From: Sorghum bicolor
Taxonomy: Eukaryota; Streptophyta; Magnoliopsida; Poales; Poaceae
Direction: 5' to 3'
Assembly (NCBI RefSeq): GCF_000003195.3
Contig: NC_012872.2
Location: 19,052,491 to 19,116,490, forward strand
Length of the DNA stretch: 64,000 nt
The notes under the pieces are model-generated. The model did not search any database and was not told where the DNA came from. It saw only the letters and a program-made list of their open reading frames with translations. The number at the start of each line of letters is the position of its first letter. Positions within the stretch are counted from its first letter, which is position 1. A program made the position numbers and the translations under genes. Positions 1 through 64,000 of the stretch are shown in pieces.

Positions 1-348
1 CTCTTTGAGCAGGGTATAAATATAAACCCTAGGACCTTGTAATCAAGATATCAAGAAATCAATCAAACACACGTTTTACTCATATTCCAGCATCTACTTT
101 TTCGACGACTTCGTCATATTTTTTTCTTTTTATTACGAGTTCTTAGGAATTCGTCGACTTAAGCTCGGCGTGTTCTCGAGTTCCGCGTGAGTACCTCTTA
201 GCCGTGACATCCGGGCGCATCGCTGTTGTCAGGACTAAAGTATTCGAGTTATTACCTTTGCCGATAGCAAGGTCAAATCGGCTGGCACGCCTTAACGTTT
301 GAATCGGGTATTAGCCCTTTGTGTTTGCAGATCAGTTTTGCATCAACA
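1..348 (+). repeat. G1 5' LTR (3' half only)
   Basis: Matches 11626-11973 base for base and ends in CATCAACA directly before the primer-binding site. The start of the LTR lies outside the window; from the 3' copy the full LTR is 689 bp. Confidence 0.95.
15..26 (+). promoter_or_regulatory. TATA box of G1 5' LTR
   Basis: TATAAATATAAA within the LTR, repeated at 11640-11651 in the 3' LTR. The G2 3' LTR has the same box (about 54711) but the G2 5' LTR has lost part of the surrounding sequence. Expected to start the genomic RNA about 30 bp downstream. Confidence 0.75.
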
Positions 349-353
349 CATCT

Positions 354-373
354 TTTGGCACGCCCAGTGGGAC
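354..373 (+). other. G1 primer-binding site
   Basis: TTTGGCACGCCCAGTGGGAC lies 5 bases after the LTR end and is conserved at 20451-20470 in G2. This is the position of the tRNA primer site. The primer tRNA cannot be named without a tRNA comparison; it is neither the initiator-Met type (TGGTATC...) nor the Asp type (TGGCGCC...) seen in the other elements here. Confidence 0.7.
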
Positions 374-394
374 AGATTCAAGATCAAGATCAAC

Positions 395-2494
395 ATGTCG
401 ATCTCCGACCTCGATCAAGAGAACGTCATCCCCGTGACAGAGGCCAACCTCAAGGATGAGCAAAAGCAAGCTATTGCCCAAGCCATGGAAGAGTTCAAGC
501 AGCAGTGCCTGAAGTCTTTCAGCATAAACAGGAGCGGCGAAGTGGTCCAGAAAGATGCACTGCCGGTACCACGGCAGGTCACCTTCGACGCCAACCCTGG
601 CAAGCTTCAAGATATGGTAGACAATGCCATCAATCGAGCGTTGATTAACCAAGCTGGCGTACTGTCTAATACGGTTTTCAACGCCATGGCAAGAACTTTC
701 AAGGAAGGACAAATCCCGCCAGATTATGTGGGGCCCTCCCATCATCAGCCAACGGCACCAGAGGTCACGGCTCCATCGGCTGCCTTGACGAATGTAAGTG
801 CACAGTCTGCCGTCCCTCCAAGTACATTGGGGACTACTGGTGCACTATCTATGCCGATGGCAACCAACCCACAAATTTCAGTTGGGCAGCATAAACTGAC
901 AACAGATATGTTGGCATCGGCAATGGCAGGGTTAAATCTTCCTCCCAACTGGTGGGGTTATGGTATGCCTCCAGAGTTGACGCCGGGAACATCACAAATA
1001 ACTGACATGAGGGGCAAAACTCCTATGACATCGGCACCTCCCAATGCGCCGGTGAACCAGAGTCCTCGGTATACCACAACTACTACCGCACGGCCTTACA
1101 CTGGGAATCCTCAAGATTCAATGTTCCCGATGCCCAACGCATCGGCAGAGTCAATGCTGATGCAACAGAGGTCTATGGCCCAGTCGGGGTATGTCAATTC
1201 AACGACGGTACCCAATTACCAATCATCGGCAGCACCTATGCCGATGAACGCTAATAATGGATGGCTTGGACAGCAGGCCTTTCCACAATCGCCCCAGCAG
1301 GGTTATCAGACTACAGGGTTCCAGCAAGGACAGGTCTATCCCGGGTTCCAAGGTCAGGGGATTCCCAACCAGCCAATAAATTTTGGGCAGCAACTCGGAG
1401 GACAGCCAATCGGTGGACAACAGTTTGGTGGTCCGCAGATTGGAGGACAGGTGACCAATACGATGTTCCATACAGGTCACGTCCCGAACAGACACGTGGA
1501 GGTTCGCCACCAAGTGCCAGATCCGCAGCCGCCCCATCGGCAAGATGTCGATGCGTATTGGGCCGATAAGATTGCTGAAGTAATGAGGGAACAATTCGGG
1601 ATAAAACCCAAAGTCAACACTTATTCTTATCGGACACCGTATCCTCCAGCGTATGATTTGATCCCGCTTCCACATCGGTACAAGGTACCGGATTTTACAA
1701 AGTTTTCCGGACAGGACGACACGTCAACCATGGAGCATATCAACAGGTTCATTATTCAATGTGGAGAGGCTGGTAACAGGGACGAATTGAGGGTTCGTCT
1801 ATTTTCATCATCATTGTCTGGATCGGCCTTTACTTGGTTCATATCATTACCTCCTAACTCAGTAATTACTTGGGCCGATCTAGAGAAGCAATTCCACAGA
1901 TACTTCTTCTCGGGGGTTCATGAGAAGAAGATCACCGACTTGGTCAAGTTGAGGCAACGTAATGATGAGTCGGTTGAAGGATTTGTGCAGAGGATACGAG
2001 AGGTCAAGAATAAATGCTATAGCCTGGTTCTGGATGATCGGCAGCTAGCCGATTTGGCTTTCCAGGGTTTGTTGCCACATATCAGGGATAAGTATGCCTC
2101 TCAAGAATTCGAAAGTTTAAGTCACTTGGTGCAGAGGATATCTGATCAAGACATCAAGCCTTTCGAGCCTAAGAGGGCATGGAATAAGAAAGTCTCATTT
2201 GTTGATGAAGCAACAAGCTCAGATTCCGATGAAGAACCAGTAATCGGTTTGGCAGAGTGGGTAAAAAACAAGAAGCCGATGTCTTGTCCTTTTGGGCAGA
2301 AGGAACTAGAGAAGTTCGCCTTTGATACCGCCAAGGCCGATAGGATATTTGACTTTCTACTTCAGGAAGGTCAGATCAAACTGTCACCTAACCATGTGAT
2401 TCCATCGGCAGAAGAGTTCAAGAGGATGAGATATTGCAAGTGGCATAATGCGACTTCACATGACACCAACGAGTGCAAAGTATTCAGACAGTAG
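395..2494 (+). CDS. gag: G1 Gag polyprotein, ended early by an in-frame TAG
   Basis: Forms the virus-like particle that packages element RNA. The start is taken at ATG 395, the first one after the primer-binding site; the frame is also open upstream into the LTR. The N-terminal half (roughly residues 100-420) is disordered, rich in Pro, Gln, Gly and Met. A retrotransposon Gag domain follows (about 455-600, from PDFTKFSGQDD through QRISDQD). Near the end is a CxxH...HxxxxC zinc-knuckle-like motif (CKWHNATSHDTNEC). The TAG at 2492-2494 falls six residues after this motif. The frame continues without other stops to 4003, and the paralogue G2 has CAG here (about 45500), so this is a CAG-to-TAG nonsense change rather than the family's normal end. 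Suppression of the TAG cannot be excluded. Confidence 0.9.
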   Translation: MSISDLDQENVIPVTEANLKDEQKQAIAQAMEEFKQQCLKSFSINRSGEVVQKDALPVPRQVTFDANPGKLQDMVDNAINRALINQAGVLSNTVFNAMARTFKEGQIPPDYVGPSHHQPTAPEVTAPSAALTNVSAQSAVPPSTLGTTGALSMPMATNPQISVGQHKLTTDMLASAMAGLNLPPNWWGYGMPPELTPGTSQITDMRGKTPMTSAPPNAPVNQSPRYTTTTTARPYTGNPQDSMFPMPNASAESMLMQQRSMAQSGYVNSTTVPNYQSSAAPMPMNANNGWLGQQAFPQSPQQGYQTTGFQQGQVYPGFQGQGIPNQPINFGQQLGGQPIGGQQFGGPQIGGQVTNTMFHTGHVPNRHVEVRHQVPDPQPPHRQDVDAYWADKIAEVMREQFGIKPKVNTYSYRTPYPPAYDLIPLPHRYKVPDFTKFSGQDDTSTMEHINRFIIQCGEAGNRDELRVRLFSSSLSGSAFTWFISLPPNSVITWADLEKQFHRYFFSGVHEKKITDLVKLRQRNDESVEGFVQRIREVKNKCYSLVLDDRQLADLAFQGLLPHIRDKYASQEFESLSHLVQRISDQDIKPFEPKRAWNKKVSFVDEATSSDSDEEPVIGLAEWVKNKKPMSCPFGQKELEKFAFDTAKADRIFDFLLQEGQIKLSPNHVIPSAEEFKRMRYCKWHNATSHDTNECKVFRQ

Positions 2495-4003
2495 CTGCAA
2501 TCGGCTATAGAGTCAGGGAGAATCAAGTTTGACAGTGCTAAAACCCAGAAGCCGATGAAGATAGACCAACATCCTTTCCCGACAAACATGTTGGACGCTA
2601 AGGGGAAGGCTAAGGTCTTAACGTCGGAAACAGCTGAGAAGAGTGCGTCGGTAGATCCTCAGCATCAAGTTACTACTGCCGATGCAAGAAATAAGGGCTT
2701 GGTCCAGGAAGGGACTAGCTCGGGAAGGCCTCCTCGGTCTGGTATCGTCATAACTCATAGAAGGCCACGAGGAAATTGGCAACGACGGGAAGAAGAAAGA
2801 CGCCGACAGGAGTGGAATCGGCACAGGGATCATTGGAATTGTCCATTCTTCATCCATTGTTGGGAGGAAAATATCAAGCTTCCTACTGTCAGAGACTGCC
2901 CTGAGTGCAACGGTTATGATCGGTACGGTAGAACCGATCGGCGTTATCATGATGATGAACGGCGATTTAATGGGCCAATCAGAGGAAGGGCGTCAGTTCA
3001 TGATCGGCTGGGAGGCAGGCTTAGCATTCACGATCGGCTCAGTGACCGTGTCCGGTATTTCCCCCGGAACCAAGAGGAGCTCGAAGGGATGGCTGATGCG
3101 CGGGTTCCCGATGAATTCATATTTTGCAGGGATGCTAACACGCATCGCATGGAGTCAAGAGAGAACCAACGCCCGACGGTGAGGCAAAGGCCACTTCTTC
3201 CATGGTGCCCTCAAGGATTAACCAAGACACAGAAAAGGAGGTTGCAACGTGAAAGGCAGGAAGAGCTAAATAAAGAAGAGAACTCTGGAAGTCGGCAGCC
3301 GTCAGACACTAAGAGGGAAGGTCCATCGGCTGGCGTCAACATGGTCTTCATGTTGCCGATGGAGTTTCTTGCACCAGCTAGTGACAATGAGTTGGAATTT
3401 TCTGATCAGATAGCTCAGTTGGCTCTGGATCCGATGACGGCTATCTTTGAGAAACCTGCCGATGACGAGAGGCAGCATCTTAAGGCCTTGTTCCTCAAAG
3501 GAAGGGTTGATGGGCAGCCAATGACTAAGATCCTAGTTGATGGTGGAGCTGCTATTAATATTATGCCGTATGCAGTATATCAGAAGCTTGGGAAAGGGGA
3601 TCAAGATTTGACCAAGACCGATATGATGCTCAAAGACTTTGAGGGAAACGTGTCTCCAGTCAAGGGGGCGATATGTGCAGAGTTGACCATCGGCAGCAAA
3701 ACCTTGCCGACAACTTTTTTCGTGATCAGCGGAAAAGGTGCCTACAATTTATTATTGGGGAGAGATTGGATTCATGCCAATTGTTGTGTCCCATCTACAA
3801 TGCATCAGTGCTTGGTTCAGTGGGTAGGTGACAAGATTGAGATCGTCCCAGGGGATTCTTCTTATGTTATCGCATCGGCAGAAGCGGATACTTATGAAAG
3901 GACTAGGTGCATTTCAGGAGAAGTTTGGGAGAAAGATTTTCTCAAAGTTGCCGATTATGAGATTCCACCGATCCAAGCAGTCGGTTCTGACGACGGTTTT
4001 TAA
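2495..4003 (+). CDS. G1 Gag C-terminal extension and aspartic protease, same frame as gag
   Basis: Continues the gag frame after the TAG. The first two thirds are charged, Arg-rich and not assigned to a domain. The retropepsin is at the C-terminal end: catalytic motif VDGGAAINIM with Asp codon 3539-3541 and the downstream LLLGRDWIHAN block. The protease would cut the Gag-Pol polyprotein. It is fused to gag, not to RT: the frame ends in TAA (4001-4003), whose last base is the A of the ATG of the RT frame (TAATG). Without readthrough of the TAG at 2492 this part would need internal initiation. The G2 copy has the same layout. Confidence 0.85.
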   Translation: MQSAIESGRIKFDSAKTQKPMKIDQHPFPTNMLDAKGKAKVLTSETAEKSASVDPQHQVTTADARNKGLVQEGTSSGRPPRSGIVITHRRPRGNWQRREEERRRQEWNRHRDHWNCPFFIHCWEENIKLPTVRDCPECNGYDRYGRTDRRYHDDERRFNGPIRGRASVHDRLGGRLSIHDRLSDRVRYFPRNQEELEGMADARVPDEFIFCRDANTHRMESRENQRPTVRQRPLLPWCPQGLTKTQKRRLQRERQEELNKEENSGSRQPSDTKREGPSAGVNMVFMLPMEFLAPASDNELEFSDQIAQLALDPMTAIFEKPADDERQHLKALFLKGRVDGQPMTKILVDGGAAINIMPYAVYQKLGKGDQDLTKTDMMLKDFEGNVSPVKGAICAELTIGSKTLPTTFFVISGKGAYNLLLGRDWIHANCCVPSTMHQCLVQWVGDKIEIVPGDSSYVIASAEADTYERTRCISGEVWEKDFLKVADYEIPPIQAVGSDDGF

Positions 4004-6291
4004 TGGATAGATTCGCCGATGATGGAAAATTAGGCCAGGGGTTCACATCGGCCGATGATTTGGTAGAAGTAGATATAGGTAGTGGTGATAAGCCTAGACC
4101 TACTTTTATTAGTGCTAGATTAGATCCTGAGTGTAAGCGACAACTGATTAGTTTGTTAAAGGAATATAAAGACTGCTTTGCTTGGGATTATACAGAGATG
4201 CCTGGTTTAGACCGATCAATTGTCGAACATCGGTTACCCATCAAGTCCGGATTTCGGCCACATCAGCAACCAGCCCGCAGATGTAATCCTAACATTCTAC
4301 CTGATATTAAGGCCGAAATCACTAAACTTATTGAAGCTGAGTTTATTCGGCAGTGTCGGTATGCCGAATGGATTTCCAATGTTGTTCCGGTTTACAAGAA
4401 GAACGGGAAGCTTCGGGTGTGCATTGATTTCAGGAATCTCAATAAAGCTACGCCGATGGATGGATACCCAATGCCTGTCGCCGATCTACTGGTTGATGCT
4501 GCGGCTGGCCATCGGGTTATCAGCTTCATGGATGGTAATGCGGGTTATAATCAAATATTCATGGCAGAGGAGGATATTCCAAAAACCGCATTCAGGTGTC
4601 CTGGTCATGTTGGACTATTTGAATGGATAGTCATGACTTTTGGGTTAAAGAATGCTGGTGCTACTTATCAAAGGGCCATGAATTTTATATTTCATGAGTT
4701 CATCGGCAAGTTCGTAGAAATTTATATCGATGATGTGGTGGTTAAGTCTGGAGATTTCTCAAAGCATCTTGCCGATTTACGAAAAGTGTTGGAGTGCACA
4801 AGGAAGCATGGATTAAAGATGAATCCCAACAAGTGTGCATTTGGCGTATCGGCAGGGCAGTTTCTTGGTTTCATGGTACATCAGAGGGGTATTGAAATTA
4901 GTCGAAGATCTATTGATGCCATCAATAAAATAGTGGCCCCTACCAATAAAACTGAGCTCCAATCCTTGATCGGCAAGGTGAATTTTATCAGAAGATTTAT
5001 ATCGAATTTATCCGGGAGAATTCGTGCTTTCAGTCCTCTTCTTAAATTGAAAGCCGATCAGGAGTTTGTTTGGGGAGAAGAACAGCAGTTGGCTCTGGAT
5101 GAAATCAAAAAGTATCTAGTAAATCCTCCAGTTTTAGTTCCACCTCAACAAGGGAAACCCTTCAAATTATATTTATCTACCGATGGATCGGTTATCGGTT
5201 CAGCTTTAGTTCAAGAATTTGAAGGGAAAGAGAGAGTAATTTATTATTTGAGTAGGAGGTTGATTGATGTTGAAACCAGGTATTCGGCCATTGAGAAACT
5301 GTGCTTATGCTTATATTTTTCATGTATTAAGCTGAGACATTACCTGTTGTCGGCTGAATGTGCTGTTGTTTGCAAAGATGACGTGGTTCGATACATGCTA
5401 TCTATGCCGATTATGAGTGGTAGGATTGGTAAATGGATTTTAGCGTTGTCGGAGTTCGATTTGCGTTACGAATCGGCTAAGGCAGTCAAAGGGCATATCA
5501 TGGCCGATTTTGTGACTCAGCATTGCGGTCTAGTGGAAACCTTGGAAATTGCACCCTGGACGCTCTTCTTTGATGGATCTACCTGTGACCGGGGGGCAGG
5601 AATCGGCATTGTATTGGTTTCTCCTGAGGGGAGGAAGTATGAGTTTTCCTTACCGATTGTTGCTACATCAACAAATAATCAGGCTGAGTATCAAGCTCTG
5701 ATCAAGGGATTGGAGTTGTTAAGAGAAGTTCGTGCTGACGCTGTCGAAATATTCGGGGATTCCATGTTGGTTATAAATCAATTGGCCGGAAGCTATGAAT
5801 GCCGAAGTGAAGTTCTCATAACCTATTTCGAGAGAAGTATGCAACTGTTAAAGGAATTCAAGAACTTCCGATTGGAGCATGTTCCCCGATTGCATAATGA
5901 AGACGCTAATCGGTTAGCCCAGCATGCCTCAGGATATCAGCCAATGATTAATGCGACATCGGCAGTCAGTGCCGTTGATTGGAGGAAAGAAATTATCGAA
6001 TATCTAGAAGATCCATCCAAAAAAGTTGAAAGACGGGTTCGATTTCAAGCGACCAAGTATGTGCTCCTTGAAAATGAATTGTATTATCGAACTATCGACG
6101 GAATTCTTCTCCGATGCTTGGGTGATGATGAAGCCAGAAGTTTGATGGGGGAAATCCATGAAGGAGTGTGTGGAGCGCATCAGTCAGCTTTTAAGATGAA
6201 GTGGATGATTCGAAGGAATGGATATTTTTGGCCAACCATACTTGAAGATTGTTTTAAATATTTCAAGGCAAGGTTGTCAAAAGTTCGGTAA
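4003..6291 (+). CDS. pol: G1 Pol: reverse transcriptase, RNase H, archaeal-type RNase H, start of integrase
   Basis: Starts at the ATG overlapping the protease stop (TAATG). RT: VCIDFRNLNKAT block near residue 145 and catalytic YIDD at 241-244. RNase H connection domain begins near Asp394 (STDGSVIG). A second RNase H with DGSTCDRGAGIG (Asp524), ...NNQAEYQAL... and ...FGDSMLVINQL... is the archaeal-type domain that marks Tat elements. The integrase zinc-binding domain follows, with the His pair present (GEIHEGVCGAHQS). The frame then breaks at about 6268, where G1 lacks 5 nt present in G2; this removes the CxxC of the zinc finger and stops at 6289. So RT is probably functional in sequence, but no full-length Pol-integrase can be made. 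Confidence 0.92.
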   Translation: MDRFADDGKLGQGFTSADDLVEVDIGSGDKPRPTFISARLDPECKRQLISLLKEYKDCFAWDYTEMPGLDRSIVEHRLPIKSGFRPHQQPARRCNPNILPDIKAEITKLIEAEFIRQCRYAEWISNVVPVYKKNGKLRVCIDFRNLNKATPMDGYPMPVADLLVDAAAGHRVISFMDGNAGYNQIFMAEEDIPKTAFRCPGHVGLFEWIVMTFGLKNAGATYQRAMNFIFHEFIGKFVEIYIDDVVVKSGDFSKHLADLRKVLECTRKHGLKMNPNKCAFGVSAGQFLGFMVHQRGIEISRRSIDAINKIVAPTNKTELQSLIGKVNFIRRFISNLSGRIRAFSPLLKLKADQEFVWGEEQQLALDEIKKYLVNPPVLVPPQQGKPFKLYLSTDGSVIGSALVQEFEGKERVIYYLSRRLIDVETRYSAIEKLCLCLYFSCIKLRHYLLSAECAVVCKDDVVRYMLSMPIMSGRIGKWILALSEFDLRYESAKAVKGHIMADFVTQHCGLVETLEIAPWTLFFDGSTCDRGAGIGIVLVSPEGRKYEFSLPIVATSTNNQAEYQALIKGLELLREVRADAVEIFGDSMLVINQLAGSYECRSEVLITYFERSMQLLKEFKNFRLEHVPRLHNEDANRLAQHASGYQPMINATSAVSAVDWRKEIIEYLEDPSKKVERRVRFQATKYVLLENELYYRTIDGILLRCLGDDEARSLMGEIHEGVCGAHQSAFKMKWMIRRNGYFWPTILEDCFKYFKARLSKVR

Positions 6292-7231
6292 TATCCAGAG
6301 AGCACCCGCATCGGCTATGAATCCTATAATAAAACCTTGGCCGTTCCGGGGGTGGGCCATCGATCTGATCGGCCAGATTTATCCACCATCTAGCAAAGGG
6401 CATAAGTTCATTCTAGTTGCCACTGACTATTTCACTAAGTGGGTCGAAGCTATTCCTTTGAAGAAAGTCACATCGGCCAATATGATTGATTTTGTGAAGG
6501 AGCATATTATTTACCGATTTGGGATTCCCCAAACGATTACTACCGATCAGGGCACCATGTTCACGTCGGGGGAGTTCGATGAATTCGCAATCGGTATGGG
6601 AATTAAAGTGTTGAATTCTTCTCCTTACTATGCTCAAGCCAACGGGCAGGCCGAAGCGTCTAACAAAGGAATTATCAAGCTTATTAAACGAAAAATTGAA
6701 GAAAATCCTCGGCGGTGGCATACATTGTTAAATGAAGCACTGTGGTCTTATCGGATGGCTTGTCATGGATCAACCAAGGTGTCACCCTATCAATTGGTGT
6801 ATGGACATGATGCAGTATTGCCTTGGGAGATTAAGGCTGGATCTAGGCGATTATCTTTTCAAGATCAATTGGCTGCCGATGATTATGCCACTTTGATGAC
6901 CGATGAGTTAGATGATTTAGCAGGGCATCGGTTAAAGGCTTTAATGAGTATAGAAGAAAATAAGAAGAGAGTTGCTAGATGGTATGATAAAAAAGTAAAG
7001 GCTAAGGAGTTTGTCGATGGGGATTTGGTATGGAAGTTGATTTTGCCAGTCGGGACTAAAAGTTCGAAGTTTGGGAAGTGGTCTCCTAATTGGGAAGGTC
7101 CTTATCGGATAAGACACTCAGCTCCTGGTAATGCCTATATTCTAGAAACTCTCGAAGGAGTTGAATTTCCCAGAGCATTAAATGGCAAATATTTAAAGAA
7201 GTACTACCCCAGCATATGGGTCGACGCATAA
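6269..7231 (+). CDS. G1 integrase catalytic core and C-terminus, out of frame with pol
   Basis: Encodes the DDE strand-transfer domain that inserts element cDNA. Catalytic residues are visible: Asp codon 6362-6364 (AIDLIG), Asp 6545-6547 (TTDQG) and Glu 6653-6655 (QAEASN), with 35 residues between the second Asp and the Glu, as in retroviral integrases. The C-terminus ends in ...KKYYPSIWVDA before TAA at 7229. No chromodomain is seen, as usual for the lineage. The 5-nt deletion near 6268 separates it from RT. The protein is otherwise open throughout. Confidence 0.88.
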   Translation, partial: QGCQKFGNIQRAPASAMNPIIKPWPFRGWAIDLIGQIYPPSSKGHKFILVATDYFTKWVEAIPLKKVTSANMIDFVKEHIIYRFGIPQTITTDQGTMFTSGEFDEFAIGMGIKVLNSSPYYAQANGQAEASNKGIIKLIKRKIEENPRRWHTLLNEALWSYRMACHGSTKVSPYQLVYGHDAVLPWEIKAGSRRLSFQDQLAADDYATLMTDELDDLAGHRLKALMSIEENKKRVARWYDKKVKAKEFVDGDLVWKLILPVGTKSSKFGKWSPNWEGPYRIRHSAPGNAYILETLEGVEFPRALNGKYLKKYYPSIWVDA

Positions 7232-7376
7232 AAGTTTAAGTGCCGATAACACTCCTATCGGCTGGATTTAAATGTTCAGGGGCGGACTTAATGTTCCAAA
7301 AGATGCCGATAACAGTCTTATCGGCTAGACTAAAAGCTAAAAGCGGAAAAACAAAGGTGTGTTGCCGATGAAAGCT

Positions 7377-10300
7377 TCAGATGTTCAGCAGCGCTTGGAT
7401 TGCTGATATGGCGCGCAGCCGAATCTGATTGGCTGTCTCTATCTCTTTGATATCATCATCGGCAGAACCTTCTATCGGCTTCAGCTTCCTCTTCAGCTGC
7501 AGCGCTTTGCGACCATGGACGTTTCGTTCTTGTTCAAGGTGCTTGATGGTCTCCGGCAGTTGACTCTCTTCTTGCTGGGCTTGGGACAGAGCGTCCTCTA
7601 CTTGCTTGAGTTCGGCCAGTAGAGCTTCTCTTTTTGCCGATAGATCAGACACTTTCTGCTTCAGTGCATCACCTGAGGACTTTAAGGTGCCGATGTTCTT
7701 ATGTTTCTCATCGGCTAAGAGTTTTTCTTTCATCATCTCCTCAGAAAGCTGGATTTGAGCGGCTCTATCGGCAAGGCGTCGAATGGCTCTCTGGTACTGT
7801 AGCTGGCGGCTTTCTAGGTGTGCAGCATGGAAGAGTGTTTCTTCAGCATCGGCGGGAATTTGGCCTCTAAGGGTCTTGAACAGGGCTTTGGCTGGGTCAG
7901 AATCGTTGACCAGTTGAGTTGTGTCTTGATGAAGTATGGCCGATAGCTCTTCCAGCTTAGCTCTGGTTTCTGCCGATACAGTTCCAACCGCCCGAGAGGA
8001 GCTTGCTTCCTCGCCTTCTTCTTCGAAGATATCAATGGCGAAGGAGAATAAGCTGTTGGGAGAATCTTGTTCCTGAAAATGAAGATGAAATAAGTCAGTT
8101 TTATGGTCAAAACTTCGGCAGACGGTGCTGGTGGAAAATTGGATGACTTACTTGCTTCAAGGCAGTTTCTTGCCTTTGACTCAAAGATGCCGATGGAGCT
8201 ACAGGTTGATCGGCAAATGTTGCCGATGGAACGATATCGCCTGAAAGAAGACAGGAAGGATTATGAGACTAAATGAGAATAAGTTTATCGGCGGAAGTAT
8301 TGTTGAGATATGTTACCCGGAGGAGAGAGAACAGCTGCCTGAGTCGGGGAAACCGCCGATGATATAACTGGACCTGCCGGGCGAGTTGTTTGTTCACCTA
8401 CGTCAGCTGATGCACCTGCCACTTGAGGTTCTTCCTGCTGGGGTTCTTCCATCTGTGGTGCTTCCTGTATTGGTTGGGGAGATGGTGCTTGCTGTGTCTG
8501 GACTTCTGGAGGAGAAGAGGAAGATTCCACCGGGATTGGGGACACCGGAGGAGGAGGAGGAGTTGCCACTTTCTGGCGCTTTGTTCCAGCCTTAGCACCT
8601 TGGATGCCCTTCCTCTTTGGCTGGCTAGACTGGGGGGCATCGGCACCTTGGCGTTTGGCTTTTGCCGATGCACCAGTTTGCTGCAACAACAAAAAGGAGT
8701 TTATGAGCACAGATAACCGATATAAAGATAGTCAGCATAAATGAAAAAGGTTTTAACAGATTGCCTTGAAAGCTTGCGCCAGAGTGGAAGCAGTTACCGT
8801 TGGTGATGTCTGAGTTTTCCTGGTGGTAACTTTCTTGAGGCGCGCACCCCGGTGCACGATGGAAGCCAGAGTGGGAGCATTATGGCCGATTGAGGAGATC
8901 GGGCCTGATGGGAATAAGTCGATCGGCTTGCCACTCCTGCTAACCGATGGGGGGGGGGTGTTGTCAATCTGCAAAAGGAATACAGGGGTAAGTTACCGAT
9001 GGGAATAGTATTGGAAAATGAGACATCGGTTTAAAATACTTACAGTGGCATCAGGGACTTCGTATTCGGGGTCGATCATGCCGCGGTATGAGAGGGCCGA
9101 TCTGCAGAATAGATTCTCTTTCCATTCTGCCCACCATAGCTTGTATTCCTGAGTGATAAAGGCAGCTGGAACCCATTCTGACAGATCTACATCTGTATCG
9201 GCATTTGGTGGTAGCTGGGCTACTCGAGTCCACTCGAGGAGGTTGGCGATGGGTTCTCTGGGCTTTATTACATCGGCATAAGGAAGTGCAATCGGCAATT
9301 GGCCGAAAGCTAGCTGGCGAGCTAATGCCGATGGATTATAAAATTCATAGGTTTGGGGGGAGGTTTTCGTGCTACCGAAGAAATTCACTGGTATGGCTCT
9401 GGGAGTCACGATTGCCATCATCACCTCATTGTCCCTGTCGAGAGCTTCATCAAATGGATTGAAGGTCAGAGGGAGCATGCTGTCTGGGTCGTCATAAGCC
9501 AGCCATGGTCGTTCATCTCTGGCCAGACCCTCATACAGAGTCTCGAAGAATCGGCCGATCTGATCCGGATTGTTCCCTGAACCGGGTAAGACTATAACGG
9601 CTTCACCAAAGTTCAAGGGGGCACGCGTTGCCGATTCCTCTTCACCTAACACATGATTCTCGGCTATATCTCTTGGGAAGTGCTGTGAGAACAAGTTGAA
9701 ATCAAGGCGCTTATGCAGGTGCAGATTGAGCCACATATTAATAAACCACCAGGGGCCTCCCAAGTTGCCGATGGATTGGCCAAGCAGGAGTTTCTGGGCT
9801 ACCTGATGAAGAAGGTGGTAAACAGCGCCGAGCAAATATCGGCCGAGAGGAAATGGGCCGCCGCTAGCCAGTCTTTCTGCTGCCGATAGATAGACAGAAG
9901 TCGGTCCTGCCGATCGACCACAGAATACAAACTTGTCCAGCCACATGTTCAGAAAGGTGGTTTGCTCCTTTGTGGTGACAGACCCTCTCCCGCAGTACTT
10001 CTGGATGTACCCTGACCAACCGCCGATAGCGCGAGTCTCCACTTTGGCACTGGGGGCGGTATCAAAAAAGTGGGTGCTATCGGCAGAAGATATATCTAGC
10101 CCAGTAAGCATGGCTACATCGGCAAGGGTAGGAGAAGCAGGGCCGTGGCCAAAAACAAAAGCGTTGAGAGTGTCTGACCAAAAGTAGGATGCAGCTATCA
10201 GCAATGATTCGTTCCTGTGCATATCGGCAATGGATAGCCTAATGCATTGAGCTAGTTTCCTCTCACCCCATTGAACTTCATAAGAATTGCTGACCCTCAA

Positions 10301-10646
10301 GAACCAATCTTTCCACCCTACAGTAGGGCTGGGCCAAGAACGAAAGGTGTCTTTCCACAGATCTAAAGAAAAGTTTTCAGCTCTAAAGGGAATCCTGTTA
10401 GTTTCTGCATTGATAAGGTCGGTTGGATCTGGATCCCCTAGAGGGCCGAGGCACTGAAGGTGTGGTTGATCGGTAGGGATGACAATTTTGTTGGACAACT
10501 CCTAGTGTTTTGGGGAATAAAAATACAAAGAAAAAGGAAAAGGAAAATATTCGGTAAGATGAATCGCAGATGAACAGGAATGCGAGAAAAAGGTACAGCA
10601 GATGAGATGGAAGTCTGACCTCAGGGACGACGAAGCCAATGGCCAT
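7377..10646 (-). CDS. G1 antisense six-exon gene: plant mobile domain (PMD) protein with C-terminal coiled coil, 945 aa
   Basis: Lies opposite to gag-pol, between integrase and 3' LTR. Exons from splice sites I could place: 10646-10620, 10501-9044, 8968-8765, 8680-8317, 8240-8152, 8072-7377; sum 2838 nt, 946 codons with the TGA, all phases matching. Introns are 75-118 bp, GT-AG except intron 3, which starts GC (the G2 copy has GT there). The start ATG sits in AAGATGGCC, is the first ATG after the TATA box at 10794-10802, and begins MAIGFVVPE. Exon 2 carries a plant mobile domain (for example LADVAMLTGLDIS, the WKDWFL block, FPRDIAENHVL), related to the domain of MAIN/MAIL proteins. Exons 3-5 are Pro/Gln-rich; exon 6 is a long charged helix likely to form a coiled coil (DLSAKREALLAELKQVEDAL). 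Antisense extra ORFs are known in Tat elements; the role is unknown. The stop is 145 bp from the pol stop on the other strand, so transcripts converge. Confidence 0.82.
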
Positions 10647-10793
10647 CTTGTCGTGAAGAGGACGTTGGAGGGCACCGGAGTTGATGAAGAAGAATGCTTG
10701 TCGGAGGTCTTGAGGGTTGTAGATGGCGCCGCCGCTGGAAAAGCAGAGTTGGATAGTAGAATGGTGTAATGGGGAGGAGTACCCAAGAAGGAA

Positions 10794-10802
10794 CTATTTA
10801 TA
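10794..10802 (-). promoter_or_regulatory. TATA box of the antisense PMD gene
   Basis: TATAAATAG on the minus strand, about 150 bp before the ATG at 10646, with no other ATG in between. The same position in the decayed G2 copy also keeps TATAAATA (53917-53910). It lies inside the element, about 480 bp from the 3' LTR, so the gene appears to have a private promoter. Confidence 0.72.
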
Positions 10803-11270
10803 GGACAAGATGGGCAAGGGCAAATCCGTCTTATCTCTTTGCCGCATCCGAGAAGCCCGAGGGTACTCAGGTGGATATGGTAACTGTTCGCACGGTAATC
10901 CAGGGATTGTGCAGGTGATTTGACAGGAAGCGGTCATTATCTAAAGATATTTTACTGTGCGCAATCTCCTGGTCGGTCCATCGGCGATATTCTATAACGG
11001 TCATCTTGCCGATAGGCGGATAGACGGGGGTAACCGTTTTTTGCGAATATCCTGGTCAGAGCATCGGCGGATCTTTATAACGGAATTGTTGCCGATGTAC
11101 GACCAAGAGAGATGCCCGTTTAGGAAGTTGGGGATTTCGAGGAATCTGCGGAGGATTAGGATCAGAGTTGCCCAGATTGAGGTTGTCGGTTACCAGATTA
11201 GGAGCATTAATTGCGGAGAAGGCATCATTACTGCAGAGAATTTCGGAGCATTAATAGTTTTATATTCCGA
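10803..11270. other. G1 noncoding segment between antisense promoter and polypurine tract
   Basis: No ORF of weight. Rich in the word CCGAT/ATCGG (for example near 10980, 11008, 11064, 11092). It would serve as the upstream control region of the antisense gene and as 3' leader of the sense RNA. A similar stretch is at 53918-54300 in G2. Confidence 0.6.
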
Positions 11271-11284
11271 AACTGGGGGGCATG
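11271..11284 (+). other. G1 polypurine tract
   Basis: AACTGGGGGGCATG directly before the 3' LTR start TGTTGA; the matching G2 tract is AAATTGGGGGCATG at 54301-54314. Primes plus-strand DNA synthesis. Confidence 0.75.
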
Positions 11285-11973
11285 TGTTGACACCGTTTTT
11301 GGGCACGTGTCCAGGATGGCAGGATAGGGTGGCAGTACAATGCGGGTTGCTGATGAGGATGGTTGCCGATGAGGGAGAGGTTGGATGTGACTAAGTCCAC
11401 AGGCAGTAATATGGTGCCGATGGCTGGGTAAAAAGGTCTGCCGATGACTATGGCAAGGGGATTGCCGATGACGCGAAGGAGGAGTCCGGAAGCTGCCAGT
11501 TGTCATCTGGAGGAGTTTCGGTTTGTCACGAAGGATAGTTTTATTATTTCCTTAGTTATTTGCATCGTTTTGTATACGGATTCCGTGTAATTTGGAATTT
11601 GAATTCTAATCGTGTCTGGTCGTAGCTCTTTGAGCAGGGTATAAATATAAACCCTAGGACCTTGTAATCAAGATATCAAGAAATCAATCAAACACACGTT
11701 TTACTCATATTCCAGCATCTACTTTTTCGACGACTTCGTCATATTTTTTTCTTTTTATTACGAGTTCTTAGGAATTCGTCGACTTAAGCTCGGCGTGTTC
11801 TCGAGTTCCGCGTGAGTACCTCTTAGCCGTGACATCCGGGCGCATCGCTGTTGTCAGGACTAAAGTATTCGAGTTATTACCTTTGCCGATAGCAAGGTCA
11901 AATCGGCTGGCACGCCTTAACGTTTGAATCGGGTATTAGCCCTTTGTGTTTGCAGATCAGTTTTGCATCAACA
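11285..11973 (+). repeat. G1 3' LTR, 689 bp
   Basis: Starts TGTTGACACC and ends CATCAACA (TG...CA with imperfect inverted ends). Contains TATAAATATAAA at 11640-11651. Its last 348 bp match 1-348 exactly. Confidence 0.95.
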
Positions 11974-13122
11974 GCATGAAGGAGTGTCGAAGAGTGATGG
12001 CTTGTTGTTGATAGCAATGCTTGCAAGCGCCTTCTTCTTGGATGCCTTGTCATCATCACTAGAATCATCATCCGAAGAAGCATCACTATCCCATGTCACA
12101 ACATAGGATCCACCCTTCTTCTTCTTCTTGAAGACCATCTTCTTCTCTTTCTTTTCTTTCTTCTCCTTCTTGTTCTTCTTGTCATGCTCATCATTGTCAC
12201 TATTGTAAGGACAATCCGCCACAATATGATCAGGGCTCTTGCACTTATAGCATAGCCTCACATGTTCTTTGTTCTTGAAGTGATCTCTTCTCTTTCTTGT
12301 GTGATAGCCCTTCTTCTTCATCATCTTGCCAAATTTGCGGACGAAGAGTGCTAGAGCTTCATCATCACTATCATCATTGGAGCACTCCTCATCACTTGAT
12401 TCTTCTTTCTTGGCCTTGCCCTTGTTCTTGCTCTTGGATGAAGAGCTAGCTTTGAATGCTACACTCTTCTTCTTCTTGTCATCATCATCCTTCTTCATGA
12501 CCTCATCATCATCATTGTCATTGTATTGATCTTCGGTCATGACATCTCCAAGTACCTCATTGGGAGATACACCCGTCAATCCACCTCTAAAGATGATTGT
12601 TCTCAATGTCTTGAACCTCTTGGGCAAGCACATCAAGAACTTGTGAATGAAGTCCTCATCCTTCACTTTCTCACCAAGGCCCTTGAGATCATTGATGATG
12701 ACTTGGAGCCTATAGAACATCTCCGGTATGGACACATCATCCTTCATCTTGAAGTTGGATAGCTTGTCCTTGAGCATATACATTTTGGCACTTTTTACCG
12801 TTGTAGTGCCCTCATATGTTTCTTCTAGCCTTGTCCATACTTCACTTGCTTTCTCAAGATCTTTGACTTGTTCAAACACCTTTGAATCAATGCCATTATA
12901 GATTGTATTGAGAGCCATAGTATTGCATTGCTTGTTTGCTCTCTCATTGTCGGTGGGGTTAGCCGGATCAAGAATCACAAAGTCATTTTCGGTGACTTCC
13001 CACACTCTATCATTGATTGATCCAAGATACATTTTCATCTTTCTCTTCCAATAGTCAAAAGAACTTGTGCCATCAAAGAACGGTGGTTTGCCCCCAACAT
13101 GGTTGAACACTATTTGAGCCAT
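11974..13122 (-). CDS. gag: Copia-A Gag, C-terminus cut off by G1
   Basis: Starts MAQIVFNHVGGKPPFFDG. Residues about 20-190 form the copia Gag domain (DYWKRKMKMYL..., WTRLEETYEGT..., FMCLPKRFKTL). Then comes a very acidic and lysine-rich stretch and one CCHC zinc knuckle (CYKCKSPDHIVADC) followed by lysine runs. The reading frame is clean for about 383 residues up to the junction with G1; the last residues belong to LTR sequence. The protein would coat RNA in the particle. Acidic and lysine runs after the Gag domain are common in Sirevirus-type Gags. Protease, integrase and RT of this element are not in the window. Confidence 0.88.
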
Positions 13123-13167
13123 AATTTGAGCACCGAGGTTGTTAAGCCTTCACAAACGGTGACCACG

Positions 13168-13179
13168 GCTCCGATACCA
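13168..13179 (-). other. Copia-A primer-binding site (initiator tRNA-Met type)
   Basis: Minus strand reads TGGTATCGGAGC, one mismatch from the usual TGGTATCAGAGC, two bases from the LTR end at 13182. Confidence 0.8.
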
Positions 13180-14050
13180 CTTGAAAGGTCCTAATATGGC
13201 TAGAGGGGGGGTGAATAGCCTATTTTTAAAAAATCTACAAACTCACTAGAGCAAGAGGTTAGTAAATAACAAAGCGAAGCTTTTTGCTCTAGCTCTAAAG
13301 GGGTGTTTGCAAGCCACCTATCCAACAATTCTAGTTGATATAATCACTAGGCACACAGGAGCTATGTCACTACTTACACTAGAAAGCTACCTAAAGTTTC
13401 TATACAAGTAAGTAAGCTACTCTAGTTTGCGGGAATGTAAAGAGATGGTTTGAACTTTATACCACCGCGTAGAGAGGATGAACCAATCAAAAATATGAAG
13501 TCCAATCACCGGGAGAAATCCAATGAACAATCACAATGGAGACACACAATTTTTCTCCCGAGGTTCACGTGCTTGCCGGCACGCTACGTCCCCGTTGTGT
13601 CGACCAACACTTGGTGGTTCGGTGGCTAAGAGGTGTAGCACGAACCTCGTCCTCACTAGGACACCACAAGAACCTACCCACAAGTGAGGTAGCTCAATGA
13701 CACGAGCAATCCACTAATGTTGCCTTTGGCTCTCCGCCGAGGTAGGCACAAACCTCTCACAATCACTGGGAGATGGCCACGAACAATCACCAACTCGTGC
13801 CAATCCTCCTCCACTGCTCCAAGCCGTCTAGGTGGCGGCAACCACCAAGAGTAACAAGAAAACGGCAGCTAGAACGATCCCCAAGTGCCACTAGATGCAA
13901 TCACTCAAGCAAATGCACTTGGAATCACTCCCAATCTCACAAAGATGTTTAATCTAAGAAGGAGATGAGTGGGAGGTGTATGCTTAGGATCACAAGGATG
14001 TTGTGTATGCTAGAATGCCAAGAGAGACAGCCCCAAGCCGGCTAAACACG

Positions 14051-14059
14051 TATTTATAG
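14051..14059 (-). promoter_or_regulatory. TATA box of Copia-A LTR
   Basis: CTATAAATA on the minus strand, kept in the solo LTR near 17889-17897 (TATTTATAG on the plus strand). It lies just downstream of the palindrome cluster. Confidence 0.7.
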
Positions 14060-14110
14060 CCCCTCAAACAAATAGAGCCGTTGGCTCTTTTACTGGGCAA
14101 AACTCGGGGT

Positions 14111-14506
14111 CACCGGACGCTCTTAAAGTGGCACCGGACGCTCAGCCCTTGCGTCCGGTGCTCCAACGTCAGCCGCGTGTCAGAATCTAACGGTAACCTG
14201 CAGAGCACCGGACGCTGAGCAAGCTTCCACCGGATGCGTCCGGTGCACACCGGACCCATGCGCAGAGAGCTTCGCAAACTCGCAGAGTCACCACGCGAGC
14301 CACCGGACGCACCCTTAGCGTCCGGTGCTCACCGGACCCATGCGCAGAGAGGGTCGCAAAACGCCCGCACACCGGACGCACACCACCGGACGCTCAAGCC
14401 AGCGTCTGGTGCCTATCGTCCTGTGCCTTACCCTAGCTGGGCCAGGCACTGTCTGCACCGGACGCTCAGACGCAGCGTCCGGTGCTCCAGAAGCTAGCGT
14501 CCGGTG
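14111..14506. repeat. Cluster of CACCGGACGC / GCGTCCGGTG palindromic motifs
   Basis: I count 7 copies of CCGGACG and 5 of CGTCCGGTG, plus variants (CCGGACCC, GCGTCTGGTG), in 396 bp. Facing pairs can fold into hairpins. Such palindrome clusters near the TATA box are a known feature of Sirevirus LTRs. Also in the solo LTR (about 17950-18305). Confidence 0.85.
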
Positions 14507-15100
14507 AGTGTTTTCTCAGCGAGAAACACTCCCGCGACTTCTCCAAAATTCCCACCGGCGCAATAGAAAATATGCACTTCATTTTCTCAAAAGCACCGAA
14601 TCCCATCCTCTCTCTACCCTTCAACCTCCACCTCCTTCTCAAAGTGTGTCAACACCACAACGTGTGTACCAACAAGTGCACGTGTGTTAGCATTTTCACA
14701 AACATTTTCTTCGAAGGAGTTAAGTTAGCTCACTAGGTTCTAGATGCATACACAAGAACAATGACACCTAGTGGCACTTGATAACCGTTTAGCCAAAGAA
14801 TTCCCCTCTTTATAGTACAGCTATCTATCCTAAATGTGATCACACCCTCTATGGTGTCTTGATCACCAAAACCAAAACCCTAAGCAATACCTTTGCCTTG
14901 ATCTCCATAGGGTTTTGTTTTTCTCTTTCTTCTTTTCCAAGTTGAGCACTTGATCACCTTGTGGTCATCACCATCATCACCATGATCACCACTTGCTCCT
15001 TCACTTGGCATGTACCAACCTCATTAAGTCTACACACACTTAGCATAGAGGTTAGTACTAGGGTTTCATCAATTAGTCCAAAACCAAACTAGGGCTTTCA

Positions 15101-16239
15101 CTAGGTACCCCAAGCATTACTACTGGTTGTCCAAGGCGCTTTATGGTCTCAAGCAAGCTCCTAGAGCTTGGTATGAGAGGCTTATGGACTTCCTCATTGA
15201 GAAGGGCTTCAAGATTGGGAAAGTTGACACAACACTCTTCACCAAGAAAATGAATAGGGAAATCTTCATTTGCCAAGTTTATGTTGATGATATTATTTTT
15301 GGCTCCACTAATGAAGGTTTTTGCAAGGAATTTGGTGATTTGATGTCCAAGGAGTTTGAGATGTCCATGATTTGTGAGCTATCCTTCTTCCTCGGGTTTC
15401 AAGTCAAGCAAATGAAGGAAGGAGTCTTCATCTCTCAAGAGAAGTACACTCAAGATCTTCTCAAGAGGTTCAAGATGATGGATTGTAAGTCAATCAAGAC
15501 TCCCATGGCATCAAATGGGAATCTCGACTTGGATGAGGGAGGTAACCTGGTTGACAAAACTCTCTATCGCTCCATGATAGTAAGTTTACTTTACCTCACT
15601 GCATCTAGGCTCGGTATCATGTTTAGTGTGTGTATGTGTGCTAGATATCAAGCTATGCCTATGGAATCTCACTTGGTTGCCGTGAAGAGAATTCTTAGGT
15701 ATCTAAAATACACACCTTACCTAGGGTTGTGGTATCCCAAAGGTGCAAGATTCCAACTTGTAGGTTATTTCGATTCAGATTACACCAGGTGCCGCATTGA
15801 TAGAAAAAGCACATCCGGAGGGTGTCAGTTCCTAGGTAGATCACTTGTCTCTTGGATGTCAAAGAAATAAAATAGTGTTGCTTTGTTAACAGCCGAGGCG
15901 GAATACATTGTTGTCGGTGCTTGTTGTGCACAAATACTTTACATGGAACAAACTTTGCTAGACTATGGAGTAGTTCTAGATAAAGTACCTTTGTTGTGTG
16001 ACAATGAAAGTGCCATAAAACTTGCTAATAATCCGATTCAACACACCGGCACTAAGCACATTGACATCTGTCATCATTTCCTTAGGGATCATGTTGCTAA
16101 AGGTGACATATCTCTAGAGAATGTAGGGACAGAAAATTAGTTAGCGAATATCTTCACAAAACCCCTAGATGAAGCTAGGTTTTGTATGTTGAGAAATGAA
16201 TTAAATGTGCTTGATCTCTCTAACTTCACTAAAAAATGA
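15101..16239 (+). pseudogene. Copia-B reverse transcriptase (C-terminal part) and RNase H
   Basis: Copia RT motifs: SKALYGLKQAPRAWYERL, catalytic YVDD at 15280-15291, FFLGFQVKQ. RNase H follows with DNESAIKLANNPIQHTGTKHI and the usual end DIFTKPL-like block, finishing at TGA 16237-16239. The same frame is broken only by TAA 15868-15870 (after SWMSKK) and TAG 16138-16140. The N-terminal part of RT, integrase, protease and gag are absent because Copia-A is inserted at 15101. Opposite strand to Copia-A gag, so it is not part of that element. Confidence 0.9.
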
Positions 16240-17021
16240 AGTTGTGTGTTGTTCTTGTAAATAGCTTTGTTTTGCATCTCATGCATACCAAAAATAAAAA
16301 TCCAAAAAGAATGTGTGTAGGGCTTATCTAACATGGTTAAGATAACCCCATGTGTGTGTAAAAAAGCTTAACCTTGGATCAAACTTGACAAGCATTAGTT
16401 TACTTTCAAGTATTGCACTGCATTGCATATCATATGCATGTTTGTTGCTTTGTCGTTTCTTTTTGGTTATGCTTTGAGCATCCACTGTGTTCGTCCATTG
16501 ATAGGGGGAGCATTCAAAGCTCATCTTACTTTAGACCCCTAGCTTTATGGCCACATGATGTCTCCTTGGTGCTTTCATTCGATTATTTTCATAAAAACTA
16601 CTAAGCCTATGGCTAAATATTTGTGAAATTTTGAGGGTTTGAGAGAGGTCACTCATACCAATTCCAATTGGTGCTTATTTGAGTCTTCTTGAAGTTGGAA
16701 CTTGGTTGGGTGAAAGTCGGGCAAAAAACCTTGTTGAAAATCTAGCTGGAGGTGCACCAGACGCAGCACTGGACGCACCCTCAGTGCGTCCGGTGTAGTG
16801 TGTCTCCTGTACTGCACGCACTAGACCCACACACAGTAATCTGAGCGCGTCTGATGTGGTGCGTCTGGTGACTCCTTGGGGCGTGCCTTGCAGCACCAGA
16901 CGCTAGGCGAGCATCCGGTGGCCTGCGTCCGGTGCTTGTGCAGAGTTTCAAAACTCTCTGCACATGAGACCGGTGGGCACCAGACACGTCTGGTGCCAAC
17001 TTAAGCACGTCCGGTGCCCCC
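16240..17021 (+). other. Copia-B spacer after RNase H
   Basis: No ORF of weight. AT-rich first half; the second half (about 16753-17020) has degenerate CACCGGACGC / GCGTCCGGTG motifs and related CACCAGACGC forms, linking Copia-B to the same motif family as the Copia-A LTR. Confidence 0.6.
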
Positions 17022-18867
17022 TGAAAGGTCCTAATATGGCTAGAGGGGGGTGAATAGCCTATTTAAAAATTCTACAAACTCACTAGAGCAAGAGGTTAGT
17101 AAATAACAAAGCGAAGCTTTTTGCTCTAGCTCTAATGGGGTGTTTGCAAGCCACCTAACCAACAATTCTAGATGATATAATCACTAGGCACACAAGAGCT
17201 ATGTCACTACTTACACTAGAAAGCTACCTAAAGTTTCTATACGAGTAAGTAAGCTACTCTAGTTTGCGGGAATGTAAAAGAAATGGTTTGAACTTTATAC
17301 CGCCGCGTAGAGGGGATGAACCAATCAGTAATATGAAGTCCAATCACCGGGAGAAATCCAATGAACAATCACAATGGAGACACACAATTTTTCTCCCGAG
17401 GTTCACGTGCATGCCGGCACGCTACGTCCCCGTTGTGTCGACCAACACTTGGTGGTTCGGTGGCTAAGAGGTGTAGCACAAACCTCGTCCTCACTAGGAC
17501 ACCACAAGAACCTACCCACAAGTGAGGTAGCTCAATGACACGAGCAATCCACTAATGTTGCCTTTGGCTCTCCGCCGAGGTAAGCACAAACCTCTCACAA
17601 TCACCGGGAGATGGCCACGAACAATCACCAACTCGTGCCAATCCTCCTCCGCTGCTCCAAGCCGTCTAGGTGGCGGCAACCACCAAGAGTAACAAGAAAA
17701 CCGCAGCCAAAACGATCCCCAAGTGCCACTAGATGCAATCACTCAAGCAAAAGCACTTAGAATCACTCCCAATCTCACAAAGATGTATAATCTATGAAGG
17801 AGATGAGTGGGAGGTGTTTGCTTAGGCTCACAAGGATGTCAAGTATGTTAGAATGCTAAGAGTATGAGCCCCAAGCCGGCCAAACACATATTTATAGCCC
17901 CTCAAACAAATAGAGCCGTTGGCTCTTTCACTGGGCGAAATACGGGGTCACCGGACGCTCCTAAAGGGGCACCGGACGCTCAACATCAGCGTTCGGTGCT
18001 CCAACGTCAGCCGCGTGTCAGAGTCTAACGGTAACCTGCAGAGCACCGGACGCTGAGTTCGGGGCACACCGGACCCATGCGCAGAGAGCTCCGCAAACTT
18101 GCAGGGTCACCGGACGCAAGCCACCGGACGTACCCTTAGCGTCCGGTGCTCACCGGACTCATGCGCAGAGAGGGTCACCAAACCGCCTGCACACCGGACG
18201 CTGAGCACCGGACTCTCTCCGGTGCGTCCGGTGCATTCTGCTGCACCCGACAGCACACCGGACGCTAAAGGCCAGCGTCCGGTGCCTCCGCGCAGAGCGT
18301 CCGGTGAGTGTTTCCTACTGAGAAACACTCCCGCGACTTCTCCAAATCTCCCACTGGCGCAATAGAAAAATATGCACTTCATTTTCTCAAACTCCACCTC
18401 CTTCTCAAAGTGTGCCAACACCACAAAGTGTGTACCAACAAGTGTGCACGTGTGTTAGCATTTTCACAAACATTTTTCTTCGAAGGAGTTAAGTTAGCTC
18501 ACTAGGTTCTAAATGCATGTACATGAACAATGACACCTAGTGGCACTTGATAACCGTTTAGCCAAAGAATTCCCCTCTTTATAGTACGGCTATCTATCCT
18601 AAATGTGATCACGCCCTCTATGGTGTCTTGATCACCAAAACCAAAACTCTAAGCAATACCTTTGCCTTGATCTCCATAAGGTTTTGTTTTTCTCTTTCTT
18701 CTTTTCCAAGTTGAGCACTTGATCACCTTGTGGTCATCACCATCATCCCATGATCATCACTTGCTCCATCACTTGGCATGTGCTAACCTCATTAAGTCTA
18801 CACACACTTAGTATAGAGGTTAGTACTAGGGTTTCATCAATTATCCAAAACCAAACTAGGGCTTTCA
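17022..18867 (-). repeat. Solo LTR of the Copia-A family, 1846 bp
   Basis: Aligns along its whole length with 13182-15100 (TGAAAGGTCC...GGGCTTTCA) with small indels. Flanked by CCCCC at 17017-17021 and 18868-18872, a perfect 5-bp TSD, and no internal element sequence on either side. This is the product of recombination between the two LTRs of a full element. Confidence 0.9.
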
Positions 18868-18872
18868 CCCCC

Positions 18873-19532
18873 GCGAATGCCGGATATAACCCATGTCCCA
18901 TGTGTTTCTTTCTCCCGGTTTCTTTCTCTCAGCGGCGACTTGCTGGGGACAAAACCTAACCCTAACCACCGCTATCTCGCCGGCGCCATTGATCTCCTTT
19001 CTTTCTTCGGCGAACTTCGACCTTCCTAGTGCTACATCCTCTCCCAAGTCTTACCCTTTGTTCTCTGCACCTAGGAGATTCCTTCTCGCGTGGAGTTAGG
19101 GTTTGGGGTGAGTCTCTTAAACCCTACACTCCATGTGTTCGATTCAATGCCCGAACCGATCGGGATGTCATTTTTGATGATGTCTCTCATCGTTTCACCT
19201 TTGTAGGACCTTGGTCTGCATACCCTTGCATTCCATGACTCTTGGATTTCATCTGATCATCTAGAACGCTTCTCGTTGCAAGTTGTAAGCCGTTCTCATC
19301 CATTCTTATCTACTGCTTGCGATCTTTAGGGTTTTCTTTCCTCTAGCTATTATGTTTGCGTATGTATACCCTATCTATTCCATCTCTTGCAGCGCGTGAG
19401 TCAGCTTGGCAGATTGTCAGTGTCAGTCGAACTTGGGGCCAAGCCCATGAGTACGGATTGAGGCCAAGCCTCACGAGTGTCAGTTCACCAGCTTTGGGCA
19501 GCGTGTCAGGCTTGTGAGTATGAGTTCTTGCA
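18873..19532 (+). other. Copia-B leader of the envelope-like ORF
   Basis: No long ORF. A pyrimidine-rich stretch ending CTCTTGCAG (about 19384-19392) looks like a splice acceptor ahead of the ATG at 19533. A spliced subgenomic RNA is a plausible way to express a gene placed downstream of pol, but no donor is established. Confidence 0.4.
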
Positions 19533-19710
19533 ATGTCACGTTGCAAGAACGTTAGTGGTCCGACAGGTGGTAGTGGTGGCACTCCTAGAGGCGATGGGTG
19601 AGACGATGTACCCCATCGGTTCATAGCTGCAGAGAAGGGCAAAGGGAAGAAGGTGCTAGCCAAGAAGAGGAAAGCTAGCGACCGTGAGGCAGAGGTTGCC
19701 AGGGCAGTAG
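19533..19710 (+). pseudogene. Copia-B envelope-like ORF, N-terminal part
   Basis: Begins MSRCKNVSGPTGG (ATG 19533), glycine-rich then basic (KGKGKKVLAKKRKAS). One TGA after GDG (about 19599). The frame runs into G2 at 19710 and resumes in phase at 55055. Its last bases are the left copy of the AGTAG TSD. Confidence 0.6.
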
Positions 19711-20445
19711 TGTTGACACCATTTTTAGACACGTATCTTTGGACGCGTATCTGGGAGTTAATGAGGCATAGATCGGCAGGCGAAAAAGTGGTGACTAGTT
19801 GATAGAAGAGTTGCCGATGAGGATTGATACCAATGATGAAACGACAGAATGTGGCCAAGTCCAAGAATGGTGATGGATTTATGTTGATAACTGATGCTGA
19901 TGGTTGCCGATGACTATGAAAGGTGATTCGCCGATGATCACAAAAGGAGGCGCAGGAATCGTCGATCGGATGGTGATGGTGTGCCGATCGGTTGTGGTGG
20001 ATAAATTAATGTTTTCCATAGTTATTAGAGTTTATTTTGCATATGGATTCCGTTCAATTTGGAATTCGAGTCCTGGTCGTGTCTGATTGTAACTCTTTTG
20101 GGCAAGCTATAAATGTAGACCCCGCAGCGATGTAAGAAGGATATACACAATCAATCAAACACAAGTTTTTACATCTATTCCAACATCTACTTTTTCGACG
20201 ACTTCGTCAACTCGCATATTTTCTTTTACTCACGAGTTCTTAGGAATTCATTGAGTTAATCTCGGCTTGTTCTCAAGTTCCGCGTGAATACCTCTTGGCC
20301 GTGACATCCGGGCGCATCGCTGTTGTCGGGACCAAAGTATTCAAGTTATCATCTTTGTCGATTGTAAGGTCAAATCGGCTGGCACACCTTAACGTTGAAT
20401 CGGGTATTAGCCCTTTGTGTTTGCAGATCTACTTTTGCACCAACA
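19711..20445 (+). repeat. G2 5' LTR, 735 bp
   Basis: TGTTGACACC...GCACCAACA. The TATA region reads GCTATAAATGTAG instead of GGTATAAATATAG in the 3' LTR, so its promoter is probably weakened. Confidence 0.95.
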
Positions 20446-20450
20446 CATCT

Positions 20451-20470
20451 TTTGGCACGCCCAGTGGGAC
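20451..20470 (+). other. G2 primer-binding site
   Basis: Same TTTGGCACGCCCAGTGGGAC as in G1, five bases after the LTR end. Confidence 0.7.
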
Positions 20471-20493
20471 ACAGATTCATCATCAAGATCAAT

Positions 20494-21146
20494 ATGTCTA
20501 ACACTGATTTTGACTTGGAGAACGTTATCCCCGTGACGGAAGCCAATCTCAGAGATGAACAGAAGCAAGCTATGGAGAACTACAAGCAGCTATGCTTGAA
20601 ATCTTTCAGTATCAACAAGAGCGGTGAGGTGATCCAGAAGGAAGCATTGCCGATGCCTCGACAAATCACTTTTGAAGCCAGTCCTGGTAAATTGCAAGAG
20701 ATGGTTGACAACGCTATTAATCGTGCTCTAATCAATCAATCTAGTGTGTTGTCCAATATAGTTTTCAATGTTGTGGCTAGAACTTTCAAAGAAGGACAAG
20801 TACCACCAGCTTATGTGGGCCCTGCCTATCATCAGCCAGGATCATCATCGGTTACGGCTTCATCGGCTACTACGGCCGTCGCGGGTACGGAAGCTACTTC
20901 TCCCCCAAGCACATTAGGGATGACTAATGGGCAATCTACACCGATGATAACTAATCCAGCAGTATCAGAGGGACAAGTTCAACTTGCTACAGATCTATTG
21001 GCATCGGTAATGTCAGGATCTGTGTTTAAGAATTGTCAAGTTCCTCCCAACTGGTGGGGATATCGTATGCCCCCGGACTACCACTACAAGACCATTTTCT
21101 ATGAATTCTCAAATACCAACGTTCCACATGCCTAACGCATCGGCAG
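20494..21146 (+). pseudogene. G2 Gag, N-terminal part, cut by element T
   Basis: ATG 20494 begins MSNTDFDLENVIPVTEANL, close to G1 Gag (MSISDLDQENVIPVTEANL). A deletion relative to G1 just before 21100 shifts the frame to a TAA at 21133. T is inserted at 21146/21147; the gene resumes at 44192-44196 with the repeated target GGCAG. Confidence 0.88.
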
Positions 21147-24100
21147 TGTCACAGAACCGACCAAATTATAAGGGTTCAAGTGTAGAAACGATCGATAAGC
21201 AATCAAGTTTCCAAACTTGAGCCCATATAATCCCGGTAGTCAATTGAAATCATGAAGGATTTTAAACCAACTTGCAACAAACCAAGATCGTAATAATTCA
21301 GCACAACACAGCGAATGTTACATAGTTATTCATTGCCATCGAAGCGGCACCACATCGGAGTATTAAGTTATTACAACACTTGTTTGAAGTAGCGGAAGCA
21401 AAATAGTTACACACACACTTTCCAAATTCAGTTCATAAGTTCGAGTTACTGCCAGAGTCTACATCATCCTTCCAAAAGCAACAGGTACAAGGTTGTTAGA
21501 GAACCGTGCCCAACGGTTAGTACTCATCCCCAGCGGGATGGAGACAGGTCTTGCAGAAACCGTCATAAAAGATGTCATCTGCAATAGGTGGGAATAAACC
21601 CTGAGTACGAGAATGTACTCAGCTAGACTTACCCGTCTAGTAAAAACACAAAGACACCAAGGATCATGCAAGGCTAGTGTATAAAGTAGAGCTGGTTGAC
21701 GCAACATCTGCCAAAAGCTTGCATTAAAACTAAATTATTGTGGAAGCATTCATGTTTATTCATTATCAGCCTACCACTAGATTAGCACCTGTACTAAAGC
21801 ACTTCATTTTATTAGTACAAGCAATAATAACCATATCAAGTTCATCATATGTTCTTCCTTGCTATCATCATTATCATAAACCAAGTGCATTAGTGAATGC
21901 TACATTTGCCGCTGCTCTGTCAAGTTCTCACTAACCGGGAGAGACGGCGATTCGAATCGAATTCCTATCTAGCTGGAGGTGTATTCCTAGCACTCACCCA
22001 AGCATCCCCCATCGGAGAGCCAACGGGTCACCTTTGGTACGACTCAGGAATCGCGGCTCTGATCAGCGCCGCACTCCCAGGGCTACCACTCTGCCAGGGA
22101 GGTCAGGAATTTTAACTCACCTGCCTTTGGGCTTACGCCAATGGTCCCCCGCACACCGCACTTCCTCCGGTAGTGCGCACTTTATACTTGCCGGTCTTCC
22201 GGCCTGAGTCATACTACTCGGCTTCGCGGTCGGAACGAGTTATCCGGCCAACTAAGTGTCAGGCATGCGTTCAACATGACAAGAGGACGTACAACGATCG
22301 GTCCTTAGCTGCCACGGACGGAGTTACTACAACCTTACAAAACTCCGCCCGGCTTAAGTCAATTTAATCAGGTTCCATCCACGATAGCGTATATAGACCA
22401 TCGTGATCCGACACAACCCTATATCGCGCAGGTGACAGGAAATCACCCGACTTCTACCGATTAAGCATGGCTAAGCTGCTACTCGATCCTAACTCTATAA
22501 CCAAGGGGTGGAGTAAAATGCAGCAAAGGTTTCATCACAACTCCTATACTTAATGCAACAATAGATACAACATATTAAATAAACTTTCGAAAATAAAGGG
22601 AGGCTTAGAATGCTCCGGGGCTTGCCTTTCACGATCGAGGCTGGCTCGTGACTCGGGCACTCAACTTCTTCTTCGGGCTCCTCGAGTCCGACCTGCTGGA
22701 CCTCCACCTCCGGGTTGCCCTCCTGGCCTTCGGGGTTCACTTGCAGCTCGTGGGAGGCGGTTGCGTCCGATGCACCTATTGCATGCTCGATGAATAAGAA
22801 GGTGTACATGCTAAAAGATGAATGCTTGATAACATAATGGACTCACTGGACAATCATTTACGGAGTAACGGTTATAACAAGTTCACACGAGGTAGTAAGT
22901 CAACTAAGCCCAAAACCTATCATGATAGCCTATAGCAGCAAGCATCATAAAGCAGGATTAGCTCAGTAAACAGATCATAACTAGTGCTAGGCAGATCCAA
23001 CAAACATGAGTGAAGACATTCTGGAAATCTTATGAAATTGTTTACAAATCATCTTTGAACAGCACAGCAAGATTCATAAGTTAAAGAAGCCATTAAAACA
23101 AAGTTCCAGGTTCTGTCCCAGAAAAACAGAGAGCACCTATTTCTGGAACCCAACTTGGAACAGCTATAACTTTCAAACTACTAGGCCAATTGACCCCAAA
23201 ATTAAACCACAGCTAGTCCATAAAGTTTACAACAACTTTGATTTAGACAAGCCTCCCAGAAAACCAAGTTAACAACAAGTAAATACTATATTACCCCCTT
23301 GCTGTCCAGAACAGCCTTTAACCCTAGAATTAATTATTTGATGACATGACCAAAGTACAAACAGTACCAACCACATGACTTATAAGTACAAACATGTCAT
23401 AAGGTTACCAGAACACCACATGATAACCTCCAAAAGTTTATTAACAATGCATTTATTAATTTAATTCTAGAGAGGAGCATAATTACAAGATACTAGTCAG
23501 GGTGCTCAGAAAAACCTACAAAACTTACAGAAGCACAAGTATAGTATCAAGACATCACCATAAAAATTTCAGAGCAATTGCACATACCAAATTAAAGATA
23601 TGTATTTAACATGTTACAAGATGTTTATTTCATAAATTGGGAATCATGACTTATATTGTCTCAAACAACAGATTTCAGATTATTTACATATTATGAATAC
23701 CATAAACAAGTTTACTACCAAAGTAGAGCACCAGCATAAACACCAATTATTTTATATCATTTAATTAAAGAAACAAGCCAAATCTCAAACATAAATTACA
23801 TAACAAAGCTGCAGTACTCCAAAAATCATGAAATATTTATCAAAGCACTCTAATGCTACGCAGAGACTACCATAAAATTTTCATGGCAAACTAAGCAGTA
23901 TAACAAGAGATATGAATTTACTCATGAATAACAAGATTAAATCCTTAATAAATATTTTCCCAGAAAACATGGTTCATTTTATATTTTTATTAAAAACTAG
24001 CCATCTCAAGGAATACCACAAAATTGGTTTCACCATTTTGGATCTCCGAAACAAGAGATATGATTTTTGCAAGAAAGCCAAAAATCCAGATTTGAATAAA

Positions 24101-24824
24101 AGGAAGGAGGAGACCGTTGAGTCACTGACAGACGGGACCCGTGCGTCAGTGACACCGAGAACAGAGGACTCCTTCGCCGGCAAATGCTCGCCGACGGTGA
24201 GCTTCTCCGGCGGATCCAAGGGCACCAACGTGCTCCTGGAGGGATTCCGCATCGATGGAGGTAGGTGGTTCTAGGGTTTCGGCTACGGAGAGGGGTCGCC
24301 GGTGTACGGGCGCCATCTGGCGGACAGGTGTCGCCCTGGACATCCACGACGGCGAGCTCGGCTCTGATTCAGGCGACGTGATCACCGACTGAAACCCGAA
24401 TTTGCAGCGTGATTATCTCCTAAACCACTTGATGATTTTGCTGGCTAATTGCTTTATGCTGGAGAGCTACATGAGTACTCCAACATTGCTAACAAGATCA
24501 TAGTTTGATTCGGCCTAGAATTGAAACTGGAAGATGAACAATACCCCCTCGAGCAAACTGCAGTGATTCCAGACTTAGAAAATTTTCTAAGTGTTGGAAA
24601 CAGCCCCAATTTTGCCTTGTGGGTCACTGTTGAGCTATTTGTGATCATTTTCATGAGATGGCCATTAAACAACTTTTGTTCCTTATAAAATGTGCTACAA
24701 CGTTGCTGTAGAAAGTTTTGACATGCAAACATTTTATGAAACACTTTTTAAAAGCCTAAGCAAAAGAGGTTTCTAGGGCCTATTTGCATAAGTATGACCT
24801 AAGTGATTATTTTGGAGAAGTGAT
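21147..24824 (-). repeat. T 3' LTR, larger piece
   Basis: Pairs with 39636-43949 of the 5' LTR. Interrupted at 24824 by A1 and completed at 32672-32913. Lacks a 644-bp segment found in the 5' LTR and keeps an 87-bp segment that the 5' LTR lost. Confidence 0.92.
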
Positions 24825-26037
24825 TGTTGACGGTCCTTAAGTATCAAATTCAATTATCAAATAAACAAAGAAAAGGATCTAAATGAAATCAACATCTAGA
24901 CTTAGGGTTTTATCTGACAGAATTCCACGAGTTTTGGTGTTTGTCTATTTCTGCAGGGGGTTATCAGGAAATAAGGAAGAAAGGCCCACATGTCAGGATT
25001 ACATAGAGATATCAACGCACCATGCAATTTTCTACCATCTAGAAGACTCCAGAAGCCACGAGACCGAAGCGGAGGCGAAACGGGGCCAGGACCTGGGCGC
25101 CCGCCCACCTGCTGAGCCCAATCAGGACTCTTTCTCTCGGGAGATCTCCACCGACCTATTGGATCCACAATAACATAGTACCACCTCGCCTATCGACCCA
25201 AAAACGCATAGAAGGGGAGGACTATATAAGGAGACCCCCCTGGCCTCTGGAGACATGAAGAAATTATCATAGAGACTGAGGGGTGCCCTCGAAGGAAAAC
25301 CTCTTCTCTAATTAATATTTCTTTTTAGGCTTAGCAACCAATGTAAGGTAGAAATAGATCTTCTAGTTTCTACTAGATTGAGAGAGATAGAGTGGAGGTG
25401 TAGATTGGAGGAAGCCCGGCCTGTCGGTGTCTACTCCAAGCTTGTACCTGCGGGATCAAGTTCTCCTAACCCGAAGCTTGCTCCTAGGATTCTTCAGTAA
25501 TTCGACTTCTAAATTCTAGTAAGTTCTTGTTTTATGGTTCTTATGGTTTATGAGTTTACTTTAATCTCTTCGCGTAGAGTTTAGAGTAATCATTGCTGGC
25601 GTAAACGTGGTGTTTAGGCTGGGGTACTCATAGATATTCCCTGACTAGCTGGACCGTGGTAGTAGTGAGGAACGTGACAATTCCGAGCTACCTTTGTAGA
25701 TCACATCTCGTTAGCAGGAAGGATAGGGTTTATAGGTGCGGGTCGAACATCCTTTGTGTTGTCTAGATTCCGTTAGCCTCCCCATTAGAACAGTAGATCA
25801 TCCTTACCAAGGTTAGAAGGAGACTACTTTTGCAGTCTTCTCTATTTATCACTCACATCGAAAGACATTCTTTGTGACTAAAGGGATAGTAGCAATAGAT
25901 TTGGTTAGTCAGATGCACCCTTTCTCCCAGTGGTAAAAATATAAATACGATAACTCTGGATAACCTCCCGGGTGAAATCCTCACCGATATCCGTGCGCTT
26001 GCGGATCGTTTCCTTATTGCGTTACCAAATATCAACA
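24825..26037 (+). repeat. A1 5' LTR, 1213 bp
   Basis: TGTTGACGGTCC...AAATATCAACA. Contains TATATAAGG near 25224-25232, a likely TATA box. Confidence 0.95.
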
Positions 26038-26045
26038 AGCATTTC

Positions 26046-26064
26046 TGGCGCCGTTGCCGGGGAG
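26046..26064 (+). other. A1 primer-binding site (tRNA-Asp type)
   Basis: TGGCGCCGTTGCCGGGGAG, the sequence typical of the Athila lineage, eight bases after the LTR. Confidence 0.85.
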
Positions 26065-26150
26065 AAAGACGGTTTGCTGAGATAACTTTGAGTCTTGCTA
26101 TTATCTTGTATTATACTTTTATACTTTTATTCTTTTATCTTTTTATCTTT

Positions 26151-27086
26151 ATGGATAACTCAAATTCCATACCTATTATTAAATTCTTTGCACCTTCGGA
26201 AACCAGCCATAGACCATGGGAGTCAACACGTCCTGCCCCTAATTATGATCTGTGTCCGGAGTTGATTGCAATAGGTCAAAACCAACCCTTTTCTATAGCT
26301 GAGGTCCTATCTTTTAATCAAAAAGATAATGCACTTTTAGCCACACCTAGGGAATCTTTTAATCTTTCTATAAATTCTGGTTTAGACCTAGCCCTACAAG
26401 ACCATGTTTTTCCTAGATATTTTCACATTGGTCTTAATCATATAACCTTTGGTAGAGTCTTTCTTTCTTTATCTATTAGTAAAGGAAGGTATGTCTTCAT
26501 TTGTAGACATCCTTCTTGCACTAGTCTTCATAGAAAAATCCTAGAGATAGAGAAGGAATCATCTCCCATACAAGGAGAGGAAGTTTCAATAGCTGATTCC
26601 CCAACATTTCAATCCCATGATTCGGCTATCCATCCCATCCTTGAGCTTAATGATTTCTACAATGCTCTTTCTCTTGAACCTCCCGATAATTCTATGAATC
26701 TATCTAGACATCCCATGCATAAGAGTCACCAAGACCACAAGGAGGATCAAGAAGAGCAACATCAATGGCTAGAGGGCATTAAAAATCCATGTGCTATCAC
26801 CATTGAATGGTTAGATAAAACAAACTTGAGAGACAATCCTAGAGGAATTTTAAGCATTCATGAAGAATCATCCTTGGAGTTTGAGAGAAACAACTGTGAG
26901 CATGGAAGTTATTTCATAAATACCTCACCCAGTCCTTGCTTGTGTAAAACATCTCTCCAATCAATTTGTCTCTCCATCCTTACCACATTTGAGATCTCCA
27001 ACCCCCTCTTCCTCTTCATTTATAAAAACTTGAAAAAGGTGGTTGTCGATGCATATGTCTATAATAAATATTGCAGATCTCGTTGA
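26151..27086 (+). CDS. A1 ORF1, function not recognised
   Basis: 311 residues from ATG 26151 (MDNSNSIPIIKFFAPSE), the first ATG of weight after the primer-binding site; the frame is also open a little upstream. It is in the position of gag, but I see no zinc knuckle and cannot assign a Gag domain with certainty. Features: WxST-type N-terminus, a Ser/His-rich middle, a hydrophobic segment near residues 275-300 (SICLSILTTFEISNPLFLFIYKN), and the ending VVVDAYVYNKYC. No close copy elsewhere in the window. It could be a diverged Gag or part of an Athila ORF. Clean frame, in keeping with the young age of A1. Confidence 0.55.
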   Translation: MDNSNSIPIIKFFAPSETSHRPWESTRPAPNYDLCPELIAIGQNQPFSIAEVLSFNQKDNALLATPRESFNLSINSGLDLALQDHVFPRYFHIGLNHITFGRVFLSLSISKGRYVFICRHPSCTSLHRKILEIEKESSPIQGEEVSIADSPTFQSHDSAIHPILELNDFYNALSLEPPDNSMNLSRHPMHKSHQDHKEDQEEQHQWLEGIKNPCAITIEWLDKTNLRDNPRGILSIHEESSLEFERNNCEHGSYFINTSPSPCLCKTSLQSICLSILTTFEISNPLFLFIYKNLKKVVVDAYVYNKYCRSR

Positions 27087-27401
27087 GTTGATCTTGATAT
27101 AGGTTGGTGTTGGAGGGGAAACCACTTCACCAACATAACTTGATGGTTTCCCAAGGATAAGCTTAGTGTCCTAGGACAAGCACTTATCAGATCATAACAT
27201 GAACTTTTAATTAGTTGCAACATTGCCTTGTGTATTGAGCATATTAAGATAATTATAGAAGTATTCCTTCGGGTATTCTTGCCACTAACCTTTCCAGGAT
27301 TAGAGCAAGAAGATCGGATGAATGACAAGCGCAAGGTATGCCCAACCAATCATCATGCAACATTAAATTAAATTCATCCAATCTTGAATTTTGCAAAATT
27401 C

Positions 27402-27414
27402 AAGCTTGGGGGAG
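27402..27414 (+). repeat. Internal polypurine-tract-like motif 1 of A1
   Basis: AAGCTTGGGGGAG, identical to the true tract at 31439-31451; a third version, CAGCTCGGGGGAG, is at 29758-29770. Confidence 0.7.
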
Positions 27415-28499
27415 TACTTTACATCCTTTGCCATGCTTCTATGTTGGTTGTCCTTACCTTTGAGACATGCTCAATTTGTTAAATACTAATCACACTACTC
27501 CATCTCCACTTGAGTAGATCTCTATAAAAGCCATCATGCTACCTTTGTTTATCCTAGTAAGTGTTAGTTTGGAAGTACTGGACACACTTCCAATTGCATT
27601 TAAATTAAGCATGGTGCTTAGGTTAAATAGCCTTCCTTAATCTGATTAGACATGGAGTCTAGTTTGGTTACTGAACTAAAAACTGCTTGAGTAGATCATG
27701 GTATATTTTGTGGGACTAACCCCTACAGGAGAACTTTCAATATCAACCTGGGAAGTCCTGAGATAAACTCACATTGGAGATGAAGAAAGTGACACATGAA
27801 GTTTAACAATTTGCACAAGAAAGACGTAGCTCAAAATAGATGATTCATGGAGGGTGCCACAAACACGATGCACAACCGCTAAGAAAGGAAAGCTTCCACA
27901 AGGTGATACTGTACCATCACTCTTCAAGTAAGGTAACATTTTAAGGTACTTGACTATCACTTTTATAAGCTTCTCCTTGGTTCTAGCATTCACATAAAAT
28001 AAAGAGACAAACATGTATGATTTGTAGCTCCAAATTAAACCAACCCAATTAATTCAACATGTTTAGTCCTTTAATCTTTATTCTTAGTACTACCTTCGTG
28101 ATCCCACACTCCTAATCATATAAGCTAATATGTTGCACATTCAATCTTTGGAAGATATAAACAAAACATAAATATAGATAGATTATCTTTCTATTAGGTT
28201 GAGCCATCTGATCTGACAAATGCTACACTCATGATCCATCAACTTTGTCTTGCTCACTATGCTTAAGGTTAGAGAAGAACAAATACACTTTTGGTTCTGT
28301 TGGTGTTTTCCACCAACAGGGCCGATGCACTTGATCTCTGCCTTGTCTCTATGAACAGGTACACTTCAAGCAAAACATGAAGGAGTTTTACAACTCCCAG
28401 ATTCGACCAAGTGAAGGAACTGGATCTACGAGCACAAACACACTGAGCAAGATGCTGCTAACACCGCACTTCGAACTGCTGGGCAAACAAAGAACATAG
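27415..28499 (+). other. A1 interior without recognised genes
   Basis: AT-rich, no ORF I can support on the plus strand. It separates ORF1 from the protease region and may be remnant or control sequence. Confidence 0.5.
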
Positions 28500-29270
28500 G
28501 TGACTCCGTATCAAGAGGTGCAGACGTCAAGGTCCACACCTAATCAAATGATGCACCTAAAGGATGAAGACAGTGAAAAGTCTTGTCCAGAAGACTTAAA
28601 ACATTGGATCCTTGTCAGAGGAGGTCAAGATCGTCGACTCAAGTCACCTTTCTTGATCAAGAAGGACGACCCTAGTGTTCCAAGCATCGAATGCACAATC
28701 AATAGATACTCTTTTTAGAAGACACTCTACGACATCGGATCTAACGACAACATAATGGCCGCAGTCACTTATCAGCTCCTGCATGGAACCATGCCCCTAC
28801 AACCAATATATTCAGCTCCAGATGATTTTCAGGTCATTGACATGGGAGAAGACGAATATGATCCACCCACCATCCTTGGAAGACCGTTCCTCAACACTAT
28901 CAAAGCAATCATCTACATTGGAACCGGAGAAGTCCACATGTACTTCCCCTCTGAGAAGGTACGCAACTATTTTACTGACCATAACTATATAGTTGAAGAC
29001 TCTAAGCAGGTCAGGACAAGAAGACGACGCAACCGCAACCAGAGGAGGCGAATCATCAAGAACGGATGGGTAGACTACGAAGGAGAAGTGATAAGAACTG
29101 AAGACATACAGCTTGAACAGAACTGTCCTGAGGAGACCATAGCACCGAGTCAGGTGTGGAGGGAGAAGATAGTTATACACGAAGATAGGCGCCACCGGAA
29201 TCACCGACTACGCCACCTAGCGAATCCCAGGACGACTGAGAAAACAGAGAGTCCCGTTCGGAGGACATAA
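28500..29270 (+). pseudogene. A1 aspartic protease region
   Basis: Retropepsin traits in one frame: YDIGSNDNIM (catalytic D-I-G), DEYDPPTILGRPFLNTIKAIIYIGTGEVHMYF (the ILGRPFL block of plant gypsy proteases). TAG at 28716-28718 lies two residues before the catalytic block. The C-terminal part is very basic (RTRRRRNRNQRRR). No RT follows, unlike coding Athila elements. This is the only trace of a pol gene in A1. Confidence 0.65.
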
Positions 29271-29490
29271 AAATACCGAACGCCTTGCCAAGAGGTAAAC
29301 TTGGTAGTTACCCTTTCCTTTCAATTATTCAATTATAATTTGCTTAGGTAATCAGGTTCATGCTATCTTGAAAAAAAATAAAAATGTTAAAAAAATAGTA
29401 AGCCCCATGTGAGTATGCTCATGGCATAAAACCCATAAGTACATTCACTGTGGTGGCATAAAAATAAAATAAATAAGTTTTCATCTTACA

Positions 29491-29518
29491 AAATATATAT
29501 ATATAATAATAATAATAA
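29491..29518. repeat. TA/TAA microsatellite in A1
   Basis: About (TA)6 followed by (ATA)5-type repeats. Confidence 0.7.
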
Positions 29519-31438
29519 GTGTATGATCCTGCTAAATAAATAACATTTATTAAGGAAGCTCAACATGATGAAGGCTAGATATTTATGCTAACACTTAATT
29601 AGTTCCACAAGCTTTGTTGTCTATTTGAGCTCCACAGAATTTAAGAATCAAGAAGACTAGCAGACGGAGGACATTCTAATCGCTGTCAGAATGCTGCTGA
29701 CTTTCAAATACACCTCTGCCACCTGTTAGCTACATCAAGAGAAATTACGTCAAAATTCAGCTCGGGGGAGAGCACCCCCATTTATCTCGCTAAGTATTTC
29801 TACCTATCTTTATACTTATATTATGTTAGAATATTAAAATACATAAACTATGAAAAACCAAATAAAGATTTTGTGCTTATATATATCTTTTGCTTAGTAT
29901 GTTTAATAAATAAATAAATAAAGTGTCTATGCTAATCTGAATCTTAATAATAAAACTCTAGCATGGATATGATGAATAGTTGCTCTGCCTAATTTGCAAT
30001 TTTGAAGTTCTCTCTCAAGTTTAGACATAACTGTTATAATTTAAATCTTGCTCTAGACCTAAACTTGTGGGATGAAAACTTGATCTGAAGTCTAAGTTGT
30101 TAACGGATACGATATGGGAAGGTTGAGCTGCTGTTTATCTGTTCCTAGAGATGCTAGAATTCTAGAGAATTTTATCTTTGAAAATCTTTGAAATGTTGCA
30201 TGATGAGTTCCTGTATGATGAGAGTTTAAATTCCTACCACAGCCATATATACATGCTTGCTAGACTTTGAGCCACACATTTAGTATTTACTGCTTATGAG
30301 CATTGAGTGTGGTCAAGCTGTGTAGACCCTTAGGAGCTTGTCATGTGGTTAAATCAAGATTCACTTGCACGTTCACTCATATATGCTACTTCTACTCCGG
30401 AAGTACCATCCACATATATCCATCTATTTCTATCTCCAGAATCACCCAAAAATATTCTACTCCTAATCCGGGAGAGAATAGTCAAAAACATTTTCCTATC
30501 CCTGTTATTCCCTGTGAAATAAATGCTCAAAATATTTTGGTTACTACCACTTGCTATATTATCTCAAGAGATGAGTGCTCTAAAAAAAAGGAAAGAAAGA
30601 AAAAAAATATATAAACGAGGAAATAAAAAGGGGCAAGTGCTCGGAACCTCGAAAGAAAGAAAAAGTGAGACGAGAGGTAAAAATGGACAAGTGTCCGACA
30701 GTAGAATTAGGGGTACAAAATACCCACCTGAGAGGAAAGAAAAAGAAGAGCATCTCATTCTCCTCATAAAGTTTCAAAAAGCAAGAAAGGTATGTATCCC
30801 CTCAAAAGAGCAAAAGTAGAATTAGACTTTCACCATTGTTATTACCATCATCACCATACACCATTCATTCGCCACACATGCACATCTTGATTTGGCTTAT
30901 TGATTTGTTTCTCTAGATCCATGGTTTGACTATGCAATAAATGTCTTGTAAGTATGTATTAACTGTCTCCCACCTATGAGCTCCAGATATTAAAGCCTTA
31001 TTAGAGTAGGGTGAGAGAGAAGGCAATGTCACTATGCCTTATACCACAAATACCACATATCTTGAGAGAAGGCATATACCATCAATGCCTTGGTAAGGAT
31101 CCAGAAATACCACAAAAGAGAGATATGAGAGAGTCATACAAGGAATCTCTGAGTTTTATTTGAAAATCTGCAAAAAAAACCCCAGAGCTATAGCTGATCA
31201 AGAATAAGAGACATGGCACTTGGCTAGACTGTTCTATCTTTTAACTACTCAAGACAGAAGTGACGGTTACAAGTCCCATGGTGAAAGGTAAAGTAAGTAA
31301 GTTTTAATTCTTGACAGTTTACTATGACTCAGAGATGAGATCTTATTTAAAAGCATGTGTACCGTCAAATTTTTAAGATATTGCAACAACTTCTGATCCA
31401 TAGCTAAGTCTATCCTTGCTCAGGGACGAGCAAGAGGT

Positions 31439-31453
31439 AAGCTTGGGGGAGTT
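31439..31453 (+). other. A1 polypurine tract
   Basis: AAGCTTGGGGGAGTT immediately before the 3' LTR. Confidence 0.85.
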
Positions 31454-32666
31454 TGTTGACGGTCCTTAAGTATCAAATTCAATTATCAAATAAACAAAGA
31501 AAAGGATCTAAATGAAATCAACATCTAGACTTAGGGTTTTATCTGACAGAATTCCACGAGTTTTGGTGTTTGTCTATTTCTGCAGGGGGTTATCAGGAAA
31601 TAAGGAAGAAAGGCCCACATGTCAGGATTACATAGAGATATCAACGCACCATGCAATTTTCTACCATCTAGAAGACTCCAGAAGCCACGAGACCGAAGCG
31701 GAGGCGAAACGGGGCCAGGACCTGGGCGCCCGCCCACCTGCTGAGCCCAATCAGGACTCTTTCTCTCGGGAGATCTCCACCGACCTATTGGATCCACAAT
31801 AACATAGTACCACCTCGCCTATCGACCCAAAAACGCATAGAAGGGGAGGACTATATAAGGAGACCCCCCTGGCCTCTGGAGACATGAAGAAATTATCATA
31901 GAGACTGAGGGGTGCCCTCGAAGGAAAACCTCTTCTCTAATTAATATTTCTTTTTAGGCTTAGCAACCAATGTAAGGTAGAAATAGATCTTCTAGTTTCT
32001 ACTAGATTGAGAGAGATAGAGTGGAGGTGTAGATTGGAGGAAGCCCGGCCTGTCGGTGTCTACTCCAAGCTTGTACCTGCGGGATCAAGTTCTCCTAACC
32101 CGAAGCTTGCTCCTAGGATTCTTCAGTAATTCGACTTCTAAATTCTAGTAAGTTCTTGTTTTATGGTTCTTATGGTTTATGAGTTTACTTTAATCTCTTC
32201 GCGTAGAGTTTAGAGTAATCATTGCTGGCGTAAACGTGGTGTTTAGGCTGGGGTACTCATAGATATTCCCTGACTAGCTGGACCGTGGTAGTAGTGAGGA
32301 ACGTGACAATTCTGAGCTACCTTTGTAGATCACATCTCGTTAGCAGGAAGGATAGGGTTTATAGGTGCGGGTCGAACATCCTTTGTGCTGTGTAGATTCC
32401 GTTAGCCTCACCATTAGAACAGTAGATCATCCTTACCAAGGTTAGAAGGAGACTACGGTTGCAGTCTTCTCTATTTATCACTCACATCGAAAGACATTCT
32501 TTGTGCCTAAAGGGATAGTAGCAATAGATTTGGTTAGTCAGATGCACCCTTTCTCCCAGTGGTAAAAATATAAATACGATAACTCTGGATAACCTCCCGG
32601 GTGAAATGCTCACCGATATCCGTGCGCTTGCGGATCGTTTCCTTATTGCGTTACCAAATATCAACA
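31454..32666 (+). repeat. A1 3' LTR, 1213 bp
   Basis: Same length as the 5' LTR. The first 850 or so bases are identical; all eight differences I see lie in the last third. Confidence 0.95.
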
Positions 32667-32671
32667 GTGAT

Positions 32672-32913
32672 CAACATGAACATTGTTCCCAATGTTAAGT
32701 TAAACATGAATAAACTAATTACCAAAGCATAGAGCATAAACACAAGCATGGTTCACTCAAGCAAAAGCATAGGAAGACTACTAACAATTTAAATCACACA
32801 TTTGCATGGAATGGCATGGCTCAAGATAGATGATGATCATGATATGCTTTGAGTAGATGATGATGCTCATGCTATGCACATGATTAATGCAACCATAACA
32901 CTGGGGTGTTACA
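32672..32913 (-). repeat. T 3' LTR, small piece beyond A1
   Basis: Matches 43950-44191 of the 5' LTR and ends GGGGTGTTACA, the minus-strand LTR start TGTAACACCCC. Confidence 0.92.
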
Positions 32914-32928
32914 GCCCTCCCCCCTTAC
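32914..32928 (-). other. T polypurine tract
   Basis: Minus strand GTAAGGGGGGAGGGC next to the 3' LTR. Confidence 0.85.
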
Positions 32929-32955
32929 AAAAATCTCGTCCTAAGATTTGAAAGC

Positions 32956-33471
32956 TTACTGATTTTCGAAGAATGTTTTGTAAACTTCTTTTAAATAATC
33001 CTCCGTCTCCCAAGTGGCATCTTCCTCCCCGTGGTTACTCCACAACACCTTGTAGAGCTTAACCACACGATTACGAGTCTCCCATTCCTTACGATCAAGA
33101 ACCGCTACGGGTCTTTCTTCATATACCAAGTCTGACTTCAGTTTGATATCTCGAACTTCCACTCGTTCCTCCGGTACACGAAGGCACTTCTTTAATTGTG
33201 ATACGTGAAAGACAGGGAAAATAGCTCGAAGCACAACTGGGAGTTGAACTTTGTACGCCACATTCCCTTTCTTTTTGAGAATCCGATAAGGTCCCACATA
33301 ACGAGGTGCAAGCTTTCGCTTGACTCCGAACCTTTGTACACCCTTCATCGGAGACACCTTGATATACACATGGTCACCAACTGAAAACTCAATCGGCTTC
33401 CTTCTTTTGTCGGCATAACTTTTCTGACGAGCTTGAGCAGCTTCCAGATGTTGCTGGATGGTACGGACTTG
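32956..33471 (-). pseudogene. T integrase C-terminus with chromodomain
   Basis: Same frame as the integrase core but separated by a TAG at 33474-33472. Contains the GPYRI-type block (RYVGPYRILKKKG), FPVFHVSQLKKCL, and a C-terminal chromodomain (YEERPVAVLDRKEW...VLWSNHGEEDATWETEDYLKEVY). Chromodomains direct integration to marked chromatin in Tekay, CRM and related clades. Reads to the natural stop at 32956. Confidence 0.88.
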
Positions 33472-34278
33472 CTACTCTGCTCCGTTCACGAAATCGATGC
33501 CATAATACCTTCGCTCTCCGGCTTCTACCCAATTCAACGGAGTCCGACACTTTCGACCGTACAGGGCTTCAAATGAAGCCATTTTGATACTCTCGTGATA
33601 ACTGTTGTTATAAGAGAACTCAGCTAATGGCAACCACTTAACCCAAGAACCTTTTGAAGAGAGAGCACATGCCCTCAACATGTCTTCTAGGATTTGGTTG
33701 ACCCTTTCAGTTTGACCCGCGGTTTGGGGATGATAAGCAGAGCCACGGACTAAATGAGTACCAATTTGCTCATGCATACACTCCCAAAATCGAGCAGTGA
33801 AATGCGGTCCACGATCTGATATGATTGTTCTAGGCACACCATACTGACGAACAATGTGCTCGAAATACAACTCCGCGTACTGATGTGGACGATAGTCAGT
33901 TCGTACTGGAATAAATCGAGCAACCTTGGTCAAACGATCTACAATCACCCAGATAGAGTCGAAACCCTTAACAGAAGTTGGGAGTCCAACGATGAAATCC
34001 ATGCTGACTTCTTCCCATTTCCAACCAGGAATTGACAAGGGTTGAAGTAAACCAGCTTTCATGTGAACAGCCTTCACACGGCAACAATTGTCACAACGAG
34101 CGACAAAAGCAGCAATCTCCTTTTTCATCTTTGTCCACCAAAACAGAGGTTTCAAATCCTGATACATCTTGCTACTACCAGGATGGATAGACAATTTGGA
34201 TGAATGAGCTTCAGACAAGATCTGATTTCGCGGCTCGCGGTACAAGTCGATCGTTGAACCAAAGAATTCCGTTCTCAT
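33472..34278 (-). CDS. T integrase zinc-binding and catalytic domains
   Basis: Zinc-binding HHCC (HSSKLSIHPG..., CDNCCRVK) followed by the DDE core: MDFIVGLP (first Asp), ISDRGPHF (second Asp), GQTERVNQ (Glu). Ends in an in-frame TAG after NGAE, just before the QVRT-type C-terminal region. The start given is the first Met after the frame break caused by the 85-bp duplication upstream; the full protein would have been part of Pol. Confidence 0.88.
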   Translation of the reverse strand: MRTEFFGSTIDLYREPRNQILSEAHSSKLSIHPGSSKMYQDLKPLFWWTKMKKEIAAFVARCDNCCRVKAVHMKAGLLQPLSIPGWKWEEVSMDFIVGLPTSVKGFDSIWVIVDRLTKVARFIPVRTDYRPHQYAELYFEHIVRQYGVPRTIISDRGPHFTARFWECMHEQIGTHLVRGSAYHPQTAGQTERVNQILEDMLRACALSSKGSWVKWLPLAEFSYNNSYHESIKMASFEALYGRKCRTPLNWVEAGERRYYGIDFVNGAE

Positions 34279-34319
34279 CGACTCGAAAATGCTTGGTTTC
34301 TTCTTCTTTCATTTTCCTC

Positions 34320-35934
34320 TTAATATGATGGATGCCTACATCTGTTCGCTGCAATTCGATAACTCGATTGCGAAGAGTACTCTCCAGAGAAATCTGGTTG
34401 AGCACAAGTGGATGCAAAAGATGTGACAACAACGGATCTTCCACTTGGATTGAGTGACAGTGCGCTTTCCGATTTAAGGCAGTTGAGCACAAGTGGATGC
34501 ATAAGATGTGACAACAACGGATCTTCCACTTGGACTGAGTGACAGTGCGCTTTCCGACTTAAGGCATCCGCGACCACGTTCGCCTTGCCCGGATGATAGT
34601 GCACTTGTAGATTATAATCTTTAATCAACTCAAGCCATCTTCGCTGTCGCATGTTCAATTCAGGTTGAGTGAAGATATACTTGAGGCTCTTATGATCGGT
34701 GTAGATATTACACAGATTACCCAGCAAATAATGCCTCCAGATTTTCAAAGCATGAACAACTACCGCCAATTCTAAGTCATGAGTAGGGTAATTGACCTCA
34801 TGTTTTTGAAGTTGGCGTGAGGCGTACGCGATAACGCGACCTTCTTGCATCAACACACAGCCTAAACCAATACCCGACGCGTCGCAGAAGACATCGAAAG
34901 GCTTCTCGATATCGGGTTGAGCTAGGACAGGAGCTGATGTCAGCAATGTCCTCAACTTGTGGAATGCCTCTTCACACTCAGGCGTCCACACGAACTTCTC
35001 ATCTTTCTGAAGTAGCCGAGTCATAAGCTTGGATATTTTTGAGAATTCGGGAATGAATCGACGATAATATCCAGCCAGACCAAGAAAACTCCGAACCTCG
35101 TGTACCGAAGTTGGAACCTTCCAATCCAGCACTTCTTGCACCTTGGCTGGATCCACCGATATGCCTTCTTCAGATAAGACATGGCCCAAGAAAGGCACTT
35201 TCTTTAGCCAGAACTTGCATTTGCTGAACTTGGCGTAAAGCTGATGCTCAAGCAAACGCGACAACACTATACGAAGATGCTCTGCATGCTCCTCTTCATT
35301 GCAGGAATATACCAAGATATCATCAATGAAGACCACCACAAACTTGTCCAATTCGGGCATGAACACCGAATTCATGAGATACATGAAGTGAGCAGGTGCA
35401 TTTGTAAGACCGAAGGACATGACGAGATACTCATATAACCCATACCTCGTCGAGAAAGCTGTCTTAGGTACATCTTCAGGACGGATCTTGATCTGATGAT
35501 ACCCAGATCTCAAATCAATCTTGGAGAATACCTTAGCTTTAGACAACTGATCAAACAAGATGTCAATGCGAGGAAGAGGGTATTTGTTCTTGATGGTTAC
35601 CGCATTTAAGGGACGATAGTCCACACACATGCGCAAGGATTGATCCTTCTTCTTCACAAAGATAGCCGGACAACCCCAAGGAGAAGAACTAGGATGGATT
35701 AGACCCTTCTTCAACAACTCATTCAACTGGGTCTTAAGCTCAGCTAACTCATTGGGTGGCATTCTATAAGGTCTTCTAGAGATAGGAGCAGTACCGGGAA
35801 TCAATTCAATTTTGAACTCCACATCCCGATCTGGAGGAAGCCCGGGTAAATCATCAGGAAATACATCCGGGAACTCACACACCACCGGAATGTCCTGAAT
35901 AGCCTTAGATGTAACTGCATTCACAGTGCTACGG
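34320..35934 (-). CDS. pol: T reverse transcriptase and RNase H
   Basis: Starts after an in-frame TAA at 35939-35937 that separates it from the protease. RT motifs: [26 protein letters not shown], catalytic FIDD ([12 protein letters not shown]), [13 protein letters not shown]. RNase [33 protein letters not shown]. After SRKAHCHS an 85-bp tandem duplication (34398-34567) throws the frame, and the protein ends in unrelated residues at 34320. The continuing frame is visible at 34492-34211 on the minus strand. Confidence 0.9.
34398..34567 (-). repeat. 85-bp tandem duplication in T pol
   Basis: Two adjacent units starting TTGAGCACAAGTGGATGC at 34398 and 34483 with a few differences. 85 is not a multiple of 3, so the duplication breaks the pol frame between RNase H and integrase. 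Confidence 0.85.
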
Positions 35935-35936
35935 AT

Positions 35937-36230
35937 TTAAATATCACGAGGGAGTTGCACTAGAAATGCCTCCTTGGTATTCGGGTCTTTCAACATCACT
36001 ACACGAGTGGTGGTGTCGATAAGAACTCCATTGCCACACATCCACTTCATCCCCAGAATTACATCTATGCCCACACCGGGTAGAACAACCAAATCAGCAA
36101 GAAACTGACGGCCTCCTATTTCCAGAGTTGCCCCTAAAACCACTTGATTGGTGGAAATATCATTTCCCGCAGCACTAATACAATAAGTGCCCTTATCAAG
36201 TGTAATTGCCTTGATATTATGCTTAGACAA
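35937..36230 (-). CDS. T protease, C-terminal part
   Basis: Residues such as GVGIDVILGMKWMCGNG form the second conserved protease block. The catalytic block (ALVLFDSGASHSFVSSEFV) is at the end of the gag frame, one frame off, so a single-base shift near 36225-36230 splits the protease in two. Ends at TAA 35937. Confidence 0.75.
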   Translation of the reverse strand: MSKHNIKAITLDKGTYCISAAGNDISTNQVVLGATLEIGGRQFLADLVVLPGVGIDVILGMKWMCGNGVLIDTTTRVVMLKDPNTKEAFLVQLPRDI

Positions 36231-37370
36231 ATTCGGAACTCACAAAAGAATGCGATGCTCCCGAATCAAAAAGTACAAGTGCATCACGTTGGTTAACTAG
36301 AAACTTACCAGCCGTAACTACCTCACCAGCAGGGATTGCTTCCACAGTGGTGTAGTGAACACGCCCCTGACGGACGTTCCCTTGGTTGCCCTTCTTTGGC
36401 GGGTAAGGACAGTTGCTCTGCCAATGCCACGGACGGTTGGCAGGTGGAGTCTTGGCATAGTTGGGACCCGTGTTGCCCCTAGGAAGAGCAATAGAGTACC
36501 CCTTGCGGAAACCCGTCTTCGCCTGATTCTTCTTCACCGGAGGGCGGTACCGCTGGTTAGGCGTTGGAGCACGGAACGGTGGCATAGCTTCCACTGGAGC
36601 CTTGGACTGAGATGACCCTGTCCTGGCCTCAAAAGCCCTCTTGCGAGTCTTGGTCACAGTGTACACAGTGTTATAGTTCTCTTGAGTGAGAGCATCACTG
36701 ACAAACTCATTGAAAGTTGCACACCTAGTGCAGCCCATAGTCTTCAGCAACTTGGGGCCCAAACCCCGCTTGAAACTAGCAATCTTTTTTGCCTCAGTGT
36801 TCACAAACTCAGGAGCATACCTAGACAAATGATTGAAAGCATGCAAATACTCCTTCATAGTTTTGTTGCCCTCAGTCAACTGCATAAACTCAGTATGCTT
36901 CATCTCCATGATACCAGGAGGAATGAAATGCCCCTTAAAAGCATCACAGAAAAGATTCCAATCAAGCACAGTATCGGCGGGAAGAGCTTCCCGATACTGA
37001 TTCCACCAGATGCCTGCTGGGCCTTGTAGTTGATGAGCTGCGTACTCCGCCTTCAAACCCTCGGTTAGCCGAAGCAAGCGGAACTTTTGTTCCACGGTGT
37101 TCAGCCATTCCTCAGCTTGAAGGGGTTCTTTCGCCTCTCTGAAAGGTGGAGGCTTAGTATCCAGGAAATCCTTGAAGCTGCTATACTGGTTAGGTGTTGG
37201 CCCTGCTTGCACATTACGACCACCCTGATTTGCCATCCGATTGATGGTCTCAGTGAGCATCCTCTGATTTTCCACCATCATTTGCATCAGCTCAGCTGGA
37301 TTTGGTGGGGGGGAGGAGGGGGTGGATTCATGTTTGCACGCTGTTCCGCACCTCGGGTGCCACGAGACAT
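36223..37370 (-). pseudogene. gag: T Gag and start of protease
   Basis: The natural start is probably ATG 37370-37368 (MSRGTRGAEQRANMNPPPP), but that frame is shifted by one base in the C/G run at about 37300-37320 relative to the rest. The main frame has the retrotransposon Gag domain (PPFREAKEPLQAEEWLNTVEQKF... IPPGIMEMKHTEFMQL). The expected CCHC knuckle is degenerate: only H-x4-C (HWQSNC) is seen and the first two Cys are missing. Ends with the protease catalytic DSGASHSFVS. Confidence 0.85.
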
Positions 37371-37732
37371 CTGTAAAGACACAGTCAGTGAGTATTGATG
37401 ATGACAAGATTTGCCGCAGAAGAACTTATATTTATGCCTGAAAGTATTCGAGGGAATAACTTTACAGAAAAAATGCGCAATAATTCAATTCCACAAAACA
37501 ACATCACCAATCCAACACATGACAGAGACATCCGCAATATGCACCACAACGGAAAACATCGTCATAACATAACAAACGTGTCAAGATTACACATTGGGTC
37601 CACAAAGTTATTACACCATCACAGTACATGCCATGAGTCAAGGTCAAAGTTCTAGATTACATCATGGGTACTCAAACATCACCGCTAACTGCCAGACTAC
37701 AAAAGATCCCTACATACACTACCCACAACTCC

Positions 37733-38818
37733 CTACACTCCAGGCTCGTCGTCCGAGTCAGCGTCGAAGATCGCCTCTCCGTCCTCGTCGCTAACCGGCT
37801 CAAGCTCCTCGTCCTCCACGTCCTCGTGCAGGGGTGGTGCAACCGTTGCTGGTCCATCGACCTACATACCATCATCATCGGCCACAATCACCTGAGGTCC
37901 CACCTCTAGATACACGGGTATAGGGCGAGGAATAGGGTGTAGCAAGTTGTTGAGACGGTGAATCTCGACAAGGCCAGCCTCAATCTGATCCTGCAGATAG
38001 TTCTCCCGCTCAAGAGACTGAACCCGGTGCATCTCCCATGCCCGGCGCCTGTTCTCCGACACGCGGAGTGCAGTGTCCCTCTCACGAGTGATCTGCACCA
38101 AGCGCTCCTATATGGTCTCCCTCTCTCTAGCTAACTGACTCATCTGATCCTGCTTATGATCTCTCTCTCTAATGGCCTTCACCCACTGCTACCTACGGTA
38201 CTCCGCGATGTCTTCCCAGTCATTGCGGTCCTTCTGAGCTTGCTCCAGGAGTCTAGCTTGCTTGCGAAACTTGCGAGCACGCTTTTCAGCCTTCCGTTGC
38301 ATCTTCTGAGCCTGGCGAACAGCCACCATCACCTATGCATAGGTGTCCTCTCGCTGACTGATCAGCTTGAGCACAGCCATCATAGCACTCATAGCAGGAC
38401 TAGAACTCTCAGCTCTCTCTCCCCTGCCTCGAACCAAAGCACAACCATCAGCCTGCTTCCACTCCGCTGCTGCTGGGTTAGCACGGGGAATGGAGGCCGC
38501 TGGTCCTCCCGTCAGCTCATCGCCACACCTCTGACAGATATCGAGCAGGATAGTCTGAGCTGCAACCTGAGCTGCCTCCCAAGGAGTCTGCCCATCTGAG
38601 CTACAAGTCCATCCTGTCCATGCAGGCTTGTCCCCATGTGGAGGGACAACTCCCTGCACAGCAAGCCACTGTATCCCTCCTGTGCTCTCCAACTCCCACC
38701 AAGAATACTGAGGCGGTTCAGTATACCCGACAGTCTGTAACACTCTCCAGAGCAGGGTAGGAGTGCCAAACTCGCTCAAGAAAGTGTCACTGGGACGGGG
38801 TGAACCGGGTGCGTCCAT
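37733..38818 (-). pseudogene. T extra ORF between 5' LTR and gag, unknown function
   Basis: From ATG 38818 (MDAPGSPRPSDTFLSEFG) to TAG 37735-37733 one frame of 361 codons is open except for four TAGs, at 38335-38333, 38191-38189, 38110-38108 and 37864-37862. N-terminal 150 residues are globular with many Trp (LLWRVLQTVGYTEPPQYSWWELE). The middle is a basic, Gln/Arg-rich stretch likely to be coiled coil (QKMQRKAEKRARKFRKQARL; RERDTALRVSENRRRAWEM). The C-terminus is acidic (DEDGEAIFDADSDDEPGV). Some rice gypsy elements are reported to have an extra ORF before gag; I cannot give its function. Confidence 0.7.
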
Positions 38819-39618
38819 CTGTGGAAAGGAATAAGAATACCATGGGTAAAAGAGGATTAGTTTAAGCAATATTTATTTAATTAAAAGGGGCAACATTGTA
38901 AGGGAAGGAGTAGACAGAATGTATATATGAATGCGACATGATGCATGCACGAACCGTACGTCCTCACAAACTTAGAAAATTAATATTCTAACGGATATAC
39001 GGTGGCATACAATCGTCTCTCGATACGATAACTATCGATTTACACGTGCGCTGTTAGAGTACCTACAGAAAACTTCATTTCAGCCCAACAGTTCTTAATA
39101 TATCACTCAAGAAAGCTGTAAATTAAGTGCACAATGCTTGGACATGCCCGATCATGCACAAACAATGACACCACAGCTACCCGAGAATTTAAATGCTCCC
39201 CAATTAAGTTTCTTTCGTGGTTCCATGGTTTTGACATGTAACCACTCTAGAAAACCACCACGAACACTCCCCTAGACCGCCGTTTGGACGATCATACTCT
39301 CACAGCTCACACTTACCAGAGCATAGGTGCGACGTTGCATAATTTAAATCTAGCGACATATGTGGCTACTTCACATATGAAGGCTACCTCCACCATTAGA
39401 CCACAGGGTAGCATAGTGCGGTCATCACACATCCATACCTGAGTACTGTCGGAGATGCATAAATAAAACCCCCAAGTCAGTACTTAAATAGCCACCTATA
39501 CTCCTTATGTGGGCAAGGAGGATTCGACCACTGGCATAAATTAAATATTGATTTACACCATTTTATTTAGAAACTCTTTTGTTTTTAAATACACAAACGC
39601 TGCATTTATAATGCTGAA
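38819..39618 (-). other. T leader between primer-binding site and extra ORF
   Basis: About 800 bp without a supported ORF. Probable untranslated leader and packaging region. Confidence 0.55.
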
Positions 39619-39633
39619 CTTGCTCCGATACCA
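39619..39633 (-). other. T primer-binding site (initiator tRNA-Met type)
   Basis: Minus strand TGGTATCGGAGCAAG, two bases from the LTR end. Confidence 0.8.
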
Positions 39634-39635
39634 GC

Positions 39636-42600
39636 TGTCACAGAACCGACCAAATTATAAGAGTTCAAGTGTAGAAACGATCGATAAGCAATCAAGTTTC
39701 CAAACTTGAGCCCATATAATCCCGGTAGTCAATTGAAATCACGAAGGATTTCAAACCAACTTGCAACAAACCAAGATCGTAATAATTCAGCACAACACAG
39801 TGAATGTTACATAGTTATTCATTGCCGTCGAAGCGGCACCACATCGGAGTATTAAGTTATTACAACACTTGTTCGAAGTAGCGGAAGCAAAATAGTTACA
39901 CACACTTTCCAAATTTAGTTCATAAGTTCGAGTTACTGCCAGAGTCTACATCATCCTTCCAAAAGCAACAGGTACGAGGTTGTTAGAGAACCGTGCCCAA
40001 CGGTTAGTCCTAATCCCCAGCGGGATGGAGACAGGTCTTGCAGAAACCATCATAAAAGATGTCATCTGCAACACGTGGGAATAAACCCTGAGTACGAGAA
40101 TGTACTCAGCTAGACTTACCCGTCTAGTAAAAACACAAAGACACCAAGGATCATGCAAGGCAAGTGTATAAAGTAGAGCTGGTTGACGCAACATCTGCCA
40201 AAAGCTTACATTAAAACTAACTTATTGTGGAAGCATTCATGTTTATTCATTATCTGCCTACCTCTAGATTAGCACCTGTACTAAAGCACTTCACTTTATT
40301 AATACAAGCAATAATAACCATATCAAGTTCATCATATGTTCTTCCTTGCTATCATCATTATCATAAACCAAGTGTATTAGTGAATGCTACGTTTGCCGCT
40401 GCTCTGTCAAGTTCTCACTAACCGGGAGAGACGGCGATTCGAAACGAATTCCTATCCAGCTGGAGGTGTATTCCTAGCACTCACCCAAGCATCCCCCATC
40501 GGAAAGCCAACGGGTCACCGTTGGTACGACTCAGGAATCGCGGCTCTGATCAGCGCCGCACTCCCAGGGCTACCACTCTGCCAGGGAGGTCAGGAATTTT
40601 AACTCACCTGCCTTTGGGCTTACGCCAATGGTCCCCCGCACACCGCACTTCCTCCGGTAGTGCGCACTTTATACTTGCCGGTCTTCCGGCCTGATTCATA
40701 CTACTCGGCTTCGCGGTCGGAACGAGTTATCCGGCCAACTAAGTGTCAGGCATGCGTTCAACATGACAAGAGGACGTACAACGATAGCGTATATAGACCA
40801 TCGTGATCCGACACAACCATATATCGCGCAGGTGACAGGAAATCACCCGACTTCTACCGATTAAGCATGGCTAAGCTGCTACTTGATCCTAACTCTATAA
40901 CCAAGGGGTGGTGAGTTATCTGGACAAGGATGGAGTAAAATGCAGCAAAGGTTTCATCACAACTCCTATACTTAATGCAGCAATAGATACAACATATTAA
41001 ATAAACTTTCGAAAATAAAGGGAGGCTTAGAATGCTCCGGGGCTTGCCTTTCACGAACGAGGCTGGCTCGTGACTCGGGCACTCAACTTCTTCTTCGGGC
41101 TCCTCGAGTCTGACTTGCTGGACCTCCACCTCCGGGTTGCCCTCCTGGCCTTCGGGGTTCACTTGCAGCTCGTGGGAGGCGGTCGCGTCCGATGCACCTA
41201 TTGCATGCTCGATGAATAAGAAGGTGTACATGCTAAAAGATGAATGCTTGATAACATAATGGACTCACTGGACACTCATTTACGGAGTAACGGTTATAAC
41301 AAGTTCACACGAGGTAGTAAGTCAACTAAGCCCAAAACCTATCATGATAGCCCATAGCAGCAAGCATCATAAAGCAGGATTAGCTCAGTAAACAGATCAT
41401 AACTAGTGCTAGGCAGATCCAACAAACATGAGTGAAGACATTCCGGAAAGCTTATGAAATTGTCTACAAATCATCTTTGAACATCACAGCAAGATTCATA
41501 AGTTAAAGAAGCCATTAAAATAAAGTTCCAGGTTCTGTCCTAGAAAAACAGAGAGCACCTATTTCTGGAATCCAACTTGGAACAGCTATAACTTTGAAAC
41601 TACTAGGCCAATTGACCCCAAAATTAAACCACAGCTAGCCCATAAAGTTTACAACAACTTTGATTTAGACAAGCCTCCCAGAAAACCAAGTTAACAACAA
41701 GTAAAGACTATATTACCCCCTTGCTGTCCAGAACAGCCTTTAACCCTAGAATTAATTATTTGATGACATGACCAAAGTACAAACAGTACCAACCACATGA
41801 CTTATAAGTACAAACATGTCATAAGGTTACCAGAACACCACATGATAACCTCCAAAAGTTTATTAACAATGCATTTATTAATTTAATTCTAGAGAGGAGC
41901 ATAATTACAAGATACTAGTCAGGGTGCTCATAAAAATCTACAAACATTACAGAAGCACAAGTATAGTATCAAGACATCACCATAAAAGTTTCAGAGAAAT
42001 TGCACATACCAAATTAAAGATATGTATTTAACATGTTACAAGGTGTTTATTTCATAAATTGGGAATCATGACTTATATTGTGTCAAACAACAGATTTCAG
42101 ATTATTTACATATTATGAATACCATAAACAAGTTTACTACCAAATTAGAGCACCAGAATAAACACCAATTATTTTATATCATTTAATTAAAGAAATACCA
42201 AATTAGAGCACCAGAATAAACACCAATTATTTTATATCATTTAATTAAAGAAACAAGCCAAATCTCAAACATAAATTACATAACAAAGCTGCAGTACTCC
42301 AAAAATCATGAAATATTTATCAAAGCACTCTAATGCTACGCAGAGACTACCATAAAATTTTCATGGCAAACTAAGCAGTATAACAAGAGATATGAATTTA
42401 CTCATGAATAACAAGATTAAATCCTTAATAAATATTTTCCCAGAAAACATGGTTCATTTTATATTTTTATTAAACACTAACCATCTCAAGGAATACCACA
42501 AAATTGGTTTCACCATTTTTGGATCTCAGAAACAGGAGATATGATTTTTGCAAGAAAGCCAAAAATCCAGATTTGAATAAAAGGAAAGAGGAGACCGTTG

Positions 42601-44191
42601 AGTCACTGGCAGACGGGACCCGCGCGTCAGTGACACCGAGAACAGAGGACTCCTTCGCCGGCAAATGCTCGCCGGCGGTGAGCTTCTCCGGCGGATCCAA
42701 GGGCACCAACGTGCTCCTGGAGGGATTCCGCATCGATGGAGGTAGGTGGTTCTAGGGTTTCGGCTACGGAGAGGGGTCGCCGTCGGGCATGGCGGCACGG
42801 CGGAGCTACCCCGGCTTACGTCGGCCATCTCCGACCGGTAGAGCGTCGGGGAAGAGCGGCTTAAGCATCAGTGAGTCAGTGCAGAGCTTTCTAGGTAGAT
42901 ATGCCTAACCCTAACGGCTCCGGTGAGTCTGCTCCCGTGCGAGGTGCTCGTCAGCGGTGAGCACGGCGGTGCGGCGGCCGTGTTCCCGCACGACGGTGAG
43001 GTTTTAGCCGGAATGGCGTGGTGTGGACCGACGCCAAGACCTAAGCAGACCCTAACGCTACCCAAAGAGAAGAAAGGAAGCAAGGGTGGAGCAGCGGCGA
43101 GGTTCGCCGGAATCGGTGTCGCGACGGCCGCGAACCCGACGACGGAGAACTTGCGAAATGCCGCTCACCTCGGGGAGATCTCGTCCAACTGATGGGTGGA
43201 GAAGATGGAGGAGCTCGAGGCGGACTTGGAGACGCTCGGAGGCGAAGCGAGACGCAGAGGCGAGGGCGTGAAGGGCTGGCGAAGCTCCCGGCGGCAATGG
43301 CGACGGTGTTTTCGCCACAGCGAGCGCGAGAGAGAGGAAGGAGCAGAATGGACGGCCGCTGAGTGAGTGCGGGGCGCCGTGGCGTCCATGCCAACGTCGA
43401 CGACCTGTCGAGCGGGGCCATCGCCGGTGTACGGGCGCCATCTGGCGGACAGGTGTCGCCCTGGACATCCACGACGGCGAGCTCGGCTCTGATTCAGGCG
43501 ACGTGATCACCGACTGAAACTCAAATTTGCAGCGCGATTATCTCCTAAACCACTTGATGATTTTGCTGGCTAATTGCTTTATGCTGGAGAGCTACATGAG
43601 TACTCCAACATTGCTAACAAGATCATAGTTTGATTCGGCCTAGAATTGAAACTGGAAGATGAACAATACCCCCTCGAGCAAACTGCAGTGATTCCAGACT
43701 TAGAAAATTTTCTAAGTGTTGGAAACAGCCCCAATTTTGCCTTGTGGGTCACTGTTGAGCTATTTGTGATCATTTTCATGAGATGGCCATTAAACAACTT
43801 TTGTTCCTTATAAAATGTGCTACAACGTTGCTGTAGAAAGTTTTGACATGCAAACATTTTATGAAACACTTTTTAAAAGCCTAAGCAAAAGAGGTTTCTA
43901 GGGCCTATTTGCATAAGTATGACCTAAGTGATTATTTTGGAGAAGTGATCAACATGAACATTGTTCCCAAGGTTAAGTTAAACATGAATAAACTAATTAC
44001 CAAAGCATAGAGCATAAACACAAGCATGGTTCACTCAATCAAAAGCATAGGAAGACTACTAACAATTTAAATCACACATTTGCATGGAATGGCATGGCTC
44101 AAGATAGATGATGATCATGATATGCTTTGAGTAGATGATGATGCTCATGCTATGCACATGATTAATGCAACCATAACACTGGGGTGTTACA
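39636..44191 (-). repeat. T 5' LTR, 4556 bp
   Basis: On the plus strand TGTCACAGAACC...GGGGTGTTACA. Carries a 58-bp tandem duplication (42138-42253) and a 644-bp GC-rich segment (about 42777-43420) absent from the 3' LTR. Short ORFs in it are mirrored in the other LTR and are not genes. Confidence 0.92.
42138..42253. repeat. 58-bp tandem duplication in T 5' LTR
   Basis: Unit TACCAAATTAGAGCACC...; single copy at the matching place in the 3' LTR (about 23717). Confidence 0.85.
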
Positions 44192-47061
44192 GGCAGATCC
44201 AATGCCGACGCATCAAAGGTTTATGACATAGCCAGGGTATGTCAATTCAATGATAAAGCCCAATTATCAACCATCGGCAGGGCCTACGCCGATGAATGTT
44301 AACAATGGATGGACAGGGCAGTTTGTCTTTCCATAGATGCCTCAACAGAATCATCAGGCTATGGGATTTCAACAGGGACCAGTGCAATCTGGTTTTCAGA
44401 ATCAAGGATTGACCAATCAGCCGAGGAATCTTGCTCAGCAAGTTGGTGGTCAATAGGCAGTGGCTAATCCCATGTTCCCTGGAGATCGTGCACCGCAGAG
44501 ACACGTGGAAGCTTATCAGCACGTGCCAGATCCACAACCAGCCCATCGGCAAGATGTCGATGCCTATTGGGCCGATAAGATAGCTGAGGTGATGAGAGAT
44601 CAATTTGGGATAAAACCCAAAGTCAACACTTACTCTTATCAGACACCATATCCTCCCGCATATGACTTGATTCTGCTCCCAGATCGGTACAAGGTGCCGG
44701 ATTTCACCAAGTTTTCTAGACAGGATGACACTTCAACCATGGAACATGTTAATAGGTTCATCATCCAGTGTGGGGAAGCTGCTAATAGAGATGAGTTAAG
44801 GGTTCGTTTATTTTCATCATCTTTGTCTGGATCGGCTTTTACTTGGTTCATTTCATTACCTCTGAGCTCAGTGATTACCTAGGCTAATCTAGAAAAGCAA
44901 TTCCATAAATACTTCTTTTCTGGTGTTCATGATAAGAAGATCACCGATTTAGTTAGGCTGAGGCAGCGTAATGATGAATCGGTTGAATGTTTTGTGCAAA
45001 GGTTACGAGAGGTTAAGAATAAATGCTATAGTCTGGTTCTGGATGATCGGCAGCTAGCCGATTTGGCCTTCCAAGGATTGTTGCCACACATTAAAGACAA
45101 GTATGCTTCTCAAGAGTTTGAAAGTCTGAGTCATCTAGTGCAGCGGATTTCTGACCAAGACATCAAAGCTTTTGAACCTAAGAGAGCATGGAACAAAAAG
45201 GTGTCATTTGTCGATGAGGCAACAAGCTCAGATTCTGATGAAGAACCAGTCATCGGCTTGGCAGAATGGGTAAAATATAAGAAGCCAATGTCTTGCCCTT
45301 TCGGGCATAAAGAGCCATAAAACTTTGCATTCGACATCACCAAAGCCGATAGGATATTTGACTTTCTGCTTCAGGAGGGGCAGATTAAATTGTCGACCAA
45401 CCATGTGATTCCATCGGCAAAAGAGTTAAAGAAAATCAAGTATTGCAAGTGGCATAATGCAACATCTCATAATACAAATGAATGCAAGTTTTCAGGCAAC
45501 AGCTGCAATCGGCTATAGAGTCTGGGAGAATAAAGTTCGATAGCTCCAAAGCTCAGAAGCCAATGAAGATCGACCAACATCCTTTCCCCACAAATATGTT
45601 GGATGCTAAGGGAAAGACCAAAGTATTGAATTCAGAAGCAGCTGAGAGAAGCGCATCGGCAGACCCTCAGTACCAAATTATTGTCGATGATGCCAAAGGC
45701 AAGGGCTTGATCCAGGAAGGTACTAGCTCAGGAAGGCCTCCTCGGCCTAGCATTGTAATCACTCATAGGAAGCATCGGGAAACCTACAGCAGCGTGAAGA
45801 TCGGTATCGTCGCCAATAGGAAGATCATCGCAGGGAAGAAGAAAGACGCCGACAAGAGTGGAATCGGCACAAAGATCATTGGAATTGCCCGTTCTTTATC
45901 CACTATTGGGAGCAAAACATCAAGCTACCAACTGTTAGAGACTGCCCTGAGTGCAACGGTTATAATCGGTATGATAGACCAAATCGGGAGTATCAGAACA
46001 GTGATCGGCATTTTGGTGGACCGATTAGGGGAAGGACATCAATTCATGATAGGCTAGGGGGCAGGCTCAGTGTCCATGATAGGCTTGGTGAACGTGTTGA
46101 CTATTTTCCAAGAAACCAAGAGGAGCTTGAGGAGATGACGGATGCGCGAGTTTTGGATGAGTTCATATTTTGCAGAGATGCTAATACTTATCGGGTGGAA
46201 TCAAGGGAAAACCGTCGTCAATCGGTGAGGCAACCACAACTTCCACCATGGTGTCCAGAAGGGTTGATAAGGACATAGAAGAGGAGGTTGCAACGAGAGC
46301 GACAAGAAGAACTGAGTAGGGGAGAGAATTCTGCTAAGTCTGGAGATCGGCAGCAGTCAGATCCCAAGGGAAAAGGCCCATCGACAGATGTTAACATGGT
46401 GTTTATGTTGCTGATGGAATTTCTTGCACCTTTCAGTGATGATGAGGAGATAGATTTCCCTGACCAGATAGCTCAGTTAGCTCTTGATCCGATGATGGCT
46501 ATCTTCGAAAAGCCCACCGATGATGAGAGACAGCACCTTAAAGCTCTATTCGTCAAAGGTAGGGTTGATAGGCAGCCGATGACCAAGATACTTGTTGATG
46601 GTGGGGCTGCTATCAATATTATGCCATATGCAGTCTATCGAAAGCTTGGAAAAGGAGATCAAGATTTGACCAAAACCGATATGATGCTAAAGGATTTTGA
46701 AGGGATTGTGTCTCCAGTCAAAGGAGCCATATGTGTTGAGTTGACCATCGATAGCAAGACCTTGCCGACAACTTTCTTTGTCATCAGTGGAAAAGGTGCT
46801 TATAATTTACTTCTAGGGAGAGATTGGATCCATGCCAATTGTTGTATCCCATCTACAATGCACCAATGCTTGGTCCATTGGGTAGGTGACAAGATTGAGA
46901 TTGTCCTAGGAGATTCTTCATATGTCATTGCATCGGCAAAGGCGGATACCTATGAAAGGACCAGATGCATTTCAGGAGAGATTTGGGAGAAAGATTTTCT
47001 CAAAGTCGCTGATTATGAAATTCCACCGATCCAAGCAGTCGGTTCTGACGAGGAGTTTTAA
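44192..47061 (+). pseudogene. G2 Gag C-terminal part and protease
   Basis: Resumes after T at GGCAG 44192-44196. Gag domain (PDFTKFSRQDDTSTMEHVNRF), then TAG 44880-44882 where G1 has Trp, TAA at 45318, frameshifts near 45480 and 45780, TAG 46276-46278 where G1 has CAG. Protease intact in its own stretch (ILVDGGAAINIMPYAVY, LLLGRDWIHAN). Ends in TAA 47059-47061 overlapping the next ATG (TAATG), as in G1. G2 has CAG at the place of the G1 gag TAG. Confidence 0.88.
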
Positions 47062-50000
47062 TGGATAGGTTCGCTGATGATGGAAAGTTGGGCCAGAGGT
47101 TTACATCAGCCGATGATTTAGTAGAAGTAGATATAGGTGATGGTGATAGACCAAGGCCTACTTTTATTAGTGCTAAGTTAGATTATGAGTGTAAGCAACA
47201 ATTAACCGATTTGTTAAAGGAATATAAGATTGTTTTGCTTGGGATTATACCGAGATGCCTGGTTTAGACCGATCGATTGTTGAACATCGGTTACCTATCA
47301 AATCTGGATTTTGGCCGCATCAGCAGCCAGCTCGCCGATGCAATCCTAATATTCTTCCTGATATTAAGGCCGAGATAACTAAACTCATTGAAACTAAATT
47401 TATTCGGCAATGTCGCTATGCCGAGTGGATTTTCAATGTCGTTCCAGTTTACAAGAAGAATAGCAAGCTTCGTGTTTGCATTGATTTCAGGAATCTTAAC
47501 AAGGCTACGCCGATGAATGGTTATCCAATGCTAGTTGCCGATTTGCTGGTTGATGCTGCAGCTGGACATCGGATCATTAGCTTTATGGATGGCAATGCAG
47601 GATACAATCAAATATTCATGGCTGAAGAAGATATTCCAAAGACTGTATTTAGATATCCTGGTCATGTTGGGTTGTTCGAATGGATAGTCATGACCTTTGG
47701 CTCGAAAATGCTGGTGCTACTTATCAGAGGGCTATGAATTTTATCTTCCATGAGTTTATCGGCAAATTGGTGGAAATCTATATTGATGATGTGGTGGTTA
47801 AATCTGGACATTTCACAAAACATCTTGCCAATCTACGAAAAGTGCTGGAGTGCACAAGGAAGCAAGGTTTGAAGATGAATCCTAATAAATGTGCATTTGG
47901 TGTATCGGCAGGACAATTTCTTGGTTTCATGGTGCATAAAAGAGGAATTGAAATTAGTAGGAGGTCTATTGATGCTATCAACAAAATAGTTGCTCCCACC
48001 AATAAGACTGAACTCCAATCTCTGATCCGCAAGATAAATTTTATCAGGCGATTTATATCTAACTTATGTGGTAAGATTCGTGCTTTTAGTCCTTTACTCA
48101 AGATTAAAGCCAATCAAGAATTTATATGGGGGAAGGAGCAACAGTTAGCATTAGATGAAATCAAGAATTATTGACAAATCCTCCAGTTCTAATTCCACCT
48201 AAACAAGGAAAGCCTTTCAGATTATATTTGTCTACCGATGGGATGGTCATCGGTTTGGCTCTGATTCAAGAATTTGAAGGGAAGGAGCGTGTGATTTATT
48301 ATCTAAGTAGAAGACTGGTGGATGCTGAGACAAAGTATTCGGTAATTGAAAAACTATGCTTATGCCTATACTTTTCATGTATCAAATTAAGACACTATTT
48401 GTTATCGGCCGAATGCACTGTTATATGCAAAGATGATGTAGTCCGATACATGTTATCAATGCCGATTATGAGTGGTAGAATCGGCAAATGGATTTTGGCA
48501 TTATCAGAGTTTGATCTGCGTTATGAATCGGCTAAGGCAGTTAAAGGGCAAATTATGGCCGATTTTGTAACTCAGCATTGCGGTATGGTGGGCACTTTGG
48601 AAATCATTCCTTGGACGCTCTTCTTTGACAGATCCACGTGCGACCGGGGGGCAGGAATCGGCATAGTGTTAATTTCTCCGCGAGGAAAGAAGTATGAATT
48701 TTCTTTGCCGATTCTTGCCATGTCAACGAATAATCAAGCTGAGTACCAAGCCCTAATTAAAGGGTTGGAATTATTGAAGGAAGTTCACGCTGATGCTGTT
48801 GAAATCTTCGGCGATTCTATGCTTGTTATAAATCAGCTAGTCGGAAATTATGAATGCCGAAGTGAGGTCTTAATAACCTATTATGAAAGGAGCATACAAC
48901 TGTTAAGGGAATTCAAGGATTTCCGATTGGAGCATATTCCTCGGTTGCACAATGATGAAGCTAATTGGTTGGCTCAACATGCCTCAGGGTACCAACCCAT
49001 TGTAAATGTATCATCGGCAGACAATACCGATGATTGGAGGAAAGGAATTATTAATTATCTAAAAGACCCGTCCAAAAGGGTTGAGAGGCATGTTAGGTTT
49101 CAAGCAACAAAGTATGTACTCCTTGAAGAAGGGTTGTATTATCGGACAATAGATGGAGTTTTGCTCAAATGTTTGAGTAATGACGAGGCTAGAAGCTTAA
49201 TGGGTGAGATTCATGAAGGAGTGTGTGGAGCACATCAGTCGGCTTTTAAGATGAAATGGATGATTAGAAGGAACGGATATTATTGGCCGACTATACTTGA
49301 AGATTGCTTCAAATACTTCAAAGGATGTCAAGGATGTCAGAAATTTGGTAACATTCAAAGAGCACCCGCGTCGGCTATGAATCCCACCATCAAACCTTGG
49401 CCGTTTCGGGGCTGGGCTATTGATCTCATCGGCCAGATTTATCCACCATCAAGCAAGGGGCATAAATTCATCTTAGTTGCCACTAATTATTTTACTAAAT
49501 GGGTTGAAGCTATTCCTTTAAAGAAAGTGACATCGGCTAACATGACTGATTTCGTGAAAGAGCACATCGTTTACCGATTCGGTATTCCTCAAATAATCAC
49601 TACCGATCAGGGTACTATGTTCACATCGGGAGAGTTTGATGAATTTGCAACCGGTATGGGGATTAAAGTGTTGAATTCTTCTTCTTATTATGCTCAAGCT
49701 AGTGGACAGGCTGAGGCTTCTAATAAAGGAATCATTAAGCTCATTAAACGGAAAATTGAAGAAAATCCGAGAAGATGGCACGTATTGCTAAATGAAGCTT
49801 TGTGGTCATATCGGATGGCGTGTCATGGATCAACCAAAGGTTCACCTTATCAGTTGGTATACGGACACGATGCGGTGCAACCATGGGAAATTAAGACTGG
49901 ATCTAGGCGAATATCTTTCCAAGATCAGTTGGCCGCCGATGACTATGCTACTTTGATGAAAGATGAGTTGGATGATTTGGCAGAGCATCGGTTGAGGGCT

Positions 50001-50290
50001 TTGATAAGTATAGAAGAAAATGAAAAGAGAGTTGCTAAATGGTATGATAAAAAGGTAAAAGCTAAGGAGTTTGCCGACGGAGATTTGGTATGGAAATTAA
50101 TTTACCGAATGGGACTAAAAGTTCAAAGTTTGGAAAATGGTCTCCTAATTGGGAAGGCCCTTATCGGATAACTCGCTCTGCTCCTGGTAATGCTTAGATT
50201 TTAGAAACTCTTAAAGGAGTTGAATTTCCTAGAGCGTTAAATGGAAAATATCTAAAGAAATATTACCCAAGCATCTGGGTTGATGCATAG
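47061..50290 (+). pseudogene. G2 Pol: RT, two RNase H domains, integrase
   Basis: Frames overlap at breaks near 47228, 47700, 48172 and 50105. YIDD is kept in the piece 47680-48174. The long piece 48171-50171 holds RNase H, the archaeal-type RNase H (DRSTCDRGAGIG; G1 has DGSTC, so a conserved Gly is lost), the full integrase zinc finger including CQGCQ, and the DDE core. It shows where G1 lost 5 nt. Ends at TAG 50288-50290 after SIWVDA. Confidence 0.9.
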
Positions 50291-50439
50291 AAGTTTAAAT
50301 GTCGATAACACTCCTATCGGCTAGACAAAATGTATCTGAGATCGTAATGTTTTAAAAGTGCCAATAACAGTCCTATCGGCTAGACCAGAATGATCAAAAG
50401 TTTCTAAGGGTAGAACGAAACAAGTTGCCGATGAAGAGC

Positions 50440-53400
50440 TCACAAATTCAGCAGAGCCTGGATAGTAGATATGGCCCACAGACGGATCTGGTTGGCCTCT
50501 TCTATCTCCCGGATGTCCTCATCGGCAGAACCCTCTACTGGCTTCAGCTTCTTTTTCATTTGCAGTGCCTTACGAGCCTGGATGTTTCATTCTTGTTGAA
50601 GAGTCTTGAGCATCTTAGGCAGCTGGCTTTCTTCTTACTGAGCTTGAGTCAGGGCCTCTTCTACTTGTTTGAGCTCAGCTAACAGAGCTTCTCTTTTTGT
50701 CGATAGATCGGAAATCTTCTGTTTCAGTGTCTCCCCTGAGGACTGTAGAATGTCGATGCTCTTATGTTTCTCATCGGCAAGGCGCTTTACTTGCATTACT
50801 TCCTCTAAAAGTTGGGCATGGGTAGCTCTATCGGCAAGACGTTGGGTAGCTTTGTGGTATTGAAGCTGACGGCTTTCTAGATGGGCAGCTTGGAAAAGAA
50901 TCTCTTCAGCATCGGCTGGGATTTGACCGCGAAGGGTCTTAAACAGAGCTTTGGCTAGATCGGAATCATCAACCAACTGGGCAGTATCTTGGTGCAGCAG
51001 GGCCAACAGGTCTTCTAGCTTGGCTTTGATTTCTGCCGATGAGATCCCTACGGCTTGGGAGGAGCTCGCTTCTTCGCCCTCATCATCGGAAATATCGATG
51101 GCGAAGGAGAATAAGTTGTCTGGGGAGTCTTGTTCCTGAAAGAAGATAGAAATAAGTTATTTGATGGTCAAAAATTAGTGATATAAAGGATGGAAATCAA
51201 ATAACTTACTTGCTTCAAAGCAATTTCACGCCTCTGGCTTGATGATGCCGTCGGCACTATGTGTTGATCGGCTGAAGTTGCCGATGGGATGATGTCAACT
51301 GAGAAATTATGAGGGTAATTATGATTCAAAAAAAAAGTCATCGGTAATAATGTTATCATTAGTACTTTACCTTGAGGAGGGACGGTGCTTGTTTGTTCTG
51401 GGGGAACAACTGATGATACACTCAAATCAGCTGGCTCAGCAGTCTGCTCAGATATATCGTCTGGTGCTTCTTGTGGCTGAGGTGCTGATCGAGGAGGGGA
51501 CGGTACTTGCTCTGTCTGGATTTCTAGTGAAGAGGGGGATGATTCCACATGGATCGGCGACACTGGACAAGGAGGAGAAGATGGTGTTGTCCTCTGGCGC
51601 TTTGGTTGCGACTTCGTGCTCTTGGGGCCTTTTCTCTTGGCTTGGCTGGACTGGGGGGCATCGGCACTTGTTTGGGCGCTTCTGGTCTTCGCTGATTTAC
51701 CAGTTTGCCGTTACAACAACCAAAGATATCATAAGTAGAGACATAGAAGAATATTGATGAAATTTTGATGAACAATAAAAGTAACCGATGAGGTCCCCGT
51801 AGCAGTTGATGTTCCCTGAAAAGATTATGTAAGTATGGGATGAAATCGGTAGAAGCCAAGGAAATTAAGAGTCTACATTGAAAGCTTGTGCCAGGGTGGC
51901 AGCGGCAACCGATGGGGAAGTCTTCAACCGCCTGGTGTTTATCTTCTTGAAGCGCACGTTTTGATGCGCCAGGGCTGCTAAACTCGGTGCGTTATGACCG
52001 ATCAGAGAAATTGGACTTGACGGAAGGAGTTCGATCGGTCTTCCACTCCTGCTGACTGTCGGGGCTGGATTGTCGACCTGCTAAAATGAAAACAAGTAAG
52101 TTACCGATAAGAATGAAAGAGATAAAGGAGTTAAGAAATCGGTCGAAGACTTACAGTGTTATCGGGAACCTTATAGTTGGGGTCGATCATGCCGCGATAT
52201 GTCAGAGCCGATGTACTGAACAAGTGTTCCTTCTATTCTTCCCACCACTACTTGTACATCTGAGTGATGAAGAGGGCTGGGATCCATGCCGATAGATCAA
52301 TGTCTAACGTATCGACATTTGGCTGAAGCTGAGCTATTCTTATCCACTCCAGTCCGCTGGTTATAGTCTCCCTTGGCTTCACCACATCGGCATAACATAG
52401 TCTAATCGGCAGCTGCCCAAAAGCTAGTTGACGAGCCAGTGCCGATGTATTGTAAAATTCATAAGTGGGGTTGGTATTCTTCCCACTCTCGAAAATATTC
52501 ATTGGGATGGCCCTTGGAGTGATGATTGCCATCATCAGGTCATTGTCTTTGTTGAGAGCGTCATCAAAAGGGTGAAAAGTAAGCGGGAATCTGGTTTCTG
52601 GATCTTCATAAGGCATCCATGCCCGCTGATCTTTGGGAAGGCCATCATATAGAGTCTGGAAGAATCGGCTGACCTGGTCTTCATTGCCACCAGTGCCGGG
52701 TAGGACTATAGTAGCCTCACCATAGTTCAGGGGTGGGCAAGTTGCCGATTCTTCATCAGCCAGTTCATGATCTTCGGCGATATCTCTGGGAAATCGCTGT
52801 GCGAAGAGGTCGAATCGGAGGCGTTTGTGCATGTGAACATTGAGCCACATGTTGATAAACCAATGAGGGCCTCCTAAGTTGCCGATGGGTTAGCCTAACA
52901 GAAGCTTCTCAGCCACTTGATGAAGGAGATGATAAACAGAGCCTAGCAAGTATCGGCCAAGAGGGAAGCGACCACCGCCGACTAGTTTTTATGCTGCCGA
53001 TAGATAAACAGAAGTTGGCCCTACCGATCGGCCACAGAAGACAAATTTATCTAGCCACATGTTCAGAAAGATGGCGTGCTCTCTTTGCCCAACTGGTCCT
53101 GTTTTCCGGTACTTCTGGATGTACCCTGACCAGCCGCCAATGTTACGAGTTTCTACTTTACGTTCAGACTTACTATCGAACAGGTGGCTATCATCGGCAG
53201 TTGCTATTTCCACACCAGTGAGCATAAGTACATCGGCAAGGGTAGGAGAAGCAGGGCCATGACCAAACAAGAAAGCATTAAGGGTGTCTGACCCGAAATA
53301 CGAGGTTGCTATCAGTAGTGATTTATTTCTTTCCATATCAGCAAGAGATAGCCTGATGCACTGGTCTAATTTACGTTCACCCCATTGGACTTTGTTTGAG

Positions 53401-53756
53401 TTGCCGATTCTCAAGAACCAATCCTTCCATCCCTTGGTAGAACTGGGTCAGGATCGGAAAGTATCTTTCCAGAGATCTAAAGAAAAATTCTCAGCTCTAA
53501 AGGGGATCCTATTTGTTTCTGCATTGATCAGATCGGTAGGATCCGGATTACCCAATGGTCCGAGACATTGAAAGTGGGGTTGATCGGTGGGAATAACAAT
53601 TTTCTCGACTAATTCCTAAAGGTTTGAATGTTGGAAAAATAGAGAAAAGAAAGAGAGAAAACACTAAGTAAATAGCTGTACAAAAAATCAAAAATACAGA
53701 AAAAGAAGAAAGCTGGTGCGGAATTGACCTCAGGGACGACGAAGTTGATAGCCATT
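50440..53756 (-). pseudogene. G2 antisense PMD gene, decayed copy
   Basis: Same six-exon plan as G1. Exon 1 53756-53730 (MAINFVVPE), exon 2 53615-52155, exon 3 52077-51877 with GT donor; exon 4 has lost its acceptor (GG instead of AG near 51708); exons 5-6 about 51300-50440. Exon 2 is broken by stops between 52850 and 52990 and near 52248, exon 6 by a stop near 50635. Phases at exons 1-3 agree with G1, which supports the gene model. PMD blocks such as LADVLMLTGVEIA are clear. Confidence 0.85.
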
Positions 53757-53909
53757 TCTTCCTGAAGGGAGGAAGGAATCAAGGGCTCGAAGAATTGTTG
53801 GGGAAGATCTTCGCTGGAGTTCTTGAGTTCTCCAATGATGCCGCCGCCAGGGAGATAGGTTTGGAAGGTGTAGAATGACAAGGTGGAGGAATAGTGCCAA
53901 GGAAGGAAG

Positions 53910-53917
53910 TATTTATA
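53910..53917 (-). promoter_or_regulatory. TATA box of the G2 antisense gene
   Basis: TATAAATA on the minus strand, at the same distance from the ATG as in G1. Confidence 0.65.
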
Positions 53918-54314
53918 GGATAAAGTGAGCAGGGGCAATTCTGACTTATCTCTTCACCGTATCCGTGAAATCCGAGGGTGTTCAGGTGGATATGGTAACT
54001 GTTCGCACGGTAATCAAGGGATTGTGCAGGTGATTTGACAGCGAGCGGTCATGATTTTGAAGATATCTTACTATGCAAAATCTCCTGGTCGGTCCATCGG
54101 CACTCCTCTCTAACGGAAATGTTGCCGATGAACATATATTTAGGAGATTCGGTTCGAGAAGTTGAGAGATTCGAGGAGCATGTTGGAGAATCGGGCTAAG
54201 GTTGTTTAGATTTGGTAATTAATTGTTGTCAGGTGGGAGTAATTGCGGAAAGACAACATTACTGAGGAGAATTTTGGAGCATTAATGATTTTATACTCCG
54301 AAATTGGGGGCATG
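53918..54314 (+). other. G2 noncoding segment and polypurine tract
   Basis: Counterpart of 10803-11284. Ends with AAATTGGGGGCATG (54301-54314), the polypurine tract. Confidence 0.65.
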
Positions 54315-55049
54315 TGTTGAGACCGTTTTTGGACACGTATCTTTGGACGCGTATCTGGGAGTTAATGAGGCGTAGATCGGCAGGCAAAAAAGTGGTGACT
54401 AGTTGACAGAAGAGTTTCCGATGAGGATTGATACCGATGATGAAACGACAGAATGTGGCCAAGTCCAGGAATGGTGATGGATTTATGCCGATAACTCATG
54501 TTGATGGTTGCCGATGACTATGAAAGGTGATTCGCCGATGATCACAAAAGCAGGCGCAGGAATCGTTGATCGGATGGTGATGGTGTGCCGATCGGTTGTG
54601 GTGGATAAATTAATGTTTTCCATAGTTATTAGAGTTTGTTTTGCATATGGATTCCGTTCAATTTAGAATTTGAGTCTTGGTCGTGTCTGATTGTAACTCT
54701 TTTGGGCAGGGTATAAATATAGACCCCGTAGCGATGTAAGAAGGATATACACAATCAATCAAATACAAATTTTTACATCTATTCTAGCATCTACTTTTTC
54801 GATGTCTTCGTCAACTCGCATATTTTCTTTTACTTACGAGTTCTTAGGAATTCATTGAGTCAATCTCAGCGAGTTCTCAAGTTCCGCGTGAATACCTCTT
54901 GGCCGTGACATCCGGGCGCATCGCTGTTGTCGGGACCAAAGTATTCGAGTTATCACCTTTGTCGATTGTAAGGTCAAATCGGCCGGCACGCCTTAACGTT
55001 GAATCGGGTATTAGCCCTTTGTGTTTGCATATCTACTTTTGCACCAACA
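54315..55049 (+). repeat. G2 3' LTR, 735 bp
   Basis: TGTTGAGACC...GCACCAACA; followed by the right TSD copy AGTAG (55050-55054). Confidence 0.95.
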
Positions 55050-55054
55050 AGTAG

Positions 55055-57482
55055 CAATAGTAGTAGAGGCCGCAGTGGTGGGTGGTCGTTTGGGCTCACT
55101 TCAGATTGGATCCGAGGTCATGACCACCCAGAGGCGTGCAGTCCTTCAGGCAGAGTAGCTGCATGGGTCTCCAACTAGCACTATCATGCTTGGAGGCCAT
55201 CAGGTTTGGATATATGTCACGGAGCCAGGCCAGGAGGAGACAGAGATAGAGGGATAGGCAGAGGCAGAGACAGAGGCACAGTCGAAGGAGCAGCCCCTCC
55301 GTAGGTCGATTCGTGCTCATACCTAGGCTGCCTCTAGGTCTGGTATGTAGCATCAGTCATCTACACCTGCTCGCTCCACTTTAGCTTGCTCCATGTCAGC
55401 TCCAGCTCCCGCACCAGCCCGGATTCACAAGGACTATACTAGGGCACCTACTCATGAGATCCAGGAGCTGAGATTTGCACCGTTTCCTACTTGGTTTCCA
55501 ACTACCAGGGATCAGAGGGCACAAGCCAGGATCTACACTATGGTTCAGGAGGACATGTACATGGCATATGTCCACAGTCAGGCTCAGTTCAGAGACCAGA
55601 GAGTTCTGGACCTTGAGGTGCTGGGCAATGTCGTTGGTCAGGACATCAAGCCCTACTTGAGCTACCTACCAGGACTTGCCGGACTTCTTGCTTTGCTAGA
55701 CACCTACGTGGAGGAGTGGATCAGAGAGTTCTATGCTTCAGTGTGGGTTGCACTAGATCACAGCTACATCCACTATGCACTGGCAGGCACTAACTCTAGA
55801 GTGACAGCTCAGTGTACTAGAGAGACTTGGGGTCTGACTGCCTATGACACCAAGATCCATGAGCTTTGCTATGGTAGTTACGAGCCTCCTCATCATCCCC
55901 ATGGTGGTGAGCTTCCTCCAGTGGACTTCATCTCACCGTGCTTTCATCAGCCTTTCTTAGAGGGTTCTAGCCACTCAGTTGGAGGTCTTACTCGTCCAGC
56001 TCAGATCTTGGACTTTGTGATGAGGAAGACCCTTCTTCCAAGGCCTGGCTATCGTGATGGATTTACTCGTATCCAGCAGTGGCTGATTGCACACTTAGTG
56101 GCTCAGAGAGAGTTTGATGTTTGGGACTTGATTGTATCTGAGATTGAGGACACTATTGCTGAGGGCTTTAGGGGCCGTCGTCAGCTGCCATATGCACACT
56201 GGCTCACATATCTGATTCTTCGTGCTAGGGCAGACCCTCTACCACCTCACATTCAGAGGGAGCTAACAGACACAGTGACAGTGTTTCCACATTATGACCC
56301 CTGCAGATGATGAGGACTCACATGGACCTCTGAGCTCCTGCACCTGCTCCGACACCACGTGGCAGAGCTCCACCAGCTTCTCCTAGAGCCACACGCAGTT
56401 TAGGAGCAGTCCCAGAGACAGAGGAGGAGCAGGACGTGGCTATAGGCTCAGTGGCAAATGCAAAGGCTGAGGAGGAGTTCGATTTTGCTACTGACAGTTC
56501 TGATGATGATTATCAGCTCCCTATCCTAGATCTTCCTCCGAGGCAGCACGACCACGAGGCTAAAGGTTCCTCTACTACTACTGACCCAGCCCTTCTTGCT
56601 ATTCTAGAGGGCATGAGAGCCGACCAACAGAGGGCACCTGAGCAGCAGGCTCGACGTGATAAAGAGCAGGCTGCTGTCAATGCAGCCATGCAGGCTAGGT
56701 AGGACGAGCTTCAGAGACAGCTACTCTCTTTCCAGGAGCAGCAGCTTGCATTCTAGGCCTAGCAGACAACTTTGATGGCAGCGCTCATGGCAGCAATAGG
56801 GATTACTCTACCACAGGTGTAGCTTCCAGGCACATCCTATGTCAGGCCACCAACTTTAGGTATATTGCCCAGTGGGCTTCAGAGTCAGCCTCACCCACCG
56901 CTCCAGCTTCCTACTCATAGCCAGCCGTTCACCACTCCACAACACTAGGTGTGTCAAGGTGCTATCTCTTCAAGCTTTGAGCAGACGCCTCAGTTCACTC
57001 CTCTGCACTCAGGGTTCACTCCACAATCTGCCTCCACCACTCAGTTGGTCTTGGATTCTTCAGCGGGGCAAGACTTGTCTTTTTCATATAGTGCTTAGAC
57101 TAGCATGCCTACTCCTCCTCCTCAGCAGGCTCCTGCAGCTTTTACCTTGCCAGTTACCACTACAGAGCGTCTGTCGTCGTCTGTGGCTTTGTTTGAGCAG
57201 CTTGCGCCTTCCTCTATTGTACTAGAGACCTCAACGACAACCACTGAGTCTATGCCAGCTTCATCCACAGGACTTGAGACTCAGGAAGCGACATAGATAG
57301 CTACAGAGCACACTGAGCCGACCCAGACCGCTACACCAGCATGTGCACCATCATAGGGTCAGATAGCTTCGTCAAAGTCCACCGGCGATGGCACCGATGA
57401 TGATACAGCTCAGTTTGAGGCAGTGCCACGGGACTCCTCCACTCCACCTCCGCCTTCAGCTTCTTAGATTTTTGTCGTTTGA
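55055..57482 (+). pseudogene. Copia-B envelope-like ORF, main part
   Basis: Continues the frame left at 19710. Residues encoded at 55393-56310 form a conserved globular block (APFPTWFPTTRDQRAQARIY, EEWIREFYASVWVAL, HWLTYLILRARADP) that resembles the domain of envelope-like or 'putative plant transposon' proteins linked to Sireviruses; assignment by motif memory only. After a one-base shift near 56310 the frame runs Gln/Pro/Thr-rich to TGA 57480. Stops in the two frames: TAG at 55156, 55255, 55324, 55348, 56700, 56754, 56760, 56820, 56946, 57096, 57294, 57354, 57465, and TGA at 56331. No TAA. No signal peptide or membrane span is evident. Confidence 0.65.
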
Positions 57483-57900
57483 TGCCAAAGGGGTAGAGGG
57501 AGAGTATGTTAGATTTAGGGGGAGCTAGTGAGTGGGTGTTTGATTCTTTTGTGTGCTACACTTCATGCATCACGTTTATTTTATGCATTTTGTGAGATAC
57601 TTTGCTTTGCGAGATACTTTATGCTATGGTTGTGAGACATAACTTATGCTTCATGATGATGTACACATGCCATGTGTTTGGCTCATATTGCTTTGCTTCT
57701 GCGTTCTTACTCTGATATCTTATGAGCCACTTGTTGTTGTATCCTGTTGTACACATCTCACATATTTGGATGCAGGATATCAGGCTTGGTTGATATAAGC
57801 ATGCCTAATCCCTTTTGTTCTTATTGTCACATGCTTATAGAAACCAAGTCATTTGAAAACCTCACTTCAAACATACTCGAGGTTATTGTCATCAATCACC
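57483..57900 (+). other. Copia-B 3' untranslated spacer
   Basis: No ORF. Repeated ATGC/TTATGC-rich words (about 57540-57720), then the polypurine tract. Confidence 0.5.
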
Positions 57901-57914
57901 AAAAAAGGGGAGAT
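57901..57914 (+). other. Copia-B polypurine tract
   Basis: AAAAAAGGGGAGAT directly before TGAAACC. Confidence 0.8.
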
Positions 57915-58496
57915 TGAAACCATCTAGGCCTCTAATGAGTTTCGATGATTAATGACAATGCAGATTACTATGACTAACGTGTGTTTTCTGAGGCAAAGTC
58001 ATTTATGTTAGGTCAAGGTAATGTTGATCGATGGACTCGATTGTTCATGCTGACTTAATGGTGGAAATCATTTCGGTTTTCAAAGGATGGTTGGACATCG
58101 TCGAGACTAGACTAGGTCTAGGTGCCATATGGTGAAGAAGGGCACTTAGAGTAGTTTAGGACTTTGTTTTTTCCTTCAACCGTACTATTAAGGGAGGCAT
58201 TGAGCAGGTAGCTTGACCTAGGCAAGGCTTTAGGTTTAGGTGTGGTGCACACTTGGTAAACCTAGCACTAGGCAGCTCTGAGAAAGTCCTTAGATCGAGA
58301 GGAACAAACTTCGTTTTGGAAAGATCGTGTTTCGACAAAGTTTGGGGTGTTGAACTAGCACCGGACGCTTTATGAGCGCATCTAGTGGCGCTGACTTGGG
58401 TCAGCATGACAGGGTGCCTAGGGTTAGGCACCGGACGCATGCACCGAACTCACCGAGGTGCATCGGGTCCCTTACCCAGGGAGGTCTGCAGGATGA
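57915..58496 (+). repeat. Copia-B 3' LTR, first 582 bp
   Basis: Starts TGAAACCATCTAGGCC, differs from the Copia-A LTR. Carries CACCGGACGC at about 58360 and 58431. Cut by A2 at 58497; the last five bases GATGA (58492-58496) should be the left TSD copy of A2. Confidence 0.75.
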
Positions 58497-59666
58497 TGTT
58501 GATATTTGGTAACGCAATCAGAATTAATCTGCAAGCGCACGGATATCGGTGAGCACTTCACCCGGGATGTTATCCAGAGTATCGTATTTATATTTTTACC
58601 ACTAGGGGAAAGAGTGCATCTGACGAACCCGGTCTATTACTACTTACCTTTAGGCTACAAAGAATGTTTCTCGATGTGAGCGATGTATAGAGAAGACTAC
58701 AACCGTAATCTCTTTCTAACCTTGGTAAGGATGATCTACTGTTCTGTTGGGGAGGCTCACGGAATCTAGACACCACAGAGGATGTTCAACCCGCACCTAT
58801 AAATCCTATCCATCCTGCTAATGGGATATGGTCTGCAAAGGTAACTCGAAAATGTCACGTTCCTCACTACTACCACGGTCTAGCTAGTCAGGGGATATCT
58901 ATGAGTATCCTAGCCCAAACACCACATCTTCGCTAGAGATGATTACTCTAAACTCTACGCGAAGATATTAAAGTAAACTCATAAACCAAAGAACAATAAA
59001 ACAAGAACTTACTAGTATTTAGAAGTCGAAATACTAAAGAATCCTAGGAACAAGCTTCGGGTTAGGAGAACTTGATCCCGCAGGTACAACCTCGGAGTAG
59101 ACACCGACAGGCCGGGCTTCCTCCGATCTACACCTCCACTCTATCTCTCTTGATCTAGTAGATCTAGTCTACTCTCACATTAGATGCTAAGCCCTAAGTC
59201 TATTTAGAGGAAAGGTTATCCTTCGAGGGCACCTCTCCTCCAGGGGCCAGGGGGTCTGCTTATATAGTCCCCTCAGGTGAACGTGGGCCGTTGGATCAAA
59301 TCGATATTCATTCAACGGTTATCCTTGATCCTTTAGGTCGGTGGAGCATGATCCGCGAAGTTGGCCGTGATTAGCCACAACACCTGGGCGGGCACCCTGC
59401 CCCGGGCCCGATCGCCTTCCCGTTCGTTCCCGTGGCTTCTGGAGTCTTCTAGATGGTAGAAAATTGCGTGGTGCGTTAATATCTCTATGTAATCCTGACA
59501 TGTGGGCCTTTCTTCCTTATTTCCTGATAACCCCCTGCAGAAATAGATAAACAACAAAACTTGTGGAATTCTGTCAGATCAAACCCTAATTCTAGGTGTT
59601 GTTTGTATATTGGTCCTTTCTCTTGTTTATTTGACAATTAAAATTGATACTTAAGAACCGTCAACA
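58497..59666 (-). repeat. A2 3' LTR, 1170 bp
   Basis: Plus strand TGTTGATATTTGG...ACCGTCAACA; the minus strand reads like the A1 LTR (TGTTGACGGT...AAATATCAACA) with clear divergence. TATATAAG on the minus strand near 59265. Confidence 0.9.
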
Positions 59667-59685
59667 AACACCCCCATACTTAGGC
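59667..59685 (-). other. A2 polypurine tract
   Basis: Minus strand AAGTATGGGGGTGTT next to the LTR; G-run as in A1 but with a different lead. Confidence 0.7.
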
Positions 59686-60829
59686 TTTTACTCGTCCTCG
59701 AGAAAAGCATGGTTAAGAAAAAATATCTGGGTTAAAACATTGTAAAGCATTTTCTTCATACCTGCAGGGTGTTGTAAAAAATTTCACTGTGTACCGTAGT
59801 TAGGGAAATATATGGTTAAGAGTAGAGGTCCTTTCTTCTCAATCCTGTTACTTGGAGTTTTTATATTTTTGAAAAGAAATTTAGCATACCTTTTTCCTCA
59901 TAGGTTCTCTCAGATCACTCATTATCTTTTATATATCTCACCGAGGCTGTTTTAATTTGCAAAAATTTCAAGCATACTTACCTTGCATTTATTGCCTGAT
60001 CAAAACGGGATCCGAGGAGAAGAATGCCATACTCATAGATCAAAGACTTTGAAAATTAAAAACTTGTCAACTCTTACTGGCATATTGCTTATTAGAGGGA
60101 CCATGGGCTATCATTTTCTTCTCTCTTTTTTTAAGGTGGATACCGAGGTACCCCTAATTCTACTGTCGGACACGTGTCCATTTTTTCTGCGAGGTTGTCG
60201 AGCACTTGCTCCTTTTTATTTCCTCGAAATATCCTTAATGCATAGCCCATGCCTCTAAGGCAATAATACTTCGGAAGAGTGAATCTTTCTGAATAAATGT
60301 CTTGATCTTAGGAGCATGATAAATCTCTCAACAAGGGTCTAACTCATTTTGAACAAACTCAATACAGAGTAGATAGCTTTTATGTTAATATTTTCAGGTT
60401 TATCAGGCATATAAAACACTGAGGATGGTAGCTAGAATTTTTGAAGATTTTGGAATAAATTCTCCAAGCAACAATGATATCAAGAATAAGATACTCATAC
60501 TCTACCATCTCAAATTTCACAATGACTTAAGTAACATAGGGTTTTAAAATGATTTTTCAATAATTGCAGGTTTTCAGGAAATATCACAGAGTGAGATTAA
60601 TCATGATTAGAAACATTTTAATCTTTTTAATTTGTCATGTTGGAAGCAATATTCTGCATAATCTAAGATATATATGTATGTGTAAAGTGTGCAGAGTATG
60701 TACCTGAACCGTGGAGTGGTGTAGTCAACGTACGTTTGGCGTGTCGAGGGATCTCCCCCATACTTGTTTTCTGCTTTCTTGCATAAAAAATAAAGTAGAG
60801 ACACACAAGACATAATAATAATAATACTC
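59686..60829 (-). other. A2 3' noncoding region
   Basis: No supported gene. Shares words with A1 29271-31453 in the same element orientation. Confidence 0.5.
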
Positions 60830-60853
60830 TTTATTAATCTCGAGGCATTTATT
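60830..60853 (-). terminator. Polyadenylation signals of the A2 extra ORF
   Basis: Two AATAAA hexamers on the minus strand (60853-60848 and 60835-60830), about 100 and 120 bp after the ORF stop. Confidence 0.5.
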
Positions 60854-60951
60854 ACAAATAACTAGTAATGAACTGAAGCTAATAATAGATCTAAACCGAA
60901 TTTAAAGATGAACAACTAAGATGCATTACCTCAAGATCTAATCTAGATAGC

Positions 60952-61581
60952 TTAGCGGCGCTCTAACTCCTTAATCTTCTTATTGGCACTAGCAAGATCA
61001 TGCCTAAGACCTAGTATAATGGTGTTCTGGTTAGAGAGCTGCCTAGTGATAGAATTAACCGAGAACTGGAGCTCTATGATGACTCTATCTAGCCTACGAA
61101 CGTCTTCATCAATATCTACTATAGTCTTGCGACGCTTAGGAGGTGTCTCGAGAGCATTGAGAGCATGCTTCGGGGCTGCCTTTGGAGGGATGAAACGAAC
61201 TTTGGCTGCTCTAATCCCCTCAAAGTAAGGCCTCTCTTCCTCCGTAGTGTAGCGGATGCTGCTGACCTCGCCGCTCCGGTTGGTCTTGACTCCAACGACC
61301 CGCTCATTGGGTCTGGGTGGCAAGATCCTCGTGTCGGCTGGCACCTTGACGGCGGCCTCCTTCTTGGCTGACAGTCCCTTGAGAAGTAGGGGCTGTTGCG
61401 GTGTGGTGAGAACTGGTTGAGCATGGTAGGATTGGGTGGAGCTGCGCTGGCGTAATGGCATGGCTTCTAGCCGTCGCTCTATGTTGGCCGGGACGAGAGC
61501 ACGGGCGTCGGGGTCTTCCTTGGGCTTCTTGTTGAGGTCATAGGGGACGACCTCCCAATCGTCGTGGAACTCTTCGGCCAT
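60952..61581 (-). CDS. A2 extra ORF after integrase, 209 aa, unknown function
   Basis: Sits where an envelope-like gene would be, between integrase and 3' LTR, in the same direction as pol. Starts MAEEFHDDWEVVPYDLNKK at ATG 61581; no other ATG intervenes after the TATA box at 61678. The N-terminal half is Pro/Arg-rich and disordered. A basic patch (PPKRRKTIVD, a possible nuclear signal) precedes a C-terminal heptad-like helix of about 60 residues (DEDVRRLDRVIIELQFSVNS... ASANKKIKELERR) likely to be a coiled coil. No membrane span or signal peptide, so not a typical envelope. The frame is clean although pol next to it has several breaks. I do not recognise the family. Confidence 0.72.
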   Translation of the reverse strand: MAEEFHDDWEVVPYDLNKKPKEDPDARALVPANIERRLEAMPLRQRSSTQSYHAQPVLTTPQQPLLLKGLSAKKEAAVKVPADTRILPPRPNERVVGVKTNRSGEVSSIRYTTEEERPYFEGIRAAKVRFIPPKAAPKHALNALETPPKRRKTIVDIDEDVRRLDRVIIELQFSVNSITRQLSNQNTIILGLRHDLASANKKIKELERR

Positions 61582-61670
61582 TGGAGCAGCGAGGGGCTAA
61601 GCAAGCTCTAATAGAAGAAGGAGAGAAGGCTTGAATAGATTGGTGTTTGAAAACTGGCGTCAGGGGTCTG

Positions 61671-61678
61671 TTTATATA
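61671..61678 (-). promoter_or_regulatory. TATA box of the A2 extra ORF
   Basis: TATATAAA on the minus strand, followed by a 5' leader of about 65-95 nt to the ATG at 61581. Suggests a private promoter. Confidence 0.6.
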
Positions 61679-61985
61679 GGGGTCAAAAAGTGCCTCTAGG
61701 GTTTGCTCGGGCTACTCCCGCCGCCGTGCGTGTGAAACTTTCCATCTGTATGATTATTTGATTTACCATAAATGTGTTTATCGCGACGGAGGAAATCGGG
61801 ACTGAGGGGGCAGGGGCTGGGCGCCCACCCTCATCATGAGGGCGCCCGCCCTGTGCTTGGCCCCTCTATGGGCACGCTTCCTCGGGCGTGCTTCTAGATG
61901 CAGAACTTATTACGAAAATATATACGTGGCCCTAAAACGTCAGATTAAAAAGGTTGGGCTCTAATTCTCCATGGGAAGGTAGAAA
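61679..61985. other. A2 spacer upstream of the extra ORF
   Basis: Between the integrase end and the TATA box. GC-rich part at about 61790-61880. No ORF. Likely upstream control region of the extra ORF. Confidence 0.45.
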
Positions 61986-61989
61986 TGGA

Positions 61990-63217
61990 TCACGTCTATT
62001 TCTTCTAATTCTTTATTGGGCTCTAAAAATAATTTAAGACGTTGACCATTTACCTTGAATAACGTACCTTCGTCATTTTGAAGTGTGATAGCTCCGTGGG
62101 ATGATGAATTGATTACCTTGAATGGTCCTTCCCATTTACTCCAGAGTTTCCATGCCCGAAAAGCTTCGCCCTGGAATTAAAAAGTAATACCTTATCTCCG
62201 GGTGTGAACTCCTTCTTCTTGATCCTCTTGTCATGCCACCTTTTGACTCATTCTTTGTAGATCTTCGAATTGTGATATGCTTTCTCTCGCCATTCTTCCA
62301 ATTCTGATAGTTGCATTCTTCTATGATCTCCAGCGATATCTAGGTCCATATTCCATCTCCTTATGGCCCAGTGTGCTTTGAATTCTAATTCAACAGGTAG
62401 GTGGCAAGTCTTCCCGTACACCAATTGGTATGGAGACATTCTAATTGGGGTCTTGTATGTTGTCCGGTATGCCCAGAGTGCATCGGGTAACTTGTCTTTC
62501 CATGTTGTTCCTATTTCATTGACTGTCTTCTGAAGAATATTCTTGATTTGCTTGTTGCAAGTCTCTGCTTGGCCACTTGTCTGAGGATGGTAGGGGGTAG
62601 CGACGTTGTGACAGATTCCATGTTTTGATAGATATTGCTTGAAGCGTTTGTCGATGAAGTGTGCTCCTCCATCACTTATCACTACTCTGGGGACTCCAAA
62701 TAAATATAACTTCTTCAAACATCCTCTTTGAACTGATGTTGTCAGCATGCTTGCAAGGTAGTGCCTCTACCCACTTGGAGACGTAGTCGACTGCCACCAA
62801 GATGAACTCACACTTCTTTGATGGGGGAAATGGACCCATGTAATCTATTCCCCAGACATCAAAGAGCTCAATCTGAAGGTTGTTGGTGAGTGGCATGGCA
62901 TCCCTTGTGTTTATGTTTTCGTGCCTTTGACATGGCCCACATCTTCTGATATATTGCTTTGTGTCTTCATACATTGTAGGCCAGTAGAATCCACATTGCC
63001 AGATCTTTGAATGTGTACGGAGTGCTCCATAATGACCTCCATATGGTGATGAATGACATCTGTCGACGATCTTCCACCCTTCCTCAGTGGTCACACATCT
63101 CCTGAGTAAGCCATCAGAGCATACTCGGAAGAGGTATGGCTCATCCCATATATGTGAACAACTTTCTTGAATAAACTTCTTCTTGTTTGCTCCTAGTGGT
63201 ACATACCCTGAAACCAT
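61990..63217 (-). pseudogene. A2 integrase
   Basis: Zinc-binding domain (HSSPYGGHYG, CGPCQRHENIN) and DDE core of Athila type: [34 protein letters not shown] frameshift near 62700 separates the first Asp from the rest. A TGA at 62250-62248 follows NSKIYKE. C-terminal blocks (VKRWHDKRIKKKEFTPGD, then LF.VNGQRLK-type) can still be read with one more shift near 62165. Confidence 0.85.
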
Positions 63218-63992
63218 AAAATTAACAATATCTGCATACTAGGGGTCAGACCTGTTAATCCCGTAGAGCATGTCGTCCTGGAGTGAATCATTGATGGGGT
63301 TTCCTGTGGATTCTTAAAATACATTCTAGACAAGTGATCAGCAACAGAATTTTCTACTCCCTTTTTATCTTTTATTTCTAAGTCAAATTCTTGAAGTAAT
63401 AAGATCAATCTAATCAGGCGAGGTTTAGCATCTTTTTTAGTGAGCAGATACTTTAGTGCCGCATGATCAGTGTAAACAATTATTTTAGCTCCAACTAAAT
63501 AAGATCTAAATTTATCAATGGCAAAGACAACAGCCAGAAACACTTTTTCAGTGGTTGCATAATTAAGTTGAGCTCCTGTCAAAGTTTTACTGACATAAGC
63601 AATTGCATGATGCTTCTTATTTTTAGTTTGTCCCAAAACTGCCCCCACAGCATATCACTAGCATCACATATAATTTCAAAAGGCAACGACCAATCAGGGG
63701 GTTGAATGATTGGCGCAGAGATGAGTGCATTCTTTAATAAATTGAAAGATGTTAGATATGCATCATCAAATTCGAAAGGAGCATCCTTGGCTAGCAAAAG
63801 AGTAAGTGTTCTAGCAATAAATGAAAAATCTTTTATGAATCTGCGATAAAAACCAGCATGGCCAAGAAAGCTTCGAATTCCTTTTATATTCACAGGTGGA
63901 GGTAGTTGTTCAATTACTTCAATTTTAGCTTTGTCTACCTCAATTCCTCTTTCAGACACTAGGTGTCCCAGCACTATTCCTTCCCTAACCAT
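63193..63992 (-). pseudogene. A2 reverse transcriptase end and RNase H
   Basis: RT C-terminal block (GHLVSERGIEVDKAKIEVIEQLP, SFLGHAGFYRRFIKDFS) in 63992-63579, then a one-base shift inside the RNase H start (DASDM... versus VGAVLGQ...) and the rest in 63648-63193 ([21 protein letters not shown]). The YIDD active site would lie beyond the window. Confidence 0.85.
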
Positions 63993-64000
63993 AAAATGAC

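Follow-up and report, generated by a model that had tools for sequence, protein, structure and literature searches.

Why would a retrotransposon carry a spliced gene on the strand opposite to its own coding strand? This question is raised by a 64,000-nucleotide stretch of the Sorghum bicolor genome (contig NC_012872.2), referred to here as the window. An LTR retrotransposon of ~12.3 kb (element 1; window 1-11973) carries such a gene between its integrase and its 3′ LTR, antisense to gag-pol. Below, we describe the host element and the gene, ask whether selection acts on the protein, and examine a short word that is repeated throughout the element.

The host element

The left LTR of element 1 (1-348, plus strand) is cut by the window edge, and its true start lies ~341-346 bases before the window. 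The right LTR (11285-11973, plus strand) has TGTTGA..TCAACA ends and contains six ATCGGC sites. The insertion is young, as an earlier note on this DNA had proposed, because the two LTRs are identical at 692 of 694 aligned positions (2 differences). The sequence GCATG flanks both LTRs and was considered as a target-site duplication, yet it precedes the 3′ LTR in 28 of 30 aligned loci (window locus counted), so no weight is placed on it.

A profile scan gave the domain order gag, protease, RT, RNase H, second RNase H, and integrase. All of these lie on the plus strand: the gag frame (296-2491) with an in-frame stop at its end, the protease part of the gag-PR frame (2495-4000; profile match), the RT with both RNase H domains (3991-6288), and the integrase (6209-7228), whose frame in this copy differs from that of RT. 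The second RNase H (RVT_3 at 527-646) follows RT_RNaseH and precedes the integrase domains. According to the relevant part of PMC6317226, the angiosperm Tat clades Ogre and Retand are marked by an additional RNase H placed after the first and before integrase. Element 1 is therefore a Tat clade Ty3/gypsy element, and its PMD content suggests, on the basis of the same source, that it may belong to the Ogre lineage.

The interruptions of gag-pol differ in kind. The in-frame stop of gag is absent in both of the other copies seen, and the integrase frameshift is private, being found in none of the 17 listed copies that have that place. The frame change between PR and RT near 4000 is common to all 17 alignable copies and is thus not a break. 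At window 4001-4005, again in 17 of 17 alignable copies, an overlapping TAATG ends the gag-PR frame and provides a possible RT start. Judging from this overlap, translation of pol by stop-restart or frameshift is possible.

Structure of the antisense gene

The antisense gene (7377-10646, minus strand) consists of six exons with no internal stop. Reading the exons again yielded a chain of 2838 nt, or 945 codons plus the stop, in agreement with the 946-codon, stop-free chain of the earlier note. Exon 1 (10646-10620) contributes 9 codons; its ATG at 10646 is kept in the window copy and in 19 of 19 sampled family copies, and both start and donor are conserved in a second, related element of the window (element 2). 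Exon 2 (10501-9044) encodes the PMD and is followed by exon 3 (8968-8765) and by exon 4 (8680-8317), which encodes a basic segment and then a Pro-rich linker. Exon 5 (8240-8152) is part of the exon chain read from the sequence, and exon 6 (8072-7377; stop at 7377-7379) encodes a presumed coiled coil. The claim of a TATA box also held. The box, TATAAATA (10795-10802, minus strand), begins at 10802, the upper bound of the interval in the earlier note; all 30 aligned loci (window locus counted) have it unchanged, and it is also present in element 2.

The five introns had been described as having plant-like borders. Four of them are GT-AG, but intron 3 requires GC-AG in the 946-codon chain (donor at 8764). 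An alternative GT donor lies 33 nt upstream (8797), so that the last 33 nt of exon 3 (8797-8765) hinge on the GC donor. The GT donor also keeps the frame and gives 934 codons. In other words, the product has 945 aa with GC-AG or 934 aa with GT-AG, and neither gene model breaks the frame. Since both donors are present in 19 of 19 sampled copies, these copies leave the choice open. From sequence comparison, the GC donor is favoured because element 2 has GT exactly there and because a Miscanthus protein contains the extension.

The proposal that exon 2 encodes a PMD was confirmed by a family search. PF10536 matched with 58.9 bits (E 6e-16), above the Pfam cut-off of 34.9 bits, and the best stretch covered profile positions 4-189 of 347. 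In a Pfam scan at E up to 10, the window protein gave PMD plus noise and no DUF1985, where a missing weak match does not amount to exclusion. For exon 6, the family search gave only weak, below-cut-off matches to coiled-coil families. It found no DUF1409 (PF07197) at E 0.01, though an alignment places exon 6 opposite the DUF1409 region of rice relatives.

Related genes in the window and in other grasses

Element 2 (window 19999-21077 and 44192-55049) is an older Tat element that was split by a nested insertion of ~23 kb. It carries a decayed, homologous antisense PMD gene (50440-53755, minus strand; ends approximate) with the same exon layout, in which one acceptor is lost and internal stops occur in frame. 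The exons of the two genes are 65-85% identical, and all four gaps between them (3, 6, 3, and 36) are multiples of 3. The introns are 53-65% identical, and 6 of their 10 gaps are not multiples of three. Exon 6 shows 74.6% amino acid identity. Omega between the two elements was 0.15-0.25 for the antisense gene (0.44-0.58 for exon 4) and 1.1-2.7 in shifted frames. RT-RH had an omega of 0.05-0.10, so that over this longer span the antisense gene evolves faster than RT.

The rest of the window holds other repeats. Inside the nested insertion lies another Ty3/gypsy element (32959-37425, minus strand) with gag, protease, RT, RNase H, and integrase, and with a weak chromodomain match below the cut-off. 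Direct repeats at 13225-15087 and 17062-18855 lie ~3.8 kb apart and are 90-98% identical.

Proteins of the same layout were found in Miscanthus (57% over 91%, without the N-terminus) and in Oryza officinalis (31% over 92%). Two rice relatives (P0005 and P0103) contain both a PMD and DUF1409 (PF07197). A search of viral contigs found no relatives. In a tree of 32 PMDs, assembled without published A/B/C references, both window genes fell among element-type homologues and well away from five frames that we labelled host-like PMDs in this genome.

Decay and selection within the family

Is the protein useful to the element? The earlier note had argued that it is, because the antisense gene is intact while gag and pol in the same copy are broken. 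We searched a genome of 709 Mb (846 contigs), in which most matches fell on ten chromosome-sized contigs (C1-C10). A search with the exon 2 protein gave 5686 candidates, and the 88 that were scored were all 98-100% identical to exon 2. Because ranking by protein favours a conserved protein, copies were sampled via the non-coding stretch upstream of the gene. This search returned 40 matches including the window, and the sample comprised 19 of the 39 others, those ranked 21st to 39th.

A complete antisense gene with all splice sites was present in 9 of the 19 copies, and RT to integrase formed a single 1081-aa frame in 8. Both were intact in 4 copies, the antisense gene alone in 5, pol alone in 4, and neither in 6. 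Thus, the antisense gene and pol seem to decay independently, and an intact antisense gene beside a broken pol is what ordinary decay produces. Together with the family-wide nature of the PR/RT frame change, this removes the ground on which usefulness had been argued. Two copies, L041 (on C7) and L042 (on C3), have different pol deletions, and the antisense gene of L042 is fully intact. Because of these deletions, neither copy entered the pol omega or the count of motifs within the family.

Usefulness to the element is supported by a different argument, which comes from codon constraint. Pairwise omega among 20 copies (18 for pol parts) was 0.13-0.20 for exon 2, 0.75-0.98 for exon 4, and 0.21-0.34 for exon 6. 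With kappa taken from the introns, the values were 0.35 for the whole gene, 0.20 for exon 2, 0.34 for exon 6, and 0.98 for exon 4, compared with 0.23 for RT-RH and 0.27 for integrase. As frame controls, the other sense frames of the whole gene gave 1.7 and 2.0, and the opposite-strand frames gave 1.4, 0.42, and 1.9, of which the 0.42 is low for a control.

Substitutions common to at least two copies were compared with 1000 simulations under a neutral model in which three-base context is preserved. Exon 2 had 5 nonsynonymous and 37 synonymous shared substitutions compared with an expected 23.4 and 18.6, a ratio of 0.11 that was reached in 0 of 1000 simulations. Exon 6 had 10 nonsynonymous changes plus 1 stop against 16 synonymous (ratio 0.43; 15 of 1000 simulations as low), and exon 4 had 17 against 9 (ratio 0.60; not significant, 88 of 1000 as low). 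Exons 1, 3, and 5 had too few changes for a separate test. The ratio was 0.30 for the whole antisense gene, 0.15 for RT-RH (17:65), and 0.25 for integrase (5:10). For changes seen in a single copy, the ratios were 0.45 for exon 2, 0.49 for exon 6, 0.98 for exon 4, and 0.46 for RT-RH.

Within the family, the PMD exon is therefore held about as strongly as RT-RH, the whole gene is held less strongly, and exon 4 is near neutral. The codon constraint and the exon gaps in multiples of 3 make a chance open frame unlikely. They also contradict an explanation in which the antisense transcript matters, as dsRNA or through interference, and the protein frame is a passenger. Such roles of antisense RNA are discussed in PMC7264820, but the frame controls likewise speak against this explanation here, and we regard it as extremely improbable. 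In the PMD exon, constraint close to that of RT also suggests a product that benefits the very copy encoding it, or else a limited group of copies.

Predicted fold of the PMD

What could the conserved exon do? Predicted PMD models match VANC21, an anti-silencing protein encoded by a transposon, in complex with DNA, and the PMD of exon 2 is predicted to have the fold of the DNA-bound domain of VANC21. Foldseek alone gave no meaningful match for the first model, nor did a viral library, and a PDB sequence search with the exon-2 protein, profile A3, and a host-like PMD found nothing related. VANC21 binds a nine-base motif that is repeated in VANDAL21 and causes methylation to be lost across its own family, as described in PMC5735166. 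In the open-licence literature we noticed no paper that links PMD to the VANC fold; the paper behind 9lnj may make this link. In the parts concerned, PMC6419827 treats PMD and VANC separately, and PMC8616336 contains both terms.

A word repeated throughout the element

Element 1 contains 99 copies of ATCGGC in 11,973 bases (partial left LTR counted), 50 on one strand and 49 on the other. By comparison, 2, 4, and 0 copies were counted in three stretches elsewhere in the window (together 37.9 kb), and the leader of element 1 (349-600) contains none. Expected counts come from second-order Markov models, each fitted to the stretch being counted. Among the one-base variants, none is enriched except ATCGGT (24 vs. 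9.1 expected). In the stretch at 12-19.9 kb, different, repeat-borne words of the CACCGG/GTCCGG type abound (for CACCGG, 40 observed vs. 8 expected).

When synonymous codons were shuffled such that protein and codon use were kept, the observed counts exceeded the shuffle maximum in gag (16 vs. 9), protease (13 vs. 7), RT-RH (15 vs. 10), and the antisense coding sequence (33 vs. 13); in the integrase, the 4 sites seen equal the maximum of 4. The flanks show little likeness beyond a preceding C and a following A, the best form being CATCGGCA. Because several frames are used and the flanks are so little alike, the sites do not give the impression of one repeat copied many times. Furthermore, the sites are conserved. 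Between elements 1 and 2, 53 of 90 ATCGGC sites are kept in place compared with 57 of 348 other NNCGNN hexamers (Fisher 6e-15) and 24% of all hexamers. In 17 family copies, the ATCGGC sites of the window are intact in 95% on average, compared with 82% for other CG hexamers.

Regular spacing of the word was considered and rejected, since the gaps are random (CV 1.08 vs. 0.82-1.19 for random placement). An excess of close pairs was rejected as well (31 vs. 31.9 expected in element 1; 14 vs. 16.7 in element 2). Two arrangements are thus local features only. The LTR has three GCCGAT sites spaced exactly 24 bases apart (11416-11469, minus strand), a comparable triple in element 2 being spaced by 23 and 24 bases, and two inverted GCCGAT-N9-ATCGGC pairs lie in the spacer between the integrase and the antisense gene (7242-7325). 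The triple pattern has 2573 matches in the genome (overlaps included), and the reversed control has 0. Among the 100 triple matches listed, all on C1, many form pairs ~11.6 kb apart, which is the LTR-to-LTR distance. At one pair of C1 loci 11.7 kb apart (21979202-21979303 and 21990920-21991021), probably the LTRs of one copy, the ATCGGC array is extended by further 24-base steps at both. These extended arrays resemble the tandem growth of VANC target sites.

A model for the antisense gene and its rivals

The explanation that best connects these observations is that the antisense gene is a VANC-like gene for self-recognition and anti-silencing of the retrotransposon family, acting via ATCGGC. 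We regard this model as evenly poised between right and wrong. A TATA promoter of its own would drive the gene, and its transcript would be spliced; retention of the introns is possible since the genomic RNA that gets copied is of the opposite sense. The product would enter the nucleus, where the PMD would bind the ATCGGC sites that fill family copies, in LTRs, spacer, and coding sequence alike. Two molecules may be paired by the presumed coiled coil at the C-terminus, and the bound protein would counter host silencing, perhaps through demethylation, on family members. The earlier note had suggested that the gene could interfere with host silencing. That suggestion gains from the predicted VANC21-like fold and from a dense, element-specific word, though the effect itself is still something that we infer.

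Could the word and the gene be explained otherwise? The product may bind ATCGGC as a transcription factor, or as a self-limiting repressor of the LTR. The 24-base triple in the LTR and its counterpart in element 2 would fit such a role, and likeness in fold to VANC21 points no further than DNA binding. On the other hand, the motifs are found throughout the element, in coding regions too. Such a spread is in better agreement with recognition of entire copies than of a single promoter, and we consider this alternative unlikely. It is also conceivable that ATCGGC is bound by a host factor, or by integrase or gag, and that the antisense gene does another job such as nuclear import, as nothing here ties the word directly to the PMD. 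Equal use of both strands and the non-coding sites point to a protein acting at the DNA level, no enrichment is seen in the three stretches elsewhere in the window, and the gene is predicted to have the fold of a DNA-binding protein; this makes the alternative distinctly unlikely. A third proposal discards the motif as irrelevant and casts the PMD protein as a decoy in the host MAIN/MAIL1-PP7L complex that weakens silencing genome-wide. It draws on membership in the same Pfam family as MAIN and MAIL1, which act in silencing (PMC7156037, PMC9899485). This proposal leaves the motif unexplained, and the element PMD lies far from the PMDs that we labelled host-like; we consider it very unlikely.

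A broader form of the self-recognition model is offered tentatively, with slightly more doubt than belief. The PMD would be a sequence-specific DNA-binding domain of the VANC fold, with which grass Tat retrotransposons, through their intron-bearing antisense gene, label their own copies at ~100 ATCGGC sites per element and escape silencing, and MAIN/MAIL1 would be host versions of a transposon self-recognition domain. With a predicted VANC21-like fold and a six-base candidate site, the question is open to a simple binding assay. If the self-recognition model is true, an abundant grass retrotransposon family (2573 LTR word-array matches) runs a sequence-specific anti-silencing system. This would be a retrotransposon counterpart of VANC, and it would account for the presence, on the wrong strand of such elements, of a spliced gene under constraint.

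Comparison with known systems

For PMD eORFs of Tat/Ogre elements, Steinbauerova 2011 is cited in the literature, and PMC7264820 lists a paper by Gomez-Orte in connection with the Grande antisense gene. The earlier note was right that parts of antisense ORFs are known in Tat elements, but it understated what has been described. PMD eORFs occur in 57% of Ogre elements according to PMC6317226, and PMC5418596 describes two PMD clades (PMD-A1/A2) as exclusively Gypsy-encoded and already proposes, for MULEs, that a captured PMD takes part in TE anti-silencing. According to PMC9289625, no non-canonical domain is more frequent in plant Gypsy elements than PMD, and DUF1409 occurs in Oryza elements. 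The present gene is like the Tat/Ogre eORFs in that a PMD is encoded by an extra gene outside gag-pol in a Tat-type retrotransposon. Beyond the descriptions in these sources, the present analysis adds the six-exon structure, codon constraint measured against RT and neutral controls, a predicted VANC21-like fold, and an element-wide word.

Maize Grande gene23 and the Retand TRP28 genes are alike in being antisense genes between pol and the 3′ LTR. The Grande gene is described with its own promoter and a nuclear product (PMC7264820). The Retand antisense genes described in PMC11963269 carry Transposase_28 (PF04195), and PMD is not among the domains listed in the relevant parts of that survey. 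MAIN and MAIL1 share the Pfam PMD but differ in being host genes that promote silencing, and the host-like PMDs are distant in the tree. The closest parallel in kind is to VANC21 and VANC6 of VANDAL. Both systems are transposon-encoded, with the VANC21-DNA fold (predicted here) and a family-specific short motif repeated in the element, and both proteins combine conserved with highly variable regions. VANC, however, belongs to a DNA transposon and contains DUF1985, whereas the gene described here belongs to an LTR retrotransposon, contains a PMD, goes with a different and mostly dispersed motif, and is known from sequence alone.
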